Shown: piece by piece, positions 1-64,000 of the stretch
Layout: each line of letters starts with the position of its first letter
Position numbering within the stretch: the stretch's first letter is position 1
Source: Bryoerythrophyllum caledonicum
Lineage: Eukaryota; Streptophyta; Bryopsida; Pottiales; Pottiaceae
DNA length: 64,000 bases
Reading direction: 5' to 3'
NCBI GenBank assembly: GCA_963971425.1
Contig: OZ020518.1
Span: 6,179,989 to 6,243,988, forward strand
Translations under genes and position numbers: made by a program
Notes under the pieces: generated by a model
What the model was told of the DNA's origin: nothing
Databases searched by the model: none
Seen by the model: only the letters and a program-made list of their open reading frames with translations

Positions 1-300
1 TATTGGTTCTACTCTGAGTGCACTTTGGAATGTACAATGGATCCCTCGCTGCCTTTTACTTGTGATCTTGTTTGGAAGTTATTTTAATTTTAATTAATAG
101 AAGTTTTTGGTATATTATTGTCGGATCCTCGTGTCCCTGTTGACTGCTTTGTAAATTGGTTTTTTTAAGTGCATAATCTGTGATCTAAGACGTTTGGTGC
201 AGTGTTGTTTGACAGGCCCGGTTATCGACCAGCGGATCTTTTCATGTAAGTTATCCTTAGACGGTTAAATTCTTTTCAGTAATTCCACCGTTTTCCAAAG

Positions 301-537
301 ATGTCTACCTACGAAAGGCAAGATTCACACGGTTGGGCAGACCAACTGGATAAGCACTTCGACGAGGGAGGCCCTCAGGGAAGGCGGAAGAGGAGCAAGA
401 TGGCGAAGGTGAAGGCTGCAGCCAGCACTGGCGTGGAGAGGACAGTAAGCGCTGCTACGGTGAGCGCACAGATGGTGAAATCAGGCACGTCGTCCAGCCT
501 GCGTTGGATCAAGGACAAGGTTCAGCGAAAGAGGTGA
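301..537 (+). CDS. small conserved plant protein of unknown function
   Basis: A 78-residue basic protein. Its C-terminal part (VKSGTSSSLRWIKDKVQ followed by basic residues) and its middle (AKVKAAASTGVERT) match a layout I recall from small land-plant proteins ending in a VKxGTSxGxxWVKxxxQKK-like tail; their function is unknown to me. No signal peptide or membrane segment is visible, and the tail looks amphipathic and basic. The ATG at 301 is the only good start. A short leader intron is plausible just upstream: GTAAGT begins at 246 and a pyrimidine-rich CAG ends near 281. The following kilobase has no other coding sequence and is probably 3' UTR. Seen: a complete small ORF with family-like residues. 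Inferred: that it is expressed. A chance ORF is unlikely given the recognisable tail. Confidence 0.6.
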   Translation: MSTYERQDSHGWADQLDKHFDEGGPQGRRKRSKMAKVKAAASTGVERTVSAATVSAQMVKSGTSSSLRWIKDKVQRKR

Positions 538-1896
538 ATTTCCTGATTCAGTATAACATGTGGATGTCCTACACGAGCCATACTATGTGAATCTCTTCAT
601 TTTGGCTTCAGAGATGGTGAAAGCTTGCGGATGGTCGTCGTACAGTGCCGCATCGCCCATCCTCCTCGATGACCACCTCAAGGACATTGACAAATACTGA
701 GCGCATTTCGTACCGTCACATATTTTGCGAGTTATTCATCTGGAATCGAGGAGAATAAGGTGAAGAATTCGAGTGTCATCTCGCGAGAGGTTGTCACATC
801 AGTTGTAGCAGACTACGTGGAGAGCCCTGCTTGGAGGTTTCATATTTCAACTACCAGTGGTGTGTGCTGTCAGGAGAAACGAGGCTTTTTTTTTTGAGTG
901 CTGCCCTAGTTATACAATCCGAGGAAACAGATAGTGTTTTGCATTTGCTCAAGTTGGGAATCTTTCTCTCATAATTCCAAGGAGCGGATCGTCGTATTTT
1001 AGAATACGGTTCAAGTTCTTGGAGCGTAGAGCTTTGCAATGTACCCAGTGTTATGAACTCTAGTAATGTACATACAGACTATCAAGTTTTGGAATTCTGC
1101 TTCTGGATTTACTTTGGTCCTGGTTGATACGGTGTTCATTGTGTGCGATGGCAACATATTTTTTATTTCGTTTTCCCCCTTGGTGTGTGCGTATGTTGCT
1201 GTATACTTTTGAAGCGCATGTATCATTCCGTTCGAGATTTTCTTCTCATGTTTCTTTCGTCTGTTGGAGATATCGTCATCGTCACTTTGTAATTCATCAC
1301 CGTGTTCTATTGACATGTTTGACGGGCTCTAGATTGCATATTCCTTCACATGGTGCAGCTCCCCTTGCTGTGCGCCTTGGTTGCCTGAATACAGCATCTT
1401 CTGAAAGATACATCAGAAACCGGAACCACATTGAAACGTCGCAAGCATCGCAAGCCGAATACAGTATCTTTAAAAGAACATCAAAATATTCTTGGTGAAG
1501 CCGAAACCCGGAAAGATACCCTTTGGAATAAAGATACTGTTTTGTCTTTTGGATGTGTCTTTTGAATCAAATGTGCCCTTTAGAGGAATCCTTCAAAATG
1601 TGCCTTCAAAATGTGCCCGTTAGAGGAATCCTTTGAATGTGCTTTTGGAGGAATCCTTCGCTTGTGTCCTTTCATGTTCATCATAATGCTTTGTAATGTT
1701 GATTGGCTTAACCATATTTATTACCATAATAGGTATGTAGGATTTTATTACTTTTTGGGTAGATAACCGTTTGTATTTTATTTACATAGTGAGTGTTCTA
1801 ATTTTTCATTTTTAGGTAAGAATTGTACATTACACTACATTTCCTCATAACGATAGCAATGAAGGGATTGTTGTAGTCTATGCAACAAATAACTCA
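538..1896. other. 3' flank of the small gene, with short degenerate repeats
   Basis: No gene is recognised. Around 1555-1670 a short phrase (AGAGGAATCCTT with neighbouring AATGTGCC) recurs three or four times as a degenerate tandem repeat. Open frames here are short and show no family features. Confidence 0.5.
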
Positions 1897-1900
1897 TTAA

Positions 1901-2615
1901 CCCCTAAGGTGCTGTGACAGTTTCACACCAAAAACATTTCAAAATAGTTGGATTCTAGTGCAATGAATAAAGAAGGAAACAAAAACTTTGATTTATATTT
2001 TTTGATCATATGATCTCAAATACAGCTTATTCAGAAACATACTCACAAAATTTCATAAACTTTGACCGCATGGATTGAAAGATTATAGTGTTTGAAGTCA
2101 AACAAGTGGTTCATTTTCTTCCCTGCGTTCAGTGGATCAGCTGACTTTGACTTCACTTGGTGTCAAATTTTTGCACTACATAAGGTCTGAATCAATTACC
2201 ATTGTGTTAAGCATGATGTTAGTTCCTTACACACCAATTTTTAGAGGTAGAGGAGGGGTGTAGCATATTCAAAACAATTGTGCAAGTAGTGGAGGTTCAA
2301 AAATTACCAATTCACATTTTAATTTTTTGTGAAATTAGTATGTTTTAGATTGATAATCCAAATGGTCAATAAAAATATTTACACTACACACTGTTGTGGA
2401 AAAATTAAAAGCCAAAATTATGAAGAACTCTAAGTTTTATGTGGAAAAGTAGAAGTTTTTTTGGTACCTTGCTTGACAATGTGTGAAAATGTTTGACTTG
2501 GGTTAATATGCTATTTTCCACTAAAGACAATAACCTTTTTTTTGACAATATGAAGGGAAAAAATATTACTTGCTAGTATTCAAAATCTCACATTCAATAG
2601 AGTGTCCTAGCAAAA
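1901..2615 (-). mobile_element. family B TTAA element, diverged copy (B13)
   Basis: The left end is TTAA (1897-1900) followed by CCCCTAAGG, then a body that matches the reverse complement of the copies at 24078 and 3542, including the stretch with TGCAAAAATTTG-like sequence and the block around 2250-2400. The far end is not recognised. A second fragment of a related subfamily follows at about 2615-2930 and matches 31040-31340. Non-coding and more decayed than the other copies. Confidence 0.6.
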
Positions 2616-2930
2616 GTTTTTGGAGGTGCCCAAAGTGCCCGCTCTCCCCATTTGAAATTCAAAACCTTATTGAACTTTGACCTCGTGGATTGTAGAACAC
2701 ATGCATTTGAAGGGTTTAACATGGTTGTTTTCTTCCCTTTGCGGACATGGTCATTGTACTCCAACTCTAAATAATAACATATTTTTCCACTATACATTGC
2801 ATGAATTTTATAGACCTATATCTACCTTGTGTTAGATAAATGCATGCCCAAAAACACAAGTAATGGAGGGATTAAGGAAAACGATCCTAGCAACAATAAT
2901 TAGGGATATATAATGCGGCCCTTTCCTTAC
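2615..2930 (-). mobile_element. fragment of a B-related subfamily (as at 30930)
   Basis: Shares with 31040-31340 the sequence running from a 'GACCxxxTGGATTGTA' block through 'ATGCATGCC' and 'ACAAGTAATGGAGG'. Neither end is complete here. The two copies show that a second, shorter body type uses the same ends as family B. Confidence 0.45.
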
Positions 2931-3541
2931 CATAATTTTAAATTTTAAATTTATATAGATAATAGCTGGATCTAAAGTATGTATGGTAAATGAAATCATC
3001 ATGCCATCCTATATTATGAAACAAATTTTGAAAAAATGAAATCTTTAATTTCTATACATATTTTAGGATTAACAATGAAGGTCTTCAAGAACTTTCCTTC
3101 ACAAGTGCCCACCTAAAAAAACTTACTGTTTCAGCTTTATATTATCCTATCCAACTGCCCTAGATTCCAGCATTTAATATTTGAAGCACCATATCGCTGA
3201 TTGCTGTCGAAAAAAGCCATGATGATAGCTTCCCCCAAGTAGAATTTGGGAGTTTAGGCAATGGCAAAAGGGTTGCTAAACACATTGGGTTTGAGAGAGA
3301 TTGACCATCTTAAAAACATTCTTTAATGCAACGGCTGAGCGTATTCTAAGTGTGAGCAATGCGAGGGGGTCCGCTTCTTAGTAACGTTTGCAGATTATTG
3401 AACTTTCTATGTTTATACCAAGTAAACATCGTGGGAATGAGAATTCTAACAAGAGGGTGAAATTGCACTTACCAAATGAATGCACTGTTATCCAATAGTT
3501 ATCAGGTTCTGTCATGTAATTTATATGAACTTCTTTCTTAA

Positions 3542-4467
3542 CCCCTAAAGGACCAGAGTCTCCTTCGGGGGGATTTATGATTTTGGGCAGGTTCCTAAAA
3601 TTCGAAAAAAAATCCTTTTTCTCTGAAATTTTTATTCTAGATTGCCTCTGATAAGAGCTTCGTGGACATATTTTTATTTTATTTTTTGGATATTTAATTT
3701 GAAAGTTAGTACCACTTAAAGCGAAAAGTGGGGACACCGGACACCTCCAAATTTTTTGACAAAAGTTTCTATTGACATTGAGATTTTTCACACATATAAA
3801 GAATATTTCCTTTTTTGGAAATTTTCAAAAAAAAATCTTGTCTTTAGTGTAAAAAGGCGTTTTACTCCAAGTCAAACATTTTCACACATTGTCGGGCAAC
3901 GGGGGGAAAAAACTTCATCTTTTCTACATAAAACCTAGAAATCTTCATATTTTTCACTTTTAATTTTTTCAACAACAATATGTGGTGAAAACCTTCTTAT
4001 TGACCGTTTGGATTATCATTAAAATACATACGTAGTTCACAAAAAAATAAAACGTGAAACGGCAATTTTTGAACCTCCACTCTTTGCACACTTGTTTTGA
4101 ATATGCTACACCCCTTTTTTACCTCTAAAAATTGGTGTGTTGGGAAATAACATCATGCTTAAGACAATGGTAAGAGATTTAGACCTTGTACAATGCAAAA
4201 ATTTGATACAAAGTGAAGTTAAAGTCTGCTGATGTACTCAACGCATGGAAGAAAATGAACCATTGTTTTGACTTTAAGCCCTAAAATCTATTAATCTGTG
4301 CGGTGGATTGCAACCAAAATTTCACGGCATGTTTATATAGAAGTCTATTTTAAGATCTTACGGTTGAAAATCCGAAATTCACTTTAAAATGTGATTTTCA
4401 TGTCTCTTTTTGGCAGTGGCAGTTTTGGACTGGTTTTAGAGCGAAAGTGGTCGTGGTTCTTTAGGGG
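3542..4467 (+). mobile_element. family B TTAA element, full-length copy (B1, 926 bp)
   Basis: Starts CCCCTAAAGGACC and ends GGTTCTTTAGGGG, a near-perfect 13-bp terminal inverted repeat. It is flanked by TTAA at 3538-3541 and TTAA at 4468-4471. Just inside the left end a second inverted block (TCCTTCGGGGG) can pair with the terminus, giving a subterminal hairpin. The body is about 90-95% alike by eye to the copies at 9317 (inverted) and 54623. No transposase is present, only an ORF of about 100 codons shared among copies by descent. TTAA target plus CCC start resembles piggyBac; a PIF/Harbinger-like element with 3-bp TAA/TTA targets is the alternative. Confidence 0.8.
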
Positions 4468-4487
4468 TTAAGGGCATCAAAGCAGTT

Positions 4488-4695
4488 TGAAAGTATTGCA
4501 GCAAGGTATCATAACATGTACCATAGCAAGGTATCATAGCAAGGTATCATAACATGTATCATAGCATGGTATCACATCATGGTATCACAATAGAGTATTG
4601 CAACAGGGTACTCTAGGTGGGTATATGAATCAGGTTATTGCAACCATCTACCTCACCATGATATTGCATCGAGGTATTACAACAGGGTATCACAT
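4488..4695. repeat. degenerate tandem repeat (GGTATCATAGCA-like)
   Basis: A roughly 12-bp phrase, variants of GGTATCATAGCA, GGTATCACAACA and GTATTGCAACAGG, runs for about 200 bp directly after the B1 element. No coding potential is seen. Confidence 0.75.
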
Positions 4696-4699
4696 CTAT

Positions 4700-5735
4700 C
4701 AGGATTGACGCATGGAGGTGTTTGTGTATGCGGTTTTCGATTAGAAACCACCTAGGTAGTTGTGGGTTTACCAGAAGGTGTAGAACTTAGCCCTAGTCAG
4801 TGATTAGGATTAGGGTTAGTGCCGTGTGACGGCTAGGTCGACAATGGTGTCTTTTGACACCTCATTTGGGACTTGGAGTCCAAATGACCTCATGTGTGTT
4901 TGAGAGAGACTCATATTTTTCAAGTTGAGTCTTCCACGTGATGAGGTGAGAATGTGTGCGTGTTGCACATCATTAGCTTTATTGATATCATGCTTTCACT
5001 CTTGAAGAGTGGCATGGACTCGACTTATTGTGGTTTTGATAGTGTTTTCAACTTATTTGTTACTTGAGAAAGATCATGTTGCGGCAATGCCGCAATGGGT
5101 GTAACCGCGACATTATAGTACATGTGATGTAGTTTTGAGGACCTACCTCAAAGTTCATGTTAGAACATTGGGTTTCTATGTTTTCAAACTAGAGGTGTCT
5201 GAAGTTCCATGGGAGCTTGGTCTCGATATGTGGCATAAGAGACAGTGTTGAAGTAGAACTTATTGAGGTCAACTACTGGAAGAGATTCGTAGGGGAGATA
5301 AGCGGCGGAGACTGTGTGAAGTGTGATTGGACGTAATCACTGGATAGCACGAGTTGGCATATTGACACAAGAATACATGCTCTGCACACATAAGTGCGGA
5401 TGGAGCCTCCGTTGGGCCCCAACCCGTGAGCGTAGGTTCTAGGGCTCAAGTTGGGCTTGACGAGCCGTGATGTGCTTGCCCCGACAAAACATGGGAGGAG
5501 GGTTGCGAACCATTTGTTTATCCCTTCAGATTCACCTCATGTGTTCCCAATGAGTTCCCATTGAGTTCCTATGTGTTCCCAATGAGTTCCATGTGCGTTC
5601 CTATCTTATTCCCATACTGTTCCCTTTGACTATTTGAATATGTTTGACAAAAAATTTACCACATTGTTCTCTCATAGAAATTTAGTAGAAGATCCTACAG
5701 CTACATTAGGGGACAGGAAAGGATGGGGACTGGGA
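4700..5735. other. intergenic, with a TTCCCAATGAG minisatellite
   Basis: No gene recognised. From about 5532 to 5627 a phrase of the type GTTCCCAATGAGTTCC is repeated five or six times in degenerate form. The rest shows no structure I can name. Confidence 0.5.
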
Positions 5736-5740
5736 AAGAA

Positions 5741-5945
5741 CTACATTATACACTGAATATAGTGTAGAGGGATTATTGATGTAGATCACTCACACAAATT
5801 TCCATCAAAGCATGTGCATGCCAAGTTCTGATTGGGTACTTGTTCTCAAGCAAGTGTGTGTCAGTCAACAATTGCATGTAAATTTTCAATTAGTGTAGGA
5901 AATTTCAAATAGTCCAGACTACACTATATTCACGGAACGGTGTAG
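5741..5945 (+). mobile_element. short TIR element, family G (G1, 205 bp)
   Basis: The ends are inverted: left CTACATTATACACTGAAT, right a diverged complement ending GGTGTAG, each followed inward by a TATAGTGTAG-type block. The interior (CATCAAAGCATGTGCATGCC and a block near AAGCAAGTGTGTGTCAG) matches, in opposite orientation, the element at 46802-47002. No clear target duplication is left at this copy. Non-coding MITE. Confidence 0.65.
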
Positions 5946-6063
5946 TATACTGGTTCCAGTAATGTCCGGAGTCGACTCATACTCAGACTCCCAATGATTC
6001 TGTCAGTTTTCTTTGAAAGTTGAGAGCTCCTGGAAGAAATGTCTGCTACCTAGATATCATTCC
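5946..6063. other. short intergenic segment
   Basis: Nothing recognised. Confidence 0.3.
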
Positions 6064-6207
6064 AGGTTACGAGTCTAATGTGCTCAAGTTTCGGTACATT
6101 AATATCATCTCATCGATCACATGAACTGAAGTGGCGTGACAACCAAGCTTGCAGAATTGGTTGTTACGCCACTTCAGGTTACGAGTCTAATGTGCTCAAG
6201 TTTCGGC
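6064..6207. repeat. stem-loop between two copies of a 31-bp direct repeat
   Basis: A 31-bp block beginning GGTTACGAGTCTAATG occurs at about 6065-6095 and again at 6177-6207. Between them lies a strong inverted repeat (about 6127-6178): arm CTGAAGTGGCGTGACAACCA, a loop of about 10 bases, and the complementary arm with one mismatch. A local duplication containing a hairpin is the simplest reading; a relic of a small palindromic element is also possible. Confidence 0.75.
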
Positions 6208-6362
6208 ACTCAACCGTGCAGTGAAATATAGAAACGCAGCAGTCAACCGTGCAGTTGATTGTGCAGTCAACCGCACAGTTAACTGCAGTCAACCGGGTAG
6301 TGAACTACAGAAACGCTGCAGCCAACCGCGCAGTTAATTGCGCAATCAATCGTGCAGTGAAT
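6208..6362. repeat. minisatellite built on CAACCGTGCAGTTAA-like units
   Basis: Units of about 15-16 bp (CAACCGTGCAGT, CAACCGCGCAGTTAA and variants) run imperfectly for about 150 bp, with a longer ATAGAAACGCAGCAGTCAA-type period of about 80 bp superposed. No coding meaning is seen. Confidence 0.7.
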
Positions 6363-8343
6363 CATGATACTTTTTTTTTAATAGTTTGTAATATAAAAAC
6401 TGCATTAAAATGGTTGGACTACTGCGTTGCAAAGCAAGCGCCAATTGCTAGTTTGTGCTAAAATTCTTTTAATATCGTAAGGCTTTTCGGCCCCCCTGAG
6501 CATCCATCTTCATTCTTCCGTCGTCCCTTTAGTTTGCTGATGTTGGATTAGTACCAACTTGCTAAATGATCAATTTACAAAGGCTGATGCTTTTGGAGGA
6601 TGCACTGGAGCTGGAAGGAGTGGCTGGATGCCCCTTTACAATCAAGCTAGTGCCAAACTTTGTTTCAATATCTTAAATGCCAACTGATCGGAAGCAGGAA
6701 AAATGAGCATTGCAAGTCGTTTACTTCGCATCGAATACCGTTTAAAGTTGAAGATCAATATCAGATACTAGGCTTTGTGTACAATAATGATCATGATCTG
6801 GGATTTGGAATATCATGTGCCTCTTCTAATTGTTTATTTGGAAGCTTTTAACTCAATATCACAGTTTGATCAAGTTAGTTGCATTTTGTATGATCCTCGC
6901 TGTGTTTGTGTACTGAATCTTCCAACTGAGTAATGTTTTGCTTCAACTTAAGTTAGATCCAGTGTGTTTGTGCATGCTTTGTTCTTTATCTGAGGTCCTG
7001 AGGTACTTCTCCGTTGTGTTCCAACACATCATGTATAGTCAGCTCCCTCTACAACAATTTGTTTTGTAAGGAGCATCTGATATTCGGAGCGTCTATTATA
7101 GTGGACATGATTGACTATGGTTGTTATAGGTAATGGATGTCAGTTTCATGAATACTGTTGTTATAAGCAGGTTGCTGTTGTAAAGAGCATATATTTGTTA
7201 TGGACTCAAGTAGTTGACTGGTATAATGAAATGGTTGTGGTAAGAGACGCTCTTGTAAAGGGAGCTGCTTGTATTTGTACCAAAAATGATATATCATTAA
7301 AAATGTCATTCCAATTTAAATAGAGTTTATCATCAATACATTCAACATCCACTCGATGCGCTGAATTAACTGGAATTTCTGAAAGGAATATAATTGCCTA
7401 TGATCATAGTCGAGATCAATTGGAAGGGAGCTGTCGGATGTCCATCTTGTGAGCACAATGTTGTCCCAGATACAGCTGGGTATTACTGTGATCAGGTTTA
7501 GGGTTTAGGTTTGAATAGATGAGCTGAAAATTTGAAGATAAATTTACATGAAGTGGGTTTAGGGTTAGCTGAATCATATTCATGTGAGTTCAATTGTAAT
7601 CCAGTTATAATCCGATAGGCTAATTACTGGCCAAAATCCAAGTAAACCTTGTGATACTTGGGTCCGGAATGATATTTGTGTGAACACTGACATGCTTGTA
7701 CCCATGGATGTCAACATGTCACGTTCTTTGTATGAATTTCAGCACTCTGGCACCACAATCTACAGAGAGTGTCGCTGAACTGATCCACTGTCACAACAAA
7801 CCAGCATGTCATTCTTAAATTGAATGTCCAGTATGGTACGATTCCCATGTGTTGAGCAGTGCAGCAAATCAATAAAAACTTCGTGTACAACAAGCTTTGT
7901 CTTGATTGGCAAAGTTGTGCTTGTACTCAATGAGTTGCATCAAATAAGCTAGGGACAGCCGACAGACACGGCAAACATTGTTTTGCCGTGTTAGACATTG
8001 TTCCCTTTCTTCCTCCCCGGGCCCAACCTCGTACTCATGCACGGTGATTGTCCTTGGTACCCCATTTTATGTTTTAAAAAAGGCATGTGTGGCCAACGTT
8101 GTTTGAAGCCCCACCACATCAACCTTCTACCTCATCTTCAACTTTGTTGACCACACAAAATCTCTTAGTAATTGTGCTCGAGTGCCACGGCAAAATTCCA
8201 AGTTTGTCATTGTTGGAAACTTAATTTTAGGGGTCTCGTGGTCTAAAGGACGTTGGATGAGTACGGTTGTGGCATATTATTGAGGTTAGGCCCGTCCAAT
8301 GACCATGTTCCCTGTTGGCTGGGCCAACGGTGCGGATGCTTTT
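6363..8343. other. intergenic, no gene recognised
   Basis: Only short frames without family features. Near 7977-8002 a small perfect inverted repeat (CACGGCAAA ... TTTTGCCGTG) occurs. Otherwise nothing supported. Confidence 0.4.
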
Positions 8344-8833
8344 AGAGCATGTCCACCGTGGCATGCCATACCAAAAGAAAATTTGGGGCGGGCGTAGCAC
8401 TTCAGGAGTCATGGGGTCACCTGCTAGTTGGGCATTCTACCTCAGGTAAGCAAGGTGGTGGCGAGGTGATCGCGGCCCGCCATTGAGCGCGCATTTGCAG
8501 AGGCGGGGTCTGACCTACTAGCTAAACCCAGCCACTTCTCCACCGCCACATGGAAGCATGTTAGATGTTGTATAAACGCAAATCGGAACACGCAAGGTGC
8601 TAAAGGAATGAAAATTAAGAACTAGAGCCGGGAATATAAAGGCAAACAAGAACTGGGATTGCAAATTAGGAATGCAAGCTAGAATGGAATGCAAACATGG
8701 CAACCCTAGTGTGGTTCGTGGGCTCTCTAGCCGGCGTTGGATATCCATCCCACAGTTGGGCCGAGGGTGAAAGGTCACTCCACGATGTGATGGCCCAACG
8801 GAAGCGGGCTGGAGAGCGGGGTGGAGATGTTCT
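8344..8833. mobile_element. possible MITE with AGAGCATGTCCACC ends
   Basis: The left edge reads AGAGCATGTCCACC and the right edge is the complement of AGAACATCTCCACC, an imperfect 14-bp inverted repeat. Such AGAGCATCTCCA-type ends are familiar from plant MITEs. The interior is GC-rich compared with the flanks and non-coding. No clear target duplication is seen, so the boundaries are tentative. Confidence 0.4.
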
Positions 8834-8931
8834 TCTTATAGTTGAGAAACAAGAGTTGTTGTGTTTCCTTCACTTCTGCACATGACACTGTGTTGGACCA
8901 CACATACTGGAGTTGAATAATTCATGGTAAA

Positions 8932-9231
8932 CCCTGTAGCATTAATGAACTTCACAAGGCTTGGGAGAATCCACAAGTGTAATAGATCATGCACAACAAC
9001 ATCTACATGTACAATACATTTCGTTGTTGACCCCACTTCACATAAATCATTGTAGCTCGTCAGTGACTTGCACGAGTGGGTCCGGAGGTTGTTCCATTTG
9101 AAGCGTATGAACATTGAACTAGTGTCAGACACATCACGACAAGAAAAAAATGCATCTAACGTACAGACAAGGAGCTATTACCGGAAATACACCTAAATCA
9201 ACCCTAAAACGACCAACTTGGCACTGAAGGG
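8932..9231 (+). mobile_element. family C TTAA element (C2, about 300 bp)
   Basis: The left end is TAAA then CCCTGTAGCATTAATGA; the right end is GGCACTGAAGGG followed by TTAA (9232-9235). The body (GGGAGAATCxACAAGTGTAATAGATCATGCA) matches 36080-36130 and 48300-48350 and, inverted, 10850-11000. Non-coding. Confidence 0.65.
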
Positions 9232-9316
9232 TTAAGAAGGCTTAGGTGATGAATTGTCTTTTCTAATTTTTCCATTCAATATGCCAATCATTACTTCAAA
9301 TGTGTACATATTTTAA

Positions 9317-10251
9317 CCCCTAAAGGACCATGACCACTTTCGCTCTAAAACCAGTCCAAAACTGCCACTGCCAAAAAGAGACATGGAAATCACATTGTAA
9401 AGTGAATTTTGGATTTTCAACAATAATATCTTAAAATAGACTTCTATATAAACATGCCATAAAATTTTGGTTGCAATCCACCGCACGGATTGATAGATTT
9501 TTGTGTTTAAAGTCAAAACAATGGTTCATTTTCTTCCCTCCGTTGAGTAGATCAACAAACTTTGACTTCACTTTGTATCAAATTTTTGCATTGTACAAGG
9601 TCTAAATCTTTCACCATTGTCTTAAGCATGATGTTATTTCCCAACACACCAATTTTTAGAGGTAAAAAAGGGGTGTAGCATATTCAAAACAACTGTGCAA
9701 GGAGTTGAGGTTCAAAAATTGCCATTTCACGTTTTATTTTTTTGTGAACTACATATGTATTCAAATGATAATCCAAATGGTCAATAAGAAGTTTTTCACC
9801 ACATATTGTTGTTGAAAAAATAAAAAGTGAAACTTATAAAGATCTCTAGGTTTTATGTAGAAAAGATGAAGTTTTTTCCCCCCGTTGCCCGACAATGTGT
9901 GAAAATGTTTGACTTGGAATAAAATGCCTTTTTACACTAAAGACAAGAGTTTTTTTTGAAAATTTCCAAAAAAAGGAAATGTTCTTTATATGTGTGAAAA
10001 ATCTCAATGTCAATAGAAACTTTTGTCAAAATTTTGGAGGGTGCCCAGTGTCTCCCCACTTTTGGCTTTAAGTGGTACTAACTTTCAAACCACAAATCCA
10101 AAAAATAAAGTAAAAATATGTCCACGAAGCTCTTATCAGAGGAAATCTAGAATAAAAATTTCAGAGAAAAAGGATTTTTTTTCGAATTTTAGGAACCTGC
10201 CCAAAATCAGAAATCCCCCCCCCCCCAAGGAGACTCTGGTCCTTTTAGGGG
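9317..10251 (-). mobile_element. family B TTAA element, full-length copy (B2, 935 bp)
   Basis: Flanked by TTAA at 9313-9316 and 10252-10255. Ends CCCCTAAAGGACC and GGTCCTTTTAGGGG. It is the same element as at 3542 in inverted orientation, with very similar sequence along its length. A C-run of 14 (10215-10228) lies near the right end. It lies 81 bp beyond the right TTAA of the C2 element. Non-coding apart from the shared ORF of about 80 codons at 10023-10260. Confidence 0.8.
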
Positions 10252-10255
10252 TTAA

Positions 10256-10628
10256 GTCTGTTCAAACCTCTGTCATATTTGGGTCAAGATTCAAGGACTC
10301 CGCTACTACATGTCCCCACGTGAGAAGATAATTTCATTAAAAAAACCAATTTTAAATTTAGTTTGTGAGGGAACCACTCTACAGACATATTTTGTATTAT
10401 ATGTCTTCATTTCCCATTGTTAGTGTGTTGTCTGTTTTCAACATGCCAATCATTACTTCAAATACATGTGTTGTTGATGTTACAGGAAAAAAGAGATGAC
10501 ATGAATGGGTGCTGCTACCATAGACTTCCTAGCACACTCATAGCTAGAAAACTTGAGGTGCACAATGTTCTTTGATCCTGAGGCAGCACCTAGCTAAGCC
10601 CTTTTAGAATATTAAAAAATAGTAGAGG

Positions 10629-10669
<41 letters not shown>

Positions 10670-10800
10670 ATTATTTTTTTTCTGATCCATGCTTGATGGT
10701 TTGGATTCAGAATTCAAATATCTTAATTATATATGGACGACATGTCTATAGGTGGTCATTTTTAAAATATTATCCCAATATCATATTTGCTAATTCATTG
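10256..10800. other. intergenic with a (TA)n microsatellite
   Basis: A TA dinucleotide run of about 20 units lies at about 10630-10664. Otherwise nothing recognised. Confidence 0.6.
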
Positions 10801-11733
10801 AAGCCTAATCCGCAAACTTAGATAACATGTCTGGGTCTCTGTGCTTTTGACAAATGAACTGAAAATGTGCACTAGAGTTTGACAAGCGGACTACAATGAT
10901 TTCCGTAAAGTGGGGTCGTGATGAAATGCACTCTTTGTGTGGATGACGTTCTACATGATCTATTACACCGATAGATTCTCCCTGGTCTTGTGAGCTCATA
11001 GGCCTTAACCCTTAAACGTTGGAACGACCAAAATCTGGTTGATGGAAGAATGTAAAATGCTCATACATGATGATAAGACACTACTTTCATCCAAGTTTTT
11101 GTGAAGGTGTTGTCAATGAGTGCATGTACCACATGCATTGTAGTTACCCTTCATAGAGTGTGTAATTTTTTTTCTAAACAAGAAAATGTTTGTGACATGG
11201 AACTCAACATAGTGTGTTTTAGAAACTTCTAGCTTTAGCTTGAAGTCTAAAATTTGAGTCATTAAAATGATATTTTTGGAAATTGAGTCCATTGAAATGA
11301 AGTTTATCAAATCTAGTTTCCAATCCAATTTGAAAATTTGAAAAATACATAAAATTGAGTAAGTTATTGCAATTTGAACTTTGGGCCTATTACCATGGAT
11401 GACATATTTTCTAATTCTAGCTGAACACGGAAGTTTCATCTACACCACAAGTTTCAGCACAATAATGTACACCTTCACTGAAATTATCGTATTTTTTACG
11501 CAAAATTTGTATATGATATGAATATTTTTCAAATTTTATCCAAAAAATCACAATAATTTGAATTTTCATGAAAAAATCGTATGTTTTTTGTGACATGAAC
11601 AAAACATGTGGTGTCATCTCAGAAAAATGAAATAAAAATATTTCGACTTACATTTGATGAAGAATTGGAGCACATATTAGAATGAAAATCGGGATTGATG
11701 CCTTAATCATAGCTCCATCCTCTTAAGAGTTAA
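10801..11733 (-). mobile_element. family C copy (C4) interrupted by A1
   Basis: 10801-11004 matches the family C body inverted (AGATTCTCC, ATGATCTATTACAC, GTGGGGTCG blocks). Its terminus GGCC-TTAA-AAAG is split at the TTAA by element A1 (11009-11729), with TTAA on both sides. The left limit of C4 is not clear. Confidence 0.55.
11009..11729 (-). mobile_element. family A TTAA element (A1, 721 bp)
   Basis: Starts CCCTTAAACG after TTAA (11005-11008). Ends with the decayed complement CTCTTAAGAG before TTAA (11730-11733). The body is the inverted equivalent of 29627-30290 and of the A3 element at 53252-55697, with the GAACACGGAA and CACCACAAG blocks near 11420-11450. Long frames on the minus strand are not conserved as protein. 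It sits in the terminal TTAA of a family C copy. Confidence 0.7.
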
Positions 11734-13300
11734 AAAGTTGATATCACAATTCTAAGAATGTGCTTATGTGATGCTGTAGAAGGTGATGTAGAAGAGGCAA
11801 GAGTGTACCTACCTGTTTGTGCATTATCATTTGTGTGGTAAGGAATTTGATGTGAACAAATTATATTTCTGTAAAAAGTAGAGTTTTCTTGTAAATAAAG
11901 GATCTTTCATCACAAATCTTAGGGTCTTATGTTCGTAAATGGGACCACATGCACATGGTGACTTGGCTTGGGAAAGTTGTGGGGGAACCACCGGTTGACC
12001 TTTTGGGAACTTGGGGTACTAAGGGGGAGCGTTAGAGCCCATGGGGTAGGGCCCAAGAGCATTGGATGCAGTGCATCTCATTTGTGCAGAAAAAGGGAGT
12101 ATGCCATTCTTGGACGTCAATTCTCGTGCGTTGAAAAGTTTCGTACCATATTCCTACTGGCTTTCCTCTTCTGGTTGTACTTTCAGGAAAACTCTAGTAT
12201 ATTGGAACTTAATCATCAGCCATGGAATTTGCATGAGCTGTGACTCAGGACTTTGATGTTTCCTAGTAAAAAATTTACCCAAGTTTATGCATAATTGGTC
12301 AAAATATGTGTACTTAAACATTACCTTTGCATGCAATTTGCATGAGCAGTGACGCAGTCAGAGATTCATGCAATTTATTCATAACTGGTCAAAATATATA
12401 TCGTTAAAATTACCTTTGCAGTAACTAATAGTTCATGAATTAATAATGATAGAATTGACTTTTTTAAGAAAATAATAATAATAAGCTTTGTGCACAAAAA
12501 TAACATCTTCAATTTTAAAAATGAAATATTGATTTTGATTTGATTTACCTTTGATCTTTGACTGAATTTTTCTTTTCTTTTCTCAACTTTTTTATGCGGT
12601 AAATATTTTGGGACTTTAGTTTTCATGAATACCTAAGACATGAATACTGTGTCAAATTCATGAAGTTTATATGTTATTCTCAGAAAATAAGGAAGTATAA
12701 TTCATTAAAATTTGCTTTACATTTTTTGTAACATAATTTATGTTGCCTTGTGCTTTATCTTACTTAGAGAGTATATGAATAGATTCAATTGATCAAACAA
12801 TATTTAAAGTCTTCAAATTTTACATTTAAACAATTCTTGGATAAATTTAATTTTTACATTTAATTTTAAAACTTTTTGAAGAATTTAGAAAGTCATTACT
12901 AATAGTTACTAATAATTATTTGTCCCACATATTGCACATGCCAACATTTCACTCCAAAATTGCTAAAAATCAATTTCTTTATACTAGTGACATAAAAGAG
13001 TCCAAACGATGCATGTGGGCTATGCAAATAATAATCTAATTTTCCTTAGACTTAGTTTCTATTTATAAACTTTTTCGTGTAAAGAAAGATTGATAACCAC
13101 AAAACATCGAGAGACCTAACCAACATCAAATAAACGAAAAACTTACACTAAAACAGGTATACATAGTACACCCTCAAGTGCCTTCCTTAGCGGATAAAGA
13201 GACCATCTATCCAGCTAGGACCAATCAACACTAACAAGACTAAATGCCACAGTGATGTCGTTGCAACAATTGTACGCATCTACACAAAGATATTGCCCGC
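11734..13300. other. AT-rich intergenic with a local duplication
   Basis: No gene recognised. Around 12228-12330 and 12340-12421 a block of about 90 bp is duplicated in direct orientation (TTTGCATGAGC ... ACTGGTCAAAATAT ... ATTACCTTTGCA). The rest is AT-rich and featureless. Confidence 0.5.
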
Positions 13301-16300
13301 CGCCGAATCAATAATCATATGGAGAAGTAACAAAGAGAGGGTAGGCCGGGTGCAATGTTAGCCCCATCTTTAATCGCCTTCGGCAACATTGTTGCCAGTC
13401 CCTTGGTCGATCTCCACGTTTCCTATTCTTGAATCGAAACCAGGAACTCCAACAAGATGACAATGCACCACACTGTGACAAGTCCACGAGAAATTCAAGC
13501 CGTTTCATCGGGTGAAACGTGACTCAAAGACCTCCGACAACAAGAGCAAGTCCAATCCCCGAACGGTAGAGCAGAAAGAGGTGGCATCAAGCAAGCCATA
13601 TGCCAACCACACTAGCAATGGTTACAAAGAAACATGGCAGCTGTACCCTTCTTCTTGCCATACACGAAATACGGAAGGTCATCTCGCACAACGGCCAACT
13701 CCGGATAAACGGAGCCATTGATGAATAAATGACATGGAACACAATTCTTAGAGTGCTCCCGACACTCCCGTCCATCTTTGCCTTCCTATAATAAGATCCC
13801 AATGGGAACACGTCCTTCATGCAAAGAATAGTGCGTCATGCCTTGACATTTAACGCCATAGGCGCCTTACGCTGCAGATAAACATAATTGTCCATGGAAA
13901 AACGTCGCAGCTGAGGTTGGTAGGCACCGCTTCGAATACGAGTGTACCGTAAGGTGTCACGATGCTGAGCAATGGATAAATTCTCTATGGCCATAGGCAT
14001 GACCTGCTTGAAGAACTCCACTCAATTCTATAGACACTAGGTTCACACCTCAAAATCATCCAAATCCACAACCGGAGCCAACTTTTCCCAGATAGAACTC
14101 GGTAAAATTGGCTCCCGTCCGTACAACAACTAATATCATGGATTGAAAGTAGCCAGTGAAGCTTGCCGACTAAATCAATATCCCATGGCCATCCATGGTA
14201 TCATCAGATCCCAATCACGGTGCCACCCTGAAGTAATCCATACTTCCGTAGGTCCCACTTAACGGTCTGAACCACACGCTCCGCCAAAGCATCCGAGAAA
14301 TGGTACAATGGTCAATCAAAGCCTTGGTACACAAAGCTTCGAAAGCCCCAAGGAACTCATGACCCTAGTCTTTCAAAACCTCAGCTGGGGCTCTAAAACG
14401 AGCCAATGCTTGATCGATAAATGCCATAGTTGCCAACTCTGAAGAGTTTTGTGGTAGTGCCACAAATCCAATCCACTTGCTAATAAGCTCTACCATCACC
14501 AACACGTATAAAGCTCCACATCAGGCGGCCAGACACAATCCAAGGACCAACGATAGCCCGATCTATTAATAGGAAAAGCTTGCAGCTGTGGTGACAATGT
14601 GTTGAAGCTAGGTGTAATTCAATCACACACTTCACACCAAAAAACATACGTTGCGACCTATTGATACATGCCGGTCCTCCAGTCTTGGCTGCGCAACATC
14701 GAATGAGTCCGTAGCATACCAAAGTGTCCTAGATCTTTGTGTACTTGTTATATCGACGAAGCCCTTTGATTTGGTCGTGGAACTATGTGCCTAGTCCCAT
14801 CTGGCCACACCAAAAATAGAAGGCCGTTCTCCCAACGAAACCTTGCTACTCAATGTCCAACTCAATCACGCTCCATAGCAAAAAGAGTTAGGAGAAGTGT
14901 TTGATATTGTAGCTCGTGGGAAGATTGGACCGCCTTTCCACACATCGCTAACAACTTGAGCCCGATCCAATTCGTCATCCGTTGCCATATCAGTCAATGT
15001 TGATGCGGCGCTAGACGTCAACGTGATTCACTACTAGGAAAACAGTGGAAATACCTCATGAGGTAAGCCGCTGCATGCCACCCCAAAATTGACTCCCTAT
15101 CATAGTCCCCATGCCACCTAGCACCAACCAAATCCTCCTTTAAAGGACTTGGATTGCAAGATAAACCATCCGCATCTAAGTTTGTGATGTCGGCTTGATG
15201 TACAACCTCAAAGTCATACTTGTGAAGAAACAAAGCTCACTTGGTAAGCTTGCCAGTAAGCTTGTGAAACTCTATGAGCCACTTCAAAGGCTAATGGTCG
15301 ATCACCAACGTAAAATGCTGCCCATATAAATAGGGCCTAAAATGGGCTATGGTCGAAACCGCGGCCAAAGCTTCCCCGAGTCCCCCTTATAGGACGAATA
15401 GTTGAACTCCGCATAGTTGTTGCTCCTAAAAGTAAAGGCCACAACGTACTCCCGTCCTTCATCATCCTTCTCAGTCAACACAACCCCCAATCCCACAACA
15501 CTCCAGCTTATGTGCAACTGAAAGGACTGTGTAACATCAGGACCTCGCAACACAGGCGCTGAATCGAGCTTCAGCTTCAAAGTAGCAAACGCCAGCTGCT
15601 GCTCCCGTCCCCAAGTCCATGGTTGATCATTTTCCATGGGAATAGCCAATGGCTTAGCAACCAAGCTAAAGTTCTTAACAAACTAGCAATAGTAATTTGC
15701 TAAGCCAATAAAAACTCAAAGCGGTGACACGTCGGTTGAGGCATGAATCTTCTGCAACGCATCCACCTTGGCTTGCTGCCCGCTAAGATCCCCTGGAACA
15801 ATCATATATTCCAAACATGGCAACCAGTCATGGAAGAACTTGCACTTGCCATGGTGCAAGCGCAATCTCCATTGCTCTAACCTCTCCAACACCGCTTGAA
15901 GATGCCTCACATGCTCTTATGGGCTCCTACTAAAAATGATAACATCATCAATGTAGCATCGGACAAACAGTAACCGGTCAACACCCGATCGATCACCCTT
16001 TGAAACTCAATGGGTGCATTCTTGAGGCCAAATGGAAGAAACTTCCAATGATAGAGTTGATCTTTCCCATCTTGATCAACTCCCAAGAATACATTCTTCA
16101 TCTCGTCATCCAACATCAATGGTAACTGGTGGTAACCAGACCGCTAATCTAGAGTACTAAATACTCTAGCGTGGCCCACCGCATCAAACAACTCCTCCGG
16201 GGACCGAAGTGGACATGGGATATCGGTTTGACTTGGTCTTACAATTGACCGGCCCATAATTCTCACACATCCGCTTCTCCATCCAGTTGCCAAAGATATC

Positions 16301-19300
16301 CTTCTTTGATGACGTAAGCGTGGCACAAGCGTACTCGCCGTTGAAGACTTCAATCAAGCTGGCAGCTAACAACTCTTAACAACGAGTCTAGATTCCAACT
16401 TTCTCTGAAAGACTAAACTTGTACGGTTGTCGGAAGATCGGGTGGTCGTCTTCCAACTAAATGTGAATGGGCTTGCTTTTGTAGCTCTCTAAATTATAAA
16501 GGCTAAAGGCAAAACAACTAGGATACAAACTTATGAACACTCATAACCTCTCTGCCTCTGCATCACTAAGATGTGACCTCAAATCCAAAGGCCAGTCATC
16601 AAACTTCGTCGTCTCTTTTTCCACTGTAGAAGGCTCACCGTGTACCAACACAGTGGATGATTGCTACTTAGTAGTAGAGAGGGCATTCATGCCCCTAGAA
16701 TCCTCACTCACGGGATCTACAAAAAATCTCGTGTTGTGATGATAAAATTGGGAAAAGATATCCTGGGCATCCTCTCGAGAAAGTCTTCAGCCAAAGCTAC
16801 AAAGACACGTTGAGCACGAAGCATCTCAACTGCATGCCTTTTCAAACAAATAAGCAGTTCCGCTTCTTCAATCTTTGTGAGTTGTAGGCCTGTGGCACCG
16901 CTACCCCTCACCATCAGAGTCTACCCTCAACACGCGTGGATGGTCACGTGAACGGTGTTAAATAGCAAAACAAAGGCCACAAACCCAAACTAGAGTGTTA
17001 AGGTCAATGGGTTGACCCAACAAATAACGATGTTGGCCCTCACAGAGATCCGGTGCGGCGGTGGAGCCTGCCAAAAGCCCATCGCCCGCTCCTACTCAAT
17101 GGCAGAAGGCTCCTTGTAAGTTTGGGAAGTAAAATCTTAAACCATATGCGGACCGCGTGTCCTAAAAACAAACGACCCTGGGTACTACATCAACGTAGAA
17201 AATGTCCCCTACGTGAAATCAACGTGGTCCTCCACCGCCAATGGTGGCTCATCATCCTTAATAACCTTTGTAGGAACATGGTGGTCATCCAAGATGTCAT
17301 CAACCCACGACACATGGGCCGTTGCACTTGAGTAAGTGCAAAGGTGAATGTCGCCAATGATGCCATGTTGATCCAAATCCAACGTGTTACGTGGCCGATG
17401 GGCATAAGAGCCCAGCGCCGCGGCATCTACAAACTTGGAGGGACCAAAAAGGTGATGGCAGTATGCGCGATCCACACACACATTCATCCGGGTGTCCCTT
17501 CAGGGAGATACATTCTAAAAAATGTACCCTGGTGGTGTCGATTAGTGCGTAACATGAGCCTAAGAAAATCCACAAAGAGATCGGACCGTAGATCATCCAA
17601 GCCACGTCCACTACCCGCTCGTGAATGGCCTTGGCAAGGCCAACTGGTATTCACCAAGTCCACGGGACCTAAACACTAGAAATCATCTTCGCTGATCATT
17701 GTCACATGACGTGGCAACTTGCCAAAACACCCACGGATAGAAAAAGGTGGTATCTGCTCCGGATACAAAGCTAGATGTTGTTGAATGTAATGGTGAGCGG
17801 TATAGTTGGCTCCAAAGCCACTATCCACGTTGATCTACCGCCATATCTTAAGGCCGACCTCTAACACAACCGCAAGCCCCGTACCGATACCGGCAAATAG
17901 CTCCACAAGGATAATATCCTCATCTAGTGTTCGTCCATGAATAGTGTGAGCCAACAACGGAGTCAAAGAGTCCACTGAAAGTTGAGGAGCATCAATAGCG
18001 TCCACAATCTCCCGACCGCGACGTGTAAGCTCTAACTATGTCCCCCAAGGAGGAATCGGATCCCTGCTATCGCGTGCACGGATCTCCACTGATCTGAGCT
18101 CACTGATTCCGCTACCCTCAACATACAAGCATATCTCTCCTCCAAAAGTGTAGAACTACATGGCAAATCAGATGCCTAGGCATTGCACTCAAACATAGCA
18201 TCTGTTGTAGAAGTCACCGTGCTAGCTCCAAAGACAACTGGAATGAGCTCCTTTTTGCCATCACCGGCAGACCACCCGAGCCTAATCTAGGCCTCTTCCG
18301 TCCAATTTTCCACCTCAAAACCGAGTAGATGAAGCCTTTGCTGACCCACCAAGATGTTGTAGTTAGTGGCATCAATTATAGCACACTCGAGAAATATGTG
18401 GGAGAACAATAGTCTAGATCCCACACTGAGCATCAACTACAACAAATGTCGGGTGTTGCTCATGGCCTTTTCCGTATCTCCAACCAATGTAACAATCGTA
18501 AATCGGCAAGGCTCAAAGTCCAAAGCACCTAGAACCAAATCCTGGGCTAGTTCCTTGCCAATCATCACTGGCTAAGCTCTAGTGTCTAAGATTACATGCA
18601 AGGGGAAGCTCTGGTGGGGTTGTTGTCAATACGGCCAACAACCATGATTCCATTGTCATACACCAAGCGTACCACCGTGGGACGCACACTGCGTTGCTCC
18701 CATGCTAACCGGGCCGCAACATCCAACAAATAAACCACTCCAGAGATCAAGGACCGATCCCTGAAGGATTGCTCCATAGGTGTGGAAGTGGCGTTGACCT
18801 TTAAAGCAAAAATAGCCTCCGCCGCCAATTTTGCCCGCATTGCCACCAAATCCTCTTCGGTAGGTGGAGTCATCACTATCTGCGATACATCCTACGATGG
18901 CATGGGCACCTTGCCCTTCAACATACTACCTGCCAAGTGGAATACACCGGATGGTTGAAAATCCGGTGTCATGAAATCCATACGAGAAAACACCGGCAAC
19001 TACAACACCTTATACACCAAGGTGTGTGCGGCATCTCTATAAGTGGATGAAATTGGTGGGACCGGATTTGCAATGAGAGCGGCATGAGAAGCCCCTGCAT
19101 CCGCGATGTTGAACGAAAGAGGTAACTGGGACTGACCAATGTGGTCCGGCAAACCCGTGTGGCTTGGATGGGCACTACTACCCAACATAGAGGAAGTAGG
19201 TGCCACTATCTATGCGGTTGTCAGAGCACGTGTGATAGATGTTGCCACCACCTCCCCTGAAGCACCATACGAATAGAAATCTATAGCTGAAGATGAGCCC

Positions 19301-21000
19301 TGACCCTTCAGCGGAGGCCGTATGTCTGCCACTTGCCCCAAAAAGACCATCGTGCTCATTTCCTGCTTTAGCTTTGCCAATTCGGCCTCAAAAGTCTTCA
19401 CCGCATCTAATCTAGAACTTGAAGACCTTGGACGCTTCTCTGGATGAAGAAAAAAACAATTCTCATCAGTGTGGCCAGACTTGTCACAATAAGAGCATGC
19501 TTCTTCCCCTTGCCCTTAGCCTTGTCTACAGGCTTAGCCGCCTCGGTCTTGGGCTTGGCCTTCATCGTACTTGCCCCCTTTGTCTTAGAGCAATTTGGAT
19601 CCCCCTTTGTATGATTGACCTGTCTACAAGCCCAACAATGCACAACCTTTTCAGGTTGTGCCTCTGCCAGACTACCAGTAGTTGTAGCAAGCTTATTGGA
19701 CTTGGGAGCCTCAAACAGTGACGTGACCAAATCCGTGGCCTTGCTCACGTCCAACGTTCTATCAAGTGCTTCCACCTCAGCAAAAGCCTTCGCCAAAGTG
19801 GCATTTTTGTGATACCAAAAAAGAGGATGCGGGCCAATCAATTCCACCATCCGCTTATCCAACTTGGAGATAAAGATCTCCACGTGGTGACGCTTCGTGA
19901 ACACATCATCGGCCTCCGCTGACAATCGTGCCAACCGAGTATACATAGTGCATATGATTTCCTCCTTCTTCAGGCGGAAATCTTGGATGCTCTGCATCTG
20001 ATCATGCTTGAACCCTCCATACTCCACCTCCAAATGTGCCATGAACTGTGCTAGTGGATCAAAGGCTTGCAGATTGCCAACCGCCACCAGAGCCGCACGT
20101 ATAGCTATGGCTTAATGAGACATGGCCCCCATGCCAACCCATTCGCCGACAATTGCAACACCCTTGCCCTTACAGTCTTCATCCACGAAACTCTCTTCCA
20201 CCTTAGGCTCCTAGGTGGAAGTAGAGAGTTGGACAACTGCACTCTCCTTGAGCACAGTCACCAACTCCACACGTTGGCACTGGTACTCCTCAATAGGGCG
20301 CAACTGTGCGTTGCGTTGCATGGTCCACCTCTCCTATGGGTGAAGGGCCTCCAACTCCAAATGTTGGGGCAAGAGCTTGTACGTGTATCAATTGTTAAAC
20401 GACGGCGTCCGCTTGTACTTTTCCTTTATCCAAGCTTGGAATCAGAGCCGCCAATCGGGCAAGGAGATGTCCTCAGCCCGTTCCGAGAACTTGTCTCGCA
20501 CGATATGACGGAAATCGTTGTCCATGTCGTCAAACATGCCCACGTCCCAGACGCAAAGCCTACGGCCGGTATCCAATGCCGAAACATGCTCAAAAGCCTT
20601 GTCGACACCCGACCTTGGCTCAAAGTCTGTGGTGGAAACACTCTCTGGGTGGTCTTATTAAGGGGAGCGGGAACATCAACTCCGAGTACTCACCATAAAC
20701 AAAAACGACTTCGGAATCTATCTACGGGTACCATTTAAAGGTAAGGCTAAGAACGACAACCTGCACTTGCAAAACCACCAAACTTTGTGGTTCACCGGTC
20801 ATCACCTCCGGCTAACACAGGTCCAACCACGACCCTCCACATAGCAAGGTATTGCCGGCCATGAATCCAACTTCACCCCTACGGTATCCTATTACAATCT
20901 AGGGACAACAAGACATGGGGCCAACGGAAAATACCGGCAACAAGCCCACAACACGGAGACGTACTGCATAGTAATCTAGAAATAATAACCGGATCCTTTC
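13300..21000 (-). mobile_element. decayed Ty3/gypsy-type LTR retroelement (fossil)
   Basis: Read on the minus strand the parts come in the order gag, protease, reverse transcriptase, RNase H, integrase, which is the Ty3/gypsy order. Gag is at about 19407-20087 with a zinc-knuckle-like segment. A protease-like region is at about 18200-18600. Reverse transcriptase is at about 15700-16370 (FLPFGLKNAP block), RNase H at about 15000-15660, the integrase zinc region near 14500-14760, and the integrase C-terminal part at about 13836-14021. No pair of long terminal repeats could be recognised, so both ends are approximate and no LTR-based age can be given. The coding parts are broken in many places, clearly more than ten, so the copy looks old and inactive. 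Confidence 0.85.
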
Positions 21001-23182
21001 CCCCAACAACATAAAAGCAGAATGGACAAGGGAGTCAGAGCCACTAAGACACACCTGTAGTGGATGGCCTCAAGTTGCAACACCTGCAAGCAAAGAGAAA
21101 ACACTCAAAAGTGTTTTCTCCAATGTCTAAAACTAAAAAAGTAGTGGGACGTTGACTGCGATGTTTAGAAACACAAATCCTTCCAATGTAATTGCTTTAA
21201 TGGATGATTTAACGCGTCAGTAAGCCAATATTACACTAAAATTGGATCAAATGTCAAAGTTTCTATCTAGAAGCGCAAATTTCACTCGCATACGAGTCGA
21301 ATTGCCATCGCAAACTACCTCCAAGGTTTAAACAATAATCTTTTTTTCTTTATAAAAACCACACAAACATCTTATTGTATTTCAACATTTTAAAACTATC
21401 AAACTTTAACACCACTAGTCTTATAATTCCACCACAAACTCAAATTCGCAAATGGAATTGAAAAATAAGTGTTTGTGCAAAAGTTGGAAATTTAGTGATC
21501 AATTCCAGGGATGATCTGTAATTTGATAGAAAAACTTACGGAATATGGGCATTGCGGCACGCATTTAAGAGACCATTGGAATTTGATGGCCTTGCCGCTT
21601 TGGGTCCTCGCCCTTGATATATAGCTCTCGGACACTGTAAAGACTGCTTGCCTCTTTCAATTGGCACCACGTGGCGCTGCCCTCGTTGCTCGCTCTGGGT
21701 CCCGTCCGCCGCCACGTCTCGATTCCCTTGAGCTGGAATCCCTTTGCAATGCTCGCCATATTGTCCCGAACTGTTGTTTCTACCTCGCTGACGTATTACA
21801 GAGTCTCGAGTCATGTTAACCGGAGGCTGCCTCCAGAAAGCTCCTCACGTCTCAAGAATATATTTCCACGAGGTCAGCCCTCCAATCACTCCCGATTCAA
21901 GGTTTTCATGCTCCATGCCCATGACGCCCGATGGTCCATGCCCGGTGGCACATGCCCATCTTCATGGCTGTCGTGGATGATGGTCCCTCACCCTAAAATT
22001 GTGGATATTAAATCGGGACTCTTAGCTCACTTCGGCACTAAGCAGCGAACTCCAACAGCCAGCACATTCCAAACTAGAGAGAACTCCATTCTTATACCAC
22101 CCTTTTGAGCTCAAAATATAGCTAGAAGAATAGCACACAAATTCTAATTTTTGTAACCTACTCTTCCTCTACTCTTCCCATTTTCTACAAATCTTTTAAA
22201 TGCAAAAATGGTGGAAAAATAAGAGAAATATGAGAGGGTCTTTGTCAAGTGAATAACTAGTGAATCACAAGAGTAGTCAAACGTCTTGCACTCCACAAAA
22301 GAAGAATCAACAAATACAAGTAGTATAAGAGAATGCGGAGCCTTTACTAATGATAAACAATCACTTACAAGCAAAGGTAATCATTAAACACTCTCAAACT
22401 CACTCACAAAGCTTCATTTGACAAAGACATCAAGTCAGGGACATGTGCGGCACTATATGCACACACACAACCCTAAGTGGATGGAAATCATCCACGGATG
22501 AATGCGGTGCGCCGCCGTACGTCTCTAAACTTGTAGATTAGTAACAAACTAATCTACGCTAAAATACTACGAGAGTCCCTCCACGCCACGTCCCGTGACA
22601 ACTTATATAAGAACTTCAAATCACAATTGAACTAGTTGCGATGAAACCTAATTTGCTTTCTACAATTCACATGTTAGAATTAGCTTTCAAAAATGTCATT
22701 TTACCGTGTGAAAATCGGAATGAAATCTTTGCTGAAATGCCAATTTCATGTATTATTTCTTCATTAAATGAGGAAAGATTATGTATTATTTCCTTAGTTA
22801 AGGAAGCTAACAAGATTCTACATGTAAATCTAATTTTTGTATAATTATTTTGTTTTTGAAATAACTCTAAACTCAAAATTAGAAATCTAGAGTGTCACAA
22901 TGTTCCTCCTCTCAAGTCTAGCGTTCCTTAAAAATTCCTTGTAGAAGGGATTAAATAGAAAAAAAATTAAGGCCACATTTAGAATCAAGTTAACTTCCAC
23001 CTCCAACCAACCAAAATGTAAAAGAAAATAAAACCGAATTTTTTTATTGAATTCTCCGATTCTGCCCAAAATGGGTAGGGTGAAATGTGCTTGTACCCTA
23101 CTAAGTGAAACCAAGGCTACTAAAATTACATCCACTGTAACCTTTGACTCTTCAATCGACCTTTGTTTGTGATCTGCTGTAG
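21001..23182. other. intergenic between the retroelement and short repeats
   Basis: No gene recognised. The stretch 21540-22100 is more GC-rich than its surroundings but its frames on either strand show no family features; it could be outer retroelement sequence. 22100-23180 is AT-rich and featureless. Confidence 0.35.
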
Positions 23183-23395
23183 TTGTCCCAAAATATGCTT
23201 TGTCAACATTGTCCCAAAATATGCTTTGTCAACATTGTCCCAAAATATGCTTTGTGATCTGCTGTAGTTGTAGTAAACTTAATTACGAGGTCAACGTTCC
23301 GTTGATACCTTTTATTAGCAAATAGGGAAAAGTGGTCAACGTTCCGTTGATGCCAGGGGTACCTTTTATTAGCAAGTAGGAAAAAGTGGTCAACT
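23183..23395. repeat. two adjacent short tandem repeats
   Basis: A 27-bp unit containing GTCCCAAAATATGCTTTGTC occurs almost three times at about 23183-23255, bracketed by two copies of GTGATCTGCTGTAGTTGT. At once after it, a 41-55 bp unit starting GGTCAACGTTCCGTTGAT and containing CCTTTTATTAGCAA is repeated twice (23291-23395). Recent slippage-type duplications. Confidence 0.8.
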
Positions 23396-24077
23396 TTCCA
23401 GATTTATTCAAAATTATGGCAACTTAGCATGGTATTTTGTTTGACATTTTATTCTCAACCTCTAATAATCTCCAGGAATACTTGGAGTGTAAGAAGTATG
23501 TTGCAACACGAGAATAATGAGAAAAATAATGGCACGGTCGCCCAGAGAGTGATTGTCAACACATGAAGAGCAGAAGCAGTGGCAATACACCTCCGGAGCA
23601 GCTTCAATATGAGCACCTCTCGAGGTTCCGCTTGGATCCTCGTGCAGGTGCGATATGGACGTGCATTCAGTCTTGCTGTCACTGTGTTTATTTTGTTATT
23701 ACACTGCAGTGATATTTCTTAGAAGAGGTGGTATTTTTGTCACGGCACAGCGACAGGAGGGTGATCAGTGTCCAATTCTCACGGCCAATAATTGTACTGT
23801 ACCTGCTCGTTGACGTGAGAAGTTTGCTCTAGACCCTTCATAATTTGCGCTGTTCATGGATGAAATCCTGGACGATACGGTAACTCACGAACCGAACGAG
23901 TCACGAGATAAAACGTAATTCGTGGTCTAAACCTTTGAGGAAAATTTGCACATTATCCAATAATTGATGTAACAGATTATAGTCGTTGAAGTCAACTTGT
24001 GTTTGTCGTGAAAATTATGGATTTGGAGGAGTGTATATTTATACCAATCAAGAGAAACTTTCAAAGAAATATTTTAA

Positions 24078-24982
24078 CCCCTAAAGGACCAAGTGTTCCT
24101 TTGGGGGGACAATTTTGATTCTGGGTAGGTTTCTAAAATTTAAGATTTTTTTTTTTTTTTTTTTTTTGGAATTTTACACTAGATTGTCCCTGATAAGAGC
24201 TTCATGGAGATTATTAAATTTGAATTCATGGTTTGAAAGTTAGTACCTATGAAAGTTAGAAATGGGGACTCCGGGCAACTCCAAAATTTTGCCAGAAGTT
24301 TCTATTGACATTGAGATTTCTCATACATGTTGAGAATATTACCTTCATTGAAGATGTCATAAAAATTTCTTGTCTTTAGTGTTAAAAAACATTTAACTTG
24401 AGTCAAACATTTTCACACATTTCAGGCAAGCGGGGAAAAAAATTCATCTTTTCTAAATAAAACCTAGAGTTCTTCATATTTTTCACATATTATTTTTTCA
24501 ACAACAATATATGGTGAGAACCTTCTTATTGACCGTTTGGATTATCAATCTAAAACATATTAAGGTCACCAAAAAAAAAAACAAGAACTAACAATATTTG
24601 AACCTCCACTTGTTTTGAATATGCTACACCCCTCCTCTACCTCTAAAAATTGGTGTACAGGGAACTAACATCATGCTTAACACAATGGTAAAAGATTTAG
24701 ACCTTGTGTAGTGCAAAAATTTGACAGCAAGTGAAGTCAAAGTCTGCTGATCCACTGAACACAGGGAGGAAAATGAACCATTTGCTTGACTTCAAACACT
24801 ATAATCTTTCAATCCGTGCGGTCAAAGTGTATGAAATTTGTGAGAATGTTACTTATCAAGTATTTATTGAGATCCTACGTTCAAAACTAAAAATATACGG
24901 TTTTGTTTCCTTCCTTACTCATTGCACCTTGATCAACAATTTTGAAGTGTTTTTTTGTGAAATTGTCACAGTCCTCTAGGGG
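24078..24982 (+). mobile_element. family B TTAA element (B3, 905 bp)
   Basis: TTAA (24074-24077) then CCCCTAAAGGACC; right end GTCCTCTAGGGG then TTAA (24983-24986). The subterminal hairpin (CCTTTGGGGG) is present. The right third differs from B1 and B2 and matches the diverged copy at 1901 and the fragment near 51890, so it belongs to a distinct subfamily. It includes a T-run of about 23 near 24150. A solitary related end (GATCCTTTAGGGG, TTAA) follows at 25125-25140. Confidence 0.8.
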
Positions 24983-25122
24983 TTAAGAAAGTGAAATCAT
25001 AGGATCTTCTTCAAGACATATGAGTTGACGTGGAACAATTTCTGGGATTTTTGACCATACGTATTTGAAAGGTAGTTGCAGTCAAAAGGAAAAAAATTGT
25101 CCCCCATACGGACCCCTAGTCT

Positions 25123-25140
25123 TGATCCTTTAGGGGTTAA
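25123..25140. mobile_element. solitary family B right end
   Basis: GATCCTTTAGGGG followed by TTAA, without a matching left end in the preceding 130 bp. Possibly the remains of another B element into or beside which B3 inserted. Confidence 0.45.
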
Positions 25141-25814
25141 AGTTGGCGTTTTCCAATATGTCGTAAGAGAACTTGGAAAACTCTGAATCTCAAGCCAAAG
25201 AAAATTTTCCTACAAGTTCAAAGGGAGTGTGCCTGTCACGCACCTTGAATATTTGAATATTACCTACAGTAGATGATAGTTTACTACTTTACATGGACTA
25301 AACGGAAAGATTCGATGACTTCTGGAATTATGTGCATGTCGTTTTGGAAAGGTGCTGCAAATTGGACTCCAGTTGAAAAGATACTATTAAACCAGCTCCA
25401 TAGCAGCTGCAACCTCCAGGTGCAATGCCGTGGCGGCTGACGCTCCATCCAAGACTGGACACACTTACAACAGTAGATCATCCGACGACGTGACTTCAAA
25501 ACGAGCGACTCGCCTCTGGACCACAATCAATTTTGCCAACGTCTTTCCTTGCTTTCCCTCACATCAGGGGTTGTGACCACCGTCACCGCAGAAGTCTAGT
25601 TGTAATATTGCACCTGTCGGACTGACAACTGGGGGGGGGGGCGAGGTTTCGTGATCAGTCTGGAATATATTAATATTGTGTGTGTTTTACTTGTAATTGT
25701 TAGAAAAGTGATATACGAGTTGCGTGTCCAGCTCATCGGCTGTACGGTGAGGGTCAACAACAGTTCTGTCGCAGTAGCGTATGAATCTGGAGCGTAGCGG
25801 CAGGCCGGCGAAAA
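25141..25814. promoter_or_regulatory. upstream region of the GT14 gene
   Basis: Lies between the last TTAA end and the GT14 start codon. It includes a G-run of 11 near 25630 and AT-rich DNA near 25670-25710. No convincing TATA box was fixed. The region must hold promoter and leader of the downstream gene by position only. Confidence 0.35.
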
Positions 25815-28486
25815 ATGAAGCTGTCGAGTTTGCCCGCCACCACTACCACCACGGCGCCGATGTCGTCGCCGCGATCCAGCATGGGGTCATTTCTCAAGAG
25901 CCAGGCGCTGGACGCATGGCTGGTGCGAGTGGCGGTCGGAGCGCTGCTGCTGGGCTCCGTGTTCCTCTTGAGGCTCCTGCTGGACTCGCAGCCGGGCCTC
26001 ATCCCTGCCGATCTTCGACTAGGCGTTCTGTCTAGTACTAGCAACTCCTCAGCTTACACTGGGTGCAGCAATCCCAGAGATGCGAACCCAGCTAGATTCC
26101 CACCTTCGATTCTCCGGAATGCCTTTCTCCCTTGCAAGGACTACGTCCAGCCCGGCGTCAGCACCTATGAGCTCCACAATTTGTCTAGGTTTTTCCACAC
26201 TGAGGTGGAGGATTCCGAGCTCCTGCACGCGGCGCAGGACGTAGCCACTCGGCCTCTGCCGCCGGGGAAGCCCCGGGTGGCGTTTCTGTACATTACGAGG
26301 GAGCGCGTCGCGCACGAGGCGCTGTGGGAGCGCTTCTTTGCGGGCGTGGATCCGGAGCTGTACTCGATCTACACTCATAACAGCTCCGTGGTGGAGGGGG
26401 AGTACAACGAGACGTCGGTGTTTTACAAGCGGGGTATCCCCACCAAGAAGACGTGGAGGTTCACCATCACCTTGGTGGATGTTTTCCGGAGGCTCATGGC
26501 GTTCGCTTTGTTGGACGTTGCGAAGGCGAATATGTGGTTTGTGCTCTTGTCTGAGACCTGTGTCCCGGTGCGGAGCTTTCCTTATGTCTATGGCTACTTG
26601 ATGAACTCCACCACCAGCTTTGTGGAAGGCTTTTCTCCTCAAGAAAGGTACTAGATTTTTCTCCTCCGGCAAAACTTCTCAGATGCAAATTCTGGAGTCT
26701 AGATGCAGCAGGGCATGTTTGATTCATTACAAATTGGGAGTGCAAAAACTGCCATTATAGCAAACATAGCCTTGAATATGCTGCAATTTTACGTTTTTTT
26801 TTTTTTTGGTTGGTTTGAATTATTTTGATTTTATTTGAATTATGCAGGTTTTTGAAATACGAGAAATGGGAGCCTGTGGTAATGAAAAAGGACGTGCGGA
26901 AGGGGGAGCTGTGGATGTCAATGCACCGGCGCCATGCTGGGATGGTTGTTGGCGATGTAACACTCTACAGAAAGTTTAAGTTGGATTGTCACACTGAGTG
27001 TGTCAAGGATGAGATGTATGCGCAAACTCTTCTCCACGTGAAGGACCCTCAGGTATGGATCCATAATGCCTTCATTTAGACTTAGGCACCTGAATTAATG
27101 GATGGTTGAAGAAGGTCACCGTTTCATTTACCCCTAAAGGACCAAGTGTCTCTTTGGGGGACTTTTTGAATGCAATTATCTTTCAATCCGTAAGGTCAAA
27201 ATTCACAAATTTTATACCACATCATCTCATACATGTTTAGATATAGATCCTACGGTTAGATTTACCTTGGTAGTTTTAAATCAATGAAGTAGGGATTCCC
27301 CTAAAATGCCTTGGTCCTTCAGGGGTTAAATTTAGGGAGAGCTTGTGATGACACTGGAGGGATATTTCCATGGCCATCGTGCAAATCATGTCATGTTGTG
27401 GACCCCGCTCGATGTTGTAGAGGCTATGTCAACTCCCTTAAAGGTCTTGCAAGTGGTGCTGGATGCCATGCTGCCGAGGGAAAGTTGGTGTCATGGACTT
27501 GTCACCTTTCCTTGTCATGCACGTTCCTTGCTAGCCTTTTTTGACTAAATTTGCATGTCTTTGTATTTTGACTGAAATCAGAATTCCACATCCTGCCCCT
27601 CAATCATACTTGCCCGACCTGCTCCCTTCGGATCTTAGAGTCTGTTGCACGCAGTCTCTGAGCAAAGGAACTTCCCAGAAGCATTAGGCTGCTTGTTGGT
27701 GGATTGTTTCTGAGGTCACCCACTTTGAGACTTAGTACTAATACAGTATACTGTCAATTAGAGATATCTGCAAAGTTGCTGTGAGAGAGGTTCCAAACTT
27801 GTCCTGTCTACTTGTTTTGAGCCTTTGCAAAAGAGGGCAAGCCAAGTTGACAAAATTGACACATTTTTAGAGTAAGAAGCCTAAACCTTTATCAGCAGTG
27901 CCAGCTTGATTAGGCATTAATGATATTAGCTCGTCCTTGAATTCCATGGTAGCTTTGATAATCACTAAAGACATCTACGGTAGCTTCAATGATCCCTAAA
28001 GACATCTATGGTTGCTTTGATGATCTCTAAAGACATCTACGGTAGCTTTGATGATTCCTACAGTGTAAGATCTCCTGCATGTGTGCAACTCACAACCAAA
28101 CTTCCAATTCTCACCACCTACCTTTTAACCTTTTAAGGATATTTGTACTAATTTTTAATGATGTCTGCTTCCGGATGAATGTGCAGGGGGTAGCCAACCG
28201 GTCAATTACGTATGTGGATTGGCACTATAATCACAGAGGATCTCCGAGGCTTCACACTGCTCAGTTGATAAATGCCACTCTGGTTAAGAAGATACAAAAC
28301 AGGACTGAGAATCTGGATGGGCAGTACTGGGACTCCACGGATGAGTGGGACCACAAACTATTCCGAGACTGCGAGTACAACGGACGACCGCACTCACCTT
28401 GCTTTTTGTTTGCAAGGAAGTTTTCAGTGATTAAGGAGGATGTCCAAGCCTTGCTTAACATTCCAAAGACTGTTTTGGGCTACTAA
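25815..28486 (+). CDS. GT14 family (DUF266, core-2/I-branching-like) glycosyltransferase
   Basis: Three exons by splice consensus: 25815-26647, 26848-27052, 28187-28486, giving about 445 residues. A basic N-terminus and one hydrophobic segment (about residues 36-52, VRVAVGALLLGSVFLLRLLL) make it a type II Golgi membrane protein. Family blocks in order: RVAFLYITR, LWERFF, YSIYTHN, SVFYKRGIPTKK, DVFRRLMAFALLD, FVLLSETCVPV, FVEGF; exon 2 has MSMHRRHAGMVV and HTECVKDEMY; exon 3 has ANRSITYVDW and ending FARKFSV..LLNIP. These are the marks of the plant DUF266 clade (related to rice BC10), thought to transfer sugars during wall polysaccharide or arabinogalactan-protein glycosylation; substrate not predictable here. 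Intron 2 (1.1 kb) holds a family B element. An upstream start is not seen; ATG at 25860 is a weaker alternative. Confidence 0.88.
27131..27325 (+). mobile_element. 195-bp family B derivative in GT14 intron 2 (B5)
   Basis: CCCCTAAAGGACC at the left, GGTCCTTCAGGGG at the right, followed by TTAA (27326-27329); the left flank reads TTTA. The subterminal hairpin (CTCTTTGGGGG) is kept. The interior is a short version that matches the copy at about 47783-47985. A MITE produced by deletion of the longer form. It lies wholly inside the intron. Confidence 0.75.
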
Positions 28487-29622
28487 AAGAGAGCCCCCTC
28501 ATTCTTTTAGAGCCACTCATCATTGACAGAAGCTGTTACGTTATGATGCCATAGAATGTCCCTTCAACTGGTTTGGTATGCACATGAGCAGGCCAAATCA
28601 AAGAGGGTCTCTCACTAAATGTCTGCACTTAGGCTGTTGAAAGGAGAGGGTATCATAGAGCAGCAGCTAATTTATAGATTGTAGTAGTAGCAAAGTTGAA
28701 GCACTATTGCTCTGAGGTGGAATTTGACTAGTCACTAGCTTGAGCTGGCAGAGAAATAATTTAGGTCACGGTCATGCATAAAGGACTGTACATAAGATGT
28801 CTTTGTACAAAATTGAGGGAAAGCCTGCATAATGTTCCAGCAGTAACTTACTGCCAGGTTCAATGAAAGAGTTACATCTTTCTCCGTTGTTCGATGTTAC
28901 TCATTTGTCATACTTTCTCTGCAAATGGGGAAGGCTTCTTCTCACCCAACTTGTATCAAATTCCAAATAGCCACCAAAGACTTTCCAGATGCATGTGTCT
29001 CTTGATGTTGCAGTAGTTGAATTTAATGCAATGACTCCAAAAGCCCAGATTGCAGAAAACGAAGTATTCTAATATAGATTTGAAAGTGGCCGAACTGATT
29101 GCTGGTACACACTGAAGGCAATCACTCTGGAGTCTGAAGCCCCATCAAAGTATACTCCAGCGTTTTGTAGTAAAAAAAATTGATTAAAAAGTGACTGATT
29201 CTGCATGTGATATTTGAAACCTTCCTCATATTTCTTTAGAAACACGGCAGTCGTTGCATTGATGGCATATTTTGGTAGGTGCTCTGGTCTCCAGCCTCTG
29301 ACCACACAATGTACCCTTATTTCTCACCAATGACGCTACCGCAGTTGGTCATGTTTGAGTGCAATGGGGACTCTGTGGAATATCCCCAGCAAATGCGAAG
29401 CTAGCCTCTACTGATTGTCTTCTAGCACTCTGTCAAATCCCACGACCTGATTTGCTTTCCATGTGAAACCATACCCATCGCACAAGCCGAAGAAACATGT
29501 TTGCCATGATGTGATTTCAGCTCTGACTCACATGTGAAATGCCTGACTTCCTCCTCCTACACCACATCCCAAGCGCTGCACAATAGTTCATGGCACGTGT
29601 TCAAACCCCTACCATCTAAACT
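28487..29622. other. 3' flank of GT14 gene
   Basis: Probably 3' UTR for some hundred bases; AATGAAAGAG near 28862 follows a region without other genes. On the minus strand 29069-29305 is a 78-codon frame with even amino-acid composition that I do not recognise (ending residues near the stop: VRPLSNLY). It could be a fragment of a protein gene, but no family motif is visible. Confidence 0.3.
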
Positions 29623-29626
29623 TTTA

Positions 29627-30290
29627 CCCTTAAAGGATGGAGCCTATGACCGTGGAATTAACCCCAATTTCCATTCTCATTTTTCATCAAATATAAGTGG
29701 AAACTTTTTCATTTCATTTTGCAGAGATGAGATCACATGTTTTGTTCATGTCACAACAATAACAATTTTTTTGGGAAAATTTGAATTTTTTGTGTTTTTA
29801 AAAATAAAAAGTGAAGAAAATCCATTCAGGTTTAAAGTATGTTAAAAAAAATTGAAAATTTTACCAAAGGTACACATTGTAGGACACAGCTTGTGGTGTA
29901 AATGAAAATTCCGTGTTCAGCTAAAATTTGAAAATCGATTATAGGCCCAAAGTTCAAATCGCAATAACTTATCCAAGTTTAGGTATTATTTAAATTTTCA
30001 AACTAGAATGGAATCTAGACTTCATAAACCTCACTTCTTTAGTTGGACTCAAAATTTAAGAATATCATTTTAGTGACTTGAATTCAGATTTAGAGCTAGA
30101 GCAAGAAGTTTGTAAAATACACTACATTGAGATCCATGTCACAAAAAATTTCTTCTAAATTAGATTTAACATGATTATCTCAATGAGGCGTGTTTCATGA
30201 GCATCTATAACTTACACATTCAATGAACTCTCCACAAAAAGAATTGGATGAAAAATGATTGTTTATAGCGGTAATAATAGACCCCCAATA
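29627..30290 (+). mobile_element. family A element, right end lost (A2)
   Basis: Starts CCCTTAAAGGATGGAGCC after TTTA and runs parallel to A3 (54070-54620 and 55548-55650): GTGGAATTAA-type block, CATCAAATATAAGTGG, GGCCCAAAGTTCAAAT, then AACATGATTATCTCAATGAGG. The last block is the unoccupied equivalent of the site where B11 entered A3. The right terminus is missing or decayed beyond about 30290. Confidence 0.7.
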
Positions 30291-30559
30291 GTGGAAAAAT
30301 TATGGTTTTTCATTGACAAAATTCCATTGATGGCCATTGCCATATCGCCATATTGCTACTAATGAACAGCGGAGACTCCATCATGTTGCCAGAAAGGATG
30401 TAGAAATGTATGTTTATGGAGATGAATTCTCCAAAAAAAATGTTTATGGAGAAATTTTGGTTTTGTAGGGTTTGAGGAGAAACTTTGTGTTGCCAAATGT
30501 GTGGTCTTTAAAAAATTTGTGTCGCCACTCAGGCTAAAACTGTGAAACCAAAAAAAAAG

Positions 30560-30895
30560 GGTTGACCGCCACTCTATATTTGATCTCAATTCCACCCCAC
30601 TGTCCCCACATAGACCTCATTACCACCCAATCACTCTTTGTGAGCTCCAAATTAAGGCTTTCTATTCCTCAAGACCTCTGACTTTTGGCCGGCGCTCATG
30701 GGGGTACCTAGTGGCAGAATCAGGCTAAAATGGCAGCACACTTTCAAAATTCATAACTAGTTCAATTTCATTGGAAAAACATGAAATCACTTGGGTTAAG
30801 ATTATAATTCTATTGTCTATCACTAAAAATAAATGTATAATTATTTGGATCTTCCATATATGCACATCGCTTAATTTGGTGGTCATAGGCATGAG
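30560..30895 (-). mobile_element. family D fragment (D4)
   Basis: The interior matches D1 and D2: TTTTGGCCG/TTGGTCGTTGG block, ATTCATAACTAGTTCAAT, AAATCACTTGGGTTAAGA, TTGTCTATCACTAAAAAT. Ends are not intact. Confidence 0.5.
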
Positions 30896-30929
30896 GTATG
30901 CTCATCGTGCAATACAATTTTCCCTTAAA

Positions 30930-31340
30930 CCCCTAAAGGACCGTGCCATATGCTTCACCAAAACCACCCCAAACTGCCACCTTGAGATGAGATATTATTA
31001 GACTATTTCAAAAAACCTTTTACTATTTTCAACCGTAGGATCTTCAAGCTAACTACTGCAAAGAGACACCCATAAACCATTTGTTAACTTTGACCGTGCA
31101 TTGTAAGATACATGCATTTTAAGAGGGCAAAATTGTTTTCTTCCGCCATGCCCCAACACGGCCAACATACTTTGACTCAAGATAAGGCATATTTCTCCAC
31201 TACACAGTGCATAAAGTCAATGGATCTATGTTCTATCTTGTGTTAGGTCATTGCATGCCAAAAATCACAAGTAATGGAGGTGTTTACGATAAGAGAAATG
31301 GTCCTGCAACGACTAGGGGCATAGAAAGTGGCCCGTTTTT
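30930..31340 (-). mobile_element. B-related element with intact left end (B6)
   Basis: TTAAA (30925-30929) then CCCCTAAAGGACC, followed by CCCCAAACTGCC as in inverted family B copies. The body from about 31040 is a different type shared with 2615-2930. The right end is not recognised. Confidence 0.55.
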
Positions 31341-31893
31341 TTGGAAAGGAATTTGATACCCTTTTCTGCTACTTTGATACCTTTAATGTTTGGTTGGCAC
31401 TGGGGTGCCTTTGAAAAGTGAGGCTGCAGTGGTTTGACATGGTCGCAATATGGCATGAATCAGATGGTGGTGGGCACATGCAGTTTCCAGAGTTCATAGG
31501 GTTGTGGGCATATTGTCCAAGTGTTAACTTGCAAATCAATCAAAACAAATTAGTTATTGTTCTTGGTTGAGGGACGGTTTTATGGGTTCGGGATGGGAAT
31601 GTGGGTTTGGGGACGGGGCCAGGATGGGGATAGGAAGAGAGTTGCTATGTTGTTCCATCGGGGACAATGTGCCAGTATACTAGTTTTTACTAAGAGCACA
31701 ATTATCTATACTATTCAAAGAAGGGGATTATTGTAAACATAGTTGGTGAAAATACATATCAAGAGTAATAATTTATAGCATTTATACATCAATTATAGCA
31801 TTTAGGAATCAATTAATCTGGTTAAGAATCAGCTCTTAGATATCAATTTTAGTGTATTTGAATCAAGGCACAACAGTTTTCTGACATCTAACT
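31341..31893. other. intergenic, nothing recognised
   Basis: GC is moderate around 31400-31650; no frame with family features and no inverted ends. Confidence 0.3.
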
Positions 31894-31895
31894 TA

Positions 31896-32233
31896 AGGTA
31901 AGCCCCCCCTAAAATCGACAAGTTAAGGAATGTGCATATATGAAGAGAAGAGATAATTATACTATTATTTTTCCAGTGATAGCCAATAGAATTACAATTC
32001 CAACCCAAGTGATTTCATATTTTTTCGATGAAAACTGAATTAGTTATGAATTTTCCAACTGTGTAACCATGTTTAGTGGGTGGCCAGCAGTAGGTACCCC
32101 CATAACCAACGACCAAAAGTAAGGGTCTTGACTAACACCAAACCTCCATTTGGAGCTGAGTTGGTGGTAATGGGATGGAAGAAGGTTGGATATACCCCAA
32201 TTTTATAGGCGTTGGCTATGGGGGGGCTTACCT
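31896..32233 (+). mobile_element. family D TIR element (D1, 338 bp)
   Basis: Left AGGTAAGCCCCCC, right its complement GGGGGGGCTTACCT, flanked by TA on both sides (31894-31895, 32234-32235). The interior matches D2 at 50900-51252 in inverse order of blocks. TA flanks suggest a Tc1/mariner-like (Stowaway-type) MITE. Confidence 0.7.
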
Positions 32234-32346
32234 TAGTTCATGTGGGGGCAGCATCAGTGTAAATGGTTGTACATAAGTTACTTGATTTTTGTTTGCATCT
32301 CATGTACCAATTTGATGAGAAGTTATTCCTCCTACTAAACTATTAA

Positions 32347-33130
32347 CCCCTAGAGGACAAAAAGTCCAAAAACGGTTTTTTACTAAGTAAACTTAAGATT
32401 AAGATTATTATTATTATTATTATTTTAATTATTACTATTATTATTATTATCGTTAGTAGTAGTATTGTTATTATTACTTTTAGCTAGGGAGTTTCCTATG
32501 GGGTCAATTTTAAAAAATTCTCTTTGACATCAACTGTAGATGGGTACTTTTAAAAGCTTTGTGTAAGTATAATTTTGTTTCTTTCAAAATCCGACATTTG
32601 ATTAAAAAGTTATGCTATCCAAAGCAATTTTTGGTGAGAAGGCGAGTAGTTCAGCAAGTTACTCAAAAAACATTTGAGGTTGTTTACAAAATTAACCAAC
32701 GAAACATCCTTTAAGATTTTACTAAAGAAAAACTATCAATAGTGCATGAATTACTCACCAAGAGGAGTCATAGTTTCCAAGCACCATGCAAAAAGAACTT
32801 TCATTCTTCCACATAAATAGGCACAAAATTTTGTGATTTTCATGTATTCATTCTATTTTTCAACCTCAAGAAGAGATCATAACACTCATGTTCAACGTTT
32901 GGATTTAGATTTCAAATGAAATTAAGATCACAAAAAAATTAAATGTATTTTGGGTGAACCCCTTCTTATTGCAAGCTTGTGTAGAATATACTAAACACCT
33001 TTAAAATATCTAAATATTTTTGGACAAGTACTCTACATCATATAAATTGTGATGGTAAAGAATGGCAATATTGGATAGTGTAAAAAAGTTCACTATATTT
33101 AAAAATTGAACTTAGCCTTAGGTGAAAGAA
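32347..33130. mobile_element. decayed family B relative with an (ATT)n run (B7)
   Basis: TTAA (32343-32346) and CCCCTAGAGGAC mark the left end. An ATT/TTA trinucleotide run lies at about 32403-32475. Blocks near 32985-33090 recall the family B middle (GAATATACTAAACACC, TAAATATTTTTGGACAAG). The right end was not found. Confidence 0.4.
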
Positions 33131-33534
33131 AATGAATGTTCTGAGCCCAAGATTCAATGGGGGAACATTCCAGCATATTACTCAATTCCAGTGAATTGCA
33201 AATTAGTAGCATCCTTGAGGACTACACTAAAGATGGCTGCTAGTGTAGTGGACACTAAATACAAACCCATACACTAATTGTAAAGTTTACAATTAGTGTA
33301 GTGACAAAACTATACACTAAATGTCAACTACTACACTAAATGTCAATTCTAGTAAATATGGAACATAAGGTTTTTTACTTGTGGACATTTAGTGTATGAA
33401 ACCTAGAAAATGATTATGTGTACATTTTGAGCATCAAAATAAAGAAGATTTTGAGTGCATGTAGAAAAACAAGAATTTGCAAGAGAAAAATTGGAAAAAA
33501 TAGAACGTAGATATGGAACAAAAGGAAAATCCCC

Positions 33535-34610
33535 AAAATTGACACCCTTCCAAGGATTGAAAGAATTTTTTTGCCCATGTAATTTTTAGCATGAGACGAC
33601 CTCTGTGTTAATTATATGTGTGAAAAATTTCAAGTCTAAAAGATCCACACAATTAAAACTACATCAAAAGCTAGCAACATGTGTAGTTGTGAGAAACATT
33701 TCACTCCTAGCCGACTTTGACACACTCCCAAGGATTGGATTTTTTGGTATTTTCCCATGAAATTTTTGACATGAGACTACCTCTGTGTTGATCACATGCG
33801 TGCCAAATTTGAAGGCCAAAATATCTACATATCAAAAGATTTTTGAAATCTACCAACATGTATAGTTGTGAGAAACATTTCACTGCTGCCAACTTTGACA
33901 CCCTCCTAAGGATTCAATTTTTTATTTTTTCCCATGATATTCTGGACATAAGACCATATCTATGTTGGTTATACATGTGCTTAATTTCAAGTCCAAAAGA
34001 CCCACAATAGAAAAGAAACAAATCTTAATCTACAAACATGTGTAGTTGTGAGAAACAATCAGAGAAACCATTTCACTATTGTCAACTTTGGCACCCTCCC
34101 TAGGTCGGAAAAATTGTTAATTGACCATGAAATTTTTGGCACAAGATCACCTTCATGTTGATAACATGTGTGCCAAAATTCAAGGCCAAAAGATGAATAC
34201 AAAAAATCATCTTCAAAATCTACCAAAATATGTAGCTATGAGAAACAATTTTGAATATCCTTTTTTCTATTCATCATGTGGCCTTGGAATTTGGCACACT
34301 TATTATCAACATGGAGGTGGTCTTGTGCCAAAAATTTCATGGTCAATTAACAATTTTTCCGAGGGCAAAAAAAATTCTTTAAATCCTTGGGAGGGTGTCA
34401 AAGTTGGTTAGTTGTGAATGGCTCACAACTACACATCTTGGTAGATTTTAAATATCTTTTTTTGTATTTATCTTCTGGCCTTGAAATTTGGCACACATGT
34501 TGTCAACATAAAGGTGATCTTGTGCCAAAAATTTCATGGTAAATTGACAAATTTTCAGCCTTCAGGAGGGTGCCAAAGTTGGCAGTAGTGTAGTGTGGAA
34601 ACGTACAAAA
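33535..34610. repeat. foldback array of about 180-bp units (E1)
   Basis: Four direct units, each marked by ACTTTGACACxCTCC at about 33540, 33712, 33893 and 34086, are followed by two inverted units marked GGGAGGGTGTCAAAGTTGG at about 34378 and 34566. The turn lies near 34225-34260. Other shared blocks are ACATGTGTAGTTGTGAGAAA and AAAATTTCATGG. It is the same unit as the element at 41461-42785. Confidence 0.8.
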
Positions 34611-34744
34611 TAAAAAATTACGTATACTTGTGTGAGGGTACTATACATATGGAGGGAAAATGAAACTACAAGTACAAGATTGGAAAAATAAGAACTTTCT
34701 TTTTAGAACGAAAGTGAGAAAAGAAAGGATTATTGGAAAAGGAA

Positions 34745-35190
34745 AAAAACATAAATATACAATAAATATACAATAAATATACATAAAATACTCATTAGAT
34801 ATTCATTAAATGTACATTGAATATGCATTAAACATTCATAAAAAATTCATTGAATATTCAAATACACATTGAATATACATTGAAAGTTTATTAACTGTTT
34901 ATTAAAAATTTATTAAAAATTCATCAAACATTTAATAAGTATTCATTAAATATTTAATAAATGTTCATTAAGCATACAAATATACATTGAATTGTCAAAA
35001 AATATACTTTTAAAACTCTAAAGATTCATTAAATAATATTTAGATATTCTTTAAATGTCCTTTAAATATACAAATATACATTAAATATGCATATATACTT
35101 TAAATATTTTTTAAACATTCATTAAAAATTCATTAATTTTTCATTAAATATGTAAATATACATTAAATATTCATTAGATATTCATTAAAA
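34745..35190. repeat. degenerate ATTCATTAAATATAC tandem repeat
   Basis: About 450 bp of very AT-rich DNA made from variants of ATTCATTAAATA and ATACATTGAATA, with a period of roughly 12-13 bp. Non-coding, within element F. Confidence 0.8.
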
Positions 35191-35521
35191 TTTTCAAGGA
35201 ATGCAAGAGATGGGAACGGGAATAGTTGGGAATGGGAGAATAAGGAGATGAGTTTGAGGATGAGACAAGGAGAATAATTGCATGGCGGCCGGTAGGAAGT
35301 TGATTGGGGACTAAGACTATTTATCAACTTTTTAACAAATTTTTGTGCTAAGGTAGGTGATTGATTGGGGGCTAATACTAAGTGTACTAGGGTAGGTGGA
35401 AGATTGAGGGATAATATTCATGACACTGGCGGCTAACATTAATTGCCAACTTGTTAATAAATAGTGTACTAGGGTAACTACACTATTTGTACCATTACAC
35501 TAAAAGCCATCTTTAGTGTAG

Positions 35522-35842
35522 CAACTGCATTTTTTGTACCCTGCTTCAAAGTACTCACAACCTAACTCATCCCGGAATGTCAGATACGATGGAGAGCTAC
35601 GGTGCATCCTGAACTAGATCACTGAGCATTATTCTCACACTTGTAGCTGCTCAATTTTTGCGTGATCCAGCTCAAAAGTACGAACATTCTGTTTCCATGT
35701 ACATACTGTTTCCATGTTCTGAGAATGTAAGGCCTTCTAATTGTGGCTTACATTCCAGGTCACGGATGGCAGCATTGCCCTGAAAGCCCAGAACAAACTT
35801 GCCAGTGGTAGCACACTCATAGACTCTTGCGTTTCTTGGTTG
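35522..35842. other. intergenic, nothing recognised
   Basis: Short interval between element F and the C1 element. No frames of note. Confidence 0.3.
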
Positions 35843-35846
35843 TTAA

Positions 35847-36702
35847 CCCTTTAACCCCTAAAGTTCCTTGACAATTTCCCTCAAAAACTATAAGTGGTAC
35901 TAACTTTCAAACCACAAATCCAAAAAATAAAATAAAAATATGTCCATGAAGCTCTTATCAAAGGCAATCTAGCTTTAAAATTTCAGAGAAAATTGATTTT
36001 TTTTCGAATTTTAGGAACCTGCCCAAAAATCAAGGAATCCCCCCGAAGGAGACTCTGGTCCTTTAGGGATTAAGGCCTACAAGCTCACGAGGCCTTGGAG
36101 AATCTATGAGTGTAATAGATCATGCATAATAATAGGTACACATCATTGCAATCTCATTTCACAAAAAACCCTGTAATGCGCCAATGCCTACATCGATTTT
36201 GATGGCACCTGTCCCAGTAGATGCTCATCTTGCTCCGCCGCTAAATTTTCCTCATTTTTTCCCTCAAAAATGACATGTAATGCTTGCTACTGCGGTTGAC
36301 GTGCCCAAACGACCCAAAAATAGATGTTAGGCCTTAAATGGAAGGTTCATATCCAGTCTTACAAGAATGCATATTTACATGTAATGCATCACTCAATAAT
36401 GAACAGTCTCTTTAAGCCACTTGTACGTGGCATTATTTAGAATGAGCAACAATTGCGGATCCAATTCTCCATTTATCCTTAAACGTCTGTAGGGGAACCG
36501 TATATACATGACCGTATTCTACTCTACATAATATAGAAAATATATTAAAGTTTAGCAAGACTTACACCTATGGATTGAAGAATCTTCATCTAACATCTTT
36601 GATTTGGGAGTCATTTCAATATCTGATCATTATCATGTTCAAATATGACACCGTACATGTAGAATACGGTGGCCACCAACGGCACCTTCTGACGTTTAAG
36701 GG
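35847..36702 (+). mobile_element. family C element carrying a B insertion (C1)
   Basis: TTAA (35843-35846), CCCT, then TTAA at which B8 is inserted, then GGCCTACAAGCTCACGAGG. The body matches C2 and C3 (GGAGAATCTATGAGTGTAAT). The right end ACGTTTAAGGG is followed by TTAA (36703-36706). Without B8 and its duplicated TTAA it is about 637 bp. A TCCTTAAACGTC block at 36476-36487 mirrors the right terminus, so the last 226 bp may be a separate A-type MITE. It ends less than 200 bp upstream of the lipoxygenase first exon. Confidence 0.65.
35855..36069 (-). mobile_element. 215-bp family B derivative inside C1 (B8)
   Basis: CCCCTAAAG at the left, GGTCCTTTAGGGA at the right, TTAA on both sides (35851-35854, 36070-36073). 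The sequence corresponds to the two ends of the long form B2 with the middle deleted. It is inserted in the second TTAA of the C1 terminus. Confidence 0.75.
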
Positions 36703-36842
36703 TTAAAATTGGTTAGCAATATCTGTAGAATTCTCCGGAAATTTAAAGTAGGGAACTACAAACCGAAATGTCAGCGCCATGAGTTGCATGTGGGCTCCCT
36801 CGAGCTAGGCTGTGAATTTCAACGGCTCAAGTGTCGTGTGAG

Positions 36843-36849
36843 TATAAAG
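36843..36849 (+). promoter_or_regulatory. possible TATA box of the lipoxygenase gene
   Basis: TATAAAG, 147-153 bp downstream of the last transposon end and about 150 bp before the donor site at 36993. If functional, transcription would start near 36875, making the first exon non-coding and the ATG at 37189 the start. Confidence 0.3.
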
Positions 36850-37188
36850 TGGGGCCACACATGATGAAGTACCAGTGCTCAGTTTGTTATTCCTGCAGGC
36901 ACATCATTCAGGTCAGAGGTGATCTAGAGCTAACATCATCGCCGGAGGATTTAATCATTCAGGAAAAGGAGAATTTCAACTGGACAGTTAAGGTATGAAG
37001 GACTCAATATCCAATCCAAAATTTAAATATTACCTAATGAGTTCTGAAGCTGTCATGAGTTATATTGCTGCCGGTAGTATCTAATGAGTTGGTGTTCATA
37101 ATCATAATTTGTGCAGATTCATCTTGAACACGGAACATCCATATTACCATATAAAAACTTGATTAGCGGGACCGTGACGATCAAGATA

Positions 37189-40100
37189 ATGGCCACGGTC
37201 ACAGCTGAATCTGCAGCTTCCGCAATGAAGGAGGACTTCTTCCTCAGATATTCTCCGAGGGACCTGCACATGCTGTTCTCCGGCGGCGAGATCACTACCG
37301 CCAAGCCCAAGCCGGACCCCATTCCGGCCCCCATTCAGGAGACGGTCCACATGGTGGTGAAGTCCGTCTCCCAGGCAGGCACGGTGCTCACCAACCTCTT
37401 CGGAGAGACGGCCAGTGTGCTCGCAGCAAAGCAGCAAGACGTGGTTGATCCCGGGCTGGTGTGCCTCAAGGCCTCGGTGTCCATCGAGAAGCAGAACGTC
37501 GGCGGCATCGACCTCGCCAACCCCGTCTCCGACATCCTGGAGCTTCAGCAGGAGCTCATCAACAACCACGTCACCTTGCAACTCGTCAGCAACGAGGTCG
37601 ACCCTCGTAAGTCCTCACCATGACCAACGTAAAGGAAATAATCAACCACTTTCTAGAGTTTACTGAAGTGTATTTCCCCGGTTAACTATATGCAGAAACT
37701 GGGTCGGGGAAACTGAGTGGCAAGGTGACGTTCGAGCAGTGGGCGAAAGCCAGGGACCTTCTGATACCTACAGTGTTTGACTTCAACATGGGCTTTTACG
37801 TGCCCAAGAACTTCGGCGTCCCGGGGGCCATCCTTGTGCACAACGGGCACCAGAACCTCGAGCTCGTCCTGGGCAGCAAAATCACCATTACCACGGAGTT
37901 CAAGCTCGTGAGCGCCCAGGTCACCATGCCCGACCAGAACGTCGTTCGATTCCTCTGCAACTCATGGGTGTACGCGTCAGAAACGAGCCAGGACGGCCGC
38001 ATATTCTTTGCCATCAAAGTAACATTACCACCTCTAGTTCATACAAAAATTAATTCTGGATACAGAAGAAACAGGTTTACCAAATCCTCTGTGTGTTGGT
38101 TCATTCATCAAATCATCAAGCTTAAGAGTTCTACATATCATTCTCATGGTGCATTGTTTGATCAGGAATGCACCCCTGCTGCCACTCCGCCCGGCTTGCT
38201 GAAACTGAGGCAAAGTGAGCTGCAGGAGCTTCGGGGAGATGGAACGGGAGAGAGACAAGAAGGCGACAGAGTGTACGACTACGACGTCTACAATGACTTG
38301 GGCAAGCCTGACGATGCCAGACCCACCCTCGGTGGGTCAGCAGAGTACCCATATCCACGGCGGTGCCGCACTGGCAGAGCTCTAAACCCAGGTAGTTACT
38401 ACAGAAAACACATGTTCATTGCATCATCTCCACCACTTTGCCTTGAAAGTAATAAGCAATGTCATCTCTATGCATTATTCAGATGGGAAAACGGAGACCA
38501 GACTGAGTGGCGCTTTGGCGAACCTGTACATCCCGAGGGATGAGAGGTTTGATGTGGTGAAGAGAGCAGGCTTCATCGCTAACAGCCTCAAGGCCAAGAA
38601 GCACAACATCGCGTCCGCCATGTTTGACGACGGGCTGGACTTCCACGACTTCGATGAGCTGAGGGCGCTGTATGTGCCCATCGGAGAGGAATCCGTGGTG
38701 GAGACCATCGTTAGTAACCAACGGCAGCCGTTCGAGCTCATTCGCCAGTTCGTGAAAGCCTCTGGAGACACCAAAAACGACTCGCTCATGTACCCAACGC
38801 CAAGAATCATCCATGGTACTAAAAATGCTGCCGCATTCACATTTGCTCCTGCACAACATATGCAACCTTTCACAACTGCCGTCTTCAGCATTTGATAAGC
38901 TGATATTCATGGTCTCTCATGCAAACTCTTTCTTCGACCTACTTTCACTCGAGTTTAGACACCACCAAGCTCTTCCATACTTAATTGAAGGATTCTAATT
39001 GAAAGACCACCTCGAAAGATCTACTAACTATTTTGATAAATTGTGAGCGACAGCTGATAAGGATGCTTGGTCCAAAGACGTCGAGTTTGCACGCCAGGTG
39101 TTGGCTGGGATGAATCCCTTGGTCATTGAAGCACTCCAGGTACTCTCACCACTTGCAAATTCACTTACATTTCCAACTAGCAACGAGTTTGCTTGCAATC
39201 AACCCTCAAGAATCAAGTGCTGTTCGCTGCTCTGATAAACAGGAGTTCCCACTCAAGAGGACTTCTGCCGTCACTGCAGAAATGATATTGCCTCATCTTG
39301 AAGGCCTCACCATTTCCGAGGTGAGCAGGAAAATGAAGTGAATATTCACATATACTGGTCATTTCTGCTATGATGATAATGAATGAATATCTCCGACACT
39401 AAAAGCAGAAGACGCGATATAATATGTAAGTCAGATTACGGATTTGTTTTGAGAGGGGTGTTGCTTACCTGATCGAGTAGGCCTTGTTGAAGAAGAAGTT
39501 GTTCGTGCTGGACTACCACGACCGGTTCCTGGGCTACATCAAGCGCATCAACGAGCTGAAATCCAGCCAAGCGTACGCATCCTGGACGCTCTTCGTCCAC
39601 TCTAAGGACGGCTCCTTAAAGCCTGTGTGCATCGAGCTGGCTCTTCCGGGAGCCAAAGCCGGCGACCGACCCAAGCTCCGCGTGTTCCGTCCCTCGGAGA
39701 AAGACGTAGCCCGGAACTGGGCGTGGGAGCTAGCCAAAGCCCACGTCCAGTGCAACGACGCGTCCTGGCACCAAGTCATTAGCCACTGGTAATAAGCACC
39801 TGCGTACAATGCAAACAAAAAAAATTCTCAAACACATATCCTTTAAACCCTGCTTCACACACATCCTTCAGATCTTGCTTCACCCACATTCTTCAGATCC
39901 TGCTTCACCCACATGATACATTGGGCCAATGAATGCAGGATGCGGACGCACGCTGTGATCGAGCCTTTCGTGATTGCCACCAACAGACAGCTGAGTGTCA
40001 TGCACCCGGTGCACAGAGCGCTTGCCCCGCACTTCAAGAACACCATGGACATCAACCAGACGGCTCGCAAGGCGCTCATCAACGCCGGCGGCATCGTGGA

Positions 40101-41100
40101 GCAGACCTTCACTCCGCAGAAGTACACCATGGAAATCTCTTCCAAGGTGTACGCCGGGTGGCGCTTCGTAGACCAAGCGCTCCCAAACGACCTCATCAAA
40201 AGGTAAAATCGACAAAATCCACAGACGATGTTAAGGTTGAAGGGTTTACCTGATGAGGAGCTTCGTCATGCGCAGAGGGATGGCGGTGCCGGATCTTGGA
40301 GCTCCATACGGGTTGAGGCTCGTGATCGAGGACTACCCGTACGCAAAGGACGGGCTAGATCTGTGGGCGGCGATCCGGGCATGGGCGAAGGAGCACCTGG
40401 ACGTGTTCTACGCGGACGACGAGGCGGTGCGCGGCGACGCCGAGGTGCAGGCGTGGTGGGCGGAGGCGCGTGCTCGGGGCCACGCCGACGTGCGCGAGGG
40501 GTGGATCATGGCGGACTCCAAGGAGAATCTGGTGCAGATCGTGACCACCATTGCGTGGGTGGCGTCGTGCCACCACGCCGCGGTGAACTTCGGCCAGTAC
40601 CTGTACGCCGGGTTCATGCCCAACCACCCCTCCATGACGCGCAAGCTCATCCCCGAGGAGAACACCCCCGACTGGGACGCCATGCAGCGCAACCCTGAGG
40701 CCTTCCTCCTCTCCACGCTCTCGAACGCGGTGCAGGCCCGGGTCAACATGACCACCATCGAAATTCTCTCCACGCACGCCGCCAACGAGGAGTATCTGGG
40801 CCAGCGACACGAGCACTGGACCGACAACCCGAAGGTGATCCCGGTGCTCTCCTTGAAACTCTATCAACCATGTGCAACTTCCAAATTACAGTCCTAACGT
40901 GGACTTTCTTGCAGGTGCTGGCGGCGTTTGCCAAGTTCGCGAAGAAGGTCGACGAGATCGACGCGCTCATCAAATCTCGGAACGCAGATCCGTCGCTAAA
41001 GCATCGGAATGGGCCGACCAAGGTGCCGTATGAGCTCATGCGGCCCAAATCCGGCGATGGACTCACCAACAAGGGCATCCCCAACAGCGTCTCTATCTAG
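37189..41100 (+). CDS. LOX: plant-type lipoxygenase
   Basis: Oxygenates polyunsaturated fatty acids to hydroperoxides (oxylipin pathway). Coding exons by splice consensus: 37117-37606, 37696-38018, 38166-38391, 38483-38815, 39054-39139, 39243-39320, 39481-39788, 39939-40202, 40276-40834, 40915-41100; an earlier exon ends at 36992. From ATG 37189 the product is 926 residues, near the usual plant size. An in-frame ATG at 36861 would add 68 residues; I prefer 37189 because a TATA-like box lies at 36843. Domains: PLAT/LH2 beta-barrel ([33 protein letters not shown]), then the catalytic helical domain ([29 protein letters not shown]). All iron ligands are present: the two His of SHWMRTHAV, His and Asn of HAAVNFGQY, and the C-terminal Ile of GIPNSVSI. 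The LINA block keeps the Ala typical of S-specific enzymes. 9- versus 13-specificity cannot be read safely. Exons are GC-rich. Confidence 0.92.
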
Positions 41101-41458
41101 TAATTGCAAGGACTGATCATCTGCGTGACTGCATTTAGTGTCACACATAGTGATCATCTACCACATAGAGAATAAGGAATGGGCCGAATTTCATATGGCT
41201 CTGTACGCATCTCACTGTATGTCAAGTGATGGAGCCGCAAATTGTACATCTGCAAGGTCACTGTAAAGAATACAGAAGCTCTGTTCCAAAGTACTACCTT
41301 TGTTTAAAAGTGCAGAAAGCCTCTCTATTCACTGGAGATCAAAAAACTGTAGCGCAACTTGAATGCCAAACAGCAAATTATGTCATAGATTCATGCCTGA
41401 AACCGCAAATGATCCACCGGACATGTACATGTATTATCGGAAGAATACGAGCCATATG
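41101..41458. other. 3' flank of the lipoxygenase gene
   Basis: Probably 3' UTR and terminator region. No other feature. Confidence 0.4.
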
Positions 41459-41460
41459 TA

Positions 41461-42785
41461 CAGTCCCCTTCAATAAAGATACGTACTTTTAGCATTCCTA
41501 GGTATAGTAACTTTCAGTGCTGCCAACTTTGACACCCTCTTGAGGTTTAAAAAATTGTTATTTTACCATGAAATTTTCGGCACAAGATCACTTCTATGTT
41601 GATAACATGTGTGCCAAATTTCAAGGCCAGAAGATAAATATAGAAAAGGATATTCCAAATTTACCAACATGTGTAGTTGTAAGCCATTCACTACTGCCAA
41701 TTTTGACACCCCCCCCCCCAAGGGCTCAAAATTTGATATTTTACCATGAAAGTTTTATCACAAGATCATGTCTATGCTGATAACATGTTTGTTAAATTTC
41801 AAAGCCATGTGATGAATACAATAATAGATACACAAGATTGTTTCTCATAGTTCCACATGTTGGTAGATTTTGAATATGAGTTTTTCTATTCATCTTCTCG
41901 CCTTGAAATTTGGCACGCATATTATGTTCATAGAGGTGATCATGTGCTAAAAATTTCATAGTAAAATAACAAATTTCCTAACCTAGGGAAGGTGCCAAAG
42001 TTGAAATGGTACCCTTGGATGTTTCTCACAATTAGCACGTTGGTAGATTTTGATTTTTTTTCTTTATTATCGTGGATATTTAGGACTTGAAATTAAGCAT
42101 GCATATAATCAACATAGAGATGGTTTCATGCCCAAAATCTCATGGGAAAAAACATAAAACTCAATCCATGGGAGGGTGTCAAATTTGGCAAGAGTGAAAT
42201 GTTTCTCACAACTACACATGTTGGTAGATTTCAAAAATCTTTTGCTATATAGGTATTCTGGCCTTAAAACTTGGCACACATGTATTCGATATAGAAATGG
42301 TTTCATGCCAAAAATTTCATGCGCAAAAACAAAAGATTTAATCCTTGGGAGTGTGTCAAAGTTGGCTAGGAGTGAAATGTTTCTTACAACTACACTCACA
42401 ACTACACATGTTGCTAGATTTTAAATATGTCTCTTTGTGTGGATGTTTTAGACTTTAAACATGTAATAAACATAGAGACGGCCCAACGCCAAAAATTACA
42501 TGGGCAAAAACAAAAAATTCAATCCTTGGGAGGGTGTCAAAGTTCGTAGCTATAAAACTTTTCTTAGTGCTACCCATGTTGGTAGATCTTGAATATCTTT
42601 TTTTCTATTCGACTTCCGACCTTGAAATTTTGCACACATGTTGTCAACATAGAAATGATCTTGTGCCAAAAATTTCATGGTAAAATTACAATTACTAACC
42701 CTCGAGATGGTGTCAAAGTTGGTAGCACTGAAAATTACTTTCCCAAGGAATGCAAAAAAGTACGTATCTTTACTGAAGGGGACTG
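41461..42785. mobile_element. foldback element with about 180-bp subrepeats (E2, 1325 bp)
   Basis: Ends CAGTCCCCTTCA and TGAAGGGGACTG, flanked by TA on both sides (41459-41460, 42786-42787). The inverted ends continue for about 80 bp. Inside, two direct units (ACTTTGACACC at about 41520 and 41695) face five inverted units (at about 41990, 42172, 42352, 42531 and 42711), so each arm is a small satellite array. TA target and CAGT start fit a Tc1/mariner-derived foldback element. It separates the convergent lipoxygenase and transporter genes. No coding sequence. Confidence 0.8.
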
Positions 42786-42894
42786 TACAAGTCTCAGGGC
42801 TTGAGGAAAATTTGAACAACCTCAACTTCCAGCCTTATCTATGAAATTGTTTCGAAATCAATGCAGAGATGATGATAACGACGACGAGAGGCGA

Positions 42895-45440
42895 TTAAGG
42901 TTCATGTCGTGATGAGCTCTCCAGATGCTCATTCTTCGCAGAGAGGTTATCAACAGGACCAACGGCAGCGCTCTGGAGTTGGTGGTCAGATGAGCTCATG
43001 GACTTGTGATTGGGGTATTTCTTGTACCGGTAGGAATGGGCGACGATGAGAAAGTAGACGACGTCGAGGAAGCTGAGGACGGCCATGAGCCAGTAGAAGA
43101 GGTTGAGCTTCTTGCGGTTGAAGGGAAGGCGGTCGGAGAGCCACCCGGGGTGAGACGCGGTGCTGGTGGCCTTGTTGACAATGTTGACGACGGCGGTGCT
43201 GATGAAGTAGCCGAGCGAAATCGTGCTGAAGGACAGGCCCGTGCTGGTGCTGCGCATGCTGTCGGGCGCCTGGTCGTAGAAGAACTCCAGCACGCCAATG
43301 TACGTGAACATGTCGGCTATGCCGAACGTGAAGTACTGCGGCACGAGCCAGAAGATGCTCATGGGGATGGTGGCGCGGGGGTCGTCCAGGAGGCCGTGGG
43401 CGCGCGCCGTCGCGGTACGCTTCACCTCCACCATTGCGGCGATGACCATAGACACCACCGAGAGCACCAGCCCGATGCCGATGCGCTGCAGGAACGTGAT
43501 GCCGCGGTCCAGGCCCGTGAAGCGGCGCGCGTAGGGCACGAAGCAGCGGTCGTAGAACGGCACCAGCACGGCCATGATGACGAGCGGGAAGAAGGGGATG
43601 GACGCCGCGGGGAACTCGAAGCTGCCCACGCTGCGCTCCACGGTCGCGCCCTGCTCGATCGTGAACGTCTGCAGTTGCGCCAGCACCACGTTCATCGCAA
43701 TCGTTCCCGCCCAGATCGGCACCAGCTTCACGATCGCCTTCGTCTCCTCTACCTGCGTCACGGTGCACAGCTCCCACTTGCTGCTCGCGCCCGAGTCCGC
43801 CTCGGATCCCGGCACTATCGCCGCCCTATCCAGAAACCTGCACACGTCAAACTCACTCAGTCTCAACATTCACAGACAAAGTCAGATGCGCTCCGCCTCG
43901 CACACAAATTGAACTTCCTCAATCACGTGCTCCAGGCACCAGATACAACACCTGAAGTAGTTTGTGTGGTCGATTCTCTGGAACCCCAGCTGCGCAGCCT
44001 CTTTGTCGTCCATCTCAAACAAGAAATCCGGAGATGGCGGCACGGGGCTGTGCATTTTGCGTACCGCGGCGACGAACACTTGCAGAATCCTAGTTGGGGG
44101 GCTGCCCGAGGGAAGGCGCCTGCGGTAGCGGCGTGTGCCGGCCAGGAAGACGACGAGCCCGGCCGCGACGAGCGCGAGGCAGACACCATAGCCCACAGCA
44201 TAGCCGACGTTGTCCTGGATGTAGACCAGCACGGTGACGCCCAGCAAGCCGCCCGCCACGAAGCTGAAAAAGAACCAGTTGAAGTAGACCGAGGAGAGGC
44301 GGCGCTCCCTGACGTGCGTCTCGTCGAACTGGTCGGCGCCGAGGCTCGACAGGCAGGGCTTGAGTCCTCCCGAGCCAAGAGCAACGAGGTACAGCCCCAC
44401 GAACAGCACCGCCAGGTCGGGCGCCGTTGCTGGTGTGCACGGCGGAGCCGCGCAGTGCGGCGGTTGCAGCGACGGAATCGCAGCAGAAATCGTCATCAGC
44501 GACATGCCCTGAAGCCAAGCTGCTCGTTAAGGATCTGTAGTCGGGAGAAGAACCGAGTAATTTACTCGAGATGGAGTTTTCACGTACCACGATTTCGACG
44601 ACTGCGAAGATGATGATGGTAGCGAATCGACCCAGATACGCGTCGGCCAGAAAGCCTCCCAAAAGCGGGCACAGAAACGCCGTCCCCGCGAAGTTCGTCA
44701 CCGTAGTGGCCGCTTCCGTGGTGGCGATATTCAGGTGGTTTATGAGGTATAGCACCAGGTCGATCTGCAGACCTATGAATGCCATCGTCTCTGCAAACTC
44801 GAAAACTGCCCCAATCCATGGAGTTAGTGCACTGACGCAGTTCATGCACGCAAACCTTGACTGTGGACTACATTTCGAAATGAGTTCATGGCTCATGACG
44901 ATACAGAAGATTTCGCCAGGAGGACTATGAACTGGTACGTGCGTAAAGCATTGATGATTCAATGGAATTGAAGTGTGAGGTATGCACACAAATTAACGGA
45001 AGACTGTGATGACAGAGGCGACAGTTTACAGAAGTTGAACGGTGAGCTTCGCCATCCTCCCGTTTTGAGTCTGTTGGCGCGTCGCCCTTTGTAATCAACC
45101 GACCCGTCCCCAACAAGCACCGATTCCGCACCTTCCTCCTGCAATTGGAACAAGGGTACCAACGTCACGAACCACGCAACATCACAAAAATTGGCGACCT
45201 CCAATTGTGAAACCGCACACAAGGTGCGATAAATTTTCAATACATGCAATTCCAGTACTCTCAAACGCAACCAATGCTTACCATGATCTCTCACAAATGA
45301 GTTCCGAGAGATCAGAGTCCGCAAATCCAAGCTAGTAATTCATGGACTCATCAGAGGGTCAAGCCGACCTCTTTTCACACGCCTAGAAAGCGTGATCTGA
45401 AAAACTAGCCTGGTGTGATAAAGATATTCGTAGTTACCAT
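42895..45440 (-). CDS. NPF (NRT1/PTR) proton-coupled nitrate/peptide transporter family protein
   Basis: Five exons on the minus strand: ATG at 45440-45438, then 45138-45030, 44805-44588, 44508-43952, 43837-42895; all phases agree and give 609 residues, the usual NPF size. The start codon is the last codon of its exon, followed at once by a GT donor. Family marks: GSVDYKGRRAN and TGGW at the N-terminus, LLGGFLADAYLGRF, ALGSGGLKPCLSSLGADQFDE, LCTVTQVEETKAIVKLVPIW, SIFWLVPQYFTFGIADMF and SMRSTSTGLSFS, with about twelve hydrophobic segments and a central cytoplasmic loop. The family moves nitrate, peptides, hormones or glucosinolates across membranes. The proton-coupling motif ExxE(R/K) in helix 1 reads EFAET, so the basic residue is replaced by Thr. 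Substrate cannot be inferred. Confidence 0.9.
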
Positions 45441-46800
45441 AACCTCCTCGATCCGCACATCAGGAAAGATCTCCGGATCCAACCCTCGCGAGCGCCATCA
45501 AACAAGGACTCGTTAGTAAGATGGCGCTCCTCCTCCGCCAGATCCCATAGTCGATGCGACGTTTCAAACCCATCGACGTGACGGATTGAACGCATAGCAT
45601 TTCTGCAAAGCTGGATAAACATAGAAATACCAGAAGTGGCGCCTTGCCGACGAGTCAGCCTGCTCGGTCGACCGACAGGAAAGGGAAAGTAGGACGCCTG
45701 TACGTCCGCGACCGCGCTTATGCTTATGCCATATCTCAGTATTCGCAGTCGTTTCAGTGCACTAGTCACATGTACTGTTTTCAGCACTCTGATTTCGACA
45801 CTTTTTTTTTGATGAAGTGTCGAAATTGTGAGTTGTGCGAAAGGCGAGGCATTAAGGTAGAGGCACCCAATTCCGATCAGCCACCCAATTCCAATCAGTA
45901 GAGTGTGCATGGCACGGTGCATGAAAATGGCAAATGCTTGAAATGGTGTATGAAGTGACCCGAAACCGATAACTCAAAATCTTAAAACACCAGTCATTAT
46001 TGGCATTGGGTCATGATGTCTGCAATTTTGGGTTGCTCCACCTCAATTGAGCTCTCATTGGTGGCATAGGCCTTGAAAGTCGAACATGGCCGATCAGTAT
46101 TGGGTACCTTCCATGAGTTGGTTATCCATGGCATGTCTTCTCTTCTTTTACTCACTCTCACTTGTTGGCATTGGATGAAGGAGGGCACCAAATCTCACCT
46201 ACTCTAGAGTTTGATTATGGGCTCCGGTGGTTTTTGGGTTATTAAATTCTATAACAATTCCAAATCTTTGTGATTAAATTTGAAAAAATATTTGTTGAGT
46301 TTCATTCCTAATTCCGCATCTTTTCTACATAAATGTTTTTGACATACAATGTCATTAGAGTCCCAAACTGGCTTAAGTGATCGGAATTGGGTGACTCTAA
46401 CTTACTACAAACATCGTCGTTTTTCATTCCGTACTACAAGGAACCCTGTCGTTTTTTATTCACAAGTGTCACTCTTCACTCACTAAATGTCGCTCTTCGC
46501 TCACTGAAATCAGAAAAGCGTTTTTTTTTTTTTACAATGTGACCTAACTCTCAGAAAATCCTCGAGATAATACATGAAAAACAACAAGGTTCGTTGTAGT
46601 GAGGTCCTGCAGGATTATTGCCATCCCTACAATCCCAGCACTGGCACTCCTCGTGGTCCCAAGCACCGCATCTGGAGGTCAGGACCGTCGGTGAGCAGAT
46701 TTGTACTTTCTGCCACCGAGTTGCCATTGAGCCGACTCTCGAGTTGGTTTCTCGCTTAGTTTCTAAGCCAAAAGCTAGACATGTATTATTGGGAGACACA
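45441..46800. promoter_or_regulatory. upstream region of the NPF gene
   Basis: Leader exon and promoter of the minus-strand gene by position. No TATA box fixed. Short frames at 45644-45901 (+) and 45434-45922 (-) look incidental. No repeat ends until the MITE at 46802. Confidence 0.35.
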
Positions 46801-46801
46801 A

Positions 46802-47002
46802 CTACACCAAACATTGAATATAGTGTGGACCAAGGTAGTTCGAGTTTCTACACTAATGGAAATTTAGATCCATCTGCGACTGACACACACTTGCTTGAAA
46901 GCGAACAACCAATTAGATGTTGACATGCATGTGCTTGATGGAAATTAGTGTGGGTGATCCACATCAATTATGAATCTACACAATATTCAGCGTTTGGTGT
47001 AG
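46802..47002 (-). mobile_element. short TIR element, family G (G2, 201 bp)
   Basis: Ends CTACACCAAACATTGAAT and a near-complement TTCAGCGTTTGGTGTAG, with a 3-bp duplication CAA on both sides (46799-46801, 47003-47005). The interior (TGACATGCATGTGCTTGATGG) is the inverted match of G1 at 5741-5945. A 3-bp target suggests a CACTA or PIF/Harbinger-type MITE. Confidence 0.75.
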
Positions 47003-47197
47003 CAACCCTATGGCCCCTCACTTACTATTTCAAGCATTTTGGAAGTAGTTGAGTCAATTGCGTCACAAAAGACAAGAAAAAGTACCTTTTCGACATTCTA
47101 CGCAAGTAAAAGGGGACACTTTTTGAGTGAGGAGTGACAAGGTTTCTTGTAGTGAGATTAGGAATATAGAAGGAAACTTGCTAGAGAGTAGGCTTAA

Positions 47198-47690
47198 GGT
47201 ATTACTTTCCCCCCTTGACCGACAATTTATGCAATGTGCATATAAAGAGAACCCAAATAATAATACATTTATTTTTCAGTAATAGCCAATAGAATTACAA
47301 TCTCAATCCGAGTGATTTCATATTTTTCCTATGAGGTGTGAATTAGTTATAAACTTTTAAAGTGGTCAACCATGTTTAACCTATTTTTTCCACTAGGTAC
47401 CGCCCATTAGCGCCAACCAAAAGTTAGGGGTCTTGACCAATGGTAAGCCTTGACCCTTCAACACCTCGTTGGCTATGGAGCAACCATCATCTACGAGTGT
47501 CATAGATTCTAAAGTGTAAGATCTACTACACTCGTAGATTGATGGTTGCGCCATAGCCAACTTGGTGTTACAGAGTTAATTTGGAGTTGACACAAAGTAA
47601 ATGCGTGGAAATGGAGTGGATATGGGGTGGAATTGGGACCAAATATAGAGTGGTAGTGATAGAAAGGTGGCGGTCATGGGGGGTATACCT
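47198..47690 (+). mobile_element. family D TIR element with an inner palindrome (D3, 493 bp)
   Basis: Left AGGTATTACTTTCCCCCC, right GGGGGGTATACCT, TA on both sides (47196-47197, 47691-47692). The interior carries the AATAGCCAATAGAATTACAA block of D1. At about 47470-47562 it holds an extra palindrome, arms TTGGCTATGGxGCAACCATC of about 30 bp around a 30-bp spacer. Confidence 0.65.
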
Positions 47691-47782
47691 TAGAATTGTT
47701 CTTGTTGGTACAAAGTGTAATCCTCTTTTGTGGCCTCTCTTCTTCGAAGCAAAATAGAACAATTCTCTTCAGTGACATGTGT

Positions 47783-47985
47783 CTTCAGCGGGCAAGTGTC
47801 TATTTACGGAACAATTTTTTTCACTTTAACTACAATTATCTTTCAATTTGTATGTCAAAATTCACAAACGCCATCTCATATAATTTTAGAAGGAGATCCT
47901 ACGATTACATTCTCAAAAAGTTCATCTTGGCAATTTTTAATCAACGGAATAGAGATTTTTCTAAAATGCCTTGATCTTGTAGGGG
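47783..47985 (+). mobile_element. family B short derivative, left end decayed (B9)
   Basis: The right end GATCTTGTAGGGG is followed by TTAA (47986-47989). The interior (CAATTATCTTTCAATxxGTA, AAAATGCCTTG) matches the GT14 intron element at 27131-27325. The left end is not clean. Confidence 0.55.
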
Positions 47986-48274
47986 TTAATCCTCTATGTA
48001 TCCAATCTAAGATTAGAAATAAGACTTCAGACATATTAGATTGTAATAGAAAGTTCCTATATGTACATAAGCTACCCTTAATATTTATATGAAAAAAAAA
48101 AGAATTGTCTTCCAATTGAAATACAATTTGATTCCTTTGTAAGAGTTTTTTGTGATATATATTTTTTTACTAAGCGTAGGAAAAGACGCTTTTGTCAATG
48201 TGGATACCTAACCCTATAGTCACTATACAGCCACCTTTTAGTCTCTGGATGTGTGAAATCTTAATTTGCATTAA

Positions 48275-48563
48275 TCCTTTAACGCCTAAGTGGACCATGA
48301 GGCACTAGGAGAATCTATGAGGGTAAAAAAATATGCAGAACATCATCTACATAGCGTGTACATTTCATCCCGACCCCACTTCACGGAAATCACAGTAGTT
48401 CGTCAATGCTTGCATTGCTTGGAGATAAGAGAGATGTATTGTAAGTTTTTGGGGAGCTCCAAGTGCGTTATGAACTGCAACGACGACGGGCAATCGTGGT
48501 GAAAGTTTCAACACTAAAAGCACAAAAAACGACCCTAGTAGGGCTCTGTAGGCATTAAAGGGT
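48275..48563 (+). mobile_element. family C TTAA element (C3, 289 bp)
   Basis: TTAA (48271-48274), then TCCTTTAACGCC. Right end GGCATTAAAGGGT, then TTAA (48564-48567). The body matches C1 and C2 (GGAGAATCTATGAGGGTAA, CGACCCCACTTCACGGAAAT). It directly abuts the plastid-derived segment. Confidence 0.7.
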
Positions 48564-49495
48564 TTAATTCTTAAAAATGGATGAAGCCAAAAGAGCTTTT
48601 GCTCATTATTGTTAATTTTTTTAAAAGAAAAAGAGAAAATAAATAAATATATAATAGCACTTTAAAAGAATATATATAATATGAAAATTTCTAACTACAA
48701 GTTATTACAAGATGTAATTAGAAAATTCTTATATTATATATAAATATTTTAAAAATACACATATTGAGAATTATTTTATGGAACTAGAATTTGATTTTTT
48801 TAATGGAGTGCCATTTTGCCTGAATGTACTTTTTAATTTATTTTTATTTATTCTTTTATTGTTAGAGTTCATTTTTGAAATAAAAATAATTTTTTTAATT
48901 TCTTTATTTCTTTATCAGGCTTTTTAATAAGTATCATTATTTTATTATTCCAATTACAAGAAAAAGAAACATATTAATCTTTAGGTAGTTTTCATGCTGA
49001 TAATTTTAACAATTTATTTCGAATTTTTATAGCCTTATGTTCAATATTATGTATTTCTTCATCAATTGATTTTCTTAAATGTACAAAATTATCAATATGG
49101 AATTTTCTTGTTTTTATATTCATAGCAACTATAGGAGGAATGTTTTTATGGGGTGCTAATTATTTAAATACTATTTTTGTGTCATTATAGTGCTCAAGTT
49201 TGTGTTCATATTTATTAGCAAGTTATACAAAGAAAGATGTTTGTTCTAATGAAGCTGTTATGAAATATTAACTTGTCGGTGGAACAAGTTCATCTACTTT
49301 AGCTTATGGTATTTCTTGGCTACACGGTTTATCTAGAGGAGAATTTCTCCTCAAAAAATAGCAAATGGACTTTTAAATACAGAAATGTCTAATTCTTTTG
49401 CAAGCTTAATTGGACATATATTTATTATAGTAGGGATTGAATTTGAACTTTATTTAGTTCCTTTTCATCAATGGAACCCTGATGTATATGAAGGA

Positions 49496-50663
49496 GTGTC
49501 ATTCATTTTTCAGAGATAAAAAATGTTATTAATTGTTTATTTCTAAATATTTTATAGATATGCACAATTGACGTTTTATTAACTTTTCTACAAAAAAAAC
49601 ATAACTTTTATTTAAACAAAAATCAACTGATTAATTAAAATTAAATTGACAATAAAGCAAAGCTAAACTAAAAATATATAAAAGTTAATTATGGTGTGAA
49701 AGAAAAAGATAAAAATAATGGTGTAAGAGATTAAGATCAAATTTTAAATTTTAAATTTTAAATATTGAAAAATTCTATTAGTAAATTCTTATTCTTAAAA
49801 TTTATGAGTGTATTATAAGTATCCATTTTTTAAAAAGCTCTAAAATTAAAATAATTTGTAACTATTTCAAACGAAAAAGGCTTTTTATTCAACTTTATTA
49901 CATTTCTTTTTAATTATTATGTTAATGAAGAAAGATTTAATATAAAAAATAACTAAAATAGGATTTTTTGTAAAGTATTTTTATCGATTTTTTTTAATTC
50001 TAAATGTTTAATAAATATACACAAGAAAAGTAATACAATTTTAAATTTATTGCTTGGGAGCCATGTGAAATAAAAGTATCATGCAAAGTTTGGAATGAAA
50101 AAAAAGAATGAGTAATCTTAAGTTTGATTCTAAGGGCCGCTTCACACTTGGTGGCCAAGTCGAGAGGTCGTCGATTTCCACCAATGAGACTGCTAGAATG
50201 GCCAAAGTCCGGACTTTGGGCCTTCACACTTGTGCCCAAACTCCAATGGCCGTCGTCCTACATGGCAACACTTTTGGGTTGTTTTGGCGCCAAAGCGATG
50301 GCCTCTCGACCAAAACTTCGGTCGCCCATTTTAGTCGACCCAAACTACAATCGAGAGTCCGTTGATTTTTTTTATTAAAATAATAAAAAAACCGACAAGA
50401 TCTAGACTGTTAGATGAAAGAGACTGGATTTTTGGGCTGATTTTTTTTGGCTGATTTTTTTGGGCTGATTTTTTCTGGCGTAATGATGTGGGGTTTGGAC
50501 TTTGGACTTGGCCTTTGGGGCTTCACACCACGACCGGCCAAACCTTCAATCTATATTATTTAATGTATTTTTTTGGCAAAAAAGTTTGGCCTCTCGCCAT
50601 AGTTTGGCCACTCATTTTGACGGTCGGCCTCTCGACTTGGGCATAGTGTGAAGCGGCCCTAAC
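49496..50663 (+). other. ndhB group II intron remnant in the NUPT
   Basis: 5' GTGTC fits the group II GUGYG start and the 3' end is AC. Without the inserted MITE the intron is about 639 bp, a plausible size for the plastid ndhB intron. AT-rich and decayed. Confidence 0.7.
50134..50659. mobile_element. 526-bp MITE inserted in the NUPT intron
   Basis: Perfect 15-bp ends GGGCCGCTTCACACT, continuing imperfectly to about 40 bp (CCAAGTCGAGAGG). Flanked by TAA at 50131-50133 and 50660-50662. GG start and a TAA/TTA 3-bp duplication fit PIF/Harbinger. The interior is rich in GGCCAAA-type words in both orientations. Non-coding. It must be younger than the plastid transfer. Confidence 0.85.
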
Positions 50664-50899
50664 TCACCTACTCCCGTTGCTGCTTTTCTTTTGGTTGCTT
50701 CAAAAAATGCAGGTTTAGCTATATTAGCTCGTTCATATGACATTGTTTTTCTTTTTGTTTCCAACGAATGGTATTTGATTTTAGAAATCTTAGCTAATTT
50801 GTAGTATGATTTTAGGTTGAAATGGCAGCATGGGCTAAACTCCAATGATATAAGAAGAAACGCTCCTCCAGTAAACATGCTGCCATGGAAAGCCATTTA

Positions 50900-51252
50900 A
50901 GGTAAGCCCCTCCATAACCAACAAAAACCCATAGCCAAGGCCTATAAAATTGAGGTATATCTAACCCTCTTCCATCCCATTATCACCAACTGAGTTCAAA
51001 ATGGAGGTTTGCTATTAGTCAAGACCCTTACTTTTGGTCGTTGGTTATGGGAGGTATCTACTGCTGGCCACCCACTCAACATGGCTGCACAATTTGAAAA
51101 TTCATAACTACTTCAATTTTCATCGAAAAAATATGAAATCACTTGGGTTGGAATTGCAATTCTGTTGGCTATCACCGAAAAATAATAGTATAATTATCTC
51201 CTCTCTCCACATATGCACATTCCTTAACTTGTCGGTTTTAGGGGGCTTACCT
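50900..51252 (-). mobile_element. family D TIR element (D2, 353 bp)
   Basis: Left AGGTAAGCCCC, right GGGGGCTTACCT, TA flanks (50898-50899, 51253-51254). Inverted relative of D1: ACCCTTACTTTTGGTCGTTGG and GAAATCACTTGGGTTGGAAT blocks. Non-coding. Confidence 0.7.
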
Positions 51253-51880
51253 TACTGTCAATTTGGTGCCACGGAAATCTGTTTTGTGTTAACAAAAATG
51301 GGAAACCTATGTAGAAACTTACTCCAGGGTAATGGTAAGCTTTGGGTGTCGAAAAAGATTTAAACTCCAAAATGAGAACTGATTTGGATAGTTTGGGGTG
51401 AAGTTTTTACAAAATATCCTTTGTTTACCGATTGCCTACTTGGAAAATTCTCTAAAACTTGTTTTCAAGAACTAGAAGGCGTTCAATTATTTCCTTTTAT
51501 CTCAAAATCAGGAATCGTCCCACTTCCGGCAATTTCTGAAAAGGACATACCCGGACCAAAAAATTTAGAGGAAAGCTATAAAAAAAAAATTGGGATATGT
51601 TGGGAAAATATCATAGCAATTAAAATACCATGATACTTATTTTGAACAATGTACCTTCTCTGCCATATAGCACGTTAGAAGCCGTAATTTACCTCTTTTT
51701 TTCCACACCTCTACAATGATATGAAATTTTGGTTCTTTCATATGCAAAAAGGTTTTTGCAAACATATGTATGCATATGTGGGTGCACATATTTGTGAAAT
51801 TGTTAAATTATTGATAATTTCTATATTTTAGTCAAGTGTGAAATAAATCCGGAAAGGAATTTGAAAGGATTGGGAGAACT
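51253..51880. other. intergenic, nothing firmly recognised
   Basis: Probably older repeat sequence. Frames at 51034-51363 and 51421-51633 have no family features. Confidence 0.3.
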
Positions 51881-51884
51881 TCGG

Positions 51885-52048
51885 ACTTTAGTTCTCCCTC
51901 TTCAAACACTATATTATTTCAATTTGTGTGGTCAAAGTTTTTGAATTTTTTTCAGTATGTTACTTATAAATCTTAATTGAGATCCTAGAGTCAAAACTAG
52001 AAATAAAAGTTTTTGTTTCCTTCCTTACTCAATGCACTAGAATCAGCA
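51885..52048 (+). mobile_element. family B fragment (B14), as right part of B3
   Basis: TCTTCAAACACTATA, TGTGTGGTCAAAGTTTTTGA, GAGATCCTA and GTTTCCTTCCTTACTCA blocks follow the right third of B3 (24780-24930). It is cut by the LINE 3' end that starts at 52049. Confidence 0.55.
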
Positions 52049-53193
52049 GGGTTTTTTTTTGTCGCTTAGTCTCATTGGGTTTTTTGTCACAATGAGAGTT
52101 CCCTTTCCTCTTAGTATTTGTCTCTTTGGAGAAAAATTCCCTAATATTGATAAATGGACCGGTAATACAAACATTGACAACAAACTATCCACCAGCTTTT
52201 GGAAAACCCCATAATCACACTCACAAAAAACATGCCTAGTCAAATTCCGCACCAGACAATATGTGGGAAACGCCCGTAAACAACTCTTCTTTGGCATAGA
52301 AAGATTCCCCTCCATAACATGTTCAATATGCAATACTACGAACCCCGACACATGGCTACACGTTTTACTCAAATGCCATAACCCCCATATACCCGCCACA
52401 ACAAAGTGGTGTGGGCAATCCGTAAATTAACTCTATCATCAAACAAATCCTGTTGTTTCATCCTCATGAATGCCGGAACCTTTAATGACAACCCGCAAGA
52501 AATTACAGTTCTTCCATGGTTATTACCATGCACATGCGGTACTCAAAGATGTCATTGTGATGCAAGATTTAAACCTGACCTATTATGTGATAGAGGGCTA
52601 CCATACAAAGACTCCCCCACCAACCCACATAGACCCAAATCTCACTATTCAATTTATTGAATTCAAATATTGTAATGGTAGATTCTCACCGGAAGCTATT
52701 GCAAACAAAAAAAATAAATACCAACCACTCCTCAATGATATTCAAGCACCTGGATGGAAAGTAGACCCCCCCCATTGTCATCACCGCGGGTGCTAGAGCC
52801 ACCACTTTTATCTCCTAAATGACAACCCTTGAAGAAACATTCAAAACTCCCATGTCCTCAATCAGGATCACATTTACGAATATTAACACTATTGCAATCC
52901 AACATGCTATCTCCATATCCCTACACAAAAGGAAACTCAAAAACAACCAACCCATCCAGGACATGCTAGACCCCCCATGAAAACCTACTAAATACTCCAT
53001 TGCATTAGCCCCCTCAATGTCTTTAGTTCTTTGTTCTTGGTTACTTGTTACGTGGTACATAGTGTCTACCCATGAGAGGGGGAAGTAATCCCATGCTACT
53101 AACCCATGTCCGGTAGACATGGACTTAGTTTACTGGTGCAACGAACAAACACTTTATTCACTCCGGCCTCCTTCCGTCTTGAATTGAGAAAAC
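52049..53193 (+). mobile_element. 5'-truncated, decayed LINE 3' end
   Basis: On the plus strand one can read, across frames, the C-terminal part of a non-LTR reverse-transcriptase polyprotein: a CCHC-type finger (CSICNT ... HVLLKC, about 52320-52370), then CTCGTQRCHCDARFKPDLLC, FIEFKYCNGRFSPEAI, KYQPLLNDIQAPGWKV and VITAGARATT, followed by a basic tail. A frameshift near 52620 and another in the C-run near 52768, plus a stop near 52818, show it is dead. A 15-bp duplication (GCACTAGAATCARCA) at 52034-52048 and 53194-53208 brackets it, as expected of target-primed insertion. No long poly(A) remains. Confidence 0.65.
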
Positions 53194-53258
53194 GCACTAG
53201 AATCAACAAACACTAAATACATAGTCTACCTGGCCTTTATAGCTTCCTTAACCCTTAA

Positions 53259-54065
53259 CCTCTAAAGGACCAAGACATTTTCCCCTCAAAATCACTCCAA
53301 AACTGCCATTTTCAGCGCATTCAACACGAAATGATACAAAATATTTTTTCTGAAAATTTAACCGTAGGATCTTGTACCAGAGTTGTTGAAAGTGTGTGGT
53401 GAAAATCTTGGTAAGTTTGACCGCACAGATTGAAAGATATCGGCCTTTGAAGTGAGACATAATCTCTTTTTGAGGTCATACTAAACACCTTCAACAAACA
53501 TCGACCACCTTCTATGGCAACTTTTGTAATATGGGCCGTGAATTTATTATGTTAACTTGAAAAGGATCATGTTAGGCACATGTGCAACAAATTTTAGAAG
53601 TAGAAGAGGTGTAGAAGATGTCCTAAAAATTCCTGCAATGCAACTATGTGCTGAGAATCAACAATACACTTTATATTTTGCATATATCATATCCTTCTCA
53701 AATTTTTGAAAATCACAAATCCGTATGGTAGATGCAAAGATCTCAATTTCCTTTCCAATAAGACATTTTGTTTCTTTTAAATGGACAAAAACTCGAATTT
53801 CTATTGAATTTAGAAGTTATTAGAGTTTAGTGACAGTATTTGTGATATGTCACACTAAACTGCTGCACTATTTGTATATGTAAGTGAAAATAAATTGTAA
53901 CTTTTGAACCATAAGTCGGAATTCTACGAAAATTTGCGTTTACGCAAAGCTAATCAAAAGTTGTCCATTCAATTAAAAATCTCAGAAAATAATGCCTAGA
54001 ATTGAGAACGTGGTACTTTACCCAAACTCAAAATGTCCCCTGAGGGGACTTTGGTCCTTTAGGGG
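53259..54065 (-). mobile_element. family B element inside the A3 terminus (B10, 807 bp)
   Basis: CCTCTAAAGGACC at the left and GGTCCTTTAGGGG at the right. TTAA at 53255-53258 and 54066-54069, which is the TTAA inside the A terminal repeat CCCTTAAACG. The subterminal hairpin is present (TCCCCTGAGGGGA). The middle differs from B1, so it is a separate subfamily. Confidence 0.8.
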
Positions 54066-54622
54066 TTAAACGATGGAGCCTATGACCGTGGCATCAATCT
54101 AAATTTTCAATCAATTGTATGCTGTAGTTTCTCATCAAATATAAGTGGAATTAAATTTATTTTTTTCAAAGATGAGATCATATGTCTCAATTATGTTACA
54201 AAAATCACATTTTTTTTTGGTGGAAATTTGAATTTATTGTGACTTTCTGAAGAAAAAGTGAAGAAAATTCATATTAAATACAAATTATGCTAAAAAATTC
54301 TGAAAATTTCACCAAAGGTGGACATTATAGTGCCAAAACTTGTGGTGTAAATGAAAGTTCCGTGTTCGGCTAAAATTAGAACCATGGTTATAGGTCCAAG
54401 TTCAAATTGTAATAACTTATTCAATTTATGTATTTTTTTAATTTTCAAAATGGTATGGAAACTAGACGTCATTGGCTTCATTTCATTAGTTGGACTCAAA
54501 TTCAAAAAATATCATTTTGATGGCTTGAATTCAGATCTAGAGATAAAGCTAGAAGTTTCTCAATTTCAATGTATTGAGATCCGTGTCACAAGCATTCTCT
54601 TTCTTAAATAAAACATGATTAC

Positions 54623-55543
54623 CCCCTAAAGGACCAAGTCTCCTTTGGGGGCATTTCTGATTTTGGGCAGGTTCCTAAAATTCGAAAAAAAATCCTTTTT
54701 CTTTGAAATTTTTATTCTAGATTGCCTTTGATAAGAGCTTTGTGGAGATGTTTTTATTTTATTTTTTGGATTTGTGGTTTGAAAGTTAGTACCACTTAAA
54801 GCCAAAAGTGGGGACTCCGGGCACCTCCATATTTTTTGACAAAAGTTTCTATTGACATTGAGATTTTTCACACATATAAAGAATATTTTCTTCTTTGGAA
54901 ATTTTCAATTTTTTTTTTCTCTATAGTGTGAAAAGGCATTTTATTCCAAGTCAAACATTTTCACACATTGTCCGGCAACGGGGAAAAAAATTCATCTTTT
55001 CTACATAAAATCTAGAGATCTTCATATTTTTCACTTTTTATTTTTTCAACAACAATATGTGGTGAAAACCTTCTTATTGACCGTTTGGATTATCATTCAA
55101 ATACATACGTAGTTCACAAAAAAATAAAATGTGAAATGACAATTTTTGAACCTCCACTCCTTGCACACTTGTTTTGAATATGCTACACCCCTTTTTTACC
55201 TCCAAAAATTGGTGTGTTGAGAAATAACATCATGCTTAAGACAATGGTAAAAGATTTAAACCTTGTAAAATGAAAAAAATTGATACAAAGTGAAGTCAAA
55301 ATCTGCTGATCTACTCAACGCAGGGAAGAAAATGAACCATTGTTTTGACTTTAAACACTAAAATCTATCAATCCGTGCGGTGGATTGCAACCAAAATCTA
55401 TGGCATATTTATGTAGAATTCTATTTTAAGATCTTATGGTTGAAAATCCGAAATTCACTTCAAAATGTAATTTTCATGTCTCTTTTTGGCAATGGTAGTT
55501 TTGGACTGGTTTTAGAGCGAAAGTGGCCGTGGTCCTTTAGGGG
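54623..55543 (+). mobile_element. family B element inside A3 (B11, 921 bp)
   Basis: Ends CCCCTAAAGGACC and GGTCCTTTAGGGG, perfect 13-bp repeat. TTAC on both sides (54619-54622, 55544-55547). Very similar to B1 over its length and in the same orientation. The unoccupied site is seen in A2 at 30168-30190 (ATGATTATCTCAATGAGG). Confidence 0.85.
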
Positions 55544-55701
55544 TTACCTCAATGAGGCCAGTTTCATCATCATCTAATGCTTGTACATTCAAGGAACTCT
55601 CCTCAAAAAGAGAGGATGAAAAACAGTTGCTTACGTTGATTATCATCCAACAATGTCATCCGAGAAGCCAATTTCTGGCTGCTTCGGCGTTTAAGGGTTA
55701 A

Positions 55702-56841
55702 CCTGAACAGTGTTATTGTATTCCTCAGTCCGAGTGACGTTGTCAAGTCTCGAGATGAACAATCGCACTGGGCGATGGCAGTGCACCGTCTTCGTAGAAT
55801 GCTGTCCCATATTTGTCTCGTGACTCTGAAGTGGGCACCGAGATTACCGATTAGCATGTGCTGGCCGGCCATGCAGGGCACGTGGGGTGAGTCCAAGACA
55901 ATCTGCTGACTTTAGCTCCGGGAGCGCTTAACTTATAACAGGAAGTAAGAACAATATAAAAATCAGAAGCACTGTAGATCGGTGCTCGCCGCTCGGTGTC
56001 TCAAATGTTTATTGTTCTGGCGCACTGTGGGCGGTGTAAGGTAGCGGTTGATATTTCCGTGCAGTTCCAATTGTCGCACCCTACATTCCAGGGCTGTGTG
56101 TCAGAAACCAACCAGCCTGGCTTCAGAAAGTGTCCAAGCTTGTTCTAATTCCGCCCATGCTTGGGAAAATTGAGAACTTCTGATTGGTTCGAATTGGTAC
56201 ACAAGTGCTCTATTTTCAGAATCCAACCTCTCATGAACACCATGACTCTATGAGCGGTTATTGGCCACTCTAGGCCTTTGTTCTTAAAAATTCATAGAAA
56301 ATTGTAGAAATGCTCAAAAAATGTTTTTTTTTGGGGATGCCTTTGCAATAGCTTTGCGAAGCATCCATAAATCATAAATTTTTTCTTTCACAAGTCTAAA
56401 TATGCAAACCTGAAATTCGCACGGGAATATCAACCTCTACCTTACTCCATGCTTTTGTGCAGTCAGTGAAAGGTTAACGATTGGGAACCGAACTATTTCT
56501 GAAACTTCTGGGCCCGCATTGACGCCCTTGCGTGTGGAGCACCGTATTTCACCCACACGGTCGTTGCGGAGCTCCCGAGTCCCTGCCCGGGCAACTGCGT
56601 GGAGAAAAAAACGTCGTGCCCGATACCTAGGCGATACCCGGTCAGTCGTGGAGGTCCCGCCCAAACCCTATCCGGAGCAGCCTCATTCTCCGGCATTTTC
56701 TCTCGGTCTGCATTCTCTCTCATGCTGCCTGCTCCGCTCCTGCTCCGATCCGGCTCCGCTCTCAATCAACCTCCTCCGCTCTGAATCAACGCTCCGGCTC
56801 CTAGGGTTTTGAATTTCTCTTTTTGAATTTTTCTTCTTAAA
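55702..56841. other. intergenic, nothing firmly recognised
   Basis: The right part (56650-56820) has a GC-rich, CTCCGCTC-repeating stretch and CTAGGGTTTT, which looks like a plant 5' leader, but no start with a coding frame follows. Other frames are unconvincing. Confidence 0.35.
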
Positions 56842-57348
56842 GGGCAAGCCAGGTTCAGTTGGAAACTTGTCACTCATGTTTTGAAAGTGCATGAACGCAT
56901 GGATGCAGTGCACGATCAACAACTTGTCGACGGCATTCCATTGGAGAAACTCTTGATTCACGACGTTCGAGTCGATATCATTTGCACTCCAATGCAAATC
57001 ATCCACACCAACACCAAGATTCCCAAACCTCAAGGTGAGCTGGGCACCTGTTGCACCATCGTACCAACTTGATAACTTCAGAAGCCACCCGTAGGCTGCA
57101 TGCCTCACCATGTTGTGTCGGTGGCAGATATTTATTAGGAGAAGCTCTCACGACAGAAACTGGCGCAAACCCGGGTGCTCCAGGACTTAAAGACAAGAAT
57201 CGAGAAGGAGACGGGCGCAGCGCTCCCGAGCGCCCCAGACGAGATCCTCCCGCCTCTGGCCGCGCGCGAAAGACCTCCGACGCCGGGGAATACGCGCCGC
57301 AGCAGCACTGCCGCGGCGTCCATGTACACTCGTGCAACCAGGCATTAA
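56842..57348 (+). pseudogene. two 3' exons of a 5-formyl-THF cyclo-ligase-like (COG0212/MTHFSD) gene
   Basis: Exon A (about 56844-57034) reads [29 protein letters not shown] and TNTKIPKPQ before a GTGAGC donor. Exon B (57127-57348, after GGTGGCAG) reads EKLSRQKLAQTRVLQDLK and TRIEKETGAALPSAPDE and ends in TAA. This is how I remember the C-terminal part of the plant 5-FCL-like protein (VHDxQVVD, VDxIxTPT, PKPxGIYW, LxxRIExETG). The expected IYW reads IY-stop (TAG for TGG) at the start of exon B, and the upstream cyclo-ligase core is absent here, so this is a truncated, dead fragment. It lies 2 kb upstream of a MULE transposase gene. Assignment from memory of the family; moderate confidence. 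Confidence 0.55.
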
Positions 57349-59293
57349 AATTCATGATCCAAACGTCAAACCGCATGTTCCTGCTTTTGGTGAAGACGTT
57401 GACCTTCAGTTCTAAAGTTTTCGTCCATTTTTAAAAGACTTTTGTCGTGTGTGAAGTTTGATGATCTCTATATGCCACTAAGTTTATTCACCGCATTGCA
57501 TTGCATCATTGCAGCATCGCTACACAACATCGCATCACACTGGTTCAAAGCATTATTAGATTTAGACTTGCAGGTTTTGAACTTGGTTACATTCAAATGG
57601 ATTTGCAGACTAGTACCGTGTTCTTGTTGTTTTTGTCTTGCATTATTCAATGATTTAAGTACTTGTAGCAGATGAATAGGGATTGATGAATAGGGATTGA
57701 TGAATAGGGATTGATGAATACGGATTGATTTGCTAACTTAGATATTGAATATGATGTTGAGAAGGCCGCACAAGTTTCAATGGTTTTAGGGTCATAAATC
57801 CGTGGTATGTAAAGATGAAGATCATGCATTTTGTGAACTGAACTACAATTTACTGTCATAAACTAAACCATGGTTTTTTGTACCTGTAGGAACCAAACTT
57901 CCTCAGCAGAAAGTGACGCTGTGGAGAGTCATATTACCTTGATTAGAGAGCTTGTTCATGAAAACATACTCCACAATTTCACAATTTTGGATTTGGTTTC
58001 GAATTTTTCTTTTTGCATTCTTCATTTTCCCGTCAAGAGTTTACTGCATTGCTTTATCTTTTTAGCAATGAGTGAGCTTCAACCAATGACTAGGAAATCT
58101 AATTTTTTGGATGCACTTTGTGACATGCATGTGGTTTAGGATATTGCATTATGCCAACTACATTTTGCATCAATATATTATTATTTATAGACAACAATAT
58201 ATTATTATTGACAACAATTTACATCAAGCCTAGGTGAATGCGGAGCAACAACGATTTACATCAAGCCTAGGTGCCTAGATATTGCAAGGAGCCATTTCTT
58301 TTCAATAGTGACAATGCAAGGGTATGTTCTAGAAAAACTTTTTTTGGCATCTTAGGGTTTTTTTCCGCATTTTCTTTTTTCACAATCATGCCTACAACCT
58401 TACTTATACAATTCAATTTAATTCATACAAAATCTATTTAATTCCTTCCATGTACTGTAAAAACCACGTTGGACTCTTACATACAATGCTCAATGTTTAT
58501 GGTTTGTCACATCTTGTTTTTGTATGACATGGGGGTTCTTATTTTGTGGTTCTTATTTTGTATGACATGATGGTTTTGGCTTTGAAATATAACATGGTGG
58601 TTTTAATATTGTATGACATGGTGGTTCTAACATTCTATGGCTTCCTAGTCATTACTTGTTGATCTTGATTAATATTAGTACTTCACTTCATTTTTATCCT
58701 TACTTGGTGGACTTCATTTTGATTACTACTTTTTGGTCTTTAATTTGGTTAGTACTTAATGGTCTTCATTTTGGTGAGTACTTAGTGGTGTCCATTTTGG
58801 TCACTACTTCGTTCTCTTCAATTTAATCATTACTTGGTAAGACAAGTTTTATGTTACCTTATCCAACAATATGTGATAATGTTTTCTCAATTCACTTTGA
58901 CTAGTGAATAATTCTTTCACTGATTGATAATGTTTTTTCACATCAACGATATGGAATAATAAAGAGTGGTGCATTGTATGATTTTCGCAGTATGGATTGG
59001 GTATTTTTTATTTTTATTTTTTATTTTAAAAAAAAAATCCACTGTAGCTTAGAGTTATAGGAGGTTTTTAAGAATTGTCAAAAGGCAAGTTTTTTTTTGG
59101 AATATTGGAAGAATCACTTTCTTTTTTGACTTCACATGTGGTAAAGAATATTTTTGCTAAATATTCAAAGTATGATCTTCTAATTGTTTTTTTTTAAATG
59201 TAGTCTTGTTGCTCAAAACGTGGAAGAAGTAACAGAAGGAAAAATAATGCTTACTGTTTCTATTTTCAATAATTGTTCTTACTGTCTTCATAA
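57349..59293. other. AT-rich region upstream of the MULE gene, with two tandem repeats
   Basis: 57671-57728 holds four copies of a 14-bp unit GATGAATAGGGATT. 58540-58860 holds a looser repeat of about 25 bp around GGTCTTCATTTTGGT and GACATGGTGGTTCT. No gene recognised. The 5' terminal repeat of the transposon would be expected in or before this stretch but was not found by eye. Confidence 0.5.
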
Positions 59294-59318
59294 ATGAATT
59301 TATATCATTTTTTTAGGG

Positions 59319-62300
59319 ATTTCGAAGATGGCGGAGGCTATGAACAAGAAATGCCCATTTCTACGAAAGATTTATCAAAATGTGTTATGGATGGAGAAGA
59401 AGAGTGCATATATTTGGGAGAGAATTCTCCATGGAAGGAAGGAGAAGTACAACAACCATATGATTCTCCTCCTTTGAGTGGCGATGTTACTATCCCACGT
59501 TCATCCAAAGGCTACGTACGTCGTAGTCGTGATGAAATAATAGAAGCATTGAGAGCTAAGGTGCAAGTTTCAAATGCAGGAGCATTTGATAGGAAAGATT
59601 TGAAATGGGAAGTCGTGCAAAACAATGGTGGTGGGCAAAAAATTGACACCTTTGAAGCCATTATACCCTGGAACAGATTGAGGGACTTTGTAGAGGGTGA
59701 GAGTACAAACCGTGATTTTCCATGTACATTCCTAGAGGCGTCTCTAAAGTGTGTACAAAAGGTTGGAGAAGCTGAAAAACCCCAAGCTAATAGTGCCGTT
59801 CAAAAGATTAGGTGAGTGTAATTTTATTGACTCTTGTTGGTATTCATTCAAACTTAGCAACCGTTGTTGTCTCAATATCTTTGGTTTTTTTTCTAGTCTA
59901 TGTATAAGATTCCTACTTTTACGTATTTGTTTTTTTTTAATGAATAGATTCCAATGTGAATTTGGACCTGAAGACAAAACACACAAGATGAAGGACGATG
60001 TTGAAAAGATCTTTGTTGGACACTTACAGAAGAAGTTATCTACAAACCAGAAGATTGCGGCAAAGAGAGTAGCAAAGCAGGTTGCAAAAGCGACAAAAGA
60101 TAGTGTTAAGGCTTCAAAGCCTGCACAAAATATGACATTTTCCGAAGAAACATTTGAAGTTGAAGCGCCTCCTATTGTCCCCCCATCTCCACCAAAACCA
60201 TCTATACGTGCACGGAGAGCTTCAAAAGTTGAAGCTAGACTATCGAAGAAGAGAGGTTGTCTTTGTAAGTTTGACGCTAAACAATTGTATTTGGACACTA
60301 TTTTATGTGCTATCCAATTTCATTGTTTCGATCACATCAACAAACAATCAGAACCTTGCCAAGGAAGTTCGTTTGCAGGTTTTAGACATTCAGTCGGTGC
60401 TAGATTGTCAGAAAGCACAAAGATATGGATTCGTAATTGTTTGGGTCAAGGGTTGACTCCTTCTCAGATAATGGCAAAGCATAAATAAGAGGTTTTAGAT
60501 GCGGCTATGAAAGGTGAAAAATGTACACGAGATACGTTCATCATGCCAGATGATGTTTATAATATTACAAAGAAAAGAGCATCTAAATTATGGCAGATGC
60601 ATATGAAGGATGAACAAAGTGTTCGTATATGGGTTGAAGGAAATCCGGATATGGTCTTCTATTATCAAGAATTTGGTATTCCTCAAATGAATGAAATTCC
60701 AAAAACTGAAGAGGAAGCTCCTTTTTGTCTTGGAATACAAACTCCATGGCAACAAACCATGATGCTTCAACATGGTCATAATAGAGCCCTATCTATGGAC
60801 TCTACATTTGGAACTAACGAGCCACGAGTAAGTGTCTTGCTTTTAGATATTTAGATTGTATAATTATAATTCTATTTCCTTTCATTATTAAGAATTGATT
60901 GTTTATGTTTTTATTGATCTAGTATCTATTATACACTATCCTCGCATTTGATGAACGGCAAAATGGTATTCCCGTCGCATTCATTATTGTTGGAAAAGCG
61001 AAAGAGAAAGATATTACTCCGTGGCTTAAAGAACTTGATGCCCGCGCAAAAACTGTAAAACCGGATTGGAAGCCAAAGGCATTTGTTGTTGATAATGCCC
61101 AAGCAGAAATAAATGCTATCAAGTAAGATTGTTATAAAGTTATGCTCATTGATATTTTACTTGTTAATTTCTTTCTAAACTTTTGATAAACTCTATAATT
61201 GATTAAAGAAATGGTTGTGATTTTGTAGGAAAGTGTGGCCAGATATATCTATTTTGCTTTGTTTATGGCATGTGAGGAAGGCCTGGAATGAAAATGCCGT
61301 ACAAAATATTCAAGATCCATTGTTACGGGCACAAGTTTTGAATGTCGTTGCAAGCATTATGTATTCATCAAATTTAAATCAAGAAGAAGCGGTTGTCAAG
61401 GCTGCAGAAGTGAAGATTAAAGAATTGTCACAATTGTATCCAGATGCTAAAGGTTTTATAGAGTATTTTGAAGATAATTGGATGGGAAAGACTTCTATGT
61501 GGGTGACTGGAAACAAAAAATTTCCACATTCTGGACAGGACACAAACGCTGCTGTGGAATCGTACCATTGCAATTTAAAATCTATTCTTGCAATTACAAG
61601 AAATCGGCTTCTAGGACGGCGAATGGACTGGTTAATATACAATCTTGTCAATGATGTATTAAACCACTACTGGTATGGTGTCCAATGTAAAATCTATGGA
61701 TTTACAAAAAAGAGAAAAATGGAGGGTATAGTTGCTAGTGCTGTCTTACGAGCTCGTGAGATTCCGAATGACTATGTCCTTTTTTTCCTAGTGGCAAAGA
61801 CATTGTGCTAGTGATGTCCATGACATCATATCCACATGTGTGGACAGTGACGGCACCCAACTCTGATTGGACGCAATGCGATTGTCCTCAAGGCGTACGT
61901 GGCTATATTTGCAAACATATCATAAAGGCTAAGATGATCCATCTGTGTGTCGAAGATGCTATGATTATCAAGCAGACGGGAACTTTATGTGGCACTACAG
62001 AGGGGGGATATGACACATCACAAATTGATGCTTTCCAGAAAGGTAAATTGGTCCAACAGAGTAATGATTGTGATGTGTTGGGAGACAATTGTCAGGTTGG
62101 GAAAACATCCGTAAATCATGCATCTAGACAACCTCATATCTTGACTACACATGAGAAGCTTATTCAGGAGGCAAGAAAAATCTTGAGTGAGATTGAAAGT
62201 ATGGTCATGGAAGACAGTAACATTGCAATGAGTGCTGTAGCCCATCTTGCCGTTGTGCGAGGACAATTGATCGATTGTCAAGCCTTAGCTTCTACAGGTC

Positions 62301-62353
62301 TTTTACATCCAGCATTACAATCTTCTTTTTCCCTTGGCGAATGTGATAATTGA
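59319..62353 (+). CDS. MULE-type transposase with SWIM zinc finger, nearly intact
   Basis: Exons by splice consensus: 59319-59811, 59948-60827, 60923-61122, 61229-62353. The N-terminal part is acidic, then a Lys/Ala-rich segment, then the transposase core: first Asp in MDSTFGTN, second in FVVDNAQAEI, the LCLWHVRKAW block, and the Glu in NAAVESYHCN, followed by a SWIM finger (CDCPQGVRGYICKH). This is the Mutator/FAR1-related DDE fold. One stop (TAA at 60486-60488, context AKHK-stop-EVLDAA) and one frame change in the T-run near 61780 break an otherwise open frame, so it is a recent pseudogene or has assembly/editing artefacts. Terminal inverted repeats and 8-11 bp target copies were not identified. 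It could be an autonomous element or a host gene derived from one. The exact start is uncertain; ATG in EMPISTKD near 59352 is the first in frame within this exon. Confidence 0.8.
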
Positions 62354-62900
62354 ACACGACGCCAAAAGAGCTTTTTGGAGGGATCATCTGACAGAGGGGA
62401 TTAAAAACGAGCGCGTATTGAACAATGAATATATTTATAGGTACTAGTATAGGTAGAAGTATTGTTTTTGGATATGCAAGTACCATGTGAAACATGCTTA
62501 GAGAGAAGTATGGTGGTTTTAACTACCAAGTGTAATGGTTTGCATATGTTTTGTTTTATAGTGAAATTTGTCTTAGTATTTTTCTTTATTCCAATATCAA
62601 ATCTTTTATCATTTTGTAGTATTTTTTAAACATAAAATATTAATTATGATTAACTAAGTTTCTTTCAATCTACCATAGTATACCTTAGTATATGTGTTAA
62701 CTTACTTTGTTTTCCATTCTTCTTTAATCTAATAATCTCCAAAGGAAAAAATTCTCTCAATGACTTCTTGAAGGTTAGGTCATATTCCCATGGTATCAAT
62801 CAAAAACCTTCCTCTACAAAAAGTTTGTTATAGATCAAGAAAATCTTAGACCTTCAAATTGGAAGTATAATTTCCTCCCAAATTTAATGAAAAATTTACA
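62354..62900. other. 3' flank of the MULE gene
   Basis: AT-rich, non-coding. Nothing else recognised. Confidence 0.4.
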
Positions 62901-62914
62901 TTGTTTTTAATTTC

Positions 62915-63140
62915 AGACGGGGAGAATGGAGCCATTGGAAAGTCCCCATTTATCACTTTGAGTGGTACTAACTTTCAAACCACAAATCCAAAAATAATAA
63001 AAATACCTCCAAATGGCTCTAACTAGAGACAACATAGTATAAAAGTTTCCAAAACCAAGGATTTTTTTTCTTCAAATTTTAGGATCCTATCCAAAATCGA
63101 AAACACCCCCCCCTCAAAAAGAGATTTGGTACTTTAGGAG
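62915..63140 (-). mobile_element. family B short derivative (B12)
   Basis: GAGTGGTACTAACTTTCAAA and CACAAATCCAAAAA blocks and the right end TTTGGTACTTTAGGAG followed by TTAA (63141-63144) match the right part of inverted B copies (10060-10251). The left boundary near 62915 is uncertain. Confidence 0.6.
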
Positions 63141-63195
63141 TTAAGCTATTCATAAATAAATTACTTTGATCAACATTACAACTAACCTACTATAC

Positions 63196-63420
63196 ATGTT
63201 TCTAAATACTATATATAATACTAAATACTATATATTATATAGTATATATAGTGTCAAATATTGACAAATATGTAGTATTTAAAAAAATAGTATCAAATAT
63301 TGAAAAATTGTATAATAAAAATTTGTAATACATAATATATTTTATATAAATTGTAATATAGTATTTAGAAACGAGTATATATAAATATTTGACACTATAT
63401 ATATATTGTATAGATTTGTT
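63196..63420. repeat. AT-rich palindromic element
   Basis: TGTTTCTAAATACTATAT near 63198 has its complement ATATAGTATTTAGAAAC near 63355-63372, with further AGTATATATAGTG and AATATTTGACACTATATAT pairs inside and beyond. A small hairpin-type MITE; ends not exact. Confidence 0.55.
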
Positions 63421-64000
63421 ATTTGAAGTGCAAACTTTATATGTTAAAATCTTTAAACACAAAATGAAAAATGAAATCACAGGTGACAACCCTGGTACAT
63501 AAATATGTTGTCCATTAAAATTAGACAATGATAACTCTTAAAGATCCAAGAAACCGCATATGGGTTGCAACATGATGTTTTATGTGTATTTGATATACAA
63601 GGTATAAGAATTGGTTTATACAATGGTTTCAATTCTTTTTGTGTTGAGACCGATCCAATGATACATGATAATTTGATTTAGATCATTATTGCACTACTAC
63701 ATGTTTGAGAAGTTGCAAAATGGTCATGTATTACATGCATGGTGCCATATTTGAGCATGATAAGGTTCAAATATAAGGTTAATGGATTGGTGGAAACATT
63801 GCTTATTTGCCCTTGAACAACGTCAATTCTTAGATTGGGCAGCGTGAACGTCAATCTGCAGATCTTACTTTCTCTCTCTTTATATAAGTTCTGCAAGCAA
63901 AGTGAAGGAAGCAATGATGTATCACATATTTCAAATTTCACTTCCAGGACAATTACGAGGCATATGCAAGCATCAATTTCACAACTGATCATCAAAATGT
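63421..64000. other. end of window, nothing recognised
   Basis: A frame on the minus strand at 63678-63995 has no family features. Confidence 0.3.

Follow-up and report, generated by a model that had tools for sequence, protein, structure and literature searches.

The window, the whole 64,000-nucleotide stretch of moss DNA analysed here, contains five long copies of elements bounded by a 13-bp terminal inverted repeat (TIR) with a CCY-type start (CCCC), CCCCTAAAGGACC. The first, a putative non-autonomous piggyBac-type element on the forward strand (3538..4471, 934 bp including both TTAA), has its left-type end at 3538 and its right-type end at 4471. An inverted copy of its subfamily lies on the reverse strand (9313..10255, 93% identity to the first), with TTAA at both sides and one additional A within the left-type TIR, and a third copy (54619..55547, forward strand) is flanked by TTAC direct repeats, i.e. 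by a non-TTAA target duplication, its boundary reading TTAC/CCCC...GGGG/TTAC. Mutual identity within this subfamily is 91-93%. Two more forward-strand copies have TTAA at both sides: a member of a related subfamily (24074..24986) and an 815-bp element with the same TIR and a mostly different interior (53255..54069). These flanks agree with the initial annotation, which had listed four copies between TTAA sites and one between TTAC sites. Its treatment of the five copies as a single family does not hold, as they are not homogeneous: the 24074 copy is about 79% identical to the 3538 subfamily, and the 53255 copy has just 50-55 bp in common with the other long copies. All five copies are present as described, but the 13-bp ends that they were said to share are exact at both sides only in the 54619 copy, each of the other four departing from the 13-mer at one end, by 1-2 mismatches or by a single inserted base.

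Shorter and incomplete members also occur. They comprise a 223-bp member with TTAA at both sides (35851..36073, forward strand), a probable 203-bp member (27127..27329, forward strand; left 13-bp end exact and flanked by TTTA, right end with one mismatch and flanked by TTAA), a truncated member that retains only its 1897 end (1897..2678, reverse strand; 85% identical to element L043 212-1155), a lone end with TTAA (CCCCTAAAGGATC, 25124..25140, reverse strand) and a family-homologous fragment with no strand assigned (62940..63144). Allowing up to three mismatches, CCCCTAAAGGACC has 38 matches in the window, 8 of them exact, against a mean of 11.06 (sd 3.56, maximum 19) in 100 shuffles. Nine of the 13 ends within one mismatch of the 13-mer are preceded by TTAA. 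Two of the remaining four are preceded by TTTA and TAAA, and the final two, preceded by TTAC and GTAA, form the two sides of the TTAC copy. Similarity to a 12-element set covers 6250 of the 64,000 bases.

The window had been described as lacking a transposase, and this stands: by eye, none of its 26 stop-to-stop frames of at least 150 aa resembles a piggyBac transposase, and a Pfam scan of 10 of these 26 frames gave no match to PF13843. Scans of the window for tRNAs and Rfam families were empty. Its Pfam gene pieces correspond to a Core-2/I-branching enzyme (25785-26651), a lipoxygenase (37686-40894) and a POT-family transporter (42898-43869). Two blocks (33533-34601 and 41512-42733) are repeated in opposite orientations and also resemble L053 1-1071, and degenerate CAAGGTATCATAACATG-like short repeats adjoin the first copy (4490-4700). 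A second piggyBac-type end, TTAACCCTTAAACG, is found at 11005 (forward), 36706 (reverse) and 55701 (reverse), and resembles ends at the transposase loci L017 and L033/L035.

Genome-wide ends and target duplication

The window belongs to a 437-Mb assembly of 894 contigs, which was the genome searched. Its LEAFY gene has D and C at the two specificity residues that mark the moss type, which suggests a moss; SAM_LFY gave one strong LEAFY match and six weaker ones, spread over several contigs (E 5.5e-8 to 3.9e-4). The 14-bp end CCCCTAAAGGACCA has 6476 exact occurrences in the genome, compared with 2 for the backward-read control pattern, and TTAACCCCTAAAGGACC has 5910, compared with 0 for its control. 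TTAA directly precedes 5530 of the 6476 exact CCCCTAAAGGACCA ends (85.4%), bearing out a TTAA consensus across the genome; the 946 ends without a preceding TTAA count against the interpretation preferred below.

A tally of flanks covered the window and the transposase regions (46 regions, 282,592 bases), excluding the regions chosen for their TTAA end (L001-L008 and L043-L045) and four duplicates. Among its 25 ends within one mismatch of the 13-mer, which include some ends of transposase-bearing elements, 19 are preceded by TTAA and one each by TTTA, TAAA, TTAC, GTAA, CTAA and TGGA. When ends were paired mechanically (n = 17), the adjoining 4-mers were equal in 11 cases (7 TTAA, 1 TTAC and 3 CTAC/GTAG, the latter all within a single internal segment of L050-L052) and unequal in six, one of which is window 9317-10250, offset by a one-base insertion.

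TTAA is palindromic, so its presence on both sides could in principle belong to the inverted repeat. The TTAC repeat of the 54619 copy is direct, and therefore marks a true 4-bp target duplication rather than a TIR extended by a palindrome. TTAA is moreover kept at two empty sites. In L045, a copy of the window subfamily (640-1571, 90.7% identical to window 3538-4471) is nested in a related element, and its joined flanks with one TTAA align gap-free at the junction to an uninterrupted TTAA-bearing sequence. In L042, a transposase element is nested in an element core, with TTAA kept and three bases missing just outside it. Elsewhere, L040 lacks an element that is present at L039 7182-8549, the flanks being 83% and 80% identical; the aligned site is ACAA with a TTAA three bases off, an empty place being visible and its exact target unclear. 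The duplication is thus of 4 bp, and the 3-bp TTA/TAA duplication of PIF/Harbinger type was not found. Two different transposase-bearing elements (L039 3107 and L042 2409) apparently sit at the same TTAA within short-element cores.

piggyBac transposases and the elements that encode them

The initial annotation had proposed a search of the same genome for a piggyBac-type DDD transposase, and such genes are indeed abundant: PF13843 has at least 120 matches, all above the cut-off (best E 6.2e-81), a lower bound because 116 of 305 candidates were scored. As four genes are each split in two pieces, these matches correspond to about 116 transposase places. A sample of 32 domains, made up of the 30 with the highest scores together with L051 and L053, falls into 17 clusters at 80% identity, whose representatives are 35-80% identical. 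Strict catalytic-motif patterns hit 21, 14 and 28 of the 32 domains, all three together in 11. The uninterrupted L051 ORF (474 codons), for which PF13843 is the sole Pfam match, matches Trichoplusia ni piggyBac (6x67, E 6.3e-26) and piggyBat (9c0f, E 2.5e-23), and its D140, D225 and D341 align with the three catalytic aspartates of 6x67. Its tail is Cys/His-rich by eye, domain models giving no match there. A 268-aa frame upstream of this ORF has no Pfam match, and IMG/VR, scanned with the L051 transposase as query, yielded no relative. L040 also has an uninterrupted transposase frame, of 1059 codons.

Eight transposase places were followed to both ends. Five different complete elements of 5.4-8.6 kb encode PF13843 between TTAA-flanked CCCCTMA ends. 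One of them is present in three copies (L050 3003-8551, L051 1458-7006 and L052 2942-8532; ends CCCCTAAAGGCCC and CCCCTAAAAGCCC), whose homology is bounded by TTAA on either side, with different flanks beyond; over 5551 bp, L050 matches L051 at 99.86% identity. The others are L053 3064-8456 (5393 bp, CCCCTCAAGGCCC at both ends), L040 619-8175 (7557 bp, CCCCTAAAAGCCC at both ends), L042 2409-8963 (6555 bp, ends CCCCTAAAGTTCC and CCCCTAAAAGACA) and F8 (C14:9635891-9644449, 8559 bp, ends CCCCTAAACGACC and CCCCTAACTAACC), two copies of which are 97.6% identical between TTAA boundaries, with a third sharing the left boundary only. Two further families (L017/L022 and L033/L035) have a one-sided TTAACCCTTAAA end. 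A 91-bp tandem repeat, seen as BLAST offsets, lies at L050 7784-8059 and at the equivalent positions of L051 and L052, its copy number apparently differing in L052.

A transposase between matching ends had also been proposed as a point to check. The five TTAA-flanked elements have ends of the same kind, but CCCCTAAAGGACC was not found in exact form at both ends of any transposase-bearing element among the eight places read end to end, their ends differing from the 13-bp TIR at 1-3 of 13 bases.

No second end was found in regions L039 and L041; L019, L039, L041 and L042 contain 200 N each. In the approximately 1.5-kb flanks of the 30 loci L009-L038, the only paired ends were those of L030 (5 mismatches in 20), all other loci having one-sided ends or none, and the L030 pair was rejected as an element because homology to L040 continues past its second end. 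Exact ends lying 6.5 kb apart in L043 (C1) were likewise rejected as a single element, because each is the outer end of a different short element, and no transposase was found between them among frames of at least 90 aa inspected by eye or by BLAST against the transposase loci. One transposase-bearing family harbours the core of a short element, lacking both terminal repeats and about 93% similar to L043 212-1155, at L042 6193-7051 and also in L011-L015.

Relationship of the short elements to their transposase-bearing relatives

Five short elements, three of them located in the window, were used for a comparison beyond the TIR: at each of their ends, the 200 bases following TTAA and the 13-bp repeat were compared with 11 ends of transposase-bearing elements, using 100 shuffles as a control. 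All ten short-element ends score above the best of the 100 shuffles. Their best partners are L040 ends (6 of 10), L042 ends (3 of 10, one tied with F8) and the L039 left end (1 of 10), which was grouped with the L040 right end owing to their similarity. Within each short element the ends match different types, one the left end and the other the right end of L040/L042, which suggests that the short elements are relatives of L040/L042-like elements with a deleted or replaced interior. Identity between L044 and an L040 end is 74% over 258 bp (E 1.75e-38).

The piggyBac resemblance noted in the initial annotation is supported by the TTAA consensus, by the 4-bp duplication and by the PF13843 elements with the same kind of end. 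Together with the subterminal homology, these results point to the short elements being non-autonomous piggyBac-type transposons. The copies are very probably MITE-like members of the superfamily, presumably cut and pasted in trans at TTAA by the DDD transposases of their relatives. The short elements, which encode no transposase, retain the 13-bp inverted repeat and distinct left and right subterminal sequences, and may have arisen when L040/L042-like elements lost or exchanged their interior. piggyBac-type DDD transposases from the 5-9 kb relatives would excise them in trans, and the excised element would then insert at TTAA and duplicate this target, a path that we infer from established piggyBac chemistry (catalytic D268/D346/D447, TTAA hairpins, seamless excision and a requirement for asymmetric ends, as given in the available text of PMC7351741). 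Such transposition may be recent or continuing, and the full-length transposase-encoding relatives were probably mobile recently.

MITEs of the Tourist and Stowaway types are widespread in plants, and a 3-bp TTA/TAA duplication of PIF/Harbinger elements, or a 2-bp TA duplication of Tc1/mariner elements, might mimic TTAA. The Tourist duplication is TAA/TTA (PMC10004981, in the part available), as against the 4 bp seen at the empty sites, where a 3-bp duplication had been considered as the alternative, and against the TTAC/TTAC copy; with PF13843 encoded by the elements read, which bear the same kind of end, we regard such an origin as extremely unlikely. Another possibility is that a different TTAA-duplicating superfamily made the short elements and that their sharing of ends with piggyBac is due to chance. 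Kolobok, Sola3 and Phantom-type MULE elements likewise use TTAA, and the lack of an exact 13-bp end at both sides of a transposase-bearing element would suit this explanation, which is nevertheless very unlikely in view of the shared CCCC start and of homology that reaches beyond the TIR into piggyBac element ends, as between L044 and L040.

A third alternative concerns whether the short elements are still being moved. They could be dead relics of piggyBac type, the transposase families being separate lineages that no longer mobilise them, and the 7-9% divergence of the window copies within their subfamily fits this, as does the L050-L052 family, the youngest transposase family among those read, which is the best match for none of the ten ends. 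On the other side stand the thousands of exact ends that remain and the uninterrupted transposase frames of L040 and L051. We find relic status quite possible, if not the reading that we favour, and retain mobilisation in trans as the preferred interpretation.

piggyBac in plants

The superfamily itself is already known, most fully from animals and also in plants, since reviews state that it occurs there (PMC10140906, PMC8086355 and PMC10813416, in the parts available); what is new here is a strong member in an under-reported host. Like T. ni piggyBac (IFP2), the elements have a TTAA target, a CCC start, a short TIR, unlike left and right ends and a DDD transposase; the L051 tail, Cys/His-rich by eye, may correspond to the C-terminal stretch of this kind in the T. 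ni enzyme. They differ from it in that the transposase match is distant (E 6.3e-26) and in their size of 5.4-8.6 kb, the T. ni element being 2472 bp with a 14-bp TIR (PMC10140906, available text). mPok1 and mPok2 of Daphnia Pokey are comparable as short derivatives alongside putatively autonomous relatives (PMC4912750, accessible portion), whereas here the host is a plant and exact ends number in the thousands.

Among plants, a table of the C-fern genome lists PiggyBac with 1230 copies and 0.00% (PMC6890710), and PiggyBac is named among angiosperm MITE superfamilies (PMC10004981). In the portions of these sources available, the annotations share name and superfamily with our elements and present no transposase-bearing elements or empty sites, both of which are present here. 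In open-licence literature, none of the matches listed describes piggyBac elements from a moss. The listing for a Sphagnum genome paper has no occurrence of the term (PMC9946827), and the match in another moss genome paper (PMC10619864) was to 'piggybacking'. According to a 2017 paper, T. ni piggyBac was at that time still untried in Physcomitrella (PMC5505980, available section).

We see the chances as even that in this land plant piggyBac forms a major DNA-transposon system, diversified over a long time and still mobile, which moves a large load of MITEs in trans; this reading draws on the 17 clusters among 32 domains (to about 35% identity) and on the 99.86% identical copy pair. piggyBac is a widely used tool, and its land-plant record is thin in the literature reviewed. 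With its diverse and probably recently mobile elements and its short derivatives in the thousands, this moss may serve as a system for asking how plants tolerate and silence piggyBac, and whether piggyBac reached plants by vertical descent or by transfer. It also raises the question of whether a plant-native TTAA transposase could be used for seamless excision. If the reading of piggyBac as a major mobile system is true, the genome would be a native plant source of piggyBac transposases.
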